From Aurantiochytrium sp. KH105 (lineage: Eukaryota > Sar > Bigyra > Thraustochytrida > Thraustochytriidae): a stretch of 64,000 bases of DNA. This document shows positions 1 through 64,000 of this stretch, piece after piece (position 1 is the first letter of the stretch; every line of letters begins with the position of its first letter). The notes under the pieces are model-generated. The model was not told where the DNA came from and searched no databases. It worked only from the letters and a program-made list of their open reading frames with translations. The stretch lies in the NCBI GenBank assembly GCA_003116975.1, contig BGKB01000040.1, positions 62,001 to 126,000 of the forward strand. The letters run 5' to 3'. A program made the position numbers and the translations under genes.

Positions 1-2
1 CT

Positions 3-244
3 GACTTTGGAGACCGCCTGGAGGTGTGCGGCAAATGTGAACACTCTCGTGACTTTGTAGGCGGCTTTGCAAGCTTTTGTGCCGAGTGCGGATGTAATAT
101 TCAGGCCAAGGTAAGAACTTATGAAAAAAGTCGGGGAAAAAAGAAGCGCAAAACAAACTTGGGGAATGAAGAATGCTGACAAGGATGCTGTGCTGAACAA
201 AGGCCTTTTTTGAGCATCTGCATTGCCCAATCGGCAAATGGTAA
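3..244 (+). CDS. 3' end of a small zinc-ribbon protein (partial, two exons)
   Basis: The frame is open from base 3 and encodes a zinc ribbon with two CxxC knuckles (VCGKC and FCAECGC), then IQAK. A GTAAGA donor at 111 and an AG ending at 214 define a 104-nt intron. Joining 3..110 to 215..244 keeps frame and gives the ending HCPIGKW, then stop. This Cys pattern with a terminal CP-x-GKW is what I know from small zinc-ribbon proteins of tailed phages and marine viruses, where the chain also stops right after the Trp. Without splicing the frame reads into low-complexity residues and stops at 179, so the spliced model is better. The start is outside the window. The function is unknown. It converges with the GPAT gene. 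Confidence 0.6.
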
Positions 245-372
245 GTCAAGAAAACCAACCTCTCTGTTGACTGTTTTTCATACAATTTTTTTGCCGAGCG
301 ACTTGATTTTCAGAAAGATCCCCCAACATCTCGCAAGGAAAGCAAAAAATCGTAAACTTATCTTTCGTCAAG

Positions 373-2328
373 TTAGTCAGAAGCAAAGGATAGGCGGCCA
401 AGCTGGCGCTCTTCGTTTTGCAGCGCGGATGGTTCCGATTCCGATTCCGAGTCGCGCGTCGGGATACTGCTTTGCAAATCACCCTCGGCGAATTTCCGTG
501 TCGACTTTGAGCGCGACTCGAGGACCTTGTCCTTGCCAATGACGCGAGACTGTTTCCAATCGGGGAGCTCGTCAATATGCTCCTCAACAAAGTTCTGGAT
601 GCGGACCACCAACTTGTCTCGGTTTGCACGAAGCAACTCGGCCGGCTGGCGTCGGGATGACGAAAAAAAGGTCTTGATGCCCGTAAAGTAGCGCGGGAGG
701 AGTCGAACACGACGCACGAGCTTTTCCACCAGCGTAGGGCACACGTAAAAGAGGTAAAAGGGGCCAAAAAAGAGAAAGCACGGTGGAAGGATCCACTTCG
801 CGTTGGAGATAAAGGTGTAGCTCCACGTGCTCGGGTCGCGGTCAAAATGGGGCCAGGCGAACTTGAAAAAGATAAGCCAGGCGATACTGTAGGCAACGTG
901 CAAGGTAGGCACAAGCTTGAGGGCCCAGACAATGATCTTGGAGGCGGCCACGTCTCGCGCCTTGATCTTCACGTTCGAGGTTTCAACGTTTTTCTTCATC
1001 TCCTTGGGCAGCTGCCAACGAATGTAAAGCGGAATGGGCAAGTTGAGAAGAAGGCCAGGGAGAATGATGGGCGTCACAAAGGCAGCCATGCCCACTGTGG
1101 TGAAGACGTCAAAGACTGACTTGCAGAGCGTGCGGACGCTCCCCAACGGCTCGAGGTCGCGCACCTGTTTGTCCGTGAGCCCCTGCGCGCGGCAGAACTC
1201 AAGGTAGTCGAAAACGTCGTACATGATGGCCTTGAAGTCGGGTCGGTCCTTCCAAATGTCGTAGGCGTGATTAAATCGCTGGTTCAGGTCGACGTACTCG
1301 GCTGGGGTCAAGCGCACCTTGTTCTGGTACATGCGCCGTGCCGTGCGCAGGGCCTTAAGCGTGTTAAAATCCGGAGCCGTCAGGCAAGCAAAGTCGAGCG
1401 CCTGCTGCATATCATGTAGCAGCGAGTTGCAGGCATCATGGCGGGTATCTTTGTTCTTGTACTTTTCCACAAGCTCGTCTGGAATTGGGATCTCCTGGCC
1501 ACAGTCAACGAAAACCTTGCTGCGGAGGATGTGACCGCCAAAGTAGTTCATGCCAACGGGCACAAGCTTGACGGGAATGCCACGCGAGCGCGCTCCGAGT
1601 GCCATGATGGCGACGCCAACCTTGAATGGCAAGAGTTCCGTCCGGTCGTGGCTGCCACCTTCGGGGAAGATGCCAATGCAGCCACCCTTGTCGAGCGCCT
1701 TGTGGACGTCCTCGAACATTTCAGACTGTTTGATCTTGGGCGTGATCTTGTACTCGTAGCCGTCGCTCTCGTTGTTGACGGCATCCACGTCCGGGTCTTC
1801 GTCATCGGGGAGCTCCTTGAAGGTCATTTCCGTGTCCGAGCTCGCCGCTTCGAGCGCGAACTGGCCCACATGTCGAATGGTGATCATGAAGCCCTGCTCG
1901 ATGCTCTGGAAAGCCGTGTCTTCGCCCTTAATTGTGCGCGACTTGAGATCGATGTGCTTGATGCGTCCTGGCCCATCCTTGGCGCGATCCTGAGGCCGAA
2001 TCACCGGGACGGCCTCGAGCATCTTGGCCGCGGTTCCGATGATGGGCTTGTGCATGCTTGACTCGGCAATGATAAAGGACACCGGACGCTGCGCGGCGCG
2101 CATCATGCACATGGCGTCGACAAACTGATTAAAGTGGTTGCCATAGAGGATCACCGGGCCCTCATCGGGGATGTGCTCCTGGTTGACGATTTCCACTCGG
2201 CTGAAGAACACGCCGAGGATGAAGTTCGACAGGCTCGTGATGACGCGCGCGGGCGCGGCGTACTTGGGCGTCGGCCACTCGCGCTCCTCCGCGCCCTCTG
2301 CGCCGCCCTTGTCTCCATCGCCCGCCAT
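373..2328 (-). CDS. glycerol-3-phosphate / DHAP acyltransferase, SCT1/GPT2 type
   Basis: This 651-residue PlsC-family enzyme should acylate glycerol-3-phosphate (possibly also DHAP) at sn-1, the first step of glycerolipid synthesis at the ER. Acyltransferase block I is NHFNQFVD, with His65 and Asp71; this NQF(V/I)D form is typical of the fungal SCT1/GPT2 clade rather than bacterial PlsC. The block III motif FPEGGSHD lies near residue 225. Long hydrophobic segments in the second half (VTPIILPGLLLNLPIPLY and a later pair) anchor it to membrane. The C-terminal tail is Ser/Glu-rich. The open frame extends 90 codons upstream from a TTG, but that part is Arg/Ala/Pro-rich leader; the ATG at 2328 opens a normal protein, so I start there. 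Family is secure; substrate preference is inferred. Confidence 0.85.
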   Translation of the reverse strand: MAGDGDKGGAEGAEEREWPTPKYAAPARVITSLSNFILGVFFSRVEIVNQEHIPDEGPVILYGNHFNQFVDAMCMMRAAQRPVSFIIAESSMHKPIIGTAAKMLEAVPVIRPQDRAKDGPGRIKHIDLKSRTIKGEDTAFQSIEQGFMITIRHVGQFALEAASSDTEMTFKELPDDEDPDVDAVNNESDGYEYKITPKIKQSEMFEDVHKALDKGGCIGIFPEGGSHDRTELLPFKVGVAIMALGARSRGIPVKLVPVGMNYFGGHILRSKVFVDCGQEIPIPDELVEKYKNKDTRHDACNSLLHDMQQALDFACLTAPDFNTLKALRTARRMYQNKVRLTPAEYVDLNQRFNHAYDIWKDRPDFKAIMYDVFDYLEFCRAQGLTDKQVRDLEPLGSVRTLCKSVFDVFTTVGMAAFVTPIILPGLLLNLPIPLYIRWQLPKEMKKNVETSNVKIKARDVAASKIIVWALKLVPTLHVAYSIAWLIFFKFAWPHFDRDPSTWSYTFISNAKWILPPCFLFFGPFYLFYVCPTLVEKLVRRVRLLPRYFTGIKTFFSSSRRQPAELLRANRDKLVVRIQNFVEEHIDELPDWKQSRVIGKDKVLESRSKSTRKFAEGDLQSSIPTRDSESESEPSALQNEERQLGRLSFASD

Positions 2329-2882
2329 GCCGGCCAAGAACGTGAGCCTCACCGGCCGGACCGCTTCCCGCGCCTGGCCTCTTCTCGCCCTTTTCCGCGC
2401 TGGCGGTGCCGTCCGAGACCTGCGCGCCTGCGCCTGCGTCTGCGCCGCGCCGCGGCCCCGCGTCCCTGCGCCCGGCTCTGCCCTCGCCCGCCCGCTTGCT
2501 CGCTCGCTCGCCCGCGCCGCGCCCGCAAGAATTGCACGTTTGCGCGGCCTTCGGCCGGGTTTGGGTTCGCGGTCCCTTTTTTTTTTTGACATGAGCAATT
2601 TTTATTTATCGTTTTCGATCGTTTTGGGGTTATTCTAAAACTTGGTTCTAAAACTTGGCTCCTTCATCGTGTTCTGGCGGGCTGCTGACCTGCCGGAGGG
2701 CCTCTTTCTGATACGACTGCGGCCAGATCTAGTTGGCACAAGCAGAAACGGCAGCGTGAGCTCAGGGACGACAGTGGTGGCTTGAACGTCATCGTGGAGT
2801 CGTGAGTGCGATTGCCTGTCTTGAAGTGGAAGCGCCAATCGTAAGTCAGCCCGCAAAGGGCCTTTGTAAAACACCGGTAGGT
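2329..2882. other. GPAT leader and intergenic spacer
   Basis: GC-rich leader of the GPAT gene (2329-2575), with Arg/Ala/Pro-coding open frames on both strands. A run of T residues follows near 2576-2588, then a short AT-richer spacer up to the stop of the next minus-strand gene. I see no convincing gene. Confidence 0.5.
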
Positions 2883-4481
2883 CTACTTTGCGTCGGATTC
2901 AGCAACGAGTTCAGGGTCAACAGCACGAGGAGGCGTCCTGTCGATACTCTTGGCGAGGTCGTCAATGACAAGCTTGACAGCATCAAAGGCCTGGCCACAG
3001 CACAGCACGGAAACAAATAAATGACAGCACGAACAGCGACTGGGCTGCGGGTCATCCTCCAACGCCTGGCGCGCAGACTGGGTCTGCTGTTCCGTCAGCA
3101 GGGCGCTCTGAAGTTGCGGCTTGATCACTACGAGCCAACGTGCGAGCGTCAAAATCATGCGAATACCGTAAAATAGAGTTTCTGCAGCGAGAAACATTTC
3201 CACAGGCCCGTCAGTGTAGGCCGCAGCGAGAATGACAGGGAGGAAACCCACCAGAAAGGCGACGAGAGACTCCTGGCCGACAAATCGAAAGTCGTGAGCA
3301 CCCACAAGCAGCGCTTCAAGTGTCACAGAGAGACTGACCACAATCTGATGAAATCCTACCAGGACAAAGAGCTGCGTGCTGATTAGGCCTTCGTACACGG
3401 ACGAGCCATCATCGGCCATGCTCGAAGAACTCAAAACAAGTGACTTGCCGAGGACGATGAGAGCAACGCATGTGCAAATGGACCACAAGCCGTTGAACCG
3501 AAGAAAAAAGTTGGAAAGCGTAAAGAAAGAGGCGTAATTTTTGTTGCCTGAGACGTCTCCAACGCCAATGAGACGTGGGGCCGTAATGGTCGTTACGTAT
3601 CCTGCCCCGTCTGCCACGAGACTAGTGATGCCAGTGAAACTCATGAGAAGCGCATAGAGAGAACCTTTGGTTGGGCTGGAGCGCGTCACCAGATAGATGG
3701 CAATAAAGTTCTTGATCACATAGGTGGCGCTTTGTCCCCAGAGCCAAGTGATACTTTTGCGAAACTCGGAAATCCACTCGCGAACAGAAGGCGCGCTGGC
3801 ACTTGATGCGCCGAATAGTCGAAAATTGTATCGGGCACGATTGCTCGGCCAGCCGTAAATGAAGAAGAGCGACAAGGCCACGCACAAGATGTTGTACGCA
3901 AAGTACGCGATGCTGAACGCATTAATGCCCAAATCCGTGTGAAGAAAGAGAAAGAGACTCAAGAAGGAAAAAGTGATGCCACTGGAAATACCTAGAGTCA
4001 GAAGGAACCCAAACTGAAACAGCCCTATGAGCACTGCGTACAGCGAAGCGTAAATCCCACTAAAAATTGCGCCAACGGAGAAAATGATGAGCGCCGACTC
4101 AGATTCGGGCACGAGCTCTTCGCCCTCCGTGTTAACTCCCGCGAGAAGCTCGTCGCGGGCAACAAGGATCACCACGCATCCAAGCACGCTAGTTGCTGCA
4201 GAAAAGAGGAGAATTTGCCGCACAATCGTTGGCAGAGGCTCATAGTGCTTGGCTGCATCCTTGCGCGCTACAATAGCACGGCCAGCACTTGCAATGAAGC
4301 GGAAGAGAGACACAGCGAGCGTTCCTGTCTGGCGGACAAGAGCATACGACGCGAGCGTTGCAGCTGCGTCTTGCGACATGAGCACGCTGCTGAGCATGTC
4401 GAGCCCGTAGCCGGCCGCATATCCGATCACAATGAGCGAGGCATATAAAGCCAGTCTGCGATGCGAGTTCATCTTGACCAT
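2883..4481 (-). CDS. polytopic membrane protein, MATE/MOP-like (tentative)
   Basis: A protein of 532 residues with about twelve hydrophobic segments spread over two similar-sized halves, a hydrophilic loop near the middle and a Cys-rich stretch (SRCSCC, LCCGQ) near the C-terminus. The layout, with small polar residues in the helices and a repeated N/C half, resembles MATE or other MOP-superfamily flippases and exporters. I cannot point to a diagnostic motif, so the family is a guess and the substrate unknown. The frame stays open for 94 codons upstream, but that part runs into a tandem repeat (4584-5200) and is not membrane-like. I therefore start at the ATG at 4481; the second ATG, three codons in, is equally possible. 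It is divergent from the AIFM2-like gene. Confidence 0.5.
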   Translation of the reverse strand: MVKMNSHRRLALYASLIVIGYAAGYGLDMLSSVLMSQDAAATLASYALVRQTGTLAVSLFRFIASAGRAIVARKDAAKHYEPLPTIVRQILLFSAATSVLGCVVILVARDELLAGVNTEGEELVPESESALIIFSVGAIFSGIYASLYAVLIGLFQFGFLLTLGISSGITFSFLSLFLFLHTDLGINAFSIAYFAYNILCVALSLFFIYGWPSNRARYNFRLFGASSASAPSVREWISEFRKSITWLWGQSATYVIKNFIAIYLVTRSSPTKGSLYALLMSFTGITSLVADGAGYVTTITAPRLIGVGDVSGNKNYASFFTLSNFFLRFNGLWSICTCVALIVLGKSLVLSSSSMADDGSSVYEGLISTQLFVLVGFHQIVVSLSVTLEALLVGAHDFRFVGQESLVAFLVGFLPVILAAAYTDGPVEMFLAAETLFYGIRMILTLARWLVVIKPQLQSALLTEQQTQSARQALEDDPQPSRCSCCHLFVSVLCCGQAFDAVKLVIDDLAKSIDRTPPRAVDPELVAESDAK

Positions 4482-4583
4482 TCTATTTCTGCCGGAAAGC
4501 GAGCGTATCTTTACCTCGGCAAGCGCCTGCGTCGTTCCGGGTCTGCGATCACCCAACTCAGGCCATGCATCTGACTCACCTGT

Positions 4584-5200
4584 GAGAGCCGCGACGCCAT
4601 TGGAAAGAGCTTGTGAGTATCGGCAGTGGTTACGGGCAGTGCCGGCCGATGCTATGTCGATGAGACGCTGCAATGGCTTGCGAACCCTGAAATTGCCTTC
4701 TACCGCCTCATCTCGTGACCGCATCCCCGCACCGCACGTGCCGAGTCGCGTCCCAGCTCCCAACAGCAGAAAGCGATCCTGCGCGTAATTCCCATCTGGC
4801 TGGTTCGTGAGGGCCGCAGCGTCATTCGAAAGAGCTAGAAAGTATTGGCAGTGGGTGCGGCCGTTGCTATGTCGATACGAATCCTGGAATTGCCCTTCGC
4901 TCGCCTTGCCTTGTAACCGCAGTCACACACTGCACGTGGCGAGTCGCTTTCCAGCTCCCAACAGCTGGCAGGCGGTCCTTCGCACACCTCCAAATCTGGC
5001 TGGTTCGCGAGGGCCGCAGCGCCCATTAGAAAGAGTTAAAAAGTGTCGGCAGTCGGTGCGACCGATGCTATGTCGATGATACGCTGCAATGGTTTGCGAA
5101 TCCTGAAATTGCCCGTCTCCCGCCTTGCCTTGTCTTGCCTTGCCTTGCCTCGCGACCCAGCTCCGCACCGCACGTGCCGACTGCGACCGAGAGTCACGCC
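4584..5200. repeat. three imperfect tandem repeats of about 200-225 bp
   Basis: Three diverged copies begin at about 4584, 4809 and 5009, each opening with GAG(A/G)GCCGC. Each then carries a GAAAGAG segment, a TCGGCAGT-like segment, GCTATGTCGAT, a GAATCCTGAAATTGCC-like block, and a CGCACGTGCCGA-like block. They fill the spacer between two divergent genes, and the first copy extends a spurious open frame of the membrane-protein gene. Confidence 0.75.
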
Positions 5201-5458
5201 CCAGGTGCAGCTACAGCTCGCACAGCGGCAGGTGTTTCTACGTAGATTCGCCCGATTCGACAGCGACCATGGGCGTGTACGAATGCACACACACCCATTC
5301 CCACTGCCACGCGCAAGCACGCTTCGTACACGTGCGAGGTGCAGCGTCTGCGTCAGATGATCCCCACAGTCCTTCCCAAGCTCGTAGTCAAGCCTGGGTC
5401 CGCAAATCTCGAACGGGAAAAACCTACGAAAAGCCGACACGAAAGAAAAGAAATTACG

Positions 5459-6595
5459 ATGCGGGTTGCAATCGTGGGCGGTGGCTATGGTGGCGTGTAC
5501 TTGTCCAAGGCGCTTGAAGCGCGCAACGTGGACGTTGTGCTTGTGGAGCGCAACGAGAGATTCTTTCACAAAATTGGTGGCGGCCGCGCGTTTATCGAAA
5601 GCGGTTTCGAGGAGAAAGTATTTCTTGAGTTTGACGAGCTGTTGCAACGAAGAGACTCCTGCGTACTGATTGGAGAAGCAAGAGCATTGAACGTGAATAC
5701 CAAGACGCTCTCGGTGTGGTGTGGACGAGAAGCAGAGGAGAAGAGGGATATTAATTTCGACGCCATTGTTTTCGCGATGGGAGTCCGCCACACCTTTGGG
5801 CAGCTTCCGGACGAAGGCCTCATGCTCGATGATTTGCTTGCCACTTGCAAGAGGGAGCAAGATCGCCTGGCCATGATGGATGTCATCGTTGTGGTAGGGG
5901 GCGGAGCGCTAGGCATCGAGACCTCATCGCAAATTGCAGATACCTACAAGGACAAAACGGTTCATCTACTGCACTCGCGCGGAGCCCTTATGAGCGGTGC
6001 GGGCTCGAAGGAGCTGGGAGACCTCGTAAAGACCAAACTTGAGGCTCTTGGCGTCAACGTTCATCTTGGATGCGGGCGCATAGAAAAGGAAGATGTTCAA
6101 CGTCAATATCCTGGCTCATTGGTCCTCATGGCCACCGGATGCAGAATGAGTGACTCCTCGCGGTCATTGCTTGACCCCCGATGGATCAATGACGAGACTT
6201 CGGAGATCCGCGTAGGTCCAAGTCTTCGCGTCGAGAATGCACCCGATTTCGTCTATGCAATAGGCGATATCGCAGCTACAGGTGACTACAAGCAAGCGCG
6301 TTGGGCGCATCGACATGCTGAAGTGGTTGCAGCCAACATATGTGGCGGGAACAAGATTTATCAGCCGCTTCGTTCCAATCCCTGGTTCATTCGTCCTTTA
6401 TCTTATATCTTATGCTGGTGGGTGCGCGCGCGCGTAGATTCCACTTTGGTGATTGCGCTCAAACTTGGTCTGCACGAGCATGTGATGGAATTTGGCGGCA
6501 TCCTCTTTTCAGACTACTTCACGCGTCGAAAAATGGAGAAAGATACCGGAATCGCTCATGTTCGAAAAAGTGCACTTAATCTGCCCCCAAACTAG
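5459..6595 (+). CDS. AIFM2/FSP1-like FAD-dependent NAD(P)H oxidoreductase
   Basis: A protein of 378 residues, close to the size of AIFM2/FSP1 and yeast AIF1-type enzymes. It starts directly with the FAD-binding Rossmann motif VAIVGGGYGG. A second dinucleotide-binding motif, VVVGGGALGIE, is centred near residue 148, and the C-terminal FAD motif includes VYAIGDIAA near residue 265. No CxxxxC redox disulfide is visible, which fits the NDH-2/AIF branch rather than the lipoamide dehydrogenase branch. The reaction is expected to be NAD(P)H oxidation with a quinone-type acceptor. The start Met is followed by Arg, so the N-myristoylation signal of vertebrate FSP1 is absent. The frame opens 40 codons earlier in non-homologous sequence. 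Exact substrate is not known. Confidence 0.75.
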   Translation: MRVAIVGGGYGGVYLSKALEARNVDVVLVERNERFFHKIGGGRAFIESGFEEKVFLEFDELLQRRDSCVLIGEARALNVNTKTLSVWCGREAEEKRDINFDAIVFAMGVRHTFGQLPDEGLMLDDLLATCKREQDRLAMMDVIVVVGGGALGIETSSQIADTYKDKTVHLLHSRGALMSGAGSKELGDLVKTKLEALGVNVHLGCGRIEKEDVQRQYPGSLVLMATGCRMSDSSRSLLDPRWINDETSEIRVGPSLRVENAPDFVYAIGDIAATGDYKQARWAHRHAEVVAANICGGNKIYQPLRSNPWFIRPLSYILCWWVRARVDSTLVIALKLGLHEHVMEFGGILFSDYFTRRKMEKDTGIAHVRKSALNLPPN

Positions 6596-6737
6596 CCACG
6601 TTAAACCGAACGAAGTTTCATTTGCGCAATCCAATTCACGCACGATCCCAAAGCTAGCCCGTTCGCCTTAAGATTTAGCTCATACAAGGCCCTCTGCCCT
6701 TCGAACGCTGTGTCAAAGTGTAAAGTCTTGAGAGGTC

Positions 6738-6893
6738 ATGGCGTTCGATGATAGGTTAGACAGCATCACCGGCAACGACAGCAACACCGGCAACGACAGC
6801 AACACCGGCAACGACAGCAACACCGGCAACGACAGCAACACTGGCAACGACAGCAACACTGGCAACGACAGCAACACAAGCACTGCACTCTGA
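6738..6893 (+). CDS. 51-residue ORF made of TGNDSN repeats (hypothetical)
   Basis: A short ATG-initiated frame encodes eleven unique residues, six near-perfect copies of a six-residue, highly hydrophilic unit (T-G-N-D-S-N), then STAL and stop. The underlying 18-bp DNA unit varies only at third positions (ACC/ACT/ACA for Thr). It lies 142 bp after the AIFM2-like stop and may be part of that transcript or only a minisatellite. A GTAAGT follows the stop at 6901. The opposite strand reads as Leu/Val-rich repeats, which I take to be an artefact. Whether it is translated is unknown. Confidence 0.3.
   Translation: MAFDDRLDSITGNDSNTGNDSNTGNDSNTGNDSNTGNDSNTGNDSNTSTAL
6771..6878. repeat. 18-bp minisatellite, six units
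   Basis: Six consecutive 18-bp units beginning GGCAACGACAGCAAC, starting at 6771, 6789, 6807, 6825, 6843 and 6861. They differ almost only in the last base of the following ACN codon. Confidence 0.9.
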
Positions 6894-6955
6894 AGCACTT
6901 GTAAGTGGCAACCATTGCGGGGTGGATGGCATGTATTTTAACATCTATTCTTTAT

Positions 6956-8038
6956 CTATGCATCATTTGGTCTTGGTCTACGTGGAATGCGCGGGTCAGC
7001 GGGCGGTCTCGGATGGCGGCGCAGGTCTCCGATGCGACGCACAACCTCGAGGTGGCCATGTGTTTCCCGATCGAGTCCGAAACAGCGCGCTTCTCCAACG
7101 CGGCGACGGAACGCGCCTGGTGGGAGATTTGGCTGCTTTCGGACGTGAACTGGCGGGAAACTCGACTCTACAATTCGCGACGAGGGCAGATACTGGTTTT
7201 GCCTGTCGCGAACAGAATCCCGGCGAGAAGGCTCGCGAAGAAGTTCTTCTCCGGAACGGCTTGAGGGCCAGCTTTCCCCGCTTGCACCCTGTCCTTTGAC
7301 CTTGAGATCCACCGGCACACTCGGATCGAAAACGCTCGCCTTGACACTACTCATCAGCTCCCGGTTAACCTTTGATCTCAGGGTCTTCGATTTCGAAAGA
7401 TTCTGTGTTGCGAGGTGTTTGTCATTTGTTCGTGCTGTCGAAGATGCTGCAGAGCCGTGCCACGTCCTGGGCTGGACTTCGCCTCGTTTTCTCGATGATC
7501 CTGCGCTGGCAGCTCGTACGGGTAGTCTTGCTGGTCCTGGCTTTTTATCATACAGACGAGGCGTGGAGGCAGACGCTGCACATCTCGGGCTCATAGAGGC
7601 ATTGTTGCTCTTTTTTGAGATCGAAGACTGCATGGTTCTGGCCGAGGGAGAGCCAGTTGTACGATTCTTCAGGTCAGCTTTGTCTGCCGTAGAACTAGCC
7701 TGACTTGCAAGGTCGTCCTGAAGAGCAGCATCATCCGTCAAGGAATGATGTGTTTTTCGCCAGGCGCGCGTGTTGGGTGGGCGCGGCTTGACGCCCAGGG
7801 ACTCGAAGACCTCTGGAATCTGGCTCACCTCTCGCCACGACTCGAAGCGGCGGTCGGCGTTGCTGAGACTCGCCTTGAGGCTTCGCGTGCTTGCCTTGCG
7901 GCTGCCAAACCCCGCCAGTCCTCCTGCTGCCTCTGCCCCTGCCCCTGCTCCTGCTCCTGCTCCTGCTGCGTGCCGTGGCCCGAGCTGCCTCGAGTCGCGT
8001 CGCTGCGCTGCGCCCGCGTGAGGCGCTCTCAGTTTCAT
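6956..8038 (-). CDS. Ser/Arg-rich disordered protein (unknown)
   Basis: The frame encodes 360 residues of mostly disordered, basic, Ser-rich sequence, with a Gly-Ala repeat near the N-terminus (from a CCTGCT hexamer repeat at about 7940-7965). It has one more ordered stretch around residues 50-80 (RFESWREVSQIPEVFESLGVK). I recognise no domain. I start at the ATG at 8038; the open frame upstream is Arg-rich leader. The last ~60 residues in this frame become Arg/Pro-rich, while the next minus frame gives a more ordinary ending that stops at 6952-6954. An intron or a frame error near 7100-7200 is therefore possible. The 3' end overlaps weak plus-strand frames that I do not believe. Confidence 0.4.
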   Translation of the reverse strand: MKLRAPHAGAAQRRDSRQLGPRHAAGAGAGAGAGAEAAGGLAGFGSRKASTRSLKASLSNADRRFESWREVSQIPEVFESLGVKPRPPNTRAWRKTHHSLTDDAALQDDLASQASSTADKADLKNRTTGSPSARTMQSSISKKSNNASMSPRCAASASTPRLYDKKPGPARLPVRAASAGSSRKRGEVQPRTWHGSAASSTARTNDKHLATQNLSKSKTLRSKVNRELMSSVKASVFDPSVPVDLKVKGQGASGESWPSSRSGEELLREPSRRDSVRDRQNQYLPSSRIVESSFPPVHVRKQPNLPPGAFRRRVGEARCFGLDRETHGHLEVVRRIGDLRRHPRPPADPRIPRRPRPNDA

Positions 8039-8707
8039 TGTCGCCCCTCTTTCGTGCACGTGCTTCCACGGAGCTGACCCCGGCCTTCCCGCGCGCGCTC
8101 GAGCGCGACGAGCTCGAGCACGGAGCTCGAGCGGCTCCACGAGACCGCGCCCCGTTCGGGCGCCCGGGCGCCGGGCGATGCCGTGTTTGTTGGCTTGGTC
8201 CCGGCCAGCGACGAGCAGCACAGCGCCGCGCAGCGCGGGCTCCAAAATTGGACAAGAGTCAAGTCACATGTAGTAAAAGGCTTACTAGTACTAGGAGTGG
8301 TTATCTTCTTGTTAGGCCTAACTCTAAGCAGGGGAAAGGAGGGTGAGAGCGAGTACACACGCCGCGCCCAGCCCTCATTAGCGGCAAAGACTCCGCGTGA
8401 AGGCAATGGACGCTGGCGAGGCAGCTGGCTCGGACTGGACACCGAAGCCCAGTGAGAGGCGCAGCGATGACCCGCCTTTGCGTGCGTGTTTAGACCAGTT
8501 CGGAGAAGAATTCCACGAAAGTCGGACTTTCCTTTGGGTTGCTAGTACGTCGGGTCTGGGCAACGTCAGGCGAAGCGGGAGAAAGGAAAGAGTTGAATGC
8601 TGGAAGATAGGAGATTAAGAAGGGGGCAAAAGGTCAATAGAGCACATCTTCACGTGCGTGCATGCGCACGTGTCTGCTCGAAGGAGGGCAAAATCTAAGT
8701 TTTGAGT
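8039..8707. other. spacer without a recognised gene
   Basis: GC-rich leader of the disordered-protein gene, then the 3' flank of ELO elongase 1. Open frames on both strands are short and of biased composition. No gene, RNA or repeat of note is seen. Confidence 0.4.
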
Positions 8708-9928
8708 TTAGTTGGTTTTCTTCTTCGAGGTGTCCTTCTTCGGGCGCAGGTAAGCCATGTAGAAGAAGAGGCAAAAGAGGTAGAGGTACGAGGCGTACAT
8801 GGTGACGCCAAAGATGGCGTTCGAGGAGTTGGCACCCTTGCACGAGGGCTCCGTGTTCTGGTGCTTGCTGAGCGGGTCCCAGTTGAGCTTCATGTCGAGG
8901 CGAAAGGGCTGCGGCGTGACAAAGGCCATATCGTAGCCAATGTAAAAGGTGACAGCGGTACCCACGACCATTTGCATGATCTGAATGAGTGTGATATAGA
9001 TGGCATACGAGGTTGGTCGGTAGCCAAGCGCCGTAAAGGCATAGTACGCGTACATGATGGCGTGCACCGAGGCGTTGATGGCCGCGAAAACGATGCCCGT
9101 AAGCGCAAAAGTGGCCCAGGCGTGCCAGCAAAAGAGGAGCACGGTGACGTGGTGGTACCAGTGCAGAGTAATGAGCTTGCGCTTGCGCAGCACGATAAAG
9201 AGCGTGTCAATCAGCTCTGGGATCTTGGAAAAGATAAAGGCCATCGTCCAGACGCCGGCAGGGTTGTCGATGACCCAGTCGTTGCGGGTGTCACCGCAGA
9301 GCACGTGGTGCGTGCCCTTTTCGTAGAGCATCTTGATGAGCACGGGCACGGTGCGGATCGACGCGGCGATGCTGAAGATGGCTAAGAAGGCGCTCCAGGC
9401 CGCGAGCGGCTTGCGCAGGTCAAACTCGGCGCGATCCTTCATGTAGAACTGAATGCCAAAGATAATGACGAGGTAGGCAAAGCAAAGGGCAAAGGGAACC
9501 CACATGTGCGTGCGCAGCCACACGGAGACGACCTCGGCCGTGTCAAACTTCATGGTCTCCCAGGAGAGCACAGGGAGCAGGTCGAGGCCCGAGACGACCG
9601 TGAGCGCGGCGTACACAAAAAGGTAGAGGGTGAACATTTTGGTTCCGAGCGCCTGGCGCTTGCGGCGGTCCTCCTTCTTGGCCTCAGACTCGCCCGACTT
9701 CTTCGGGCCGGTCTCGCCGATGAGTTCGTTTGTGCCGATGGTGACCACACCGCAGGCGTCGTTGATGTCCTGCGTTCCGAACTTGATGGCGCGGCGCACG
9801 ACGCCAGCGTTCATGTCCTTGATCATGTCTCCCTGCGTCTCGACCTTGGACTCGATGTGGTCGAGCCGCGACGAGATCGTGTCGAGCTTCTCGAGCACCT
9901 TGTTGAGTGCGGCATCCTGTGCGCCCAT
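8708..9928 (-). CDS. ELO-family fatty-acid elongase (3-ketoacyl-CoA synthase) 1
   Basis: A 406-residue ELO/GNS1/SUR4 protein that condenses malonyl-CoA with acyl-CoA in the ER membrane. Family motifs appear in order: KIPELIDTLFIVLRKR, the histidine box HWYHHVTVLL, the MYAYY motif, and a late TLIQIMQM segment, with about seven hydrophobic helices. The C-terminus KKKTN is Lys-rich, as ER-retention signals often are. Unusually, some 100 residues precede the first helix and begin with a predicted coiled coil (VLEKLDTISSRLDHIESKVE); most ELO proteins lack this. The ATG at 9928 was chosen because upstream codons are Arg-rich leader starting from a TTG. Chain-length and desaturation preference cannot be read from the sequence. 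Confidence 0.88.
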   Translation of the reverse strand: MGAQDAALNKVLEKLDTISSRLDHIESKVETQGDMIKDMNAGVVRRAIKFGTQDINDACGVVTIGTNELIGETGPKKSGESEAKKEDRRKRQALGTKMFTLYLFVYAALTVVSGLDLLPVLSWETMKFDTAEVVSVWLRTHMWVPFALCFAYLVIIFGIQFYMKDRAEFDLRKPLAAWSAFLAIFSIAASIRTVPVLIKMLYEKGTHHVLCGDTRNDWVIDNPAGVWTMAFIFSKIPELIDTLFIVLRKRKLITLHWYHHVTVLLFCWHAWATFALTGIVFAAINASVHAIMYAYYAFTALGYRPTSYAIYITLIQIMQMVVGTAVTFYIGYDMAFVTPQPFRLDMKLNWDPLSKHQNTEPSCKGANSSNAIFGVTMYASYLYLFCLFFYMAYLRPKKDTSKKKTN

Positions 9929-11162
9929 CCTGGCCTCGCTCTTCGCCCCTCCTCTCCTCTCCGCGCCGCGCGCGTGGGGGGGCGGGCGCCTTCCTGCCTC
10001 GCTGCCTGCCTGCTGCCTCCTCTCCGCCCGCCGTCCGTGCGCCCGTGCGTCTGCAGAGCTGCCGCTGGCCGCGCGCGCGATAGCGATCTGGCTTCGGAGG
10101 CCCAGCTTGGCAGCGCAAGCGCACAAGCCTCCTCCCCTTAATCAATCGCCTCTTTCTCCGCTGCCTTTGTCCAAGTTCTGCGAGGGAGGGCCAGGCCGGC
10201 GGCCTTCCTCGCGATCTCGCAGGGCTCCGCGCGCCGGCGCTCCTGCGCGCTCCGCCCGCCCGCCCGCCCGCCCGCCCGCTGCCGCGAGCGACGGCGCGGC
10301 GCGGCGCGGCGCGGGTCCCTGCCGCCGGGCGCGCGTGCGCGTGCGCGTGCACACGAGGGCGAGAACAAAACAGGCAGGCGGGAAGCAGGGGCGCGCCAGG
10401 CGGGCGGCCAGAGGAGACGCCGGCGGCGCGTCCCCTCGCCTACTTTGCCTTCGCTTGCGTCGCAGGCGCGGCGACGACGAGGTCAAGATCAAGCTCGAGG
10501 CCGAGCGGAGGATGAGATGAAGAGCGGCACGGACGAGGCGAGGAGGGCGAGGACGGCGATGGAGAGGAGGAGGAGGAGGAGGAGGTCGTGGAAAGAATGG
10601 GGAGAAAGGGCTGGAAGAAAGAAGTCCCAGCACGCTTGAAAAGTGAGTGGGTCGAGAGAAACGGATGAAATGCTTCCGTGGGGATGGGGATGTGCGCGGT
10701 CGTTCGTTTCATGCATTTCGCGCGGGATTTCGTCTTCCCGAAGTGGATGCAACAGCAGCAGCAACTGCAACGGAGTGGTGTGGAAGGGAGACAGGGCCCC
10801 GATTGGGAAAGGAAGAGCGTGAAGATAAAAAGAAAGAATGAATGGGTTTGTCATATCACGGCCGGTTCCTACCTAAGCTTAGTTTCATCTTCGGCCTTGG
10901 GAGAGCCGCTGTGGCGCTTTTCATTTTTTTGGGGGTGGGAGGGCAGGGGTGAGGGTTGTTAAGCGGGCTTGGCTCGGCCCGGCAGCTAGGGCCGCCAAAC
11001 TCGACTTGTCTCCTTTCCGTCTTGGAAAAGTAGACCTTGATCAAAGCTTGACTTGGCGCCTTTCGCATCTTGGAGAAAAAGGAGACCATCAAAGCTTAAG
11101 CTGTCTCCTTTTGCATCCATGGGAAAAGAGGAGACCATCAAAGCTGGCTGAGATTAGCTCCT
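9929..11162. other. GC-rich spacer with simple repeats
   Basis: Leader of ELO elongase 1, very GC-rich (CCCG runs near 10255-10280, CGTGCG runs near 10330), then purine-rich (GGA)n at about 10562-10583. Long open frames on both strands are compositional artefacts. The last part holds a separate three-unit repeat. Confidence 0.5.
11008..11149. repeat. three ~47-bp hairpin-forming tandem repeats
   Basis: Three imperfect copies begin at about 11008, 11057 and 11103. Each contains a TCTCCTTT-like segment, a short spacer, its complement (AAAAGGAGACC-like) and then ATCAAAGCT. Each unit could fold as a stem-loop. They lie 14 bp past the PP2A-B56 stop, so within its likely 3' UTR or terminator. Confidence 0.6.
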
Positions 11163-12866
11163 TCATGGAGCGCGCGGAGGCGCGGCGGCGTCCGACTGCG
11201 AGGCGCCAGCAGCCCCAGATGTAGAGGACACCGAAGCCACTGAGGCTGTCGCCGATGACGACGACGATGGAGAAGCAGCGGCGACCTGATTGCAAATTGC
11301 GTCCCAAAGCTGACTTCGTTCGACGGCTGCGTCCGCCCGTTTCTCCGAGGCAGCTTTCGATGCGCACTGCACCTCGTCATAAAACTGCTTGTCCGTGTCC
11401 TGGAAGGCCTTGAGGACATTCTGCGAGAGCGTTTGGACGTTCGAGTTCCAATGTTCGTCGGCGTTTCGCTTGAGTACGTCAAAGACCAGCGGCAAGATTT
11501 CGCGGCGGTTCTGCGTGACAAGCGTAAAGAGATAGTCGTTGTTCCAGAGCAAGAGCGTACGCTCAGCAACCTGAAAGTGTTGCGAGTCCAGACACTGCGC
11601 AATGCGGCGAAACAGGGGGACCATGATAACCCGGAACTCTTGCAGCTGAATGAGCTCAAGAATCTCCTCGAGCTCGTGCAAAAACTGGCACTGCTTTGGC
11701 GAGTTCACCTCGGGCCAGTAGCGCAAGAGTCCACGCACGACGGGTTCTGCCATTTTGTTATCCTTTTCCACGAATTGGGTCACGCAATACTCGAGCTGCT
11801 GCTGAAAGGTGGCCAGTCCCTGGACCTTGTGCAGCGGGATGAGGGAGGTGTTCAGAAAACGCTTGTGCTCCGCTTTGAGGGGAAGAGCAAACCCATTGAT
11901 GATGCTGCCGAGAATCTCGAGAAGCTCTGCAATACCATTGTGGTGATCCCCAAAGTAGATGCACCCGAGGAAGATGTTGGCGATCGCCTTGCGGATGAAG
12001 GCTCGCAGCGCCATGAATTTGCCGTAGATGCGGTGCAGGATGGTCTTGAGGTAATCGCGCTCGCGCAAGTCCTCCGAATTGAAGAGTCCTAGCAGCTGGA
12101 GCACAAAGGCGTGCGAGATATACTTTTTCGCAGGTTTGGGCTCTACGTCGCCCGAGACCACAAAGCGCAAGAGAAATTCGTATACAATCTGCAGGTGCGG
12201 CCAAGCCAGCTCCATCATGGGTTCATCCTCCTCGTCGCCCCACAAGTCGTTTCGCGGGGGCAGCGCGCGAAAGAGATTAGCGCTCACCATACTGATGATA
12301 TCCGGAAACATGTACTCGTGCACGTGCGTGTTTGGGTTGTTGAGGTAGTCGACGAGGCCCAACAAGAGAAGCCGCTTGGCCTCCTTTTCCTTGAGGTGAG
12401 TCAGCTCCTGAAAGTCAAAGGTTTCGTGGCAAAGCTTGAGGTGTCGCACAAAGAGACGGGGCTGTTCGCTGGGACTCACATCCTTCAAGGACATGGCCGA
12501 CAGCAACGTCAGCCCGGCAAAGCGGTCATCGCCTGCCGCGCCGGAGCCGTTCGCGCCCGCGCTCCCTGCGCTAGCGTGGGATCCATGTTGGCTGCTATTA
12601 CTGCGTTGATGTTGAGGTTGACTTGTGCTGCCTGAAGCAGACGAGGACGAGGAGCTTCCGGATCCTTTGCTGCCACCGGCCCCGCTGCGGTGGCCTAGTT
12701 TTGACGGACCCTGGCCTCCGCCGCCGCTGTTGTTGCCACTGTTGCCGCTGCCTCCGTTTCCGGAGGCACTGCTGCTGCTGCTGCTGCTGCTGTTTGCGGC
12801 AGCGGCCGCAGCAGCGGCCTGCCGGCTTGCCTTATTCTTGTCTTTTTTGCGAAAGCCGCCGAACAT
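11163..12866 (-). CDS. PP2A B56 (B') regulatory subunit
   Basis: A 567-residue protein. After about 120 residues of Ser/Gly/Ala-rich low complexity comes the all-helical B56 fold of HEAT-like repeats. Characteristic stretches include AWPHLQIVYEFLLRF, LFNSEDLRERDYLKTILHRI and LRYWPEVNSPKQ. B56 subunits give PP2A its substrate choice by binding LxxIxE peptides. The core is about the usual length; the C-terminal tail is a short Ala/Ser-rich segment. I start at the ATG at 12866; three further codons upstream begin with GTG. The low-complexity N-terminus is encoded by CTG/GCC-rich DNA and may be fast evolving. Confidence 0.92.
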   Translation of the reverse strand: MFGGFRKKDKNKASRQAAAAAAAANSSSSSSSSASGNGGSGNSGNNSGGGGQGPSKLGHRSGAGGSKGSGSSSSSSASGSTSQPQHQRSNSSQHGSHASAGSAGANGSGAAGDDRFAGLTLLSAMSLKDVSPSEQPRLFVRHLKLCHETFDFQELTHLKEKEAKRLLLLGLVDYLNNPNTHVHEYMFPDIISMVSANLFRALPPRNDLWGDEEDEPMMELAWPHLQIVYEFLLRFVVSGDVEPKPAKKYISHAFVLQLLGLFNSEDLRERDYLKTILHRIYGKFMALRAFIRKAIANIFLGCIYFGDHHNGIAELLEILGSIINGFALPLKAEHKRFLNTSLIPLHKVQGLATFQQQLEYCVTQFVEKDNKMAEPVVRGLLRYWPEVNSPKQCQFLHELEEILELIQLQEFRVIMVPLFRRIAQCLDSQHFQVAERTLLLWNNDYLFTLVTQNRREILPLVFDVLKRNADEHWNSNVQTLSQNVLKAFQDTDKQFYDEVQCASKAASEKRADAAVERSQLWDAICNQVAAASPSSSSSATASVASVSSTSGAAGASQSDAAAPPRAP

Positions 12867-14423
12867 TCTTACCACCCCGGCCCACCCGGCGCTGGCCTCT
12901 TCCTGCGACTGCTTGCTGATTTTGCTCGCACGATCTGCGACGCCGTGCAGGCGCCAAGTGGATCTCTATGCAAACTTGCTTTTGCTTCCTCGCTCGCTTC
13001 TTGCCAAGCAGCAAGGCAAGGCAAGGCAAGGCAAAGCAAAGCAAGGCAGGGAAAACAAGCCCAAAGGCGAGCTAGTGCGCTATCGTTCGTGTGCGCGGGT
13101 GAAAGACCAATTCCCAGCAAGTCGAGAAGGCGGCGGGCGCGCTCTCGTCAATCGCCTGACTGACTGACGACTGATTGACTGACTGACCGACCGAGCGATG
13201 AACTTGTCACTCACTACTTTTTCTCCTCACTCGCCTTGTGCGAGGAAGCCCGGCAGGTCCCTCAGCGAAAGAGAGCTCACCCACGCTTGCCCGGCTGCGA
13301 AATCTATATCGAGGCCGTGCCGTAGGCCTCGTCCAGCCAGGTCCGAGACCAGTTCAGTACCCAGGTACCGCCTCGCTCGTCACGGTCGGCTCGAGGAAAA
13401 GAAACTTGGCAGGGGGGGAGAAAGGCAGGCAGGCAGGCAGGCAGAGGCAGGGAGAAAGGGAGAAAGGGCCTCTTCCCCTCTCTCCTGCCCTCGCGCGCGC
13501 GCGAGAGGACCTGGTCTCCTCGCGCGGCTGCGACTCCCACCCGCTGCCGCGCGCAGTCTGCGGCGGCGCTGCGCGCACGAAAGAGAGCGCCGCCGTGGGC
13601 GTCCACGCACGTTTGCTCGCGCGCCCGCTCGCTTGCACGCACGCACACGAACGCGAAGAATGATAAGCCTGGCGAGGAGGATGGATGAAGATGAAGACCA
13701 AGAGCAAACCGCGCGCGACGCTTCCGCGGCTCGACGCGGCGCGGAGACGGCGGCGGGGACGGCGGCGGGGAGGGGCGTGGGCCGGCCGCCTGCCACGGGC
13801 GTCCTCGCGCGCGCGCGCTTGCTCGCTCGCTCGCTCGCTCGCTCGCACCCGCGCGGGGAGCGGCCGCAACAGATTTGAAAACTGCCTTTCTTTCTTGGCG
13901 CGCCGAGCGGCCCTTGCGCGGAAGGGTCTGCAAGTGCGCTCTCCCTGCGCGCAAGTCGCTTATAGCGCCGCCCAAGTGTCTTTAGAGCGTCTGTCTATCC
14001 ATCCGCCGCTACCTATCCGCCCGCCTGGCAAGCCAAGCCACAGCGATCTTTTGCCCTTTCCCCCAAGTGGCTTTTACACGCCTCCGCAAGTGAAGAATGC
14101 CTGCGCCACAGTGCAGCTGCGCACTGGCCACGTCTGCAGCTGCCAAAATGATACTACCGTGGAAGCAAAAATGCGTTGCGCACCTAGCCGCGAAATTGGG
14201 GTTGCGCACATTGACTCGAGCGGCAGCGAGCGGCAGAGTAAAAAGAAGCCCCCGCCGGGTCTGACTGGCGCGGCGCGAAGAGGGTTCTTTCTTTGGAGAG
14301 AGGCGAGAGGGACGCGGAGGGCGAGGCGACCTCGGCGAGGCGACCTCGTCGATCTTCCTTGCCGGGAAGGCGCCGACGGACGAGGAGAGAAAGTTAGTTG
14401 TAGCTGCCTCCTGGACGAGGAGC
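12867..14423. other. divergent spacer with simple repeats
   Basis: Spacer between divergent PP2A-B56 and SEN34 genes. It contains a GGCAA pentanucleotide run (about 13011-13050), GACT/TGAC repeats (about 13150-13195), GGCAG repeats (about 13420-13445), a CG dinucleotide run near 13495 and CTCG repeats near 13810-13850. Open frames of more than 200 codons on both strands are Arg/Ala/Pro-rich and mutually antisense; I consider them non-coding. Confidence 0.5.
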
Positions 14424-15592
14424 ATGGCACCGCAGCTGCCGCCGCCGTCGCCGCCGCTGCCGTTGCGGCCCACCACTTTCGAGGATACGGTCGCTGTCCA
14501 CGATGCAGATCTCGCGCAGGTTCTCTTCAAGCACAGACTGCTCTCCGCAGTGTACTCCAAGAGACCGCCGGATTTGAATTCGAAAAAGCGTAAACTGCAC
14601 GAAATGCGAAAACAAGTTCCCGATGTCGACGCGCTGGCGCGAAAACGAAAGTTTGACCTTGAGGGCACTGCGGAGACTTCCAATGTGGAACCAGCACGCG
14701 CGCGCGCTTTAGAGAAGCAGTCCACAGCCTTAGACCATCTGCTCGACGATGGCGCCCTCGACCGACCGAGCATGGCGATGCGCAACTACAAAGCAATTGT
14801 TGTCATGCCACTTCGCATGACACACGAGGAAGCCAGACTTGCTGCCCTCGAAGGGATCATCCATCTCCGGCGAGCATCTTCTGACAGCTCCCCGTCTCTC
14901 ACTAACGGCGCCACTGCTTCCACGGTCTGGAAGGCTGAAGCAAGACCGACACCCTCAGCGATACCAACATCGCTTGTCTTTACGTTTCCTCAAAATTCCT
15001 ATGAGCAGAGAAGTGCCTTGGTCTTTGAAGACCTCTGGCGTAAGGGCTGGATCATCACTCGAGGATCGAACTTTGGCTGCGATTTTATGATATACACGAG
15101 TACGTTTCCATCTCACAAATTGCACAGGTAAAATCACGACTGACATTTCTTTACGTTTGGCCAAAAAAAAATCTCAAAAAACAAAAAAAAGGCGATCCAG
15201 GGACCTCACATGCACGCTTCATGATCTGTATTGTTGACGAAGAAATGGAAGAGGCGGCAACGGTCAAGCTTACGTCTATCACAGCGCTCGCCACGAAAGT
15301 GCGCAAGCGCGCGCTCCTTGCACGCGTTTCTGATGACGCCTTGTCCTCTTTTCGCACGGCTACCTCTTCTTCTCCTCCTACATCTGCTTCGAAGCCATGC
15401 TGTGCTTGGACACCTGGATGCGTATCTTACACGTTGGTGGAGGGTTGTCTTTTTCGGAGATCAGATTTCATGGCTGGCCGTGCTGAAGAGGCTAATGCCA
15501 AGAAGCAAAAGAGGTCCACTTCAGGCACCAACAAGCGATCAGACGCCGACGCAGATGACGAATTGGGCGTCCGCACGAGCGTTGCAGTATAA
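14424..15592 (+). CDS. tRNA-splicing endonuclease catalytic subunit SEN34 (two exons)
   Basis: Exons 14424..15099 and 15192..15592, joined across a 92-nt intron with GTACGT donor and an A-rich AAG acceptor. Splicing fuses the first half of the C-terminal nuclease fold (FEDLWRKGWIITRG, then GCDFMIYT) with the second (DPGTSHARFMIC and KVRKRALLARV). This restores the family's Tyr-His-Lys catalytic triad: Tyr in MIYT, His in TSHAR, Lys in TKVRKR. The order and spacing fit SEN34 better than SEN2. The enzyme cuts the 3' splice site of intron-containing pre-tRNAs in the nucleus. The N-terminal ~180 residues are weakly conserved and Lys/Arg-rich. The C-terminal ~85 residues after the fold are longer than usual and Ser/Asp/Lys-rich; a further intron there cannot be excluded. 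Confidence 0.8.
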
Positions 15593-15925
15593 AGTGATAA
15601 ACTCCGCGACCTTGCGGCCAATCGATCGATCGGACGATCGAACGAACGAACAAACGAACGAACAAACGAACGAACGAAGACCGCGCACATTGTTTCTATT
15701 GTATTGAGGGTAATATCCAGCAACCATGTCAACGAGAATGAGAAGGCTTTTTAACACGGAGTCCACGAGAGAAATACATGATTTTGCGAAGGCCAATCGG
15801 CACCTAGACCCCTCCGGCTTTGATTTTTTTTTCGAATCGGTTGGTCGACCGTTCGCCCACCGGCGAGAAACGTCGATTGCCGCAGTCTTGGTCTGCAAAG
15901 TCAACTCGTTGCAAAGTTAGACCGC

Positions 15926-15955
15926 GGGCGCCCCGGGGCGCCCTATATAATATAT
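15926..15955 (+). promoter_or_regulatory. 18-bp perfect palindrome abutting a TATA box
   Basis: The sequence GGGCGCCCCGGGGCGCCC (15926-15943) equals its own reverse complement. It is followed with no gap by TATATAATATAT (15944-15955), the clearest TATA-like element in the window, about 190 bp upstream of the ATG at 16146. A dimeric-factor site plus TATA core promoter is the natural reading, but it is inferred only from position. Confidence 0.45.
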
Positions 15956-16145
15956 GGGCAGGCGGGCGCGTGAAGGGCGGAGCAGAAGGGGGAGGGCGGC
16001 GCGCCTAACGGCGGGAGCAGACGGGGATCGCAGGGGTGCGGCGGGCTCGCGGTGCCGCCGCGGGTGTACGGGCCTTGCTGCCCAGGAAAACCTGTGAGAG
16101 GGCGCGCGGTCAAGGGTAGCCTGTGCGCGTGGTTCACGCACGGGC

Positions 16146-17078
16146 TTGCGCAGGAACAGGGCCATATGGAGGCAGCTGAAGAGGCGCCGCCGCCGGTTCT
16201 GCCGTGTGGATGATATGATGCGCAGCGACCAACCTGAGTACGAAGACGCGAGGGGTTTTGTCACCCCCATTGCAGACCGCAACCAGCCAGGCTGGGCGCA
16301 CCGTCCCTCACACGGGAAGCTCTACGGCGAGAAGATCGACATGGAGCCGTGGCGAGCAACTATCCGCGAGATCTTCGAGCGAGGTATCCGAGACCAAGGC
16401 GCCAAACAGTCCGCTTCACTTATTCTCGAGAGCTTGGAGAAGCACTATCCCTTCAGGATGGACATACCGGGGGAAGCCGACATCAACACGGAGATCCAAC
16501 GTCTTTTCAGACTTCAGAAGGAGGGTCGTCCTCTCGACACTCCAGCGGGCCGAGGCATGGACAAGCGCTACGTCGCCACCCTTCGAGAAGCTATCGACCA
16601 GAATCTGACAAAGGACGAGACCCTCGACTACTTTCGGAGCAAATGGGGCGCCACTGAGGCCGCGTTGACCGCGCTCGGAGGGCCAAAGCCAAGCAAGTTC
16701 CTCCAGGACAAGACCATCATCAACAAGTGGGCACAGATGCGAAGAGCTCGGCAATCCGCTGGCCATGGGCAAGCAACGCAAAACACGCAAAGCAGCACGC
16801 AGAGCAGCACGCAAGGCAGCACGCAAGCAGAGCGTGCTCCCAAGCGGAAGCGCCACCGGCTGGACCCGCGCTACATCGCAACGCTCCAAGAAGCACTCGA
16901 GCAATCCTTGACCACGATGGATGCCCTCCACTTCTTCCGCGAAAAGTGGGGCCAGACCGAGGCAGACTGGAATGCGATGCCAGGTGACAAGCCGGCGTTG
17001 TTTCCGGAAGACAAGCAGCTCAAGACCAAGCTCGCCAACATGAAGCATGCCCTCAAGAAGCAGAGGTCGGAGGTTTGA
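16146..17078 (+). CDS. unknown protein with repeated ~65-residue modules
   Basis: A 310-residue protein without a recognised family. Two modules are clearly related: residues ~138-205 and ~238-305. Both share D-x-RY-x-ATL-x-EA, then a FR-x-KWG-x-TEA block, then KP-x2-F and DK, ending in a basic helix. A third, more diverged copy may occupy residues ~66-130 (MEPWRATIREIFERG). A Gln/Ser/Thr repeat (TQSSTQ) links modules 2 and 3. The N-terminus is strongly basic (KRRRRRF), like a nuclear signal. Conserved Trp and basic helices suggest nucleic-acid or protein binding, but this is a guess. The ATG at 16146 was kept; Met24 and Met25 are alternatives. The upstream palindrome-TATA element supports it as a real transcript. 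Confidence 0.6.
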   Translation: MRRNRAIWRQLKRRRRRFCRVDDMMRSDQPEYEDARGFVTPIADRNQPGWAHRPSHGKLYGEKIDMEPWRATIREIFERGIRDQGAKQSASLILESLEKHYPFRMDIPGEADINTEIQRLFRLQKEGRPLDTPAGRGMDKRYVATLREAIDQNLTKDETLDYFRSKWGATEAALTALGGPKPSKFLQDKTIINKWAQMRRARQSAGHGQATQNTQSSTQSSTQGSTQAERAPKRKRHRLDPRYIATLQEALEQSLTTMDALHFFREKWGQTEADWNAMPGDKPALFPEDKQLKTKLANMKHALKKQRSEV

Positions 17079-17905
17079 CGACTTGCTGACCCCAGACGTA
17101 ACGATAAACAAAGATAATTCCGATGCATTTGCGCCAATCTCACTTCTACTCCGCTCATGCGGCTCGCCCACCGGCCTTGTCGCGCCTTCTACGCCCCCGC
17201 AAGGCCCGCACGGACGCTCAGGGGCTCGCAGGTCCCGGTTCTGCCTGCTTGTTCCCTAAGATGCTTCCTGATGATTAGCTGCTGATTAGGTCTTTGCCGG
17301 GCCGAAGCAATTTTGCAGGGACACCCCGCACGCCCGCGCGCTCCCGGCCGGCGTCCTCCCCCGGGGTCGCGCGCACGCTGCCGCGGCCGCGCGCCGATCG
17401 AGGCAAAGCCGGATGGGTCTGATGCCCAGGAGGCCTTCGATTATGAGGAGACGATCACGTACTTTACTCGCGAACTCCGTGTTAATTAAATATTGACTTC
17501 TCGATAAGTGTACTTTACATTCACAGTCAAGGCTTTGCTTGCGCACGGCCTTTTGTTGCTCCATCAGGGCTCTAGCTGGCAATTCGCCAAGACGATGGAA
17601 CAAATCAAATCAAAACAACTTGAAACATCTTCAGGGACAAAATAGTTCTGTCCCCATGCGTGCAACCGCCGGTTTTTACGCTTGCGTCCAGACCTGCTTC
17701 GCATTCCATCTTCTTCTTCTTCTGCTGCTGCTTCTTCTTCTTCGCGGGCAGGTGGCAGCGCGACGCTTGCGCTCGGTCGGCTTGACGAGCTTGCCGGACG
17801 TCGCGTATTCCCGCGGCCCGGCGCTTGTGCGAGGCCGCGCAGGACCAAGGCTCGAGGTGAGACAGACTCTCTGTTCGAGGTGGGGCGGGACAAACGGGAC
17901 CCAAG
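17079..17905. other. spacer without a gene
   Basis: 3' flank of the repeat-module gene followed by the GC-rich leader of CAP-G. A CTT/CTG trinucleotide run lies at about 17708-17745. Open frames overlap antisense ones and show no protein features. Confidence 0.4.
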
Positions 17906-20900
17906 ATGGCCGGGACCGCGACAGTTGCAGGCGCTGCGCGACGGGGCCGCGCGGCTGCGTCGCAGCAGCAGCAGCAGCAGCAGCAGCAGCGGCAACGCCA
18001 GACAAAGAAGAGAACGACCAAGGCTGGTAACGATGAAAACGCAGAAGTTATGGCAAACGGAGGCGGCGGACCGGGCCACGATGCTGCTGCAAAGCTAAGG
18101 GCCTGCTTTGATGAGTGCCAGCGGTCCGCATTCACTCATACCAAGGCGATCCAACGCATCGTCGCTCTCCAGGAAACAGCGCCAGAGGCAACGGTCGAAG
18201 CCCAATTCAAAAAGCTTCTTAATCACATCATGCGCGTTGGCAAACGCGAACCGGCCGTGGAGCGCCTTGTCGCCTTTGTGGGACTTTGCTGCTCGGCCCG
18301 CAGCGATAATGCAGACAATGCCAACATTGGTAACGCGCTTCTCGAAAAGCTCCTAGACCACCTCTTGGACGCTCTGCATGCCAAAGACAAGTCTGCGAGG
18401 ATGCGTGCCGCTCAGCTTGTCAGCAACATCCTCGGCGTGATCCCTCGCGATGGCGACTTTCTTCAGGACGCCACGTGGGACAAACTCGAGTCGCGCATGC
18501 TGGGCCGTCTTGACGACAAGGTCGCCAACGTGCGCGCCCAGGCCGTGCGGGCCCTCGAGCGTCTCCAAGACACCGAGGCCTGTGCAAATGGCAAAGATCC
18601 TATCTGCAGCAAGCTCACCACCATGATGGAGTCCGACTCGAGCGCCGAGGTCCGCAAGGCCAGCATTCGCGCCGTGGTCATCAACAAGGCCTCTCTCAAG
18701 GCTATCTTGCGCCGCACGCGTGATACCAAGGACGACGTCCGAGCTGCCTCCTTCGAGCGCATCGGAACACATGTTCATGTCAAGATGCTCTCCATCTCGC
18801 ACCGCGTCGCGCTCCTTAACGAAGGACTCAATGAACGCTCACAAGTTGTTCGACTCGCCTGCGAGCGCATGTTCTGCGAAAAGTGGCTCGCTCTCGCAGG
18901 CGGAAACCCTCTTTCTCTGCTCAAGTATCTTGATGTGGAGGCTTCCCTGGACACTGTGCTTTTGGCTCTCCGCGTCCTCTTTGACGCCGCCTTTGACAAA
19001 TCGCGAGCCCAGGAAGCCTCGGAGGAGCTTCGTCGCGCTGCGAACTGGGACCTCTCGGGCCCGAACGCCAAACTCGTTCTCACACCCGAGGGAGCGGTCT
19101 ATCTTCGCGCAAAATGCGAAGCGCTCTTGCGCAATGGACGCGACGACGATGTCGAGGCTCTTATCCCGGACCTTACCTCCTTTGGCGAGGTCATGGCCGT
19201 GTGCCAGTCGCAAGTCGTTGAGAGCGCCGCAACGAAAGCCGCCGAGGACGCCGACCGTCTCGCAAGCGCGCGCTTTGTACTCGAACAACTCCTCGAGACC
19301 GCGCGCGGTCTCGACGCCTCGCATGATGTGGCAGGTCAGCACGCTCTCACGCAGTTCATTACAAAAATGCTCGACACGAGGCGAGGGCCTAATCTCGGCG
19401 TCGTTCAGGCGAGCCTCAAGCTCTTGCGCTCCTTTGTCGGAGACCACATGGAGGACCAGTTTGTGCGCCAGGGTGCATCGATTGTCTTTGACTGCCTCGA
19501 GCCTCTCGAAGCAAGCGCTGTCGAGCCTTCGTCCGCGGGAGCAGACGTGGCCAGTCTCGCCCAGCTGCAGGCGCAGCTTGAGGCCGCCGTTGCAAGTGAG
19601 GACTACGAGACTGCGGCGCGGCTCAAGAGGCAAGTCGCGGATCTGGAGCAGAGCCCCCAGGCAATTGAGGCTTGGCGCATGGAGCGCGCGCTGGTCATCG
19701 CAGTCAGCGTGCTGCAGGCAATTCGCCGCCCCGCGGTCATCGCCGAGCTCCAGGGTCTCATGGATCGCGTCATTTTGCCCAACCTCCAAGAGCGCGAGGA
19801 CGACCACTTGCGTCACCTCGCGCTCAAGGGCCTTGCGCTGTACTGTCAACTTGGCGCCTCGCAAGCGCGCAAGCATTTGCCCATTCTGAAAATGTTCCTC
19901 ACCGCAGAAGAGGAAACCCTCAACATTCGTGCCGACGCGCTGCGCGGCATCTTTGATTTGGTCATGCTCTGGGGACTGGCTGCGATCGCTGATGCCGATG
20001 CCGAGGAAGGCGCGTCACCTTCCGAGGCTGCGGCAGAAGATCTCATGTTCATGCTACTCGGATACATGGACAGTGACGACCACACGCTCCGGCTTGTAGC
20101 GGCAGAAGGTTTCGCCAAACTTGCCGTGGTGGGTCGCCTCGTCGACGTCCGCGTGCTCCAATGCCTCATCGTCCTTTACTTTCACCCCATGTCTTCTTCG
20201 GACGTTCGTCTGCGCCAGTGCCTGGCGGTCTGTTTTCCCATTCTTGCAGAGAACACTCAATCCGGCCGCGCGGCTATTGAGGAAATGGCAATTCCTCTTC
20301 TCGAGACGATTGTCTGCCCGCCTGCTGACTCGCCTCTGGGCGAGGTGCCCGTCGAGAGTGTCCTGCAGTACGTTGTATTTTTGCTCAGCTTTTCGGCCCC
20401 GACAGTCCAGACTGCCTTTGCGCAAGCACTTCTTGTGGAGCTCCTCGCTGCACCGACAGGGCCGCACATTCGTGTGCTTTCGCGTGCTCTTAACAACGTC
20501 AAGCTCGACGCCGATTGTGACCTCGCACTCCTCGTCAAGGTGGCCAACACGCTCGAAAGCAACAAGTCCTTTACGGATGGCGTGGCGGCCCGCCAGCTTG
20601 ACAAATTTCGTGCGCGACTCGCAGACCTGCTCAAGGCGAGCGGCGGTAAATCGAAGCAGAGCAACTCGGAAGACCACGCGGAGGATGCTGCTACCAAGTC
20701 CGCCCACGCCAACTCCGGAGCGGAGTCACATCAGGGGGTTATCTTTGAAGGAGATGAAGAGAAGTCGAATCCGTCTGACGGACTTGCCATGATCCTTGCT
20801 CGCGTCAAGGCACGAGCTAGTGTGCACGAGGATGGCGCAGTCGATGCAGAGGCTGCTGGTGCATCCACATCGGCATCGCAGACAAAGGAGAGCAAGGCGC

Positions 20901-21013
20901 GCCGGAAACTGAAGCGCAAGTCCATTTTTAGGGCTGCTATGGCTGTCGACGATGACGATCTGGAGGACGAAGATGACGAGGACGACTTTTCCGTGGCTTC
21001 GGACTCTGAATGA
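17906..21013 (+). CDS. condensin complex subunit CAP-G (HEAT-repeat)
   Basis: A 1035-residue protein that matches condensin subunit 3 (Ycg1/CAP-G) in length and layout. HEAT repeats run from about residue 60, with typical blocks such as MRAAQLVSNILG, the DDKVANVRAQAVRALERLQD repeat, and the Cnd3 segment LQCLIVLYFHP followed by RLRQCLAVCFP. CAP-G with CAP-H anchors DNA in condensin during chromosome compaction. Two oddities are visible. A polyglutamine tract encoded by CAG lies near residue 20. Near residues 552-582 a UVR-like helical hairpin (LEAAVASEDYETAARLKRQV) sits between HEAT repeats. The C-terminus is acidic (EDEDDEDDF). The ATG is in good context directly before the polyQ. Confidence 0.9.
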   Translation: MAGTATVAGAARRGRAAASQQQQQQQQQRQRQTKKRTTKAGNDENAEVMANGGGGPGHDAAAKLRACFDECQRSAFTHTKAIQRIVALQETAPEATVEAQFKKLLNHIMRVGKREPAVERLVAFVGLCCSARSDNADNANIGNALLEKLLDHLLDALHAKDKSARMRAAQLVSNILGVIPRDGDFLQDATWDKLESRMLGRLDDKVANVRAQAVRALERLQDTEACANGKDPICSKLTTMMESDSSAEVRKASIRAVVINKASLKAILRRTRDTKDDVRAASFERIGTHVHVKMLSISHRVALLNEGLNERSQVVRLACERMFCEKWLALAGGNPLSLLKYLDVEASLDTVLLALRVLFDAAFDKSRAQEASEELRRAANWDLSGPNAKLVLTPEGAVYLRAKCEALLRNGRDDDVEALIPDLTSFGEVMAVCQSQVVESAATKAAEDADRLASARFVLEQLLETARGLDASHDVAGQHALTQFITKMLDTRRGPNLGVVQASLKLLRSFVGDHMEDQFVRQGASIVFDCLEPLEASAVEPSSAGADVASLAQLQAQLEAAVASEDYETAARLKRQVADLEQSPQAIEAWRMERALVIAVSVLQAIRRPAVIAELQGLMDRVILPNLQEREDDHLRHLALKGLALYCQLGASQARKHLPILKMFLTAEEETLNIRADALRGIFDLVMLWGLAAIADADAEEGASPSEAAAEDLMFMLLGYMDSDDHTLRLVAAEGFAKLAVVGRLVDVRVLQCLIVLYFHPMSSSDVRLRQCLAVCFPILAENTQSGRAAIEEMAIPLLETIVCPPADSPLGEVPVESVLQYVVFLLSFSAPTVQTAFAQALLVELLAAPTGPHIRVLSRALNNVKLDADCDLALLVKVANTLESNKSFTDGVAARQLDKFRARLADLLKASGGKSKQSNSEDHAEDAATKSAHANSGAESHQGVIFEGDEEKSNPSDGLAMILARVKARASVHEDGAVDAEAAGASTSASQTKESKARRKLKRKSIFRAAMAVDDDDLEDEDDEDDFSVASDSE

Positions 21014-21090
21014 AGGAGAGCTCGATTCTTGGATCAAACCCCTGTCGGAGAAGCATTTGATGAAAGATTTTTAACAAGGCGCTTGGCCGT

Positions 21091-21197
21091 CTTTGTTTGT
21101 TTGCTTTGTTTGTTGGCTTTGTTTGTTTGCTTTGTTTGTTGGCTTTGTTTGTTTGCTTTGTTTGTTGGCTTTGTTTGTTGGCTTTGTTTGTTGGCTT
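21091..21197. repeat. TTTGTTTG/TTTGTTGGC tandem repeat
   Basis: About 107 bp of alternating CTTTGTTTGTTTG and CTTTGTTTGTTGG units just after the CAP-G stop. It lies in the probable 3' UTR. Confidence 0.85.
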
Positions 21198-21720
21198 ATT
21201 TCGCACGTAAAAGAAGGATTGGCGTGCTTTCAACTTTCGCTACCCTACTATTACAAAAGTTTTCCCTTGCTCTTCCTTGGTCGTTCTCATTGCACGAGGC
21301 CAGAGAAACTTGTGGGACCGCCCTCCCAAACATTTGACCCGTCTCGTTCCGCATGGATCGATAATATGGGGGAAAGCTGAAGGACTGGGATGGGACGACC
21401 GGACCCTAATCTTTTGTCTTCTACTGGTATACAGCTGCTTTTCGGCCGCGCACAGACTGCGATTCACACATTTGACGCCCTAACGGACGTGCTCCTTCGA
21501 CTTAGCGCCACACCATCCGGCAGGCCAATCTTTGGGAGAAGAGACTTGATCCTGCATGCGCAGTGCGAGCCCATCCCTCGAAGAATGTGCGCGAGGCACA
21601 GGCAAGCGCGAATCGGCGCCAAGCGATGTCCTTTAAAGTGACGTGGCCACTGGCGAGCTTGCAAGCCGACAAACAGGCAAGCAAGCATGCAGCCATTTAT
21701 TCGCTCCCGATCACATTGGC

Positions 21721-21840
21721 AATGGTGAGCACTGGCGAGCAGTGGCGAGCAATGGCTAGCAATGGCAAGCAATGGCAAGCAATGGCAAGCAATGGCAAGC
21801 AATGGCAAGCAATGGCTAGCAGTGGCAAGCACTGACAAGC
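21721..21840. repeat. 10-bp tandem repeat, twelve units
   Basis: Twelve consecutive decamers close to AATGGCAAGC, with exact 10-bp period from 21721 to 21840. Outer copies are diverged (AGTGGCGAGC, ACTGACAAGC) and central copies identical. It lies in the spacer between CAP-G and the phosphatidylserine synthase gene. Confidence 0.92.
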
Positions 21841-22454
21841 GAGCTCGAGGACGGTTGGCTGCCGCGCAAAGATCCTCGGATCGAGGCGACGCAGCGGGCC
21901 TCTACCAAAAACTGCCGTAAGGTACTACGTAGCGCGAGTGAGGTAGGGTAAGGTATGTCTCGCGCCGCTCGCGGCCTCGACGTCTCGACGCGTCTCGCCT
22001 CGGGCCCGTGCCTGTACCGCCCGGCCGTCCCGACGACCTGCGTCTGCCGGCCTGCCAGCCAGCCTGCCAGCAGCAGCAGCAGCAGCAGCCGCCTGCAGCG
22101 GCAGCGCCGAGCGCCTCAAGGTCGGTGCCGGGCTCGCGGGCGACGGCGGGCGGCAGTCCCCTCCGCGGCCGGAGTCGCCGTCTCCCGCTTCGCGCATATC
22201 CTGTCCTGTCCTGCGCATATCCTCCCTCGCCTGCGCGCGGCGCACGAAAGGCGCAGCGCGAGAGCGGCAGAGCGGCAACGCGAGGGCGCGAGCAGGCCGG
22301 GCGGAGCAGGCGCGCGCAGGCGGCGGGAGGAGGGGCTGGCGCCGCGCTCCTCGCGCGGAGAGAGCCCGCCCGCGAGCGGCGGCGGCGATCGTGGGAGACC
22401 GGGGCCAGGCGCGCTCGCAGGAAGCAAGCGAGCGAGCGGCGGCGCGCCTGCAGG

Positions 22455-24173
22455 ATGAGCGAGGAGCGCGAGGGGCGCACGCAGCTGCGGCAGCGCAAGA
22501 CGCAGCAGCGCGCGGAGAGGGGCCGCACGCCGGAGCGCAAGGGAAAGAGGGACGACGCCTCGCCGGCGTTCAAGGCCCGGCGTGACGAGGTCGAGCGCTC
22601 GCTGGAGCGCTCGGCAGAGAAACGGAGGTCCAGGTCTCTGTCGGCCTCGTCGACGCTCGAGGCCGCGAGCCCGGGCAACATCCAGGAGGAGGGCTTCATT
22701 GACGCCTTTTATCAGCCGCGGACCGTGACGGGCCTCGTTCTCCTGGTCTTTTTCGTAGTGTACCTGACGATCTGGAAGGAGGATGAGATCTTCACCGAGG
22801 AAAACCGCCTCCAGCGCGGTCTCTTGCTCGCAGCGTCAGCATTTCTGCTCTACAGTATGATCCAGCTCCGCGACGGCCACTTGCTGCGTCCTCACCCGGC
22901 CGTCTGGCGAGTTGTGCACGGCACGGGCCTTCTCTACTTTATGATCCTGGTCTACCTGTTGGCACAGGACATTGACGGCATTACCAGTTTTTTGCAGCTC
23001 TTTGACAAGACAGTAGGACCCAAGGAGACGGAGCACTCGTATGGTGACGACTGCCGTCTCTACGCAGCCGATGATCCGGAGAATCCTTACAAGAACATCA
23101 AGAACCAGCTGATGGACCGCTTTGTGATTGCGCATGCTGCCGGCTACGCGCTCAAGGCGCTGATTCTTCGGGATTGGGCACTGCTTTGGATTGTGAGCGT
23201 CATGTTTGAGGTGCTTGAGGTGACCTTTCAGCACATGTACCCGAACTTTAACGAGTGCTGGTGGGACCACCTCTTTCTGGACGTTTTTGGTTGCAACTTT
23301 ATCGGCATGATCGTTGGTATGGCGATCGTACGGTACATGGGAACGCACCAGTTCAACTGGACGGGCCGCCGCATCGAGTCCTTCCACGGTTACTTTGGCA
23401 AGATGAAGCGCGTCGCGCTCCAGTTCACGCCTCGCTCTTTTGAGACCTATGATTGGCATTTGTTCGAATCATGGCGTAGATTTGCGGTGTCAATCTCTGT
23501 CATTTTCATTTTGCTCTTGGGTGAGATGAACGCATTCTTCCTCAAGTCGACTTTCAACATTCCCATCAAGAGCGACATCAACCTCTACCGTCTTTCGTTC
23601 TGGGTGTTTATGACGTACATGGCCACCTTTGAATTTCATCGTTATGCAGAGGGCAAGAGTCGCCGCATCGGTGTCAACTCTTGGCTTGCTGCCTCGCTGG
23701 TATCACTTGAGACGCTTTTGGTCGTCAAGCACACGTACCAGCAAAATCTCTTTCGCCGCGAGCACCTTGCGCCCGCGAGCTACATTCTGCGCGGGTGGAC
23801 GGCGACGCTTGTCCTGGTTCTGCTCATGGGCGCATTCAAGTATGCGCGATGGGCGGTCGTGAGACTCGCCGGCGCCAAGATTCTGCGCGACGAGACGATC
23901 GTGGTCGACACGGATGACAAGGATGCCGCTGCCGCGGCAGCCGTTGTCGCCGAGGCGCGTCGCGGCAAGATTCGCTCAAGCTCGATTGACCTGATTGAGG
24001 CGGTCGTCCCTGGATCGGCAGTCTATATGCGCGCTGAGCGGACGCTTACGACGTTCTCGCGCGTGCTCACGTATTTGATCCCGCTTCCCCTCGTTATCGT
24101 CCTGTTGATCGACTGCTATCGCACGGCCGCTTTTCACCCGCCTCCGATGCCTGGAAAGACGAACGGCTGGTGA
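22455..24173 (+). CDS. phosphatidylserine synthase (base-exchange, PTDSS-like)
   Basis: A 572-residue polytopic protein of the PSS family, which swaps the head group of phosphatidylcholine or phosphatidylethanolamine for serine at the ER. About 75 basic, disordered residues precede the first helix (VTGLVLLVFFVVYLTIW). The conserved core includes DRFVIAHAAGYALKAL, the acidic helix FEVLEVTFQHMYPNFNECWWDH, and GCNFIGMIVGM, with further helices to the end and about nine to ten membrane segments in total. The core has the usual length; the C-terminal soluble loop with an Ala-rich run (residues ~485-500) is an addition. The ATG at 22455 begins the charged N-terminus; upstream codons are Ser/Arg-rich leader. 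PSS1 versus PSS2 type cannot be decided here. Confidence 0.88.
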   Translation: MSEEREGRTQLRQRKTQQRAERGRTPERKGKRDDASPAFKARRDEVERSLERSAEKRRSRSLSASSTLEAASPGNIQEEGFIDAFYQPRTVTGLVLLVFFVVYLTIWKEDEIFTEENRLQRGLLLAASAFLLYSMIQLRDGHLLRPHPAVWRVVHGTGLLYFMILVYLLAQDIDGITSFLQLFDKTVGPKETEHSYGDDCRLYAADDPENPYKNIKNQLMDRFVIAHAAGYALKALILRDWALLWIVSVMFEVLEVTFQHMYPNFNECWWDHLFLDVFGCNFIGMIVGMAIVRYMGTHQFNWTGRRIESFHGYFGKMKRVALQFTPRSFETYDWHLFESWRRFAVSISVIFILLLGEMNAFFLKSTFNIPIKSDINLYRLSFWVFMTYMATFEFHRYAEGKSRRIGVNSWLAASLVSLETLLVVKHTYQQNLFRREHLAPASYILRGWTATLVLVLLMGAFKYARWAVVRLAGAKILRDETIVVDTDDKDAAAAAAVVAEARRGKIRSSSIDLIEAVVPGSAVYMRAERTLTTFSRVLTYLIPLPLVIVLLIDCYRTAAFHPPPMPGKTNGW

Positions 24174-25026
24174 TGATGGGTCGACCCGTCTGCACCGGGA
24201 TGCTGGAGACGTTTTCCCTCCCTGCCTCCAAAGTTCGGTGTCTCGAATTTTTATATAATCCCCAAATCATGGTTTTAACATTGATTGACCTCCCTGCTGG
24301 CGATTGAAGATATGTCTTTCGCTTCCATCACCCCCCCTCCCCCCCCTCTCCCCTAAAAAAGTGAGGAAAAGTTGAAGTCTCGGGTACAAGTTGTGTGTGA
24401 ACGTAGGCGTAGAAAAGACGAAAACGTTGGCTTTGGTATTTTCATGCAAATCAGCATCAAAGCATGATGAACGAACGTAGGATGAGGATCACGTTAGGAG
24501 AGTCAAATTCTCAAAACACACCAACATTGGAAGAGAGACATTTTTCATGCTCTAACCAATTGGCTTTCACTCTGGCCAAGTACAACCAACGAGATATGGG
24601 CAGAGGCGTCTTCCAAGTCAAACGCTACGTTTCCGAGCTTTTCCTCGAGCATGCCAATTTTATCTTGTGGTGTTGGTTGTCCTTGGCAGCCCGCAAGACA
24701 TAGGATAGAATTCCAAAAACAAAGGGATAATATCCGTTGCACGAAAAATCCGCAAGGGACTATTTACAAGTGTCCCCTCGCGCGCGGGCGAGAGATCACG
24801 GTCGCGCTCAAATCCACCGAGGCAGTCCGTCTTCAAGCGCGCGCACAAGAGGGAGTAGAGCGCATCGGGGCGCGAGTTCGAGCGCGCCCGTGCGCACGCT
24901 CTCAAGAGCATATACCAAGCGTGCGTAAAGGCAAAGGCTTGGGTTGTGTGACCCATCCACCCATCTTGGGCACGCTTGCGTGCGGTCGCCAGGCAGACAG
25001 ACAGAGCGACAAGACAGTCCATCACC
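24174..25026. other. spacer with a poly-C tract
   Basis: Holds the 3' flank of the PSS gene, a C-rich tract (about 24327-24353) and AT-rich DNA up to the RSPH14-like gene. Short open frames only; no gene supported. Confidence 0.5.
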
Positions 25027-26520
25027 ATGCAGAACACTCGGTCTCAGCACGAGACCAGCGACGAGCTGTGCAAGAGACACCCATACTACCCGGAGGATCC
25101 GGTCAACGTGGCTCGTTTTGCCAAGGAGATCCGACCCGACGAAGTTTTCGAAGCGTATGGTGACCGATGCTTTCGCAAGTTGGTTCGCGTGTTTAGCAAC
25201 AATGACCTGCCCCACGAAAAACACGTCGAGGCAGCAAACGTAATTCTCGATGCCAGCAAGGCCATCGATAAGAGACAAGACGCGGTCACCGCCGGTACCG
25301 TCGAAATTGCGACACAGCGTCTTGCCAGTGCCTCGGGCGATGTACGCGAGGTGGCAGCCTACGTTCTTGCAAGTCTTTTCGTCTTGCGAGAAGCGCGGAC
25401 GCGGGCTAACAAGGTAAACGCCATTCAAGCACTCGTGAATCTCTTGTCTGATGCCTATGGTTTTGTCCGCAGTGCGGCAAGTCAGGCGCTTGCGACGCTG
25501 GCAACGAGCGCAGACGGGATCGAGGCGCTTTGCGCGCTTCCGTCGGCCATTAGCAGCATTGTGCGCGCTCTGCCGGACGTGGACGGCACCGTCGGCGTGC
25601 ACCAAGCTCTCCTTCAGACCCTGTGCTCTGTCTCGAAAACAGCTCATGGTGTGGAGCTCTGTCTCGCGGCGCATTGCGAGCAGCAGCTCATGGAGCTTGC
25701 AAGTGTCGAACCTCTGGCCATGGTGCGGGTCGCCACGAACCTTTCACTCTGGCCTCAAGGCAGGACGCAACTGATCGACATTGAGATGATGCACGAGCTC
25801 GGAGTGATTACACGCGATGCCGGCGACTCGGAGCTGCGGAGACTTGCTACGAGCTGCATTTTCGCGCTCAGCGTGCACAAGACTGCCAAGGAGCAAATTG
25901 GGAGTGACGAGGTGGTGAGCGAGAGCCTGATGCAGTGTCTCAGCGACGCAAGCAAGAGCGTTCAGGTCAACGCCATCAACGCTATTGTGTCTGCGTCCGA
26001 GATCCCGGCGATCCAGGACCATTTCGTACAGCTCGCGCTCTTCGAGGGCGAAGTAGAGCGTATCTTCGGAAGCGCTGCAGCAAGGTCACTTATCCCGCTC
26101 ATTCGGGAAGCGCAGCGCACGGGGCCGGGAACGCCCATCGCTGGGCCGGCGGCCTCATTGGGCCCGGCGGGGCAGCCCGAAAACATCATTGTCGCGGCTG
26201 TGGACGTCCTCGACGCCCTCGCGCATGTTTCGGACGAGGCGCGCCGCGATATTTTCGACGTCTTGCACTCGGTGGAGACGACGGCGAGTTTGCTGGGACA
26301 CGAGAATCCGCTTATTCGCAGGCACGCGCGCGAGCTCGCCAAGGCGCTCTGCGTCGACGGTCCGAGCGCGACAGCCTCAAGACGACTTCGCCACTACATT
26401 CTCAAACACGCGGACACCGAGGGCACGAATGTTTTCGCCCGCATCGACGACGCTCTTTCCGCGGAGCCTGACGATCTTGCGGCCGCCATCGACGGTCTCG
26501 CGAGTCTCCAAATGTACTAG
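25027..26520 (+). CDS. armadillo-repeat protein, RSPH14-like (radial spoke)
   Basis: A 497-residue all-helical protein of consecutive ARM/HEAT-type repeats (for example AIQALVNLLSDAYGFVRSAA and SLMQCLSDASKSVQVNAINA). The opening, with a DPVNVARFA segment, an AYG-x-R short helix and KLVRVF, and the regular repeat phase resemble RSPH14/RTDR1 of motile cilia. That fits an organism with flagellated zoospores, but the assignment rests on recall of the repeat pattern and the protein is longer than animal RSPH14, with a C-terminal extension of about 130 residues. A Gly/Pro loop (near residue 370) interrupts the repeats. The ATG at 25027 follows CATCACC; seventeen earlier codons are leader. Confidence 0.6.
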   Translation: MQNTRSQHETSDELCKRHPYYPEDPVNVARFAKEIRPDEVFEAYGDRCFRKLVRVFSNNDLPHEKHVEAANVILDASKAIDKRQDAVTAGTVEIATQRLASASGDVREVAAYVLASLFVLREARTRANKVNAIQALVNLLSDAYGFVRSAASQALATLATSADGIEALCALPSAISSIVRALPDVDGTVGVHQALLQTLCSVSKTAHGVELCLAAHCEQQLMELASVEPLAMVRVATNLSLWPQGRTQLIDIEMMHELGVITRDAGDSELRRLATSCIFALSVHKTAKEQIGSDEVVSESLMQCLSDASKSVQVNAINAIVSASEIPAIQDHFVQLALFEGEVERIFGSAAARSLIPLIREAQRTGPGTPIAGPAASLGPAGQPENIIVAAVDVLDALAHVSDEARRDIFDVLHSVETTASLLGHENPLIRRHARELAKALCVDGPSATASRRLRHYILKHADTEGTNVFARIDDALSAEPDDLAAAIDGLASLQMY

Positions 26521-27766
26521 TATTCTTCTAACCAATGGCTCGTGACCAAACTCGGACTGTGAGTGACCCACGGTGAGGAGTGTTGCACGATGACGCGTCC
26601 CACCAGCAGCAGCGGTGCGGCAGCTCGGCCATCACATCGCCATCCCACCCCGCACGCACGACCTGAATGTATACTGCCGCCGCCGGCGAGTAAGAGCTGC
26701 GTCCCGATCTTGAAATGCTTGCTTGCTCCACACGGTCGACTCGGCCCCAGCGCGGCGCCCCGCGCCCCGTCCTCGCCCGCCTCGTCTGCACGTCGCACAC
26801 CGGAGTCCGCGCGGCTCGAGGGTGACGACGTCGCCAGCCTCGGCGCTTGCGTCTTGCGCTCTCCTTCCGGCTTTGCCGCCCGCCCACCCGCCCAGGCGTC
26901 CCAGCTCAGCGTCCCATCCTCGCGCTCTGCGCCGCTCGCCCGCCCGCTTCTCCACGCTCGCGACGGGCGGTCTCCGAGGCCGCTGCTGCTCTCCTTCGCC
27001 GAGTCGCTCCCGTTGTCCTCCTCCTCCTCGTCCTCCTCCTCCTCGTCGTCGTCGTCGTCGTGTGATCGTCATCCAGAGAGAACAGCATGGCACGGGTCAT
27101 CTTGGAGTCCAAGAAGGCCGAGGCTGCGACCGCGACGAGATGGCGCTTGCGATCGCTCGACGTCGCCGGGACGCTGCGCTCGCACGCGTCCGGCGCACGA
27201 GCTTTTGCTTGCTTGTTTACTTGCTTGCTCGCTCGGTGCGGTGCGGTGAGCTGAGCTGCGCGGGCGCTGGCCTGGGCGGGAAGCAAGTGAGTGAGAACGC
27301 GGTGCAGCTGCAGTGCTTCTGCACTGCAAGAAGCGAGCGGGCGCTGGAAGCCCGGGGCGGATGAGAGCGATGGCCGTGAGGCGCGGATGATGACATCAGC
27401 GGCGGCCTCGTCGTCAGCAAACCAGGAATCGGACTCGCCCGGCCAGCCAGCCAGCAAGCCAGCCAGCAGGGGCAGGGCGGGCGCGAACCGCGACGCGAAC
27501 AAGGGACGCCAAGCCAAGCCAAGCCAAGCCCAGCCCAGCCATAGCACGAGCTCGCGACGACCGAGACGCGAGCAAACTGCGAATAGACAACTCGACGCCG
27601 ACGCCGCGAAGCCAAGCCAAGCAAAGCGCAAAGGGATCTAGACACACAGGGGCGTGGCGTGGCGCGGCGAGCGCGAGAGCGAGCGCGAGGAAGCGCGGAA
27701 GTGAGCAACAGCCAAAGCAGGAGCAGAAGGTCACCCGTCACTGCCGCTTGACGTGGATCGAGAAAA
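26521..27766. other. GC-rich spacer and leader of ELO elongase 2
   Basis: Contains a (TCC/TCG)n trinucleotide run (about 27018-27060) and AAGCC pentanucleotide repeats (about 27507-27540). Long open frames on both strands are Pro/Ser/Arg-rich artefacts. No gene is supported. Confidence 0.5.
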
Positions 27767-28540
27767 ATGCTCGAGGGGATCAAGAACATTGACGTGGCGC
27801 AGCTGGCGCCGCTGTACGATGATCTGTACATGCTGGTTCCGATCTACGCCCTGGGCGTGCCCTTGCTCAGGGCACACTACAAGGGCGTGCCCTTCAACGC
27901 CGGGCTCTGGAAACCCATCATGGTCGTTTACAATGCGATCATGACGATCTTTTCGGCGGCGTGCGCTGTTGGCATGGCGTACATTGTTTGGGGTAAATTC
28001 GGCGGCAACATCAAACGTAACGAGTGCGACGCCTTCGCCAAAGACGAGCTTTACGACTGGATTGTGTGGGCGTTTTACATGTCCAAGTACATCGAGTTTG
28101 CCGACACCTTTTTTCTCATCATCAAAGGCAAGGGCGTCTCGTGGCTCCACTATTACCACCACATTGGCGCTGCAATTGACATGGGCATCCTCTGGAAGTC
28201 TGGTGCCGAGGCGACGTGGATCTTCGTCCTCTTCAACGGGACTGTGCACACGGTCATGTACGCATATTACGGCGCCGCGCTCGTGGGCTACCGTCTCAAG
28301 GGCAAGAGCATGATCACCGTCATGCAGATTGCCCAGTTCATCGTCGGCATGGGCACCTTTTACACGTACGCGGACGTGCCCTGCTTTGCCAGCAGCAGCC
28401 AGCTCATGTTTGTCTACTACTTTACCAACGCGTACGTGTTTGGCGTCCTCTGCTTCTTTCTCAACTTTTTCCTGCAAAACTACATCAAGAAGGCCCCGGC
28501 TAAGACGGGCGCCGCCCCGGCCACCAAAAAGGTCGACTAG
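27767..28540 (+). CDS. ELO-family fatty-acid elongase 2
   Basis: A 257-residue ELO protein of standard length. Motifs in order: MSKYIEFADTFFLIIKGK (the KxxExxDT box), histidine box WLHYYHHIGA, HTVMYAYYG, and TVMQIAQFIVG, with six to seven helices and a Lys-rich C-terminus (KKAP and later KKVD). It catalyses the condensation step of fatty-acid elongation in the ER. The HYYHH box and the short hydrophilic ends resemble PUFA elongases of marine protists, so an 18- or 20-carbon polyunsaturated substrate is plausible but not shown. It is much shorter than elongase 1 at 8.7 kb and lacks its coiled-coil N-terminus, so the two are not recent duplicates. Confidence 0.9.
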   Translation: MLEGIKNIDVAQLAPLYDDLYMLVPIYALGVPLLRAHYKGVPFNAGLWKPIMVVYNAIMTIFSAACAVGMAYIVWGKFGGNIKRNECDAFAKDELYDWIVWAFYMSKYIEFADTFFLIIKGKGVSWLHYYHHIGAAIDMGILWKSGAEATWIFVLFNGTVHTVMYAYYGAALVGYRLKGKSMITVMQIAQFIVGMGTFYTYADVPCFASSSQLMFVYYFTNAYVFGVLCFFLNFFLQNYIKKAPAKTGAAPATKKVD

Positions 28541-30430
28541 ACCAGCCCACGCCGGGCGAAACTAGGCCAGGCCAGACCACGTTGGTGACGTGACGCGACG
28601 TGGCAGGTGCGCTGTGCTGCTGCCGCGGCCTCGCCCTCGCCCTCGACATTTGCGCTTCCCCTCGCTCGCTGGAATGACCGAATGAATGAATGCACGCACG
28701 CACGCACGCACGCATCATTGGGGCTTTGTTGCTCGCAGAGAGGGAGTCCTAGCAGCCTAGATGATGATGTGAAGAACAATGTGATCGATCTCCTGAGTTC
28801 CATTTGCAATGCTCTTACCTCGTACGTACCGGTGCGCCGGTTCATGGCGTTACTTCCTGCGAGTCGTCTGGGCCCTGCCAATGCGCGGAGAGGTATTGCG
28901 CGCCCGGCCGACCGCCCGGGCTGCCGACCGGTCGACCGACTGAGCTGCCGACCGACCAAGGCGCTTGTTTGGGCTTCTTCATCGTCCTTGGTCCAAGCTC
29001 TTTCTTTGGCGCGAAAAGAGTTGAGATGGCTTGAGACAAGATCTCAGGATGCAGCCAGACCAAGCCAAGACGAGGCAAGGCGAGACGAGGTATACTTGAC
29101 CACGCGCAAGGTTGCTTTCACGCGTGCGCGCAGCCAGGCCCGCCCAGGCTTGCTTGCATGGTTTTGCTTGCACGCTTTGCAGGCACGCAGGGTTGCTTGT
29201 GTGCGCTGGACCGCCTGTCGTGCCCGTTCGGGCCCCTCCCCGATCCGTGACCGGCCTCGAGGCGCAGCACCTGGTATAGTATCATCATCATCTGACACAC
29301 ACCGCCTGGGACTCGCGCACAGTCAGCAACGTGCCTTGCCGGTGCGTGCTGCACGAGGTGAGGGAGGTGAGGTAAGGGAGCGAATGCGTTCACGAGAGCT
29401 CGGCAACGTTGGTTGCACAAGCCAGCAGCCAGCAGCTGGCGTGGCAGGCGAGAGCTCAGCTCAGCTTACGAGGCTGCACGCATGCAATGCAGCATCTGCC
29501 ACTTTTACGTGTAGTATAGATCCATCATCCAGGGCTTGAAGCCGGCTGTGCACCCACCGCGCCGCGCCGCCATCGTGCAGTACCCGGCGTGTACGTAGGC
29601 ACGGCACGGCACGGCACGGGTAGCCGACGCCCGTGCGAGAAATTCGTGCACCGCCGCCACATCTTTATGCTGTAGAGGATCCTATCCTCATCATCCACCC
29701 CCTGCAACGCCGTGCCACGCGATGCAATGCAAAGGAAGAAGACCCGGCATGAAATGAAATGAAATGAAATGGATCGAAATGAAATGCGGCCTGGCTGGTG
29801 CATCGCTACGCTACGCAACGCAGTGCAATGCAATGCAATGCAATGCAATGCAATGCAGCGAGTGCACTGCACCGCACTGCAGTGCGATGCAGTGCAGTGC
29901 AGTGCAATGCAGTGCCGTGCAGTGCGATGCAATGCAATGCCGTGCAATGCAATGCGAGTCGCGCTTTCCTTCCTGCTTTCCTTCCAAGGAAGACTCTTGG
30001 CAAAAGCAGGGCGAAAAAGAAGGAAAAAGAAAGAAAGAAAGCAGATTGCAATCGACGACCCCGGCGCCCAGAACCAGCGAGCCGCGCCGCGCCGCGCAGG
30101 ACGCACGCCCGCCGCCGGCACTTGCTTGCTCGCTTGCGCCCGCCCGCCCGCCCGCCCGCCGCGCGCACCGAGCGAGCGCCCGGGCGGCCCGCGCGCCGCG
30201 CGCGCCCGCTGTCCTCTCCCGCTCTCGCTCGAGCGGGCGCGACCAGGCCCGCGGCAGAGGCGCAGAAAAGGGGCGCCAAGGGGCCGTGTAAAGCGGTTTC
30301 CTCGGCAGCGAGGCAAGGCAAGGCGAGGCGAGGCGAGGCAAGGCGAGGCAAGGCGAGGCGAGGCGAGGCGAGGCGAGGCAAAGCGGTATCTCGGCGGCGA
30401 AGGAGACTCGCGCGAGCGCGGCGAGAGAAG
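28541..30430. other. spacer rich in simple repeats
   Basis: No convincing gene in 1.9 kb. Holds ACGC tetranucleotide repeats (about 28692-28715), AATGA pentamers (about 29751-29775), the TGCAATGCAG-type tract described separately, CCCG repeats (about 30135-30160) and GGCGA/GGCAA pentamers (about 30310-30385) just before CPT1. The long minus-strand frame opposite CPT1 that continues here is a shadow. Confidence 0.5.
29818..29960. repeat. TGCAA/TGCAG tandem repeat
   Basis: About 140 bp of 5-bp units TGCAA and TGCAG with a few TGCCG and TGCGA variants, in the spacer upstream of CPT1. Confidence 0.85.
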
Positions 30431-33007
30431 ATGGCGGAGGCGCGGCAGGCCACGGACGTGTACTACGTGCAGAAGCGGCACCTGCGCACCCGGCATGAGG
30501 GGTACATCACCCTGACGCTGTCGGTGCCGACCCTGAGCACGGCGGCGGCCCAAGTGGGACTGTTCACGCACAGGCTCAAGTATGCGCTCCTCAACAGGCT
30601 GTGGCCCGCGTCGCCGCTGACGCTGGTCACCGTCATGTCCGGCGTGACGTACATGACCGTCACGGCCAAGGGCGAGTCCTGGGTGCGGTCCGGATGGCTC
30701 GCCGAGGCGCTCTGGCGCGTTGACACCGTCGTAGGCCGCCTCAACCCCCTGCACGCCCGCCTCTCCACCGAGGTGCGTGTGGGCTACCTGGCGGCCACCG
30801 CCGCCTTTGTCGGCATGCTCGGTATCGTCTCCGTCGAGCGTCTCATCCTCCGCTTCCTCCTCAGCTGGCAGGGATGGCTCTTTGGCACCAGTCCCAAGTG
30901 GGTCACCACCATTTGGGGTATTCTCGTCAAGATGCTCACGGGCAGCAAGAACCTCACGTACGCCTTCCACATGAGTCTCCCCACGCTCCCGGTCCCCAAC
31001 CTCAAGCGCACCTGCGAGCGCTTCCTCTCCTCGGTGCACGCCCTCTACGACGAAGCCGAGTACGCCAAGATGGAGGAGCTCGTGCGCAAGTTCCTTGCCA
31101 ACGAGGGCCCCCGCCTGCAGCGCTACCTCTGGCTCAAGTGGCTCACTAGCTCCAACTACGTGCTCGACTGGTGGGAGCAGTACGTCTACCTCGCCGGCCG
31201 CTCGCCCATTGCCATCAACTCGAACTACTACGCCCTCGACTCCAAGTACCGCCCCACCAACAACCAGCTCGAGCGCGCTGCCAACACGTGCCACAGCTTT
31301 TTGCGCTTCAAGGATCTCGTGGAGAGCGAGACGCTCGAACCCATGACTATTCGCGGCCTCATCCCGCTCTGCATGTCCCAGTACAAGCGCATGTTCGGCA
31401 CGAGCCGCATCCCGGGTCGCGACATGGACGAGCTTCAGCACACGCCCTACTCGCGCTACTTTGTGGTCTGCTGCAAGGGTCTCTTTTACAAGCTCCCCTG
31501 CTACCACGGTGCGACCGGCACCATGCTCAAGCCCTACTCGCCCAAGGAGATCCTCACCCAGCTCGAAATGATTGTCAAGCACGCGAGCCAAGCCGTCAAG
31601 GAGCTCCCCGACCCGGCCAAGTCCTCCTCGAACTCGCCCTTGGGTCTCCGCCGTGGCAACCGCATCCAGTCCTTCGAGGACCTTGTCGTCATGGACCAAC
31701 TCCGCCAGCAGCGCGGCCAGGGCGGCCTCAACCACTCGGCTTCGACGACCTCGTTCCAGAACGCTCTCCACGCCGGCAGCGGCAGCAACGCCGCCTCGTC
31801 GACCAAGCAGTCGCGCATCGGACGCAACGTTGCCGCCTTTACGGCGGGTCCGCGCTCGCGCTGGGCCGAAGTGCGCGAGCTGTACTTTTCGGACGGCATC
31901 AACCGCAAGAGCCTGGACACAATCGAGAAGGCGGCCTTTGTCCTGCACATCAACGACGTCCAGTTTGACGCCCTGTCGGAGAAGGCCCTCTTTGCCTTTT
32001 GCAAGAACCCCTCCAACTGGTACGACAAGTCCATTAACCTCAACGTCTACACGGACGGCTACATGGCGATCAACTGCGAGCATGCCTGGGCCGATGCCCC
32101 GGCAATTGCGCACCTGTGGGAGTTCAGTCTCCTCTCGGAGCTTCACATGTACGAGAACGGCACGCACGCCGCCGCCCCGGCCCCGGCGACTGACAAGAAG
32201 ACCCCGCGCCGCAAGCTTATGCCCCCGACGCTGCTCAAGTTCGCCGTCGACGACGAACTTCAAATCGCCATCGACCAGGCCCACTCGTTCATCGAGGAGC
32301 TTGCCGCTGATGTCGACCTCCGTGTCGTGGAGCACCTCGCCTATGGCAAGGGCCTCATCAAGAAGAAGGCCAAATGCTCGCCGGACGGATTCATCCAAAT
32401 GGCGCTCCAGGCCACCTACTTTTCCCTCACCAACCGCCTCGACCTCGTTTACGAATCGAGCATGACCCGTCTCTTCCGCGGTGGCCGCACCGAGACGACG
32501 CGCTCGCTCTCTGACTCATCGGCGGCATTCGTGCACGCCTTTGACGCCTTCCGCAAGGGCAGCAGCGGCGACAAGACCGAGGTCATCAAGCTGCTTCGCG
32601 CTGCCACCACCGAGCACGCCAACCAGAACAAGGAGTGCATGGCGGGCAAGGGTATCGATCGCCACCTCTTTGCCCTCTACGTCGTCTCGCGCGGCCTCGA
32701 CGTCGATTCGGAATTCCTCAAGACGGCGCTCAGCATTCCTTGGACGCTCAGTTCCAGCCAGCAGCCGCAGGAGCAGACGGACCTTCGCAAGACGCTCAAA
32801 CCAGAAATCGCCAAGCGCTTTATTTCCCCCGGTGGCGGCTTTGGCCCCGTTGCCGAGGCCGGCTACGGCATTAGCTACATGTTTGCTTCCGAGGACCAGT
32901 TCTTCTTCCACATTAGCTCCAAAAAGTCTGCCGAAGAGACTTCCTCGGATCGTTTCGCAGACGAGCTCATGCGTGTCCTCGATGAGATGTCCAAGCTCTT
33001 TGACTAA
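30431..33007 (+). CDS. carnitine O-palmitoyltransferase 1-like
   Basis: An 858-residue choline/carnitine acyltransferase. Two hydrophobic helices near residues 50-77 and 115-137 give the CPT1 topology, with the catalytic part in the cytosol on the outer mitochondrial membrane. The catalytic His is His551 in CEHAWADAP, the CPT-type active-site signature; the later LTNRLDLVYESSMTRLFRGG segment forms the carnitine/CoA pocket. It transfers long acyl chains from CoA to carnitine for mitochondrial oxidation. A Ser/Gly/Asn-rich insert (residues ~395-475) makes it longer than animal CPT1. The ATG at 30431 starts the protein; 211 upstream open codons are repeat-derived. The large antisense frame here is an artefact of GC-rich third positions. 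Confidence 0.9.
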   Translation: MAEARQATDVYYVQKRHLRTRHEGYITLTLSVPTLSTAAAQVGLFTHRLKYALLNRLWPASPLTLVTVMSGVTYMTVTAKGESWVRSGWLAEALWRVDTVVGRLNPLHARLSTEVRVGYLAATAAFVGMLGIVSVERLILRFLLSWQGWLFGTSPKWVTTIWGILVKMLTGSKNLTYAFHMSLPTLPVPNLKRTCERFLSSVHALYDEAEYAKMEELVRKFLANEGPRLQRYLWLKWLTSSNYVLDWWEQYVYLAGRSPIAINSNYYALDSKYRPTNNQLERAANTCHSFLRFKDLVESETLEPMTIRGLIPLCMSQYKRMFGTSRIPGRDMDELQHTPYSRYFVVCCKGLFYKLPCYHGATGTMLKPYSPKEILTQLEMIVKHASQAVKELPDPAKSSSNSPLGLRRGNRIQSFEDLVVMDQLRQQRGQGGLNHSASTTSFQNALHAGSGSNAASSTKQSRIGRNVAAFTAGPRSRWAEVRELYFSDGINRKSLDTIEKAAFVLHINDVQFDALSEKALFAFCKNPSNWYDKSINLNVYTDGYMAINCEHAWADAPAIAHLWEFSLLSELHMYENGTHAAAPAPATDKKTPRRKLMPPTLLKFAVDDELQIAIDQAHSFIEELAADVDLRVVEHLAYGKGLIKKKAKCSPDGFIQMALQATYFSLTNRLDLVYESSMTRLFRGGRTETTRSLSDSSAAFVHAFDAFRKGSSGDKTEVIKLLRAATTEHANQNKECMAGKGIDRHLFALYVVSRGLDVDSEFLKTALSIPWTLSSSQQPQEQTDLRKTLKPEIAKRFISPGGGFGPVAEAGYGISYMFASEDQFFFHISSKKSAEETSSDRFADELMRVLDEMSKLFD

Positions 33008-33224
33008 GCGCACAACAAAACAATCACCTCTCCCAGTTGCCCTCCCACCCCACCTCTTCCTCCCCTTTCTTCACATAACATAGTCAAGGAAAAAAGAGAA
33101 TAGGCGCCGAAAGGAAAGGCATTTGATGCTCGAATCGGTTGACCTTTTGTGTTCTTCGACAAGTTGTCTTTCTTTCATTTTTTCTTTCTTTCTTTCTTTC
33201 TTTCTTGTCATTCTTCTTCATACT

Positions 33225-34759
33225 TTAACCCTGGCTATAAATTTCGTTCGGTCTAACCGAACGAAATTTTCGGCGAAATAGTTTCCCCGATCCGGCGGCA
33301 GGCTGGGTCAGTGAGACCGAACGAAATCTCTGGCAAACACGCGAGGCATTGCATTAAATACTTCTATTCAATTTTAAATCTTGCCGATTGGCCAGATCGT
33401 TCCCACGATGCCCCCGCACCCCTCTGCAAGTTTGCAGGCAAATTCTCCCGGTGGAAGGGTTGTTGTTCTTCTGCAAAGTTGGGTACCGTGAGGGCGAACT
33501 TGACCATGACCTAACGACCGCGCTTCATCAAGCGCTACAGCGGCTACAGCGAGCAGAAAAGCTTGGCAGCGTCGCGAGTCACGCTCTGCGATCGTACCCC
33601 TGGCATGATCGCGTCCAATTTGTTTGCATAGCGGCCCGTTGCGCGAGTTTGAAGCTGGCAACTGCCTCGAGCGATGGCGAGGCCCATGTCGAGAGCTGGT
33701 CGAGACGCTGCAGCTCAACGTCAGCCCAAGCACGGAGGAGGAGGAGGAGGAGCGTGCACATGAGCTCGATGAGGGCGCTCGAGATGATATTGACTGGGAT
33801 CATGCCGATCTGCAAGACGAGCAAGATGATTCTTTTGGAGAATCGATCAAGCTGACAGGACGCGGTTCCTGGAGCTTTGAGTCCTTTTCACGGCGTAACG
33901 CCGCGTATCACGGTGACCTCGCGGGGGCACTACGCCCTCTTGACTCGGTTGATTTGAAATTTAATCCGTACGGAAGTTTGGCTCTCGAGAAGCTCAAACG
34001 GGAGGCAGATGTGGTCGTGAAGCGTCTCCGCGAGCAAGCGAACAAAAGTGATGACGATGAGGGCATGCAACCCGCCGAGATCTTTCACATGATCATGCCG
34101 CCAAACTTTATTAACATCTTCGAAACATGGCTCAATGAATGTGCAACGATTTATAACGAAAGGCTCGCTCGAGGAAAGCGATGCGGACAGTCTCGAAGAA
34201 ACCATGCCGGAGTGCAACCAGTTGGAGAAATATGTGTTCGCTCTGAAAATTAAGACCGCGACAGTGCGGTCTTCGGAGACGGCTCTCGATGAGCGGGTTT
34301 CTCGACAAGGTCTGTTTCGAGAATGCGACGCGGGTGCACAGGACTTCAAAGATCTTGTGCCAAATGCATCCTATTGTGCACAATGTGCACACCATGCAGC
34401 TGTTTTGGATGCACCATGCACATTTCTAGTGTACGCAGATACGGTCGATATCCGACAAATTGTGATCGTCAGATTTTCATCGTCACAGCGCCAGGCCTGG
34501 AGGCTCTACTTCTCATCCCTCGCCAAAGAGTACCTTGGCTTCATTTACTCTGATGCTCAGGAGCCCGTTCCAGACATTGCCGAGGACTACAGCGAGCACC
34601 TCGGTTTTGCACAAGACCATCACACCGTAGAGATATACCTGCAGCTCTGGCGCAAGTACAGTATCGACATCATTTCCAGTGGGACTCCACCGCCGGCCCG
34701 GAAACTTATCCCTATCACAGGTTCTTTCTGGAACCACATGATGGGANAGCCAGGGTTAA
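33225..34759 (+). mobile_element. internally deleted piggyBac-type element with TTAA duplications
   Basis: The left end reads TTAA (33225-33228) then CCCTGGC. The right end reads GCCAGGG (34749-34755) then TTAA (34756-34759). Exact inverted termini starting CCC and flanked by TTAA are the hallmark of piggyBac insertions. Inside is a decayed transposase related to the intact copy at 52.6-56.6 kb. Just inside the left end is a hairpin with 14-bp arms (AAATTTCGTTCGGT / ACCGAACGAAATTT, 33239-33269) and a further ACCGAACGAAAT at 33314. An ambiguous N at 34747 sits two bases inside the right terminus, so the right interior may be incomplete in the assembly. Confidence 0.8.
33624..34746 (+). pseudogene. 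decayed piggyBac-nuclease transposase
   Basis: Two plus-strand frames, shifted by one base, align to separate parts of the intact transposase at 52.6-56.6 kb. The first (to about 34165) matches its N-terminal ~155 residues, for example WSFESFSRRNAAYHGD against WNYESYSARGSEYHGD. The second (from about 34233) matches from the nuclease EIK motif onward (here KIKT), through HHAAVLD and QDHHTVEIYLQLWRK, to FWNHMMG just before the right terminus. About 730 residues between them, including the first two catalytic Asp, are missing, and the frame breaks at the junction. The element cannot encode a working transposase. Confidence 0.8.
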
Positions 34760-34817
34760 TGACGTTCTCTTCTTCTTCTTCTTCTTCTTCTGCTGCTGCT
34801 GCTAAACTGCGTCGGTT

Positions 34818-35972
34818 TTACGGAAATGCGAGTTCTCGTTGGTGTCCTGCCCGATTGCCGCAGTTCCTTATATCCTCGATGCGACGGCTCCAATGCCTCA
34901 AATGTGCATGTGGAACTTGCGCGCGCCAATGCGTAGGGAGCAGCAGCTGCTGCGATGAAGATTGAGGATGTTTTGTTGAAGGCTGATGATAAACTGTTGA
35001 AGGCTGACCGAGCATTGAAACAAGCGTCTTGACAAGCATGTAAACGATGCCAACCTGCACGGCTACTATGACAATACTCTGTATCACCCCTGTAATCGAT
35101 TCGCCCATCTCGAGAACTGAGGCAGCAATCGATGTGCCCATCTTGAAAATGGAGGCAGCAATCGATGCGCCCATCTTGAGAATGGAGGCAGCAATCGATT
35201 CGCCCACCTTTAAAACTGCGGCTGCAAGTTGCTGAATGGCCAGCGCCATTCCCGCAAAAACGGTCGACACAAAGGCCACAGTGGCCACAGCCAGCACAAG
35301 AAATACGAATTGCCAGAGAGGGGTAACGCTGTATTCGGCTGTGATGTGCAGCGGCCCTCGGATGCGCACAAGCTCCTCCTTTAGCGCAATGGTAACCTTG
35401 GCGTTCGTCACGGATATCTTGGTGTGCCGCCGAAATAACCTTTCCGGCAACTTGCTGCTGACGAGGTCGGTCACGGTTCGAAAATCGCCAACGCGGATAA
35501 TTTCCGACGGGAGCTGCTCCACATGTCGCGCAAAAAGACTCGGCACGAGCGGAAGTTCTGTGAGCTGGCCCGTGACCCGGACGGTGCGATTCAGGGCCTT
35601 GACCCGAGCGGCTGTTGCGGCATTTCTTTGTTGCGGTCTTGCCGACCGACTCGTAGACCGCTCCCTTTTACCTATTTTGGTGGGTCTCGCAGTACGACCA
35701 CGGCGCAAACCCCGCCATTGTGCTGCGTCCGGATCCTTTTCCACTTCAGATTCAGTATCCGTATCCGCTTCAGCGTCAGCCAAGGAACTGCTGCTCCTGC
35801 TACCGCTGCTGTTGCTGTCGTCGTCGCTGGCACAGCTATCTATCTCGTCGAACTCAGCCGGTTCACTTTCGATGGCGGCCTCTTCCGCCGTCGCCTCACG
35901 CCTTGCAGCTGGCGTGCGAGAGCGCGTGGTGTTCCTCGTTCGCGTCAGTGTTCTCGAGCTCTCCCGCGTCAT
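34818..35972 (-). CDS. membrane protein with 11-residue helical repeats (unknown)
   Basis: A 384-residue protein of unknown family. The first ~150 residues are disordered, basic then acidic and Ser-rich. A globular-looking middle (residues ~155-230) ends in one hydrophobic helix (WQFVFLVLAVATVAFVSTVF). Then come four 11-residue units such as SIAASILKMGA and SIAASIFKMGT, amphipathic in a wide helix, followed by a second hydrophobic helix and a polar tail. Eleven-residue repeats are typical of helices lying on membranes. The first codon of the longer frame is GTG, so I use the ATG at 35972. The piggyBac-type element inserted about 60 bp beyond its stop. Confidence 0.5.
   Translation of the reverse strand: MTRESSRTLTRTRNTTRSRTPAARREATAEEAAIESEPAEFDEIDSCASDDDSNSSGSRSSSSLADAEADTDTESEVEKDPDAAQWRGLRRGRTARPTKIGKRERSTSRSARPQQRNAATAARVKALNRTVRVTGQLTELPLVPSLFARHVEQLPSEIIRVGDFRTVTDLVSSKLPERLFRRHTKISVTNAKVTIALKEELVRIRGPLHITAEYSVTPLWQFVFLVLAVATVAFVSTVFAGMALAIQQLAAAVLKVGESIAASILKMGASIAASIFKMGTSIAASVLEMGESITGVIQSIVIVAVQVGIVYMLVKTLVSMLGQPSTVYHQPSTKHPQSSSQQLLLPTHWRAQVPHAHLRHWSRRIEDIRNCGNRAGHQRELAFP
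35094..35226. repeat. 33-bp tandem repeat, about four units
   Basis: Units of 33 bp containing GCAATCGAT, CGCCCATCTTGA and GAATGGAGGCA, coding on the minus strand for the 11-residue repeats of the membrane protein. The outer units are more diverged. Confidence 0.8.
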
Positions 35973-36826
35973 GTTCTCGTCCCTCCAGGTCGCTGTGGTC
36001 ACTCAGTCGCAGAAAAAGCTTTGCACGTCGTCCAGAAGGGCTCTTCTCCGCGGACATCTTGGACGAGCCAGCGCGACTCGGTCTTATTACTGTCAGGTCA
36101 GGCGGGGCATGGGCACTCCCTCCGAGGGGGACAATTGCCCGCCGTGACGGGGTAGACCCAGCGTCCCGAGGAAGACCCAGCGTCCCGAGCCGAGGCTCGT
36201 AGGTCCCAGCCCTTTCGTCGGTTCCGAACGATCCCCTCAGAGACCAGCGGACCCGTCGAGCGTCCCTGCATCGTTCTCTCGCACTGGTCGCTCGTGCTTT
36301 ACTTGTCAAGTTGTCCCGATTTATTCCAGCGTGCACGCGCTGCGCACGTGCTGCTCAGAAAGTATAGTGTAGTAAGTTGGATTGGCTACAGTGCAGTATA
36401 GGAAACACCGCGCAGTGTAATGTGCCAAGGGCACTTGCAAAGCCAGCGAGTGAAAGGGAATGGTGTGCACTCGTCGTTCTCCTTGATGTTGTTGCTGCTA
36501 TTGTTGCTGTTGATGTCAAGGTTGTTGGGCAGCGCGTGCACGAGCGCAAGCAACAAGAAGCAAAGCAAGCACGCATGCAAGCAAAAACAAGCAAGCAAAA
36601 GCAAGCAAGCAAAGCCCCAACTCCGCGCGGGTGGGTACGTACGCAGGTACCAGCACGAGTCAGGGCCGTCCGTCGGCCGTTCGGTCGGTCGGTCGCAGCC
36701 GCGCGAAGGCGAGGCGGGGGGGAAGGGGGCGCGCGGAGTGTTGGCTTTGAGGCGAGCGAGCGTCCCGAAGGTGGGTGGGGTAGGTCCCGCGAGAAGAAGG
36801 GAGAGGGTGCTGGGGGGACGCGCAGA
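35973..36826. other. divergent spacer
   Basis: Contains two copies of AGACCCAGCGTCCCGAG (near 36154 and 36173) and GCAAGCAAGCA-type repeats (about 36570-36615), then a purine-rich leader of the C2-domain gene. No gene seen. Confidence 0.45.
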
Positions 36827-39073
36827 ATGGAGCGCTTGTCGAGCCTGACGAGCTGGTTCTCGACGTCTGAGGAAGAGGTACGCGCGTCCAAGCGCAGGAG
36901 CAAGCGACGCAGCAAGCGACGCAGCGCGCAGTATGTGCCAGGCGTGAAGATCCTCCTGGACCGCGCCGAGAACCTCAACTCCGCCGACAGCAATGGACTC
37001 TCCGATCCGTACGTCGTCTTCCGCATCGGAAAGCTGAGCAAGTACAAGAGCGGCGTCATCAAGAAGACGCTCGATCCGACGTGGATGGAAGAGTTTTTCA
37101 TGCCTTGTCCTGACCACACGGCTTTGCCTCTTCGAATCGAAGTGCGCGACAAGGATGCGCTCAGCTCGGACTTTCTTGGCGAGGCGTCGATTGACATTTC
37201 GATGCTTGAGATGGGGGAGTCCGCCACCACCTTTGAGGTAGAGCTCGAAGACGACGGTCACCCGGCAGGTCTGATCGTTCTCAAAATCGAGCGCGATGAG
37301 CAGAAACTTGACAATGTCCGAAACAAGGGTAAGGTGAGTCGCTGGGCGATCCCCACGGGCGAGCGCAGAGTCGTGGTGGAACTTATCCAGGCGCGCGAGA
37401 TCCTCGCAGGGGACTCGAACGGATACAGCGACGGCTACTGCACACTGAGACTGAACAAGCTCAAGCACAAGTCACGCGTGATCAAGCGCAACTTGAACCC
37501 CAAGTGGCGTGAGCGCTTCGAGTTCCCCCTCGGTCCAGACGAAGATACTACTCTGAAGGTGAAAGTCTATGACCATGACTACCTGAGCCGGGATGACGCG
37601 CTCGGTAGCTTTGACGTCGACCTCGATGATTTGCAGCCCAAAATCGTCAACGACCGCTGGTACGCCATTTCGCATAAGGGCCGTGCTGCCGGACATGTGC
37701 ACATGCTCATCACCGTCATCGATCTCGACGAGCTCGAGCTCACGCCTGAGCAGCGCGAGGAAATGGTCGGTAGCGTTCGCGTGCACTGCGTCAAGGCAAG
37801 CAACCTGCGGGCCGCAGACATGAACGGGTCCTCTGATCCCTATGTGGAGATCAGTCTCGGCAATGCGCGGCTGCGCACACCGACGATTCGCAAGAACCTG
37901 AACCCTATCTGGGACACGGTTCTTGAGCTTCCGGCCAAGGACATTTTCTCGTGCCTCGAAATCGATGTCTGGGACGAGGATCGCGGATCCAAACCGGACC
38001 ATCTCGGCTCGATTCAGGTTCCGCTCTTGGACATTCGCAATGGGCAGACCGAATGGTACGCGCTCAAGACTCCCGACCTGCTTCGCAAGGGCCAAGGCGA
38101 GATCCAGCTTGCCTTGGATCTCCAATACCAGGTGCCCCAGGCCTACCTTGGTCTCATCAAGCGCAAGGACGTTGATTACATGGAGAAGAAGCCCCCCTTT
38201 AGCGTGCGCCGCCTCCGCAACGCCATCAATCGTCTCAACGCAAGCGGTCTTATCGCCCTGGATGGTCTCCTTGTAATAAACAACGTCTTGCACTGGAAGT
38301 ACGGTCCCTGGCCGAGTTTTGCGGGCATTTTGGTCACGATCATCACGTGCCTGTTCTTCCGGCCGTTTATGGTTCCTGTCGCCATCGCAGCTGCCATCGT
38401 GGTTCAACGCTTTACCAACTACCAAGGTCGCGACGTCATTGTTGACGAACGCGGTCTCGTGGTCACCTCCTTTGACGAGCGCGGAATGGCCACGTCGGAG
38501 GAGACGGACCACCTGATCATTGGCAACTTTGACGAGCTCGGGGTCGATGATAGCCTCGACGATGACATGCTCAGCGACGAAGAGGAGGATCAGGCCAACG
38601 AGGAGGATGAGATCAGCGGCTCGGCCCCCAAATCCTCGCAAAAGAAGAAAAAGAAAGGTCCTCGCAAGGGTCTCATGGACCAAGTGCGCATGCTCCGGAG
38701 CATTGGCCAGGAGGTTCAGGCCCATCTGGAATTCGTGGCTTCCATGTCAGAGCGCATTCGTAACCTCTTTAACTGGTCTGTGCCCCTGGCGACGGAGCTT
38801 GTTATGGTCGGCCTCGTCATGCTTTCCGTGATCACATACTTTGTGCCATGGAATTTCCTTCTCATGTTTTATGTGCTTTTCAAGTTTGCCAAGAATGCCT
38901 ACCGCAAGTACGTCAAGGCGCGTAGCAAGTTCCACCAGCCCATCATCGAGGGGATCGAGCTTCTCAAACGAATCCCGTCCGACATTGAAAAGGTGAAGCG
39001 TCAGCGTATTGTGACAGAGGATATGACTGTGAAGAAGTCACCTCGACTCTTTTCACCCTTTCTTCGCCGCTAG
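36827..39073 (+). CDS. multiple C2-domain transmembrane protein (MCTP-like)
   Basis: A 748-residue protein with three C2 domains and a C-terminal membrane region. C2-A (about 35-135) has NSADSNGLSDPYVVF; C2-B (about 180-290) has LAGDSNGYSDGYCTL; C2-C (about 315-420) has RAADMNGSSDPYVEI. The Asp residues of the calcium loops are present in all three; C2-B has DG in place of DP. Two pairs of hydrophobic helices follow (about 490-530 and 655-690), split by an acidic, Lys-rich loop, as in MCTP proteins, which tether ER to other membranes and bind lipid in a calcium-dependent way. The N-terminus is basic (KRRSKRRSKRR). The ATG at 36827 follows 150 open but leader-like codons. Confidence 0.85.
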   Translation: MERLSSLTSWFSTSEEEVRASKRRSKRRSKRRSAQYVPGVKILLDRAENLNSADSNGLSDPYVVFRIGKLSKYKSGVIKKTLDPTWMEEFFMPCPDHTALPLRIEVRDKDALSSDFLGEASIDISMLEMGESATTFEVELEDDGHPAGLIVLKIERDEQKLDNVRNKGKVSRWAIPTGERRVVVELIQAREILAGDSNGYSDGYCTLRLNKLKHKSRVIKRNLNPKWRERFEFPLGPDEDTTLKVKVYDHDYLSRDDALGSFDVDLDDLQPKIVNDRWYAISHKGRAAGHVHMLITVIDLDELELTPEQREEMVGSVRVHCVKASNLRAADMNGSSDPYVEISLGNARLRTPTIRKNLNPIWDTVLELPAKDIFSCLEIDVWDEDRGSKPDHLGSIQVPLLDIRNGQTEWYALKTPDLLRKGQGEIQLALDLQYQVPQAYLGLIKRKDVDYMEKKPPFSVRRLRNAINRLNASGLIALDGLLVINNVLHWKYGPWPSFAGILVTIITCLFFRPFMVPVAIAAAIVVQRFTNYQGRDVIVDERGLVVTSFDERGMATSEETDHLIIGNFDELGVDDSLDDDMLSDEEEDQANEEDEISGSAPKSSQKKKKKGPRKGLMDQVRMLRSIGQEVQAHLEFVASMSERIRNLFNWSVPLATELVMVGLVMLSVITYFVPWNFLLMFYVLFKFAKNAYRKYVKARSKFHQPIIEGIELLKRIPSDIEKVKRQRIVTEDMTVKKSPRLFSPFLRR

Positions 39074-39352
39074 TCCGGGAGGTCTGTCTGCTCACGAAGC
39101 CGCCAGCCAGAGATGAATATTCCATTTCAATTGTTGTTCATTTTCCCTGACATTTTCATCTCTTGTTTATGATGCGAAAGTGGTGAGTATAGATTCTGAT
39201 TGATTGCTTTTCCTCGCAAATCTAGATTGACTCATTTGGCTACATTACCGTGAAAATAAGTAGGCCTACAGGATCAAAACAAAGAAAATCCATCATCAAG
39301 TGAGTTAGTAGTGAGTACAATTCGCTTTTAAGTTCGCCTCAGGACGACGTAG

Positions 39353-40888
39353 CTAGCGGCCGCTTCTCGCCTTGTCAAGTCCGGCCTGTGCCTTTTGCAC
39401 GGCCTTGGTTGCTGCTGCTTTAAAGCCTTGCTCCTCGTCGTCCTTTGGCGTTTCAGCGTGCGGATCAACGAGGCGAACGCTAGAATTAACCAAGCGGCTG
39501 CTCGGCATGAAGAGTGGTAGGAGAGCCTTGGTGAAGACCTCGTCCTCGAGCTCGTCGAGCAGCTCGTCGAAGAGGTTGTCACGCGTTCCGCGCGCCCCGT
39601 GCAAGGCAATTCGCACACGCTGAATCTTTTCCATGCTCAAGTTAAGCGAAATGATGGAGTCATCGGCGAGGAAGACATCGTGAATCTGGTTTGCACGCTG
39701 CAGCGCTTCGCGGCCCGCGGCGCGCTCGTGCGCATCCTTGAACTTGCCCGTGGCCTCGAGGAATGCAATTGTTTCCGGAAAGAAGGCGCCCTCCACAAAG
39801 AGCTCAAAGTCATCCTTGAGGTCCTGATTTTGGTCAATGTCATTTAGCGTGATTGCACCCGCGCGCAGGCGATATGTGTAAAAGACCTGCAAAGGGCATT
39901 GTACGGCAAAGAGAACTAAAAGCGCGACGGCGCCAACGTGGGTCCAGTCAAAATCCCCAGAGGCGCGTAGGTCGCCTGGGTCAATGTAGCTCAATGCAAG
40001 CGAAGAGCCAAAGACACACATGCATAACCAGCAAAAGCGAATGTCGCGCAGCAGATGGAGCGGATCAGGCGCGTTGCGCAGCCAAAAGAGAGCAATGAGC
40101 CCAAGTGACGCAAAGACGACCGCCTGGATGAGCACTGGTTCGAGGATGTCGTCGTCCAAGCCACAACCGTAGCAGTCCTTGCCAAAAGGTCCATCCTTGG
40201 AGCCCGAGCGCACGGCGGCGATGAGCATACCGGGGGCGCTGAAGATTGCAGTCACGAGAAGACCCATTGCGTCGGATTGCGCAAAGTAGGCGGCACGAAT
40301 TTCCTCGAGCACGGACTCGTCGTGGACTACCTTGTCCAGCTTGGAGTCTTCGCGCTCAAAAACGTTGCCCTCGCGGTCCATTTTCACGTCAATGCCGACC
40401 TGGATCTCGGAACGGTCGCGGGTGCATCGATACGGCGAAAGGTAAGCACGGATGAGAACGAGAAGGCCTGGACGTCGAAACATGTGCGCTCGACCTCCTA
40501 GCTCGACGCCGACAAGCTCGTCTTGCAGCAGGGCGGCAAATGTGGCGCGGTTCTTGAATGCGTACATGCGCGCTACGGTGGGGCCCATGCCGAGCGGCAC
40601 AAGCAAGAGCGTGAGCCACAGAAAGGCGTCGCAGGGAACATCGTCCGGCCCAAAGATGAGAAAGAGTTCGGACCAGACGAGGCATGCGCAGAGCCCGATC
40701 GTGGAGAGGATAATGAGGCCAAAGTTCCGCTTGCGTAGCAGCGGATGCGAGCGTCGCTTTGTCCACCAAGCGAGTCCGGCGGCAAAGAATACCACCCCAA
40801 GCACGAACACCAAGAGGCCGATCTTGCGGTTGTCAGAGTTGAGATCTCTGTCTGGGTGCGGACACACGTCCGCCGCGCTGTCGCCCAT
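39353..40888 (-). CDS. seven-helix receptor with C-terminal RGS domain
   Basis: A 511-residue protein. Helices lie near 25-45, 55-80, 88-108, 215-235, 258-278, 290-310 and 325-345, followed by a cytosolic RGS domain (about 370-480). The RGS part opens with DFELFVEGAFFPETIAFLEA, has a middle helix ANQIHDVFLADDSIISLNLS and ends with DELEDEVFTKALLPLFMPSS, matching the usual RGS helices. RGS domains speed GTP hydrolysis by G-alpha, so this would be a receptor-type regulator of G-protein signalling; 7TM-RGS fusions are known in plants and protists. A hydrophilic loop of ~100 residues between helices 3 and 4 is unusually long. The ATG at 40888 was preferred to the longer frame, whose start is Cys/Arg-rich. 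The ligand is unknown. Confidence 0.75.
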   Translation of the reverse strand: MGDSAADVCPHPDRDLNSDNRKIGLLVFVLGVVFFAAGLAWWTKRRSHPLLRKRNFGLIILSTIGLCACLVWSELFLIFGPDDVPCDAFLWLTLLLVPLGMGPTVARMYAFKNRATFAALLQDELVGVELGGRAHMFRRPGLLVLIRAYLSPYRCTRDRSEIQVGIDVKMDREGNVFEREDSKLDKVVHDESVLEEIRAAYFAQSDAMGLLVTAIFSAPGMLIAAVRSGSKDGPFGKDCYGCGLDDDILEPVLIQAVVFASLGLIALFWLRNAPDPLHLLRDIRFCWLCMCVFGSSLALSYIDPGDLRASGDFDWTHVGAVALLVLFAVQCPLQVFYTYRLRAGAITLNDIDQNQDLKDDFELFVEGAFFPETIAFLEATGKFKDAHERAAGREALQRANQIHDVFLADDSIISLNLSMEKIQRVRIALHGARGTRDNLFDELLDELEDEVFTKALLPLFMPSSRLVNSSVRLVDPHAETPKDDEEQGFKAAATKAVQKAQAGLDKARSGR

Positions 40889-41225
40889 CCTGGCGCCGCG
40901 CAAAGGGAAGGCTTTCTCGCGCGCGCGCGCGCGTGCGACACGGACCTTGTACACCCCCCGTGCGAAGGAGCGTACGCCCACGCACAAGCAAGGCAATTGC
41001 TCGCGTCTACTTGCGACTTGCTCGCGGCACGTGCCGCAAGGCTCGCTCGCGCGCGACTGACAAGGAATGTGCAAATGCAAGGGATAAATCAGGGAGGTGG
41101 GCAGGGAAGGGAGAAGAAAGACAGGGAGGGAGGATAGACAGGGGCTTCGACTTCTATTATTCTAGAAATTAGCCACTGTAGCTCTATTTCTCCGCGGGAA
41201 GCGCGCTTTCGGGAATGGAAGAACG

Positions 41226-41460
41226 TCTTGCACCAAATTGGTCTTTTGCAATCTGCCTTACCAGGCATCATCTTACTTTCATTGGAATGGTCGTTTGCGC
41301 TCAGCCTTACCAGACCTCCTCAATCTTGTGTTAAATTGGCCATTTGGAATTTACTCGACCGAACCACTCCTTCCTTGCATCAGATTGGTGTTTTGCAATC
41401 TACTGTACCAGACCAACTCTTCCTTGCATCAAATCGGTCAACTGGAACGCGCGATCCGGG
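41226..41460. repeat. degenerate tandem repeats, unit about 58 bp
   Basis: Three to four diverged units carrying CTTGCA(C/T)CA-AATTGGT, TTTTGCAATCT, and TACCAGACC-like blocks, at about 41226, 41325, 41375 and 41425. They mark the boundary between the 7TM-RGS gene and the accessory island. Confidence 0.6.
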
Positions 41461-41465
41461 CTGAG

Positions 41466-41837
41466 TCAGTGACGCATCAAAGCGGACGCCTGGTTCAAGC
41501 GAGAATACCGGTAGACCTCGCACTCGTTGTTCTCCGCATACTCTATCGTTTCCTGGAAGTCGTCCAAGTCCGTGCCGGAGCTAGCGCCGCCATCAGAACC
41601 ACACTCGTCAACACCGACGTGGGGTTCGGGTGGAGGAGGCACTTTCTTCCTTGCACTAACACGGTGCTTGGTCGCCTTTGCGCTCTTGGCTGTTTTAGGA
41701 GTTACTCGTTCTGTGGCGTTCTTCGCGCGACCGTTTGTAGGCTTCCTCGAAGTGAGCTTTCTCACACGACGCCAAGGTTTGGCCTTGTTGCGCTTTGCTT
41801 TGCCTGGGGCGGCAGCTGCAAGACTCGGGCGAGCCAT
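41466..41837 (-). CDS. small basic-acidic protein (hypothetical)
   Basis: A 123-residue ATG-started frame. The first ~70 residues are Lys/Arg/Ala-rich (AAAAPGKAKRNKAKPWRRVRK). They are followed by PPPPEP and an acidic stretch (GTDLDDFQETIEYAENNECE). No family is recognised. The composition, basic tail then acidic patch, is like small chromatin proteins or the disordered end of a larger gene. It lies between the 58-bp repeats and the first tandem unit of the island. It may be a fragment. Confidence 0.35.
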   Translation of the reverse strand: MARPSLAAAAPGKAKRNKAKPWRRVRKLTSRKPTNGRAKNATERVTPKTAKSAKATKHRVSARKKVPPPPEPHVGVDECGSDGGASSGTDLDDFQETIEYAENNECEVYRYSRLNQASALMRH

Positions 41838-41967
41838 CGCGAATTTATTTTTTATTCAATGGCAGAGAATGCTACGTTGAGGGTTTGCTTTTGAGCTCTG
41901 GAGCGCAGGAAAAGGTGACGCCACGAGGCTAACTGCCCAACTTAAAACCGTAACGCACAGGTGTGTG

Positions 41968-42065
41968 CTACCCTAACCTGGTCATCTGAACCTAACCTAT
42001 ATTTAGACCTCTTTTTCTGCTTAGACCCCTTTACATTTTTTAAAAATAAATTAACCCAACCTGGT
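41968..42065 (+). promoter_or_regulatory. conserved 5' block of unit A
   Basis: Contains CTACCCTAACCTGGTC, AACCTAACCTATATTTAGA, CTTAGACCCCTTT and a final AACCTGGTCGAGCGAG, ending about 92 bp before the ATG. CCCTAACC and AACCTAACC resemble telomeric repeat motifs (CCCTAA). The TATATTTAGA inside could be a TATA element. Conserved in all three units. Confidence 0.45.
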
Positions 42066-42157
42066 CGAGCGAGTGAATTTTCCGCAGACAGACGCGGAAA
42101 GGCAGGCATGCGCGCGCGGGAGGGGAGAGCGGACGCGCGAGCGCGGCCAAGGGCAGG

Positions 42158-43969
42158 ATGGCGGCCACGCGGCCGTTCGCCGAGATACTCCTCGATACAC
42201 CAATGGAGGGTGCCGCGCTGGTGAACAAATACGGCGCGACGAGAGTGGGGGTCACGCAACTCATCGAGCAAGAGACGTCTGACTTCTTTGGCGACCAGCC
42301 TCTCCCAAGCAGTAACGCAGTCAGCTCGCAGTATTCGTCGCGGAGCCGCGGAGGCCTCGCGCCCCAGAGCGGCGTTCAAGCTCGCCTCGATTTGCTCCCT
42401 GTTAACGTGCTCGCCTGGCAGGATTTTGAGGACGAAGTCGGGTGGGATCGCTTCGAACGGGAAGTTGGCTTCGGTGACGTCCAGGTATCGCCAATCCCTT
42501 TCGTGACCAGCAATCGAAACGTACGGACGCTCTCTAAGACCTACGCATTCGATCGCCTCAAAGCCGGATTCATGGGCCCGGCCTTACAATTCGTGATATC
42601 AGCACACGCTACGACGTCGCCGAATTCGTGGACGCCTCTCGATATCGAACATTCATCTGAGGCGTCGGCCGTCGGACACCGCGTGGACATGGTTTGGGAG
42701 AAAAATGTGGAAGATGAAAATGAGCGAAACAACGCTGGCATAACCCTTCCCGACGACCCTCGTAGAGCGCGCTTCCTCGTGCATGAGCACAAGTCGCCTG
42801 TGAAATTCCCCTACGGGCTCACTCAACCCGATCTAAACCAGATTGCTCAGTCATGGATGCAAGATTCGAATACGTCTCTCGACGAGGCCAAAGAAACGGT
42901 GAAAAGTGCCTGGGAATTGGCCTGCGAGGACCTGACCGAGTACTGGGAACTGGGCGGGAGTTTCGCCAATCGCGAAAGCTCCATTCGTTTTCGTTACCCA
43001 ATCATTCAAATCTACGTGTACATGCTTCGCTCTTTATGCAAGTACGGCGTTCTCTCCACAACCGACAAAACTTGGTTTTTCAAACTCGAGGCAGATAACA
43101 TACTGTACGTCTCGCGTATGTTCCGCGCCGAGGCAGATGGCTACGAGTCGGTGCGATACGCCTACGCATGCATGTTGCATCGTAGCGCGACCAGCTCGGC
43201 GCGTCTTTCCCTCACCGAAGCCCATCTCCGGGCCATTTGCCAGACGAACATTCGTTTAGGATCTCAGGAGTGGACTCAGATCTACGAGAACTTTGGCTAT
43301 GGCGGTGGCTCCGGAGCCACGTCGAGCACAAGGAATCGTGGCACCGCTTTGCCTGGCAACATGAGCAACGTTGCCTCGATCGAGAACCAAGAGGCCCTGC
43401 GCCAGCTGCTTCCACTCAAAAGCGACCTCCACTTTCCCTACGCTGGCGGTCTGCTCGACGTCATCAAGCAGTTCCCCGAAGGCCAGTTTGGCTACTCGAT
43501 CCGCGTGGACACGGGTGGAGTTGACACCGTTGTCAAGGTCATGACTCCTTCCAAATCCACGTACGAAACGCGCGAAGCGGAGTTCGCCTTTTGGAACGAG
43601 ATGGACGTCTATCTCCAGCTGCGCCCGCTCTGGGGGACGCACGTCCCCTGGTACCTGTACGGCGGTCGCCACATTTTCAACGACCTCATTGTCGCCACCA
43701 CCTATGCTGGCGAGTCGCTCCGTGAGAGTCTTTTGACCGACGACATTCGGGACAAGGCTTTGGCGGCGCTTACAGCGGTGCATGGGGCCGGCGTAGCGCA
43801 TCGCGACGTGCTGCTGCGCAACTTCGTCATGGACGCCTCTGGCGCCGTTCGCATCATTGACTTTGCTCAGGCAAAGACAAATGCTTCCCAACAAGACTTT
43901 CAAAAAGACCGCGACGCCTTCGAAAGCATCTTTTCTCTCTCCGGGTCCAGGGGTCGCGGCAAGGCCTGA
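42158..43969 (+). CDS. PD-(D/E)XK nuclease - kinase-like protein, copy A (Crinkler/CR-effector-like)
   Basis: A 603-residue protein. The nuclease part (about 160-320) has the PD-(D/E)XK core Asp177 in HRVDMVW and Glu210-x-Lys212 in VHEHK. It is followed by an Arg/Gln helix region and the QIYVYMLRSLCKYGVLST and WFFKLE strands that I associate with the restriction-enzyme domain of Crinkler-RHS effectors. The C-terminal part (about 430-590) is kinase-like: loop EGQFGY, Lys460 in VVKVM, HRD with Asp550 and Asn555, and IDF with Asp568. All key residues of both active sites are present. Such nuclease-kinase fusions are known in fungi, oomycetes and other protists as effector or toxin-like proteins derived from mobile elements. 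No secretion signal is evident. Role here is inferred. Confidence 0.7.
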   Translation: MAATRPFAEILLDTPMEGAALVNKYGATRVGVTQLIEQETSDFFGDQPLPSSNAVSSQYSSRSRGGLAPQSGVQARLDLLPVNVLAWQDFEDEVGWDRFEREVGFGDVQVSPIPFVTSNRNVRTLSKTYAFDRLKAGFMGPALQFVISAHATTSPNSWTPLDIEHSSEASAVGHRVDMVWEKNVEDENERNNAGITLPDDPRRARFLVHEHKSPVKFPYGLTQPDLNQIAQSWMQDSNTSLDEAKETVKSAWELACEDLTEYWELGGSFANRESSIRFRYPIIQIYVYMLRSLCKYGVLSTTDKTWFFKLEADNILYVSRMFRAEADGYESVRYAYACMLHRSATSSARLSLTEAHLRAICQTNIRLGSQEWTQIYENFGYGGGSGATSSTRNRGTALPGNMSNVASIENQEALRQLLPLKSDLHFPYAGGLLDVIKQFPEGQFGYSIRVDTGGVDTVVKVMTPSKSTYETREAEFAFWNEMDVYLQLRPLWGTHVPWYLYGGRHIFNDLIVATTYAGESLRESLLTDDIRDKALAALTAVHGAGVAHRDVLLRNFVMDASGAVRIIDFAQAKTNASQQDFQKDRDAFESIFSLSGSRGRGKA

Positions 43970-44087
43970 TGCGCAGAGCTGCCCTTTATTTTTGTCAAAT
44001 AATGTTCTTTAGTGTGTGTTTTTTCTCTTTTTTCTAATCACCATCGTTCGGGCGGTGTGCCGAATGCCAACCCGCAATCCCATCACC

Positions 44088-44600
44088 ATGCGGTTCGTGA
44101 TTCTCTCCGACTCGCACTGCCAACACGGGGAACTGCGGAGTCTACCTGACGGCGACGTACTTGTGCATGCGGGCGACTTGTGCATGCGGGCGACTTTTGC
44201 AGCGCAGGTGGCGTCGAGGAGGCGCCCCAGTTCGTTGCCTGGATGGCCTCGCAACCGCATCGCCACAAGGTCCTCGTGGCTGGCAATCATGACACAATCT
44301 TCGATCCTAGCCACGCACATGCCAGAGAGTACGTTCGGAGCGGAGGTGAGTCCTTCATCACGAAGGACGAACTCCTAAACAGGGGGCATCCACTACCTCT
44401 TCGATGCCGCCGTCGAACTTGATGGCGTCAAGGTCTACGGATTACCTTTTATCCGCGCAGGCTTCCCGAGTCTTTGGGCATTTCCCATCCGATCCGACGG
44501 CCACGCAAAAAGCATCTGGGGAAATATACCCACGGACACCGACGTTCTCGTCACACATTCGCCGCCATTTGGCATCAGGGACCGCGTCTTGGACGGATAA
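44088..44600 (+). pseudogene. metallophosphoesterase remnant, unit A
   Basis: Starts like an MPPED-type calcineurin-fold phosphoesterase: SDSH, GDVLVHAGD and later GNHD. A 17-bp tandem duplication (GTGCATGCGGGCGACTT, near 44163-44196) breaks the frame right after the second motif. The frameshift at AACAGGGGGC shared by all units follows, and the tail stops at VLDG before the GHxH region. An alternative upstream ATG is at 44064. Non-functional as read. Confidence 0.65.
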
Positions 44601-44870
44601 ACTTGAATATTTGGCACCCCGAAATTCCGGACCATATCCCGGATTTTCGACGCATGGCACGTGCTGGCTCGTCGCGTGTGCAGCTCGCATCACTGTCCCT
44701 CGTTCGGCGGCGCCCCTGGCCACGGCAACGCCGCCTGCGAACGCGTACTACCGCGCTCGGCGTATCCACCTCTCTCGCGCCTTTCCCCGGCCGCACTCCT
44801 GCGTCGCCTGCAGCGAAGGAGAAAACAACCTAACTAACTGTAAAACTGCTTTTGATTTACGGGTGTGCGC
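44601..44870. other. inter-unit segment between units A and B
   Basis: A 230-bp segment also found at 47463-47732. It begins AACTTGAATATTTGGCACC and ends before the telomere-like block. It replaces the phosphoesterase C-terminus retained in unit C. No protein or RNA feature recognised. Confidence 0.5.
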
Positions 44871-44955
44871 TACCCTAACCTGGTCATCTGAACCTAACCT
44901 ATATTTAGACCCTTTTTCTGCTTAGACCCCTTTATATTACTTAACCTAACCTGGT
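44871..44955 (+). promoter_or_regulatory. conserved 5' block of unit B
   Basis: Same order of CTACCCTAACCTGGTC, AACCTAACCTATATTTAGA, CTTAGACCCCTTT and TTAACCTAACCTGGTCGAG as in unit A, slightly shorter. It lies about 80 bp before the ATG of copy B. Confidence 0.45.
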
Positions 44956-45036
44956 CGAGCGAGTGAATTTTCCGCAGACAGACGCGGAAAGGCAGGCACG
45001 TGCGCGCGCGGACGCGCGAGCGCGGCCAAGGGCAGA

Positions 45037-46848
45037 ATGGCGGCCACGCGGCCGTTCGCCGAGATACTCCTCGATACACCGATGGAGGAGACCGCGCTGG
45101 TGGACAAATACGACGCGACGAGAGTGGGGGCCATGCAACTCGTCGAGCAAGAGGCGGCTGACTTCTTTGGCGACCGGCCTCAGCCAAGCAGTGGCGCAGT
45201 CAGCTCGCAGTACTCGTCGCGGAGCCGCGGAGGACTCGCGCCCCAGAGCGGCGTTCAAGCTCGCCTCGATTTGCTCCCTGTTAACGTGCTCGCTTGGCAG
45301 GATTTTGAGGACGAAGTCGGGTGGGATCGCTTCGAACAGGAGGCCGGCTTCGGCGACGTCCCGGTATCGCCAGCTCTTTTCTCGACGATACATTTGGATG
45401 CCGATGACCTCAGTGAGGTCGACGCATTCGATCGCCTCAAACTCGGATTTACGGGACCGGCCTTGCGATATGTGATGGGGAGGAGAGCCGAGACGGCACC
45501 GAATTCGTGGACGCCCCTCGAAGTCGCCAGTGCAGTCGAGGCGTCGGGCATCGGACACCGCGTGGACATGGTTTGGACGCAAAAGGTGAGGGATGACAGT
45601 GAGCGGATTCGCGCTGGTATCATCCATCCGAACAATGCTAATAAAGCGCGCTTCCTCGTGCATGAGCACAAGTCGCCCGTGAAATTCCCCTACGGTCTCA
45701 CTCAGCGCGATCTAGATCAGGTTGCCCGGGATTGCAGGCAGAGTCTGGGTACGCCCCTCGACGAAGCCAAAGTTACGGTGAATGGCGTGTGGGAATTGGC
45801 CTGCGAGGACCTGACCGAGTATTGGGAACTGGGCGGGAGTTTCGCCAATCGCGAAAGCTCCATTCGTTTTCGTTACCCAATCATTCAAATCTACATGTAC
45901 ATGCTACGCTCTTTATGCAAGTACGGCGTTCTCTCCACCACCGACAAAACTTGGTTTTTTAAACTCGAGGCAGATAACATACTGTACGTCTCGCGTATGT
46001 TCCGCGCCGAGGCAGATGGCCACGAGTCGGTGCGATACGCCTACGCATGCATGTTGCATCGTAGCGCGACCAGCTTGGCGCGGCTTTCCCTCACCGAAGC
46101 CCATCTCCGGGCCATTTGCCAGACGAACATTCGTTTTGGATCGCTCGAGTGGACTCAGATCTACGAGGGCTTTGGCTATGGCGGTGGCTCCGGAGCGACG
46201 TCGAGCACAAGGAATCGTGGCACCGCTTTGCCTGGCAACTTGAGCAACGTTGCCTCGATCGAGAACCAAGAGGCCCTGCGCCAGCTGCTTCCACTCAAAA
46301 GCGACCTCCACTTTCCCTACGCTGGCGGTCTGCTCGACGTCATCAAGCAGTTCCCCGAAGGCCAGTTTGGCTACTCGATCCGCGTGGACACGGGTGGAGT
46401 TGACACCGTTGTCAAGGTCATGACTCCTTCCAAATCCACGTACGAAACGCGCGAAGCGGAGTTCGCCTTTTGGAACGAGATGGACGTCTATCTCCAGCTT
46501 CGCCCGCTCTGGGGGACGCACGTCCCCTGGTACCTCTACGGCGGTCGCCACATTTTCAACGACCTCATTGTCGCCACCACCTATGCTGGCGAGTCGCTCC
46601 GCGAGAGTCTTTTGACCGACGACATTCGGGCCAAGGCCTTGGCAGCGCTCACGGCGGTGCACCAGGCCGGCGTAGCGCATCGCGACGTGCTGCTGCGCAA
46701 CTTCGTCATGGACGCCACCGGCGCCGTTCGCATCATTGACTTTGCTCAGGCAAAGACAAATGCTTCCCAACAAGACTTTCAAAAAGACCGCGACGCCTTC
46801 GAAAGCATCTTTTCTCTCTCCGGGTCCAGGGGTCGCGGCAAGGCCTGA
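45037..46848 (+). CDS. PD-(D/E)XK nuclease - kinase-like protein, copy B
   Basis: Intact and the same length as copy A (603 residues). The nuclease core (HRVDMVW, VHEHK) and kinase-like residues (VVKVM, HRDVLLRN, IDFAQA) are all kept. Residues ~110-255 differ strongly from copies A and C, for example RRAETAPNSWTPLEVAS and the TQRDLDQVARDCRQ segment, whereas residues after ~255 are almost identical. Substitutions are concentrated around, not in, the catalytic motifs, which suggests changed specificity with retained activity. The first ~110 residues are nearly the same as copy C. Preceded by its own copy of the conserved 5' block. Confidence 0.7.
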   Translation: MAATRPFAEILLDTPMEETALVDKYDATRVGAMQLVEQEAADFFGDRPQPSSGAVSSQYSSRSRGGLAPQSGVQARLDLLPVNVLAWQDFEDEVGWDRFEQEAGFGDVPVSPALFSTIHLDADDLSEVDAFDRLKLGFTGPALRYVMGRRAETAPNSWTPLEVASAVEASGIGHRVDMVWTQKVRDDSERIRAGIIHPNNANKARFLVHEHKSPVKFPYGLTQRDLDQVARDCRQSLGTPLDEAKVTVNGVWELACEDLTEYWELGGSFANRESSIRFRYPIIQIYMYMLRSLCKYGVLSTTDKTWFFKLEADNILYVSRMFRAEADGHESVRYAYACMLHRSATSLARLSLTEAHLRAICQTNIRFGSLEWTQIYEGFGYGGGSGATSSTRNRGTALPGNLSNVASIENQEALRQLLPLKSDLHFPYAGGLLDVIKQFPEGQFGYSIRVDTGGVDTVVKVMTPSKSTYETREAEFAFWNEMDVYLQLRPLWGTHVPWYLYGGRHIFNDLIVATTYAGESLRESLLTDDIRAKALAALTAVHQAGVAHRDVLLRNFVMDATGAVRIIDFAQAKTNASQQDFQKDRDAFESIFSLSGSRGRGKA

Positions 46849-46966
46849 TGCGCAGAGCTGCCCTTTATTTTTGTCAAATAATGTTCTTTAGTGTGTGTTT
46901 TTTCTCTTCTTTCTAATCACCAACGTTCGGGCGGTGTGCCGAATGCAAACCCGCAATCCCATCACC

Positions 46967-47462
46967 ATGCGGTTCGTGATTCTCTCCGACTCGCACTGCC
47001 AACACGGGGAACTGCGGAGTCTACCTGACGGCGACGTACTCGTGCATGCGGGCGACTTTTGCAGCGCAGGTGGCGTCGCGGAGGCGCGCCAGTTCGTTGC
47101 CTGGATGGCCTCGCAACCGCATCGCCACAAGGTCCTCGTGGCTGGCAATCATGATACAATCTTCGATCCTAGCCACGCACATGCCAGAGAGTACGTTCGG
47201 AGCGGAGGTGAGTCCTTCATCACGAAGGACGAACTCCTAAACAGGGGGCATCCACTACCTCTTCGATGCCGCCGTCGAACTTGATGGCGTCAAGGTCTAC
47301 GGATCACCCTTCGTCCGCGCAGGCTTCCCGAGTCTTTGGGCATTTCCCATCCGATCCGACGGCCACGCAAAAAGCATCTGGGGGAAAATACCCACGGACA
47401 CCGACGTTCTCGTCACGCATTCGCCGCCATTTGGCATCATCGACCGCGTCTGGGACGGATAA
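46967..47462 (+). pseudogene. metallophosphoesterase remnant, unit B
   Basis: The best-preserved N-terminal half of the three: SDSH, GDVLVHAGDF, GNHD. A one-base excess in the G run of AACAGGGGGC then breaks frame; dropping one G would continue into IHYLFDAAVELDG, KVYGSPF and LVTHSPPFG, as in MPPED phosphoesterases. Alternatively the GTGAGT at about 47208 and CTAAACAG could bound a 38-nt intron, but this would remove residues that align to the family. The frame ends at VWDG, so the last metal-binding motif is missing. Upstream ATG at 46943. Confidence 0.6.
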
Positions 47463-47732
47463 ACTTGAATATTTGGCACCCCGAAATTCCGGACCATATC
47501 CCGGATTTTCGACGCATGGCACGTGCTGGCTTGTCGCGCGTGAAGCTCGCATCACTGTCCCTCGTTCGGCGGCGCCCCTGGCCACGGCAACGCCGCCTGC
47601 GAACGCGTACTACCGCGCTCGGCGTATCCACCTCTCTCGCGCCTTTCCCCGGCCGCACTCCTGCGTCGCCTGCAGCGAAGGAGAAAACAACCTAACTAAC
47701 TGTAAAACTGCTTTTGATTTACGGGTGTGCGC
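47463..47732. other. inter-unit segment between units B and C
   Basis: Near-identical copy of 44601-44870, including the AACTTGAATATTTGGCACC start. No feature recognised. Confidence 0.5.
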
Positions 47733-47817
47733 TACCCTAACCTGGTCATCTGAACCTAACCTATATTTAGACCCTTTTTCTGCTTAGACCCCTTTATATT
47801 ACTTAACCTAACCTGGT
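47733..47817 (+). promoter_or_regulatory. conserved 5' block of unit C
   Basis: Identical in layout to the block of unit B (CCCTAACC, AACCTAACC, TATATTTAGA, AACCTGGTCGAG), about 80 bp before the ATG of copy C. Confidence 0.45.
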
Positions 47818-47898
47818 CGAGCGAGTGAATTTTCCGCAGACAGACGCGGAAAGGCAGGCACGTGCGCGCGCGGACGCGCGAGCGCGGCCAAGGGCAGA

Positions 47899-49710
47899 AT
47901 GGCGGCCACGCGGCCGTTCGCCGAGATACTCCTCGATACACCGATGGAGGAGACCGCGCTGGTGGACAAATACGACGCGACGAGAGTGGGGGCCATGCAA
48001 CTCGTCGAGCAAGAGGCGGCTGACTTCTTTGGCGACCAGCCTCTCCCAAGCAGTGGCGCAGTCAGCTCGCAGTACTCGTCGCGGAGCCGCGGAGGCCTCG
48101 CGCCCCAGAGCGGCGTTCAAGCTCGCCTCGATTTGCTCCCTGTTAACGTGCTCGCCTGGCAGGATTTTGAGGACGAAGTCGGGTGGGATTCCTTCGAACA
48201 GGAGGCCGGCTTCGGTGACGTCCCTGTTACGCCAGTTCCTTTCATGACGAGCATGGAAAGCGTGTGGGCGCTCTCTGAGACCGACGCATTCGATCACCTC
48301 AAACTCGGGTTTACAGGCCCGGCCTGTAAGTTCGTGATTTCAGAACGAGCTCTGACGTCACCGAATTCGTGGACTCCTCTAGAAATCGGTAAGGCATCCG
48401 AGGCGTCGGCCGTCGGACACCGCGTAGACATGATTTGGACGAGAAAGGTTAAAGATGAAAATGAGCGAAACAACGCTGGCATAACCCTTCCCGACGACCC
48501 TCGTAGAGCGCGCTTCCTCGTGCATGAGCACAAGTCGCCCGTGAAATTCCCCTACGGTCTCACTCAACCCGATCTAAACCAGATTGCTCAGTCATGGATG
48601 CAAGATTCGAATACGTCTCTCGACGAGGCCAAAGAAACGGTGAAAAGTGCCTGGGAATTGGCCTGCGAGGACCTGACCGAGTACTGGGAACTGGGCGGGA
48701 GTTTCGCCAATCGCGAAAGCTCCGTGCGTTTTCGTTACCCAATCATTCAAATTTACGTTTACATGCTACGCTCTTTATGCAAGTACGGCGTTCTCTCCAC
48801 CACCGACAAAACTTGGTTTTTCAAACTCGAGGCAGATAACATACTGTACGTCTCGCGTATGTTCCGCGCCGAGGCAGATGGCTACGAGTCGGTGCGATAC
48901 GCCTACGCATGCATGTTGCATCGTAGCGCGACCAGCTCGGCGCGTCTTTCCCTCACCGAAGCCCATCTCCGGGCCATTTGCCAGACGAACATTCGTTTAG
49001 GATCTCAGGAGTGGACTCAGATCTACGAGAACTTTGGCTATGGCGGTGGCTCCGGAGCCACGTCGAGCACAAGGAATCGTGGCACCGCTTTGCCTGGCAA
49101 CATGAGCAACGTTGCCTCGATCGAGAACCAAGAGGCCCTGCGCCAGCTGCTTCCACTCAAAAGCGACCTCCACTTTCCCTACGCTGGCGGTCTGCTCGAC
49201 GTCATCAAGCAGTTCCCCGAAGGCCAGTTTGGCTACTCGATCCGCGTGGACACGGGTGGAGTTGACACCGTTGTCAAGGTCATGACTCCTTCCAAATCCA
49301 CGTACGAAACGCGCGAAGCGGAGTTCGCCTTTTGGAACGAGATGGACGTCTATCTCCAGCTGCGCCCGCTCTGGGGGACGCACGTCCCCTGGTACCTCTA
49401 CGGCGGTCGCCACATTTTCAACGACCTCATTGTCGCCACCACCTATGCTGGCGAGTCGCTCCGCGAGAGTCTTTTGACCGACGACATTCGGGCCAAGGCT
49501 TTGGCAGCGCTTACAGCGGTGCACCAGGCCGGCGTAGCGCATCGCGACGTGCTGCTGCGCAACTTCGTCATGGACGCCTCTGGCGCCGTTCGCATCATTG
49601 ACTTTGCTCAGGCAAAAACAAATGCTTCCCAACAAGATTTTCAAAAAGACCGCGACGCCTTCGAAAGCATCTTTTCTCTCTCCGAGTCCAGGGGTCGCCG
49701 CAAGGCCTGA
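47899..49710 (+). CDS. PD-(D/E)XK nuclease - kinase-like protein, copy C
   Basis: Intact, 603 residues, with all nuclease (Asp in HRVDMIW, Glu-x-Lys in VHEHK) and kinase-like motifs present. It is a mosaic. The first ~110 residues follow copy B (EETALVDKYDATRVGAMQ), residues ~110-185 are its own, and residues ~186-255 follow copy A (ENERNNAGITLPDDPRR and LNQIAQSWMQDSN). The remainder is common to all, with a small change in the C-terminal tail (ESRGRRKA). This pattern points to gene conversion among the units. Confidence 0.7.
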   Translation: MAATRPFAEILLDTPMEETALVDKYDATRVGAMQLVEQEAADFFGDQPLPSSGAVSSQYSSRSRGGLAPQSGVQARLDLLPVNVLAWQDFEDEVGWDSFEQEAGFGDVPVTPVPFMTSMESVWALSETDAFDHLKLGFTGPACKFVISERALTSPNSWTPLEIGKASEASAVGHRVDMIWTRKVKDENERNNAGITLPDDPRRARFLVHEHKSPVKFPYGLTQPDLNQIAQSWMQDSNTSLDEAKETVKSAWELACEDLTEYWELGGSFANRESSVRFRYPIIQIYVYMLRSLCKYGVLSTTDKTWFFKLEADNILYVSRMFRAEADGYESVRYAYACMLHRSATSSARLSLTEAHLRAICQTNIRLGSQEWTQIYENFGYGGGSGATSSTRNRGTALPGNMSNVASIENQEALRQLLPLKSDLHFPYAGGLLDVIKQFPEGQFGYSIRVDTGGVDTVVKVMTPSKSTYETREAEFAFWNEMDVYLQLRPLWGTHVPWYLYGGRHIFNDLIVATTYAGESLRESLLTDDIRAKALAALTAVHQAGVAHRDVLLRNFVMDASGAVRIIDFAQAKTNASQQDFQKDRDAFESIFSLSESRGRRKA

Positions 49711-49828
49711 TGCGCAGAGCTGCCCTTTATTTTTGTCAATTAATGTTCTTTAGTGTGTGTTTTTTCTCTTCTTTCTAATCACCAACGTTTGGGCGGTGTG
49801 CCGAATGCAAACCCGCAATCCCATCACC

Positions 49829-50521
49829 ATGCGGTTCGTGATTCTCTCCGACTCGCACTGCCAACACGGGGAACTGCGGAGTCTACCTGACGGCGACGTA
49901 CTCGTGCATGCGGGCGACTTTTGCAGCGCAGGTGGCGTCGCGGAGGCGCGCCAGTTCGTTGCCTGGATGGCCTCGCAACCGCATCGCCACAAGGTCCTCG
50001 TGGCTGGCAATCATGATACAATCTTCGATCCTAGCCACGCACATGCCAGAGAGTACGTTCGAAGCGGAGGTGAGTCCTTCATCACAAAGGACGAACTCCT
50101 AAACAGGGGGCATCCACTACCTCTTCAATGCCGCCGTCGAACTTGACGGCGTCAAGGTCTACGGATCACTCTTTGTCCGCGCAGGCTTCCCGAGTCTTTG
50201 GGCATTTCCCATCCGATCCGACGGCCACGCAAAAGCATCTGGGGGAAAATACCCACGGACACCGACGTTCTCGTCACACATTCGCCGCCATTTGGCATCA
50301 GGGACCGCGTCTTGGACGGACGGAACATTGGCTGTCCCATTCTTAGACAAGAAGTCCTTGGGCGAGTGCGCCCCGCACTTTATGTTTTTGGATACAGCCT
50401 CACGCCGGGCCGCATCCAGTGCGACGAAACCGCCTTTGTCAACGCCAGCTGGCCCACCGTCCCAGACCTCGCCACCGGCAACGACTCCGGCGTCGCCACC
50501 TTCGACCTGCAGCCGATTTAA
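49829..50521 (+). pseudogene. metallophosphoesterase remnant with C-terminus, unit C
   Basis: Has the N-terminal motifs SDSH, GDVLVHAGDF and GNHD and, unlike the other units, the C-terminal part ending FDLQPI. It carries the shared G-run frameshift near 50105 and a second one, one A missing in GCAAAAGC near 50232, compared with units A and B. In the last metal-binding site the family's GHxH is read here as FGYSLTPG, so His ligands seem lost. The strand order and size suggest an ancestral gene of ~230 codons. Upstream ATG at 49805. Confidence 0.6.
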
Positions 50522-50565
50522 GCGCGAATACAAGTCTCTATAAACTCCAATTTATTGCTTGCCCC

Positions 50566-51256
50566 ATGTCGCCGCCAATCAAGGGAGCTGAAATTGCAGC
50601 TCAATTAGACTTCACGAAGACAGACGCGCGCAAAGGTCTGCACGGGCTGGTCAATGCTTTGCCGCTGCACTGCGCCATACCGGCAGCTGAAGCGCCTCTT
50701 CTGGTCGCGAAACTGGCCTACCACCCCCACCTTGGCATCCACTTTGACGAAAGCAACTGGCAAGACATTGAGCTCATGCACACCGTCCCAGCGTCGGCAG
50801 CTTGGGCAACAAACCAGCGCTACATTTCAAACCTCCTTCTGTCGAGCTGCGCACCATAAGTATGCAACTTGTCTGAATGAACTCTGGAAACAAGCACGGC
50901 CCGCTAAAGCTCGCAAGCCAAGCGGCAGGCCCGCGGCGCGAATTGCTGAGGCAGATCTCGTTGATGCGCTGCGCGAAGCAACACGCGAGACGGCTCGTCA
51001 AGAGTTCTTACAAACGGCGCGCCACGAATGTGCACGCTGCAAGTTAGGACTCGGTGGCATCGCACACGTTGACCACGACGGCATTCCCTTTGTTGAGATT
51101 GCGCTTGCCTTTCTACGCACGCTCACAACGCGCCTGCGCGTCGCTCGTCGCGGTCACCGCGCGTACCTTGCGCTCAAGGCCGAACGTGAAGCCACGACGC
51201 ACGCGCGACCTTCCCACTGCAATCTCCAAGGGCGCCCGAAATTAGGGCCTTCATGA
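50566..51256 (+). pseudogene. frame-disrupted HNH-type gene
   Basis: The first frame starts at the ATG at 50566 and stops at 50859 after RYISNLLLSSCAP. The overlapping frame continues the same protein from about 50850 (HKYATCLNELWKQARPAK) to 51256. The second part has C-x2-C in HECARCKLG, then HVDHDGIPFVEIALAFL. A paired Cys knuckle followed by HVDH and PF with a hydrophobic helix is what I know from HNH-like proteins of phages, large viruses and mobile DNA. A single-base change near 50850 explains the break. Low certainty about family; the disruption is clear. Confidence 0.4.
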
Positions 51257-51302
51257 ACAACCGTTAGGACGATTCTGCCCGCTCGCGGACCTACCAGAAC
51301 CA

Positions 51303-52369
51303 CCGCTCTGAGCGCTCCGAGCGCAAAATTGCATATGACGCCAGGCGCGAGACGCTACGATCAACTATGCACTCCTCGATCGAAAAGCAACCCATCCAAC
51401 CATGGCGCTCTCCCGTCCAGCCTACGCAATGAGCAGCAGTTCCTCGAGCAACAACGCTGGACTAGCTAAAGTCTCAAACCACGACGCGGCCCTTAACGCT
51501 CTCCTGAATGAGGTCTTGGAGGAACTTGCCGAGATGCAAGAGATCAAGGACATGGAGGGCCTCCGCAAGCTTGCCACGGTCTTCTCCGGAAGCGCCGACG
51601 AGGATGGCTTCATCTTCAACTTCGAGGATGTTTGGCGCCATGCCGGGTACGCTCGCAAGGACGTGGTCAAGCTCTCCGTCGTCGGCGACCGTAATAGAGG
51701 GGGCAATGCAGGAGGTCTTCGCCGGGATATTGACGTCCAAATCTCGGTGAAACCTACATCTCCCGGCCATGGGGGTGATAGGAAGACCGAGCAAATCCTC
51801 CTGACGCGCACTGGTATGATCAAGTTTCTGGTGGGCTCGAAGTCACCCATTGCCCAAGCATTGGCCTGCTTTTTCACCAAGCTAGGAACTCAGCATTGCA
51901 ATTGCAATGCACTAGCGGACGAAGAATGCAACTTGCCTGAACGCTGTCACGCATCTGTCAAGCGAAGTGCTCGCGAGATGCTGGACGACATTGCGGTGCT
52001 CGAGAACAACGAGAGCCTTCATAACGTAGTCAGAGATCGCCTGGCAGAAATCCATGGAGGCCAGACTGAGGCCGTGCTCCGGTCCGGCTGCAGAGTCGAC
52101 GTGCTTTGCTCGGACGTCGTCATCGAGGTCAAAGAGGCGCCTCTCTGGCGCCACGCCTTTGGTCAGGCCATCTCGTATGCATTCAAGACAAAGAAACGAG
52201 GGAGGGTCCCCTGCTTTCCAAGCCGCCAAAAGAAGCGTTCAAGCTGTGCCGTGCCGTCGGCCTTGAACTCACATGGGGCAACCCCGACAAACCAACCGCC
52301 AAGCCAGAGCGAAACCTGGGTTTTCTGTAATCGGAATTGATTTAGAATTCTGCGAGCGCTCAGAGCGGT
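51303..52369. repeat. 16-bp inverted repeat bracketing the MSV199-like gene
   Basis: ACCGCTCTGAGCGCTC at 51303-51318 has its exact reverse complement GAGCGCTCAGAGCGGT at 52354-52369, with partial similarity continuing beyond. The pair encloses the nuclease pseudogene with about 100 and 15-25 bp to spare, as termini of a small mobile element would. Confidence 0.6.
51402..52330 (+). pseudogene. MSV199-like DNA-binding plus PD-(D/E)XK nuclease, frameshifted
   Basis: Residues ~68-162 resemble the MSV199/KilA-N-associated domain of large DNA viruses (FIFNFEDVWRHAGYARKDV, then GGDRKTEQILLTRTGMIKFL). Residues ~220-262 form a PD-(D/E)XK core: Glu223, Asp233 in RVDVL, Glu242-x-Lys244 in VIEVKEA, then LWRHAFGQAISYAF, typical of virus-encoded endonucleases. 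In the starting frame the chain then turns into biased sequence and ends at 52340. One frame over, REGPLLSKPPKEAFKLC and VGLELTW continue the fold and end at 52330, so a one-base shift near 52190-52200 breaks the gene. The start ATG at 51402 or 51429 is uncertain. Likely of viral or mobile origin. Confidence 0.55.
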
Positions 52370-52623
52370 CGTTTAAGAAGGATGAATCTGACCCTCCCTC
52401 CGTCGACACACGCACCTCTGGTCAGCAGATTGCGAACAACATGCCATCGAACCATGGCCGATAAGGCGCGCGCGCTCGCGGCACTGGCGTCCTGCCCGAG
52501 GATGGCGTCGGGGCGCCTTTACTGGTGCCTATACCGGACGAGGTGTGAGATGAAGAGAAGCTGGCAGCCAAGGCCACTCACTCACTTATCCCTTGGATCA
52601 AGCGGATGGTTGTTCAATCTCGA

Positions 52624-55600
52624 TTAGATGTCCAGAGGATCTTGCGGTTCGCGTGTTGAACTGGTCTCGGCAAGAGCGTCAGCGATAGCCTTGGAGGAAT
52701 GAGGGATGAATGGGTCTTCGTCCCGATGTACAAGATCATAGCACCCTTTGCAAAATGCAGCATTGCACTTGCAGCACCAATAGGTTGTTGTTCTTGGTTT
52801 GCGTGCATGCGGAGGTGGCGTTGTTCCGTCTTTCCTTGCGTCATCACAGATCCGGCAGCAAACGAGACATTTCCGGCGCGTTGCAACCTTACCTCGTCCA
52901 CGGATTGACTCATGGTGATGTTCTCTGGGCAAAGTAAAGCGATGGCGCAATACATGAGGCAGAGATGTGCCTCGATACTTCAGTTCGTTTGTGGGTGATG
53001 GTGAAGACGATGATGGGGCTGGTGTAGACGATGATGGGGACGATGCAGAGGGCGATTCTGAAGTGGTAGAGATGAGTTGGCGCAGGTCACGGTCGGTGGA
53101 TCCAATGTTGTGGGAAGCTAAGTTTTCGCAGAATTGCTTCTGACCCAGATTTGACGTCGTCTCAAGAGCGTCCTCCATAAGATCATATAGAAACCCATTA
53201 AAAGTCACCACCCTGCGCTGCGTTGACCACTCATCAAACGATTGTGCTGCCGCAGCACGCTCTTCCATTTGTGACAGCTGATACAGACGGAAAGCATTGT
53301 AGAGCGTATACTCCAAAAACGAGATCCACAGCAGACAATTAGGATTCAGCTGCGAGGCGATGACCTTGTGGCCACTCAGAACCTTGCGCATAGTATCGAC
53401 GCCGCCCATCATATGATTCCAGAAAGATACGATCTGGGGTAAGAGTTTGGAACAAGGTGGGGGAGTTCCATGCCGCTGGATATCCTTGTTGTGCGAACGC
53501 CAGAGCTGCAGGTACACCTCCACAGTGTGGTGGTCTCTTGCATACCCATAAACTTCCGAGTGATCCGTGCCCGCGTCTGGGAATACGGCGTTGCTTTCCA
53601 CATATGCAAATCCCATGTACTCGGAGGAGAGCGCATGTAGATAAGAGCGCCACGCCTGACGACTTTCAAGGGGAACCGTAATAGCAACCACCTGCCTGAC
53701 TTCCTCCGGCGTCGCGTAGACGAGCAGAACGATTTCGACATCGAGCACTGCGGCATGATGCACAACTTGTGCCCGATCAGCAGGCTTTGGCACAAGTTTT
53801 ACGAAATCATTTGTCCCTATTGAAATTTCGCAGAATTCTCCATACTGACCGACCCGGCAGTCAAGCTCTTTTATCGTTTTTGAAGATGCGTATGTCTTGA
53901 TCTCGAGAACAAACGCTCCATGTACTTGAAAGTCCCCGTCCACTTTGTGAAGAAGAACACCAACGCCATCAGGTGAGCCCGCGGCAAATGGTACTTCCCG
54001 GTTAGCAACGAGCCCAAACTGCTTCACGAGAGAGATGCTGAATGCGCCATCTGAGAAAAGTCGAACGCAGCGAGCAAGTTGTTCGAGGACCATGTCTTCG
54101 TTTTCGGTCCCGATCGCGAGAGGGTTTTCGTGCTTGGATCCTCTTACATTTGCGGGCATCCTAAACCAACATCGCAGCATCGTTTGGAGAAAAAGCTTTT
54201 GACGGTCTGTGCGACTTGGCGCTCGAACTTGAGCTTGGGAACTCCTAAAGTCCAGAACATGGTCAGAGTCTGGGTTCCCATTGAAGAGTCTCGAAGGACT
54301 TTGTGACTGACGGGCCTCTTCGTCAGCCTCATTCATGTTCTCGCAACTGCTTTTGCTGTCGCAATCGCTGTCGATGATCTGGTCGCGTTCGGGCATAGCC
54401 CGCGAAGCTGCAAATCGTGCGCGGGGTTCGTGGGAAGTACCCTCCAAGGACTCGTCCCAATCTCTACCGCTTTCGCTCGTTCGATCATCCGCTTGGGGCA
54501 TTGACTGCGAGGTGGAGGCCCGAGGTCGGCCCCGAGGCGGACCCTTCTCAGCAAGTGACTCGTCTGGATCGCTGTCGTTGGCGACATCTTCATCAGAATT
54601 CGGCCGTGCGTGGCCCGTCGCTGCAACGCTATGTGACTGCAGAGCTGCAACAATACGAGCTGCAATATCTCTGTTCTTCTTGGGAACGCTTGCATTTGGA
54701 TCCAGAGATAGAAGCTTTTCACGGAGCGAAGCCTTGCTTTTGAACTCCCGCATCCAGAATTCCGGATTGCTTTGATCTCCGTATGACGACCTTGACTTTC
54801 GCTTTGTTCCAGGGAGGGAAACGTTTGCGACATTCATGAGACTCGCTCCCTCTGACGTGGAGGTTTGAGTGATGGCGCGTACAGAAGTGATACGGGCGAT
54901 CGAAGTGACCGACTTGTGCATTTGAATAAGATCTTGAGTATGCAGAAAGTCAGCGCTCGCAAAATTCAAGCAGGAAAGTGCGCAGGTGCTTGTTGCGCGG
55001 AATAGTCTTTGTAGAAACCAGTCCTGCGTACGCTGCTGCCGCGTAAGGTGCACGATTCTACATTCAACAGCCGCAATAGCTGCGGCGATTTGCTTTTCGA
55101 TATTCGAGATGCTAGGAACACTTGCATCTTCCTGCATGGCAGAAGTGGCGTGTGGCAATCGTTCGACTTTGCCTGGCTGGTCGGGAGCGATAGTTCGAGT
55201 TTCGTACGCCCATCGGTGTATATTCCTCAGAAGAGTTGGTTCGTTAGTGACCAACTGCGCGACACGAGCTTTTCCTTGACCATGGCGCATAAACACTGCT
55301 CCAACTCTGTCAGACGAGCGCGTCGTTGCAACATAAAACGTCCGACGTCCACCGGTTGCGACCTGAACTTGGCCTCGTTGAGTCGCTGGGGCTTTGAGCT
55401 CGTCCTTGTCAGCAAAAGGAAAGCTGTTCGTGCGTCTGCAAGTCCCGACAAACTTGACGCCAAGCCTTTGGAGAATCTGGACGATATTCGTCTGTTTGTC
55501 TTTTTCTTGGTCGCGAGCGATTGAAAGGTATCCACGGTCGAGAAACACAGTCAGGCTTTGCGCGACGTTTCCTATTGCCTCATCACCCGGATTGCATGTA

Positions 55601-56559
55601 AGTCCACGAACAGCAAGCTCAATGACGCCATGCACCTGTCTTCTGAGAGACTCAACCCACGTCTGGACGATGAAACCCGTGGTAATGGAGGCGACAACAT
55701 GTACGCCAGGTTGACATTTTCTGCGTTTGGTAGACGTAAGGCGAACTCCGAATTTTTCGGAAGTTTCGGATCTGAATGGGAGCTTGTCGTCATCGAAACT
55801 AACCCAGGTGACACTAGGGACGAAAAACATACGTACCCAGTGAGATCTCGCAGCCTCCTCCATTTCGTCAAGGTGCCCGCTCATCGAGTAAGCAGCTGGA
55901 GATGTCCCGTCAGCCATTCGATCCTCCCTGCTTGAACGATCGAGGCCCATAGCTTTTCGAACGCGGCGGTAGCCTTGGATGAAGATCGCACATTCCTGAT
56001 GCAAACTCGATCTTCCGCTTTCGAGCCTCTTGAAGGTCTGATGTGTGGCGCGCAGGATGATGTGGATCATAATGAAACCCCACACATCGCTTCTGGTCAC
56101 ATTGAAGCGGGCATCGGAGTCTCGTAGAACCTGAGATAGCCACTGCACAAGCATCGTAATGAAGGTTGGCGGGAGAGCAACTCGAAAGGCATCGAGTGCT
56201 TTGATTTTCCCATTAGCGGAGAGGTTGAGCGCATTGCGTGCTCTTTCAAGAAGCACAGGAGTTTCTCTTTGCACTTTGTCAAACAAAACGGAGTTGGCAG
56301 GGTTGTAGTCAATAGAGACCATGTTCATCCCGCGAACTAGCCCTTTACGGTCTCCATGATACTCTGAGCCACGAGCTGAGTAAGACTCGTAATTCCACTG
56401 ACCACAGCCATCAAGAAGTAAGGTCTCGTCAGCCGCCTCGTCAGTCTCCTCGTCAGTCTCCTCGTCAGCGGAAAAATGTGAGCAGTCATCGCTTTCGTCG
56501 TCACGTTCAAAGTCATACCAAACGTCGTCAAGCAAGGCTTCGTCGACCGCCTCGTCCAT
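52624..56559 (-). CDS. piggyBac-like transposase with inserted PD-(D/E)XK nuclease domain
   Basis: An intact 1311-codon protein (numbering here from the GTG five codons upstream, so subtract 5 for the ATG at 56559). An acidic N-terminus leads into a piggyBac DDE fold: first Asp near 261 (VSFDDDKLPF), second Asp346 (VFLDRGYLS), and third Asp1060 (FWNHMMGGVDTMRK). Between the second and third lie a disordered linker (~480-810) and a PD-(D/E)XK nuclease module (~815-990): NPLAIGTENED, SPDG with Asp869, VLEIKTY with Glu891 and Lys893. After the DDE fold comes a Ser/Pro linker and a C-terminal Cys-rich domain (CLVCCRIC, then YWCCKCNAAFCKGCYDLVH), which in piggyBac binds the element ends. I found no TTAA-flanked termini around it. 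Confidence 0.75.
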   Translation of the reverse strand: MDEAVDEALLDDVWYDFERDDESDDCSHFSADEETDEETDEAADETLLLDGCGQWNYESYSARGSEYHGDRKGLVRGMNMVSIDYNPANSVLFDKVQRETPVLLERARNALNLSANGKIKALDAFRVALPPTFITMLVQWLSQVLRDSDARFNVTRSDVWGFIMIHIILRATHQTFKRLESGRSSLHQECAIFIQGYRRVRKAMGLDRSSREDRMADGTSPAAYSMSGHLDEMEEAARSHWVRMFFVPSVTWVSFDDDKLPFRSETSEKFGVRLTSTKRRKCQPGVHVVASITTGFIVQTWVESLRRQVHGVIELAVRGLTCNPGDEAIGNVAQSLTVFLDRGYLSIARDQEKDKQTNIVQILQRLGVKFVGTCRRTNSFPFADKDELKAPATQRGQVQVATGGRRTFYVATTRSSDRVGAVFMRHGQGKARVAQLVTNEPTLLRNIHRWAYETRTIAPDQPGKVERLPHATSAMQEDASVPSISNIEKQIAAAIAAVECRIVHLTRQQRTQDWFLQRLFRATSTCALSCLNFASADFLHTQDLIQMHKSVTSIARITSVRAITQTSTSEGASLMNVANVSLPGTKRKSRSSYGDQSNPEFWMREFKSKASLREKLLSLDPNASVPKKNRDIAARIVAALQSHSVAATGHARPNSDEDVANDSDPDESLAEKGPPRGRPRASTSQSMPQADDRTSESGRDWDESLEGTSHEPRARFAASRAMPERDQIIDSDCDSKSSCENMNEADEEARQSQSPSRLFNGNPDSDHVLDFRSSQAQVRAPSRTDRQKLFLQTMLRCWFRMPANVRGSKHENPLAIGTENEDMVLEQLARCVRLFSDGAFSISLVKQFGLVANREVPFAAGSPDGVGVLLHKVDGDFQVHGAFVLEIKTYASSKTIKELDCRVGQYGEFCEISIGTNDFVKLVPKPADRAQVVHHAAVLDVEIVLLVYATPEEVRQVVAITVPLESRQAWRSYLHALSSEYMGFAYVESNAVFPDAGTDHSEVYGYARDHHTVEVYLQLWRSHNKDIQRHGTPPPCSKLLPQIVSFWNHMMGGVDTMRKVLSGHKVIASQLNPNCLLWISFLEYTLYNAFRLYQLSQMEERAAAAQSFDEWSTQRRVVTFNGFLYDLMEDALETTSNLGQKQFCENLASHNIGSTDRDLRQLISTTSESPSASSPSSSTPAPSSSSPSPTNELKYRGTSLPHVLRHRFTLPREHHHESIRGRGKVATRRKCLVCCRICDDARKDGTTPPPHARKPRTTTYWCCKCNAAFCKGCYDLVHRDEDPFIPHSSKAIADALAETSSTREPQDPLDI

Positions 56560-58550
56560 CTCCCTTCTTGCCACGACTTAACAGTGCCGCCTTGTCAGCC
56601 TCTGCGCACCCAATGTCCTCCGTGCGCGATCGCTCTTTCTTCCCCGCGCGCCAGGCGATCGTGGTCTGCAATCAGAACCACCGTCTAATCACCATCAAGA
56701 TCCTAACCACCGCGATCACGAGAGACATTGAAAAAAAATAAAAATTCCATGCCGACGGAGAAACCAAACAAAGACTTCAAAAGGGACGGCAAATTCCAGG
56801 GAGCATCTTTGGTGTTTTCGAGCCCCAAACTCGAAGTAAAACATACTAATTTTCATAAGTTTGACTTTATTGTTGATTCCTTATAAATGAAAATTCCAAT
56901 CGCGTTCTCAAAATCATGTCAGAATACCCCCCTACCGTTCTAACTACCAGTTTTACCGACAATAAGGTTATCGATTGTTGCCGTCGGTCGGAACACTTCA
57001 CGAGGCCAACCACCAAAGGAATCGTGTCTGAAAGAGACATGGGCCGAATCTACAAGACAATACCGTAATTGTTATTTCTTGGCCCCAGCAAGGTGGAGTG
57101 GTCACCATTCATTCTCTTGTCTCTACTTTGCGTCGCAGTTGCAACGTCTCCCTTGGTCAGAGAGACGCCAAAACTTTTATATAACAGTCGTCGTGATGAC
57201 TTCGTCACGCCCAAGAACCAAGCAACCTTATGGCTGTCGAATCGTCTCTCGCACCCGAACCCTCTTGATGCAGAACGCACTCACAGTCGGCCTCCGAGTC
57301 GGCAGACGATTCTTCTGGGGACAGGCAGACAACAATTACAGACACAATCACCATATCATGAGCAAGACGCATCGTTTAGAAAGTAAATACAAACGCGAAG
57401 CAGGCGCATAATTGACAGAAACAAGCGCGTGCTCGCAGATCTCAAACCATCAGTCATCGACGTGAGCGGGGAGAGGTCTGCAAAGACGCTACACTGCCTC
57501 AAAAGTTCGATACCTTTCTCGTAGACACGACCGCAAGAGTGGGGAACAGTACAATTCATAGTGTAGCCTGTATAATCGCAAAGCACGCGCATAAAGGAAC
57601 AAGAGTCTTCATGGAAAGTATCGCGCAAATCGGGCTCACATGAGGGGTCTTGGCAAGCGCATGACCTAGGGGCGCTCTCATCGCATCGTGTCCGACGAGC
57701 GCAGCCGTACTGCAAGGCACAGACGATTCTTTGACGGTCCGCGATATCACAAGTCTCGTGGGTGGCGTCGACGCACAAAGTACTGACGCAGCTCATCACT
57801 TCTTCTCAACGTGGCATTTACGTGCACACGACGGCCTCGTAGCCAAAACTAGAACAAAGAAGTGGTTGCAGAGGGAGTCATTTCCCTAGAAATTGCCAAG
57901 AGGGGCTGCAATCGGATCCACTGTCAGCGAATGTTTACGAGCTGCAGATGTGGACAGCCCCTACGAGATCACCGATGCGGCGGAGTCAATGTTCACAACA
58001 GCAAGTGCAACGCACGCACCTATCGCACCTAGAGTGCGCCTCTAGCAGCTGCAGCAACTCCGTCGCGCCAGAACTGAATCGACTCAACATGATTGTCCAA
58101 GATCCGACTTCACAACGGAGACGACGATGTGTGGCCTATTCTAACAAACACCTCACAAGTTCTTTTTAACGAAGCGCAGGCTATCTTTGAGGCAGTTGTC
58201 GTTCGCTACTGCGAAGGTATAACTATGACAGCATTCACGATAAGGCATTTCTCTTGATCATAATCGATAACATGTCCGGTTCGCCCGACATGGACAGCTC
58301 GCCAGCATTTAAAATCGCGGGGATGCTGCTCAGGCTGAAAGGTGCGAGAATTGACGTCTTTGATTTCTTTGTGGAACCTTTCCGAAAGGAAATCATCGCC
58401 GAACATCTTCTTTCTATGGTACTATACGACGTGCATTCGTCGATCTTCAAAGGTGATTGGGACAGCGGAGACAAATGCATCAAATATCGCTCTAATAATA
58501 ATTGCAGAAAGTGGGACAGAGACGTTGCGGCTCCACGCATGGTTGATTCC
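56560..58550. other. poorly coding, AT-richer stretch
   Basis: Two kilobases downstream of the island with lower GC than host spacers and no clear gene. One Cys-rich frame is listed separately. A plus-strand frame at 58254-58679 has a plausible middle (DVFDFFVEPFRKEIIAEHLL) but overlaps the 3' end of the tRNA-binding-protein gene and matches nothing I know. It may be decayed mobile DNA. Confidence 0.4.
57356..57796 (-). CDS. Cys-rich hypothetical protein
   Basis: A 146-residue ATG-started frame with about fifteen Cys residues in irregular spacing (for example RSCACQDPSCEPD and TMNCTVPHSCGRVYE). It ends in a hydrophobic, Arg-containing tail. There is no clear signal peptide and no known Cys framework. 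It may be a relic of a zinc-binding or secreted protein, or chance. Adjacent DNA shows no coding support. Confidence 0.2.
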   Translation of the reverse strand: MSCVSTLCVDATHETCDIADRQRIVCALQYGCARRTRCDESAPRSCACQDPSCEPDLRDTFHEDSCSFMRVLCDYTGYTMNCTVPHSCGRVYEKGIELLRQCSVFADLSPLTSMTDGLRSASTRLFLSIMRLLRVCIYFLNDASCS

Positions 58551-59186
58551 TTACTTGCGAGGGCGGCAGGAGGGCGGGCGGTCGCCAATGGAGAAGTCGC
58601 TCTCCTCAAGGGTTTGCACGACACCCTTGGCTCCACCGACCCATTGAAGCATGTCAGAATCACAAAGCATGCCAAATGACGGGACGCCACCGACGGAAGA
58701 CTTTTTCACCTCGACAGCGTTAGCATCCTCGCCGACCTTGGCGCCAGCGGGGACGATGGCGCCAATGGTGGCAACAATGACGAGCGAGCCCTCGGAGACG
58801 TGCTTGGCGTTCGTCACGACCTGAACGGGTTCTTCCTTGCCGAGGTCCACCTGGACTTTTTTCAGGTCCTTCTTGGGCACGGGCTCGACACTGAGGACCT
58901 TGCCGACAATGTACCCGGCGTACTTTGCGGCCTCGGGGTCTACGAGCTCGAATTCTTCTCCGCACTCGAGGCAGAAGACGGTATTCCCGTCCTCTTCGAC
59001 CTTTTCCACCTCGCGTTCCTCGTCGCAGGCCTCGCAGCGCGCCTTGAGCGTCTTCTCCTCGTCCTCCCCGGCATCCTCCCCGGCACCTTGCGTCGTGGAG
59101 CCGGTGTCCTGCGCCTCTCCGGCCTTGGCCGCGGCGGACTCCTCCTCCTTGGCCGCCGGCTTCGAGGCGTCCTTGGTCTCGCTCAT
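58551..59186 (-). CDS. zinc-ribbon plus tRNA-binding (EMAP/Arc1 type) domain protein
   Basis: A 211-residue protein with three parts. An Ala/Glu/Lys-rich tail (1-48) comes first. A zinc ribbon follows with Cys51, Cys54, Cys72 and Cys75. Last is a tRNA-binding OB fold (about 90-190) with YIVGKVLSVEPVP, VQVVTNAKHVSEGSLVIVA and SVGGVPSFGMLCDSDML, the segment most typical of the family. Such domains occur in Arc1p, EMAPII/AIMP1 and the ends of Met- and Tyr-tRNA synthetases, where they raise tRNA affinity. The zinc ribbon before the OB fold is an unusual pairing. Start at the ATG at 59186; the 142 codons upstream are Asp/Gly/Arg repeats from a (CCGTCG)n leader. Confidence 0.8.
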   Translation of the reverse strand: MSETKDASKPAAKEEESAAAKAGEAQDTGSTTQGAGEDAGEDEEKTLKARCEACDEEREVEKVEEDGNTVFCLECGEEFELVDPEAAKYAGYIVGKVLSVEPVPKKDLKKVQVDLGKEEPVQVVTNAKHVSEGSLVIVATIGAIVPAGAKVGEDANAVEVKKSSVGGVPSFGMLCDSDMLQWVGGAKGVVQTLEESDFSIGDRPPSCRPRK

Positions 59187-59421
59187 CGACCTCTCCGCCA
59201 GCCGCCGCGGGTTGTCCGGGTTTGCCTCGCGCAATCGCCGCGCGACTTTCACAGCCAGCCAGCCGGCCAGCCAGCCAGCCAGCCAGCTCGGCGCGCACGC
59301 TGGCTCCGGCCGCGGCCGCGCCGCCGCGCAGTCCTCGCCGGCCGCGCGTTCGCGCCTCTCCCCTCCTCTCCCGCCTCTCCTCTCCCGCCTCTCCTCTCCC
59401 GCCGTCGCTGTCGCCGTCGCT

Positions 59422-59464
<43 letters not shown>

Positions 59465-60052
59465 CCGCGCTCTCTCTTTCTCCTCTCCGGGCCGGGGGCG
59501 GGGCACGAATGTGGTGTTTGGGCGCGGCGGCGGCACTCGGGGCGGCACACGGGCCCTCCCTCTTTGTGCCGGGTAAAGAACGAACGCTTGGTCGCGGCGG
59601 CGGCCGAGTCATCTCATCTCATCTCACCTCACTGGCCGCGCATGCGCTGCTAGGCACAGGAGGGAGGGAGGGAGCAGGACAGTCCGGGTCCGGCGCAGAG
59701 GGGAGCGAGCGGGAGGGAAAGCAAGCGGGAGGCAAGGGAAGGAAAGCAAGCTGGCAAGGCAGATCAAGAACGCGAGGCGGGCGAGCGGGTCGAGCGGGCA
59801 GCGGCAGAGCGAGCGCGCGAGCGGGAGGAGCGGGGAGGAGCGGCGCGCAGGCGCGGGCGAGCAGCCGCGCGCAGGCGAGGCGAGCGAGGAGAGGAGGCGA
59901 GAGGAGAAGAGCCCCGCGTCCTGGCTGCGTCGCGCTTGGGTGGCCAGTACCGGCCAGCCGCGGGCAGGCGGGCGTGCGTGCGGGTAAAGCGAGGAAGCCG
60001 CCACAAGGGAGGACAGGACTCGGGAGCAAGGGGCCAGGCAAGCGCGAGCAAG
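59187..60052. other. divergent GC-rich spacer
   Basis: Shared leader region of two divergent genes. It has CAGCCAGC repeats (about 59255-59285), CTCTCC/GCCTCTCC runs (about 59358-59400), a GTCGCC hexamer run (about 59405-59462), TCATC repeats (about 59610-59630) and GCAAG/GGCAA motifs (about 59725-59762). No gene. Confidence 0.5.
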
Positions 60053-61108
60053 ATGCTGGGCGTTCGCAGCATCATGGGCGCGTCCGCCGCGGCGGCCGTG
60101 GGCGTGGTGAGCGTGGCGACGGTCGCCAAGACGGTGGAGGAGAAGTTCCCGGCGCCCAAGTTCTCGCTGCAGGCGGAACGCTTCGACCTGTCGACCATGC
60201 AGGGCAGGTTCGCGAAACAGCTGACCAACTGCGACCCCTCGCTCCTGCTCGCGCGCGAGCAGGAGATCCGCGCGGCGGAGGGCCTCCTGCGCGACTTCTC
60301 CGAGGGCAAGGCCGCGAACGCCTCCAACAGCCAGCTCTGGTCTGCGCGCAAGCTCGTCGAGGCGACGGTGCAGCCCGACACCAAGGAAATCATCCCGAGG
60401 CCGTTCCGCATGTCGGGCTACGTGCCCTTTAACGGCCCCGTGTGCGTCGCCATGATGGCCTCGCAGAGCACGCCGGCGCTGCTGTTCTGGAACTGGGTCA
60501 ACCAGAGCCAAAACGCGCTGGTGAACTACTTTAACCGCAACGCATCCTCGCCTACCTCGAACGAGACGCTCTTCATTTCGTACTCTGCGGCCGTTGGCGC
60601 TGCGTTGACCATGGCCTTTGGCCTCAGCCAGTTCATCTCGCGCCGCTACAGCCCGGCACGTGCTGCGCAGCTCATGAAGTTCGTCGCTTTTCCCTCGAGC
60701 GTGGTGGCCTCGTGCTCCAACTGCTACATTATGCGTCGCCCCGAGATCGAAAGTGGCATTTCCATTCTCGACAAGGACGGTAACACGCTGGCAGATGGCG
60801 CACGCTCCTCGGTGGCGGCCAACAAGGCTGTCATGGAGACTGTGCTTTCGCGCGGTATCCTGCAGATTCCCGTGTTCTTTATCCCCCCCTTGCTCATGAG
60901 CATTCCTCCCTTTTCGGCCGCGAGCGCTGCGGTCGCCATCCCCCTCACCACCATGTTTACTATCGCATCCTTTGGATTTGGTCTGCCTTCCACGGTGGCT
61001 ATCTTTCCCCAGGTCGGCTCTGTCAAGGTCGAGGAGCTCGAGCCTGAGCTCCGCGAAGCCGTCGGCTCGCAGCCGGAAGGCACCGTCTACTACAACAAGG
61101 GCCTCTAA
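60053..61108 (+). CDS. sideroflexin (mitochondrial serine/amino-acid carrier)
   Basis: A 351-residue protein of the sideroflexin family (SFXN1-3 are serine carriers of the inner mitochondrial membrane that feed one-carbon metabolism). Family blocks seen: ERFDLSTMQGRFAK at the N-terminus, VQPDTKEIIPRPFRMSGYVPFN (the HPDT motif, here QPDT), WNWVNQSQNALVNYFNRN, SCSNCYIMRRPEI and the C-terminal ATVAIFPQ-like segment STVAIFPQVGSVKVEELEPE. About five helices, usual length. A short Ala/Val-rich N-terminal stretch may help targeting. The ATG at 60053 follows AGCAAG; thirty-nine upstream codons are leader. The His-to-Gln change in HPDT is worth noting. Confidence 0.9.
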   Translation: MLGVRSIMGASAAAAVGVVSVATVAKTVEEKFPAPKFSLQAERFDLSTMQGRFAKQLTNCDPSLLLAREQEIRAAEGLLRDFSEGKAANASNSQLWSARKLVEATVQPDTKEIIPRPFRMSGYVPFNGPVCVAMMASQSTPALLFWNWVNQSQNALVNYFNRNASSPTSNETLFISYSAAVGAALTMAFGLSQFISRRYSPARAAQLMKFVAFPSSVVASCSNCYIMRRPEIESGISILDKDGNTLADGARSSVAANKAVMETVLSRGILQIPVFFIPPLLMSIPPFSAASAAVAIPLTTMFTIASFGFGLPSTVAIFPQVGSVKVEELEPELREAVGSQPEGTVYYNKGL

Positions 61109-62251
61109 AGCATTTCTCGTTGCTGTCTGACTGATCTCCATTCACTTTTCATTCGTATGTAGCCGTCTTTTTCGCGTGTCTTGCTTCCCCTCCCGGGTCT
61201 CCCGTACTAGACGAGAGCGAGATGGGAGTAGTAGGCCTAGAAGAACCTAAAAACAGAATAGAAAAAGCAAGAAAATAGCTCTTGTCAAAAACTTGTCAAA
61301 ATTGGCCTACATACAAAAGTACGTAAGATTTTGCGGGCCAAGAGTACAAACCAGAAGAACAGGCTGAGTGCGATTATCGGTGGGTTGGAAAGTTTGATCC
61401 GATGCCCCAAACGCCCACAAACTCAAAAGGAATGGCAATGGCAATGGAAAGGCACCATTATCTACTCGATCATCGTCCTCACTGAGGTAGACATCCTCGT
61501 TTTCATTCACGAAAGAGCTCGATGCTATTCTTGCATCATCAGGACAACAGTCACCAACATCCTCACTACTCTCTCTCGCGTGTGACCTTTCCCCACGCTC
61601 TGATGGCAGCCGCCACAACAGCTTCCCCTTTTCGTCGATATCTCCTAGCGGACACACCATCAGACAACAACAACTTCAGGACAGAAGTCCTGAGAATTAT
61701 CAGCAGCAGGAAGAAGAAGACGACGACGAGCAAAGTGATAGCGGTCATCAACGAGCTGCAGATCGGGCTATCATGACAAAAGAACATGAAAGACCTAGAC
61801 ACCACACCATCACGAGTCCTACCATCAGTTTCCGGACAAGAAGGCGGAAGACGAGGGCAGGGACAAATCGAGTTAGTAAACAGGTCAAAGGTCATTTCAT
61901 TCATTCATTCTTTATTTCTCTCTTTCTTTCTAGCATTGATCATCGCTCATTGAACACTTCTCATCCTTGACTGGTGTGTTGTTGTTTTTTTATTATAAAA
62001 AATTCACATCAATTCGCTGATCCACAGTATAGATATGTAACGGTACCAGTCTTGGGTGTGGGTGTGGGCGATCTTACTTTTACGGTAGTTGTGATTTTTG
62101 AAAAGCACACCCTAGAGCATTTTGATCGTAAAGAGTCCACGCCTGGCTATGTAGTAAGCAAGCCGACCGTGTTGTGTTGGTTGGCAAAGCGACGGTAACA
62201 GCAGCAGACACGAAACTCGAAAGGATAGATAGACAGACAGACAGCGAAACA

Positions 62252-62282
<31 letters not shown>

Positions 62283-62343
62283 GCTAGCGAAGGAATAAGG
62301 AACCGACCGTACCGTACCGTACCGTACCAGACGAGACGGAGAG
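61109..62343. other. spacer upstream of RNR1
   Basis: AT-richer 3' flank of the sideroflexin gene and the RNR1 leader. It holds an (AG)n run (about 62259-62282) and an ACCGT pentamer repeat (about 62305-62328) directly before the RNR1 start. Weak frames on both strands only. Confidence 0.5.
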
Positions 62344-64000
62344 ATGTTCGTAGTCAAGCGCGGCAACCGCCCCAAGGAGGTGCTCAAGTTCGACAAGGTG
62401 ACGGAACGCTTGGAACGCCTCTGCGATGGTCTCAACATGGACTTCGTCAAGCCCGTGGCCGTTGCGCAGAAAGTGGTGGCAGGCATCTTCGATGGCATCA
62501 CGACGCAGGAGATCGACGAGCTGGCTTCGGAAGAGGCCTCGCACATGTCGTACATTCATTACGACTACGGTCTGCTTGCAGGCCGTATCGCAGCCTCCAA
62601 TCTACAGAAGACCATCGACAAGAGCTTCTCTGCGGCGATGGACGAACTCTTTCAGACGACTCGGAAGGGAAAGCATGCTCCGATTATCTCTGAGGAGCTC
62701 CACGAGATCATTCAGAAGCATGGCAAACGCATCGACGAAGTTGTGCGCCCCGAGCGCGACTTCGATTACGACATCTTCAGCATCCAGACGCTGAGAAAAA
62801 GCTACCTCTTGCGCAAGGACGGCGTGATTATGGAAACCCCCCAATACATGCACATGCGCGTCGCGCTCGGCATTCATGGGGACGACCTTGAGTCCGCGTT
62901 CGCCATGTACGACAAGATGAGTCGCCGCCTGTACACGCCTGCGAGTCCGACTCTCTTTAACAGCGGCACCCCGCGCGCGCAGCTAGCGTCATGCTTCCTA
63001 CTCGCCCTCAAGGGCGATTCCATCGAGGGCATCTTTGACACCCTCGGTGACTGCGCCAAGATTAGCAAGTACGCCGGCGGCATTGGGCTGCACATGCACA
63101 ACTTGCGCTCCTCGAATTCGCACATCGAAGGCACGAATGGAAAGTCTTCTGGTATCGTGCCGTTCCTGAAGATTTTCAATGAGACTGCTCGCGCTGTGAA
63201 TCGAGCGGGTAAGCGCAAGGGGGCCTTCGCCATCTACCTGGAGCCTCACCATGCTGACATCGAGCAGTTCATTGAGCTGCGGCGCAACACTGACGCGGAA
63301 GAGCTGCGCACGCACGACCTCTTCATCGCGTGCTGGATCTCCGACCTCTTCGTGGAGCGCGTGCAGCAAAACGCTCTTTGGTCACTCTTCGACCCCAACA
63401 CGGCGCCCGGTCTGGAAGAAGTCTATGGCGAGGAGTACAAGGCTCTCTACGAGCGCTACGAAGCAGAGGGCCGCGCAGTCAAGACGGTGCGCGCGCAGGA
63501 CCTCTGGGTCAGCATGCTTCGGTCGATCAAAGAGAGTGGCGGCCCATACTTGACCAACAAGGACGCGGTGAACAACAGGAGCAACCAAAAGAACCTTGGC
63601 ACCATCAAGTCTTCGAACCTCTGCAATGAGATCGTAGAGTATTCCTCGCCAGATGAGTCGGCCGTGTGCACTCTGTCTTCTCTCATCCTCGCCAACTATG
63701 TGACAGAAGAGGTGGATGACACATTTGGTTTCCGCTTCAACTTTGAGATGCTCACGGAGGTCACGCGCGAGGTCGTGCGCAACCTCGACCTCTGCATTGA
63801 TCGCATGTTCTACCCCATTGAGAGCGCCCGCACGTCCAATTTGCGACACAGGCCCATGGGTATCGGCGTCTCTGGGCTCCACGACGTCTTTATGAAGCTC
63901 AAGATGGCCTACGATTCGCCAGAGGCAAAGCAGCTCAATAAGCTCATCTTCGAGACCATCTACCGCGCCGCGGTGCTCGAGTCCAGCGAACTTGCGCGCG
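62344..64000 (+). CDS. RNR1: ribonucleoside-diphosphate reductase large subunit (class Ia), 5' part
   Basis: The frame runs from the ATG at 62344 to the window edge (552 codons, no stop), so the C-terminal third is missing. An N-terminal ATP-cone (FVVKRGNRPKEVLKFDKV) leads into the ten-stranded barrel. Active-site residues are in place: first redox Cys at 217 (QLASCFLLAL), then Asn425-x-Cys427-x-Glu429 in SSNLCNEIVEYSS, with AVCTLSSL after it. The spacing is almost identical to the eukaryotic enzyme. It reduces NDPs to dNDPs with the small radical subunit and sets dNTP supply in S phase; the intact ATP-cone implies dATP feedback. No intron in the part seen. The ATG directly follows GACGGAG after the ACCGT repeat. 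Confidence 0.95.
   Translation, partial: MFVVKRGNRPKEVLKFDKVTERLERLCDGLNMDFVKPVAVAQKVVAGIFDGITTQEIDELASEEASHMSYIHYDYGLLAGRIAASNLQKTIDKSFSAAMDELFQTTRKGKHAPIISEELHEIIQKHGKRIDEVVRPERDFDYDIFSIQTLRKSYLLRKDGVIMETPQYMHMRVALGIHGDDLESAFAMYDKMSRRLYTPASPTLFNSGTPRAQLASCFLLALKGDSIEGIFDTLGDCAKISKYAGGIGLHMHNLRSSNSHIEGTNGKSSGIVPFLKIFNETARAVNRAGKRKGAFAIYLEPHHADIEQFIELRRNTDAEELRTHDLFIACWISDLFVERVQQNALWSLFDPNTAPGLEEVYGEEYKALYERYEAEGRAVKTVRAQDLWVSMLRSIKESGGPYLTNKDAVNNRSNQKNLGTIKSSNLCNEIVEYSSPDESAVCTLSSLILANYVTEEVDDTFGFRFNFEMLTEVTREVVRNLDLCIDRMFYPIESARTSNLRHRPMGIGVSGLHDVFMKLKMAYDSPEAKQLNKLIFETIYRAAVLESSELAR

Follow-up and report, generated by a model that had tools for sequence, protein, structure and literature searches.

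A predicted piggyBac-type transposase of Aurantiochytrium sp. KH105 with a YqaJ/lambda-exonuclease-type nuclease inside its catalytic fold

Related transposases and nucleases

The piggyBac transposon is a standard tool in genome engineering, owing to its TTAA rule and scarless excision. The transposase encoded in the window, i.e. the whole 64,000-nucleotide stretch of DNA analysed, resembles other members of the piggyBac superfamily (T. ni piggyBac, 6x67; piggyBat, 9c0f) in its DDD triad, the distance of 85 aa between D1 and D2, a helical DDBD to which the parts on either side of the catalytic domain contribute, and a Cys-rich C-terminus; its mobile relatives share with this superfamily terminal repeats that start with CCC and a 4-bp duplication with a central TA. 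However, the window protein contains an inserted nuclease, falls below Pfam detection, and has a D2-D3 distance of 714 aa instead of about 100 aa (98-113 aa in animal piggyBac clades, according to the available part of PMC10813416), and the mobile relatives target NTAN. Similarly, the domesticated piggyBac transposase PiggyMac of Paramecium has a 4-bp stagger centred on TA and not on TTAA; the accessible text of PMC3408717 assigns the removal of an unpaired 5' nucleotide to an unidentified protein and mentions no nuclease insert. ISL2EU transposons (PHIS superfamily) combine a DDE transposase with a YqaJ exonuclease in one element, but they come from animals, encode both in two separate ORFs, belong to another DDE superfamily, and produce a 2-bp AT duplication (excerpts of PMC4482050 and PMC9179366), whereas the present system consists of one polypeptide in a protist. 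Finally, the nuclease resembles the YqaJ/lambda exonuclease family (PF09588; 3slp, 3syy, 3k93) in having Q-x4-W-x3-R-x4-T, G-x3-E, SPDG, LEIK, and a Gln helix in register, but differs in that a linker of about 220 residues divides it, in its location inside a transposase, and in lying below Pfam detection. A single-chain fusion of piggyBac and YqaJ was not found in the literature searched, in agreement with the preliminary description of this DNA, which knew of no standard piggyBac with a second nuclease inside.

Architecture of the fusion protein

According to the ORF listing of the window, the open frame (52624-56574, minus strand) encodes 1316 aa from a GTG at position 56574, the first ATG being residue 6 of this frame (Table 1; residues are numbered as in P0001). 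The frame limits given previously, with the first ATG as their end, were exact, and the frame of about 3.9 kb is indeed fully open, with no N inside the ORF. All motifs named before, namely FDDDK, FLDRGY, GGVD, SPDG, LEIK, and a Cys-rich end (about 1235-1278), were retrieved.

Table 1 Features of the window (residue numbers of P0001 in brackets)
Feature	Position	Strand	Basis
Fusion transposase ORF from first ATG	52624..56559	-	Open frame; open on other haplotype too
piggyBac-type DDBD and first part of catalytic fold (100-452)	55219..56277	-	AF2 model; VIA-align to 6x67 / 9c0f; profile
D261, first catalytic Asp (FDDDK 260-264)	55792..55794	-	Profile, motif
D346, second catalytic Asp (FLDRGY 344-349)	55537..55539	-	Profile, motif
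Whole insert between D2 and D3 (453-1039, limits approximate)	53458..55218	-	D2-D3 distance
YqaJ N-terminal helix motif QRTQDWFLQRLFRATST (505-562)	54889..55062	-	Signature and profile
Linker within nuclease (563-785)	54220..54888	-	Acidic; unstructured in model except short helical stretch at about 600-649
YqaJ / PD-(D/E)XK core (786-1005)	53560..54219	-	Signature, profile, model alignment
E826 of nuclease core	54097-54099	-	
D869 of nuclease core (SPDG 867-870)	53968-53970	-	
E891 of nuclease core (LEIK 890-893)	53902-53904	-	
K893 of nuclease core (LEIK 890-893)	53896-53898	-	
Q936 of nuclease core	53767-53769	-	
Last part of DDD fold (1040-1135), with third catalytic Asp D1060 (GGVD 1057-1060) at 53395-53397	53170..53457	-	Profile match to piggyBac
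C-terminal Cys-rich domain (1232-1300)	52675..52881	-	Cys/His pattern
Similarity to 5' end of mobile relatives stops; terminal repeat missing	56976..56977 (approximate)		
Similarity to 3' end of mobile relatives stops; about 400 bp including terminal repeat missing	52604..52605		
Second family member, internally deleted	33225..34759	+	CCCTGGCTA / AGCCAGGG ends

Profile comparison matched the DDD flanks to the piggyBac family above column-shuffled controls; residues 1030-1135 did so alone, whereas residues 100-452 matched when joined with the D3 part and weakly alone. On the low-confidence AF2 model, 6x67 aligned over model residues 3..1048 (P0001 102-1147), hence across the insert, which suggests that both flanks form one DDE domain, as proposed earlier, with an RNase H-like fold holding the three catalytic Asp. 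The model also predicts an all-helical DDBD made of segments that precede and follow the catalytic domain (helices at model residues 2-110, block pLDDT 58-85). The C-terminus displays a Cys/His pattern, for which Pfam gave weak zf-Tnp_2 matches in two (best E 0.51) and weak B-box matches in four of 10 members. Single-protein scans of the window protein against Pfam, PHROG, and PDB sequences gave nothing useful, a sequence search of the PDB (L033) found no piggyBac chain, and a Pfam-type scan of the family alignment returned weak zinc-finger matches only.

The nuclease likewise matched its family, YqaJ, above column-shuffled controls, and all elements of the catalytic signature are present in order (motif I, G-x3-E, SPDG, E-x-K, Gln). 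Signature and profile thus point to a PD-(D/E)XK module of the YqaJ/lambda-exonuclease kind between the second and third Asp, as had been predicted. It does not start at residue 815 or so, as was assumed, but much earlier, with the Q-x4-W-x3-R-x4-T motif (514-528), which is kept in P0005 and P0006 too (Ser for T528) and is followed by the long acidic linker. The length of this linker varies among the aligned homologues, and its pLDDT in the AF2 model is about 20-30 in most blocks and 53-69 at about 600-649, a helical stretch that may resemble a SAP motif; Pfam returned no SAP match among 10 family members. An AF2 model of the nuclease alone was of poor quality and was left out of the analysis.

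P0002 and P0003 align with the window protein through the insert, P0003 lacking the D3 part; P0007 keeps every catalytic residue at 32% identity; and the genome holds a second copy, 92% identical, with an open frame of 1307 codons. The architecture is therefore not due to chance, and the gene very probably encodes a transposase of the piggyBac superfamily in which a YqaJ/lambda-exonuclease-type nuclease interrupts the RNase H-like fold, at the place between the second and third Asp that holds insertion domains in transposases. The Hondaea gene model (P0004) contains two introns that, if real, would take out D2 and most of the nuclease. No relative was confirmed among IMG/VR and GTDB contigs (two peptide patterns each), nor was one found in a phage collection by tblastn or in a viral scan with the YqaJ protein of the genome itself.

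Mobile relatives and the window copy

The genome also contains mobile relatives, the ends of which read CCCTGG; their terminal repeats start with CCC (CCCTGGCTA and CCCTGGATA ends). Duplications of 4 bp (NTAN) flanked 19 of the 21 copies with two visible ends, gapped copies included; all 19 had the central TA and only three the strict TTAA. These duplications pertain to the mobile relatives, the window ORF itself having no ends. One-ended copies were left unscored (six of the 21 listed 5' ends, plus C16, C83:222 kb, and C145); among C16, C83, C95, and C145, both element ends are visible in C95 alone, which was scored. These mobile relatives, with their CCCTGG ends and NTAN duplications, are a new finding, and they insert at a target looser than the usual TTAA. 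Two insertion sites were empty on the other haplotype, showing neat insertion at the target and telling nothing about the donor; the comparison for C8 was uninformative, its flank being a tandem repeat with 140 matches. The second member in the window has TTAA duplications (33225-33228 and 34756-34759) and one N, an assembly gap, at 34747; its matching TTAA site is empty on the other haplotype.

A deletion common to C16, C83, C95, and C145 was not counted as an amplified derivative, because these copies end at single-N assembly joins with identical sequence and are not independent evidence of amplification. Similarly, C61 and C290, which have no insert, were rejected as an ancestral insert-less transposase; they are 97% identical, probably representing one locus on two haplotypes, and are uninformative on ancestry, because C61, the one translated, is internally deleted and frame-broken.

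Around the window ORF, neither CCCTGG termini nor terminal repeats were found on either side, nor was a 4-bp duplication. The copy occupies the same place on both haplotypes, the flanks of which have diverged by about 10% (from 4 to 12%, depending on the stretch), and its alleles comprise 1306 codons without an indel at a dN/dS of 0.456 (p 7e-7), purifying selection not being seen in the Cys-rich end. Lost repeats, a fixed locus, and purifying selection after fixation are features of domestication, and the window copy is most likely immobile and selected. Having lost its ends, lying at one locus on both haplotypes, and being kept by selection, it may therefore now serve the host, or the family in trans. 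The sister locus C73/C18 lacks residues of both active sites, but still has a dN/dS of 0.11.

Possible functions of the inserted nuclease

The explanation favoured as a whole, which we consider reasonably probable, is a fusion transposase that combines cut-and-paste at NTAN with end trimming by the nuclease, the window copy being immobile but kept. In mobile members, the DDD site would most likely cut and paste through hairpins in the usual piggyBac manner, with a stagger of 4 nt, but NTAN would replace TTAA as the target. Hairpin opening would leave a 4-nt 5' overhang from the old site on each transposon end, usually mismatching the gap at the new site, because relaxing TTAA ends the match between overhang and target. 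The built-in 5'-to-3' nuclease would trim these overhangs, and possibly also 5' ends that stay unmatched at the donor site, which would allow filling and sealing of the joints. This trimming role is tentative, albeit quite possible; the preliminary description had raised end processing too, for which the relaxed NTAN target may provide a specific reason. A further, rather doubtful extension is that an acquired lambda-type 5' exonuclease, finishing ends that the DDD site cuts and joins, freed the lineage from the palindromic TTAA, and that two recruitments turned immobile copies into host genes, C40/C152 retaining both sites and C73/C18 having damage in both. The fusion may explain what role YqaJ nucleases play in transposons of eukaryotes, a role described as unknown for ISL2EU in the part of PMC4482050 available. 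If true, the step that PiggyMac borrows from an unknown partner would be built into one chain, and a natural relative with an NTAN target and its own 5' nuclease would show how the TTAA rule can relax. Because both activities share one chain, this question is directly testable by point changes, one site at a time.

Enzymes of the lambda-exonuclease type resect DNA processively in the 5'-3' direction and, in phages, work together with annealing proteins. Accordingly, the nuclease could instead chew back 5' ends at the donor break, or other DNA, recombination then restoring the donor and raising copy number, or it could attack competing DNA. Of nine phage YqaJ-type genes retrieved, four adjoin a gene whose annotation reads bet, ERF, recombination, or single-strand annealing protein; the absence of Pfam matches in the two neighbouring ORFs of the window gene, the only ones scanned, counts little against resection, which we nevertheless regard as unlikely. 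The view of the window copy as a recent, active transposon, put forward in the preliminary description on the basis of its open frame and agreeing with its full set of catalytic residues, is very improbable, given that both termini are missing and that the locus is common to two haplotypes with diverged flanks. A chance long frame, or an assembly that wrongly joined a transposase gene to a nuclease gene, has a negligible probability: many single-N joins occur near family members in the assembly, but the ORF contains none and independent records refute it, the fusion recurring in Hondaea (P0003), in the metagenomic P0002 and P0007, and on a second contig. Lastly, the domain might have a non-catalytic role of the kind that insertion domains play in other transposases, and be kept because it binds DNA, shapes the dimer, or captures the target. 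Indeed, it occupies the stretch of the piggyBac insertion domain, which lines the target-DNA channel (available text of PMC7351741), and the C73/C18 protein is constrained despite its losses. However, the complete nuclease catalytic set is kept in all six members covering it, down to 32% identity, and in both window alleles, which is unexpected for a purely structural role and makes this reading quite improbable.

Transposase fold and embedded nuclease

The protein encoded in the window (P0001) is a divergent piggyBac transposase with a second nuclease embedded in its chain. The first ATG of its frame coincides exactly with the ORF end at 56559 given in the preliminary description; residues are numbered here from the GTG (GTG = 1). 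A Pfam scan of P0001 returned no match at E 1 and none at E 5, so that its family assignment is based on profile, motif and fold evidence.

Coordinates of the fusion ORF, its motifs and the degenerate relatives
Feature	Position	Strand	Remark
Fusion transposase ORF	52624-56574	minus	single open frame, 1316 aa from GTG
DDD motifs	D1 = D261 (FDDDK); D2 = D346 (FLDRGY); D3 = D1060 (GGVD)		
Nuclease motifs	SPDG 867-870; LEIK 890-893		
Cys-rich region	C-terminal end of P0001		
Degenerate fusion relative, contig C73	L026:2485-5829	+	syntenic with C18
Degenerate fusion relative, contig C18	L027:3906-7043	-	syntenic with C73

A piggyBac profile was assembled from two PDB chains, piggyBat (9c0f) and piggyBac (6x67), and three piggyBac-like genes that PF13843 had detected in the same genome, each over its matched part. 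The family flanks, joined without the insert (approximately residues 453-1039), scored 52.2 against it (probability 86.2; maximum of 40 column shuffles, 23.7) and 39.1 against the two PDB chains alone (probability 45.9; 19.5 in shuffles). The D3 part alone reached a probability of 75 with either profile (scores of 39.2 versus 18.6 and 38.1 versus 17.9 in shuffles), and the first part of the DDD fold alone was weak against the piggyBac profiles (1-3). In the profile alignment, D261, D346 and D1060 stand opposite the piggyBat triad. D1 and D2 are 85 aa apart, versus 78-85 aa in the animal piggyBac clades described in the relevant part of PMC10813416, whereas D2 and D3 are 714 aa apart, versus 98-113 aa in those clades. 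Three pairs of piggyBac-like genes occur in the genome (L033/L034 on C193/C261, L035/L036 on C95/C278, and L037/L038 on C80/C11). In one member per pair (L033, L035, and L037), such a nuclease was absent and catalytic residues seemed, by eye, to be lost; these pairs are possibly further domesticated transposases.

The YqaJ profile consisted of nine phage genes (seven annotated as exonuclease, one as YqaJ-like, and one as hypothetical) and the genome's own YqaJ protein. Residues 495-562 plus 786-1013 matched it with a probability of 94.3 (E 1e-7, score 57.0), versus maxima of 27.6 in 100 shuffles of the YqaJ columns and 20.7 in 50 shuffles of the fusion-family columns; the nuclease core alone gave a probability of 75.2 and a score of 40.9 (shuffles up to 27.8). 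The motif register is that of the YqaJ family, namely Q514-x4-W519-x3-R523-x4-T528, G822-x3-E826, SPDG with D869, E891-x-K893, and Q936. D261, D346, Q514, W519, and R523 were kept in all eight members covering them and T528 in six of eight (Ser in P0005 and P0006), locus L018 being excluded from the counts at 346 and 528, as its frame starts downstream and the letters aligned there are stray. E826, D869, E891, K893, and Q936 were kept in all six covering members, with SVDG in place of SPDG in P0007. Their lambda exonuclease counterparts are presumably E85, D119, E129, K131, and Q157, respectively; a K131A mutant of that enzyme is named in a PDB title. The nuclease linker contains a short helical stretch (residues 600-649, window about 54628-54777; pLDDT 53-69 in the model), which we take to resemble a SAP DNA-binding motif. 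Its pattern is kept in P0002 and P0005, and Pfam gave no SAP match for it.

Among open-licence papers, judged by title and all or the start of the abstract, no fusion of this kind was found, nor did the open-licence literature yield a paper on piggyBac in thraustochytrids. ISL2EU elements encode a DDE transposase and a separate YqaJ protein according to the relevant parts of PMC4482050 and PMC9179366, the role of the latter protein being described as unknown in PMC4482050, whereas here the nuclease is embedded in the transposase chain.

Homologues and the window locus

At least six relatives (P0002-P0007) occur among about 5.8 billion proteins. In part of the searches only the candidates sharing most words were scored, and P0002 and P0003 were absent from a second result; hence, further members surely exist. 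P0002 and P0007 are collinear with P0001 over the full length, P0003 ends without the D3 part, and P0005 and P0006 stop inside the insert. Pattern scans of viral and prokaryote contigs yielded no confirmed relative, and tblastn confirmed none in the phage collection. P0003 and P0004 originate from Hondaea fermentalgiana, P0004 being 98.5-99.6% identical to the copy on contig C152 across three matched pieces, which suggests that the host is Hondaea or a very near relative. The public gene model of P0004 (FCC1311_015262) lacks about residues 301-688 and 754-918 (C152 numbering), both bounded by GT-AG. These omissions, which would remove D2 and most of the nuclease, represent either a prediction error or a short isoform.

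Within the same genome (76 Mb, 367 contigs), at least 38 matches to the fusion were found. The window contig (C40) and C152 are haplotypes or homeologues, matching at 88-96% over about 12 kb left and about 4.7 kb right of the ORF; these matches end within the stretches compared and contain gaps and a tandem duplication. The region around 33 kb in the window also maps to C152 (92%). Between both contigs, the ORF differs at 175 of 3904 aligned positions with zero indels, and the upstream region at 185 of 1708 positions with 14 indels. The dN/dS of the ORF was 0.456 (73 synonymous and 112 non-synonymous changes; Fisher p 7e-7); that of the Cys-rich end by itself was 1.17 on 10 changes, so that the evidence for selection concerns the ORF as a whole and not this end. 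Region 50550-52667, which reaches into the ORF and takes in its last codons, is missing from C152. The earlier view of a recent and active copy was not borne out, as a search around the ORF for the ends of the mobile relatives found none.

Within the 2.1 kb that the other haplotype lacks is an ORF (51402-52340, +) between 20-bp inverted repeats (51298-51317 and 52354-52373), with 22 same-genome matches, one of them full-length, and no match in a Pfam scan. Large DNA viruses have KilA-N/MSV199 plus IEVKEA nuclease genes, which this ORF seems to resemble. At about 44300-50100, short matches recur about every 2.86 kb (44338, 47200, and 50061); a tandem duplication is suggested by several alignments to the other haplotype that overlap one another.

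Target duplications of the mobile relatives

The termini common to internally deleted or gapped copies were CCCTGGCTA for the sister subfamily and CCCTGGATA for the P0001-type copies. For the former kind, pattern search retrieved 21 5' ends and 36 3' ends, 17 of these 36 carrying two mismatches and representing a sister family; for the latter, it retrieved four 5' ends and five 3' ends. This short sister family has the 3' end CCCTGGCTAGCCACATAAAACGG, identical over its 23 bases at 17 places in the same genome. Among 17 copies with both ends close together on one contig, 15 had identical 4-bp flanks, those on C127 (GACT/GTAT) and C134 (CTGG/TGAA) differing. In four further copies, each interrupted by an assembly N, both ends likewise lay between identical 4-bp flanks (TTAA at window 33225; CTAC on C51; CTAT on C240; and TTAA on C95, with one terminal base changed). 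The duplications, present in 19 of 21 copies, were CTAA (6), ATAG (5), TTAA (3), CTAG (2), GTAT (1), CTAC (1), and CTAT (1), all 19 with a central TA; the four P0001-type copies had CTAA, ATAG, CTAT, and TTAA. Two empty alleles carried a single target copy each, namely ATAG (C154 versus C26) and TTAA (C152 versus window 33225). TTAA thus accounts for 3 of 19 cases here, versus 88% for Pokey in the relevant part of PMC3849761. Single Ns mark joins within family members, at window 34747 among other loci, and are probably assembly gaps due to these repeats.

With a TTAA target, the overhang of an excised piggyBac end would always pair with the next TTAA; with an NTAN target, it would usually be mismatched, and unpaired 5' nucleotides would be left both where the element joins its new site and at the donor site. 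A 5'-3' lambda-type nuclease within the transposase would be the right kind of enzyme for trimming these, and we infer that the built-in nuclease may do so. Similarly, Paramecium PiggyMac makes 4-nt staggers centred on TA, and removal of the unpaired 5' nucleotide has been proposed there, by a protein left unnamed in the relevant part of that paper (PMC3408717). The clean duplications are compatible with trimming and silent on which enzyme trims; host flap nucleases could remove the unmatched nucleotides instead. A caveat to this proposal is that Trichoplusia ni piggyBac flanked by sequences other than TTAA still integrates efficiently, according to the relevant part of PMC7351741.

A degenerate relative under selection

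The degenerate fusion relative on C73 and C18 has the same neighbours on both haplotypes. Depending on the alignment, D346 is replaced by Q and E826, E891, K893, and Q936 are lost, and D261, D869, D1060, and W519/R523/T528 are retained. Residues of both active sites are thus lost, but constraint over the 899 codons is strong (dN/dS 0.114; 65 synonymous and 25 non-synonymous changes; p 8e-23), so that a probably inactive fusion is also retained. This single locus looks like a domesticated fusion gene, and its retention suggests that the fold has non-catalytic uses in the host.
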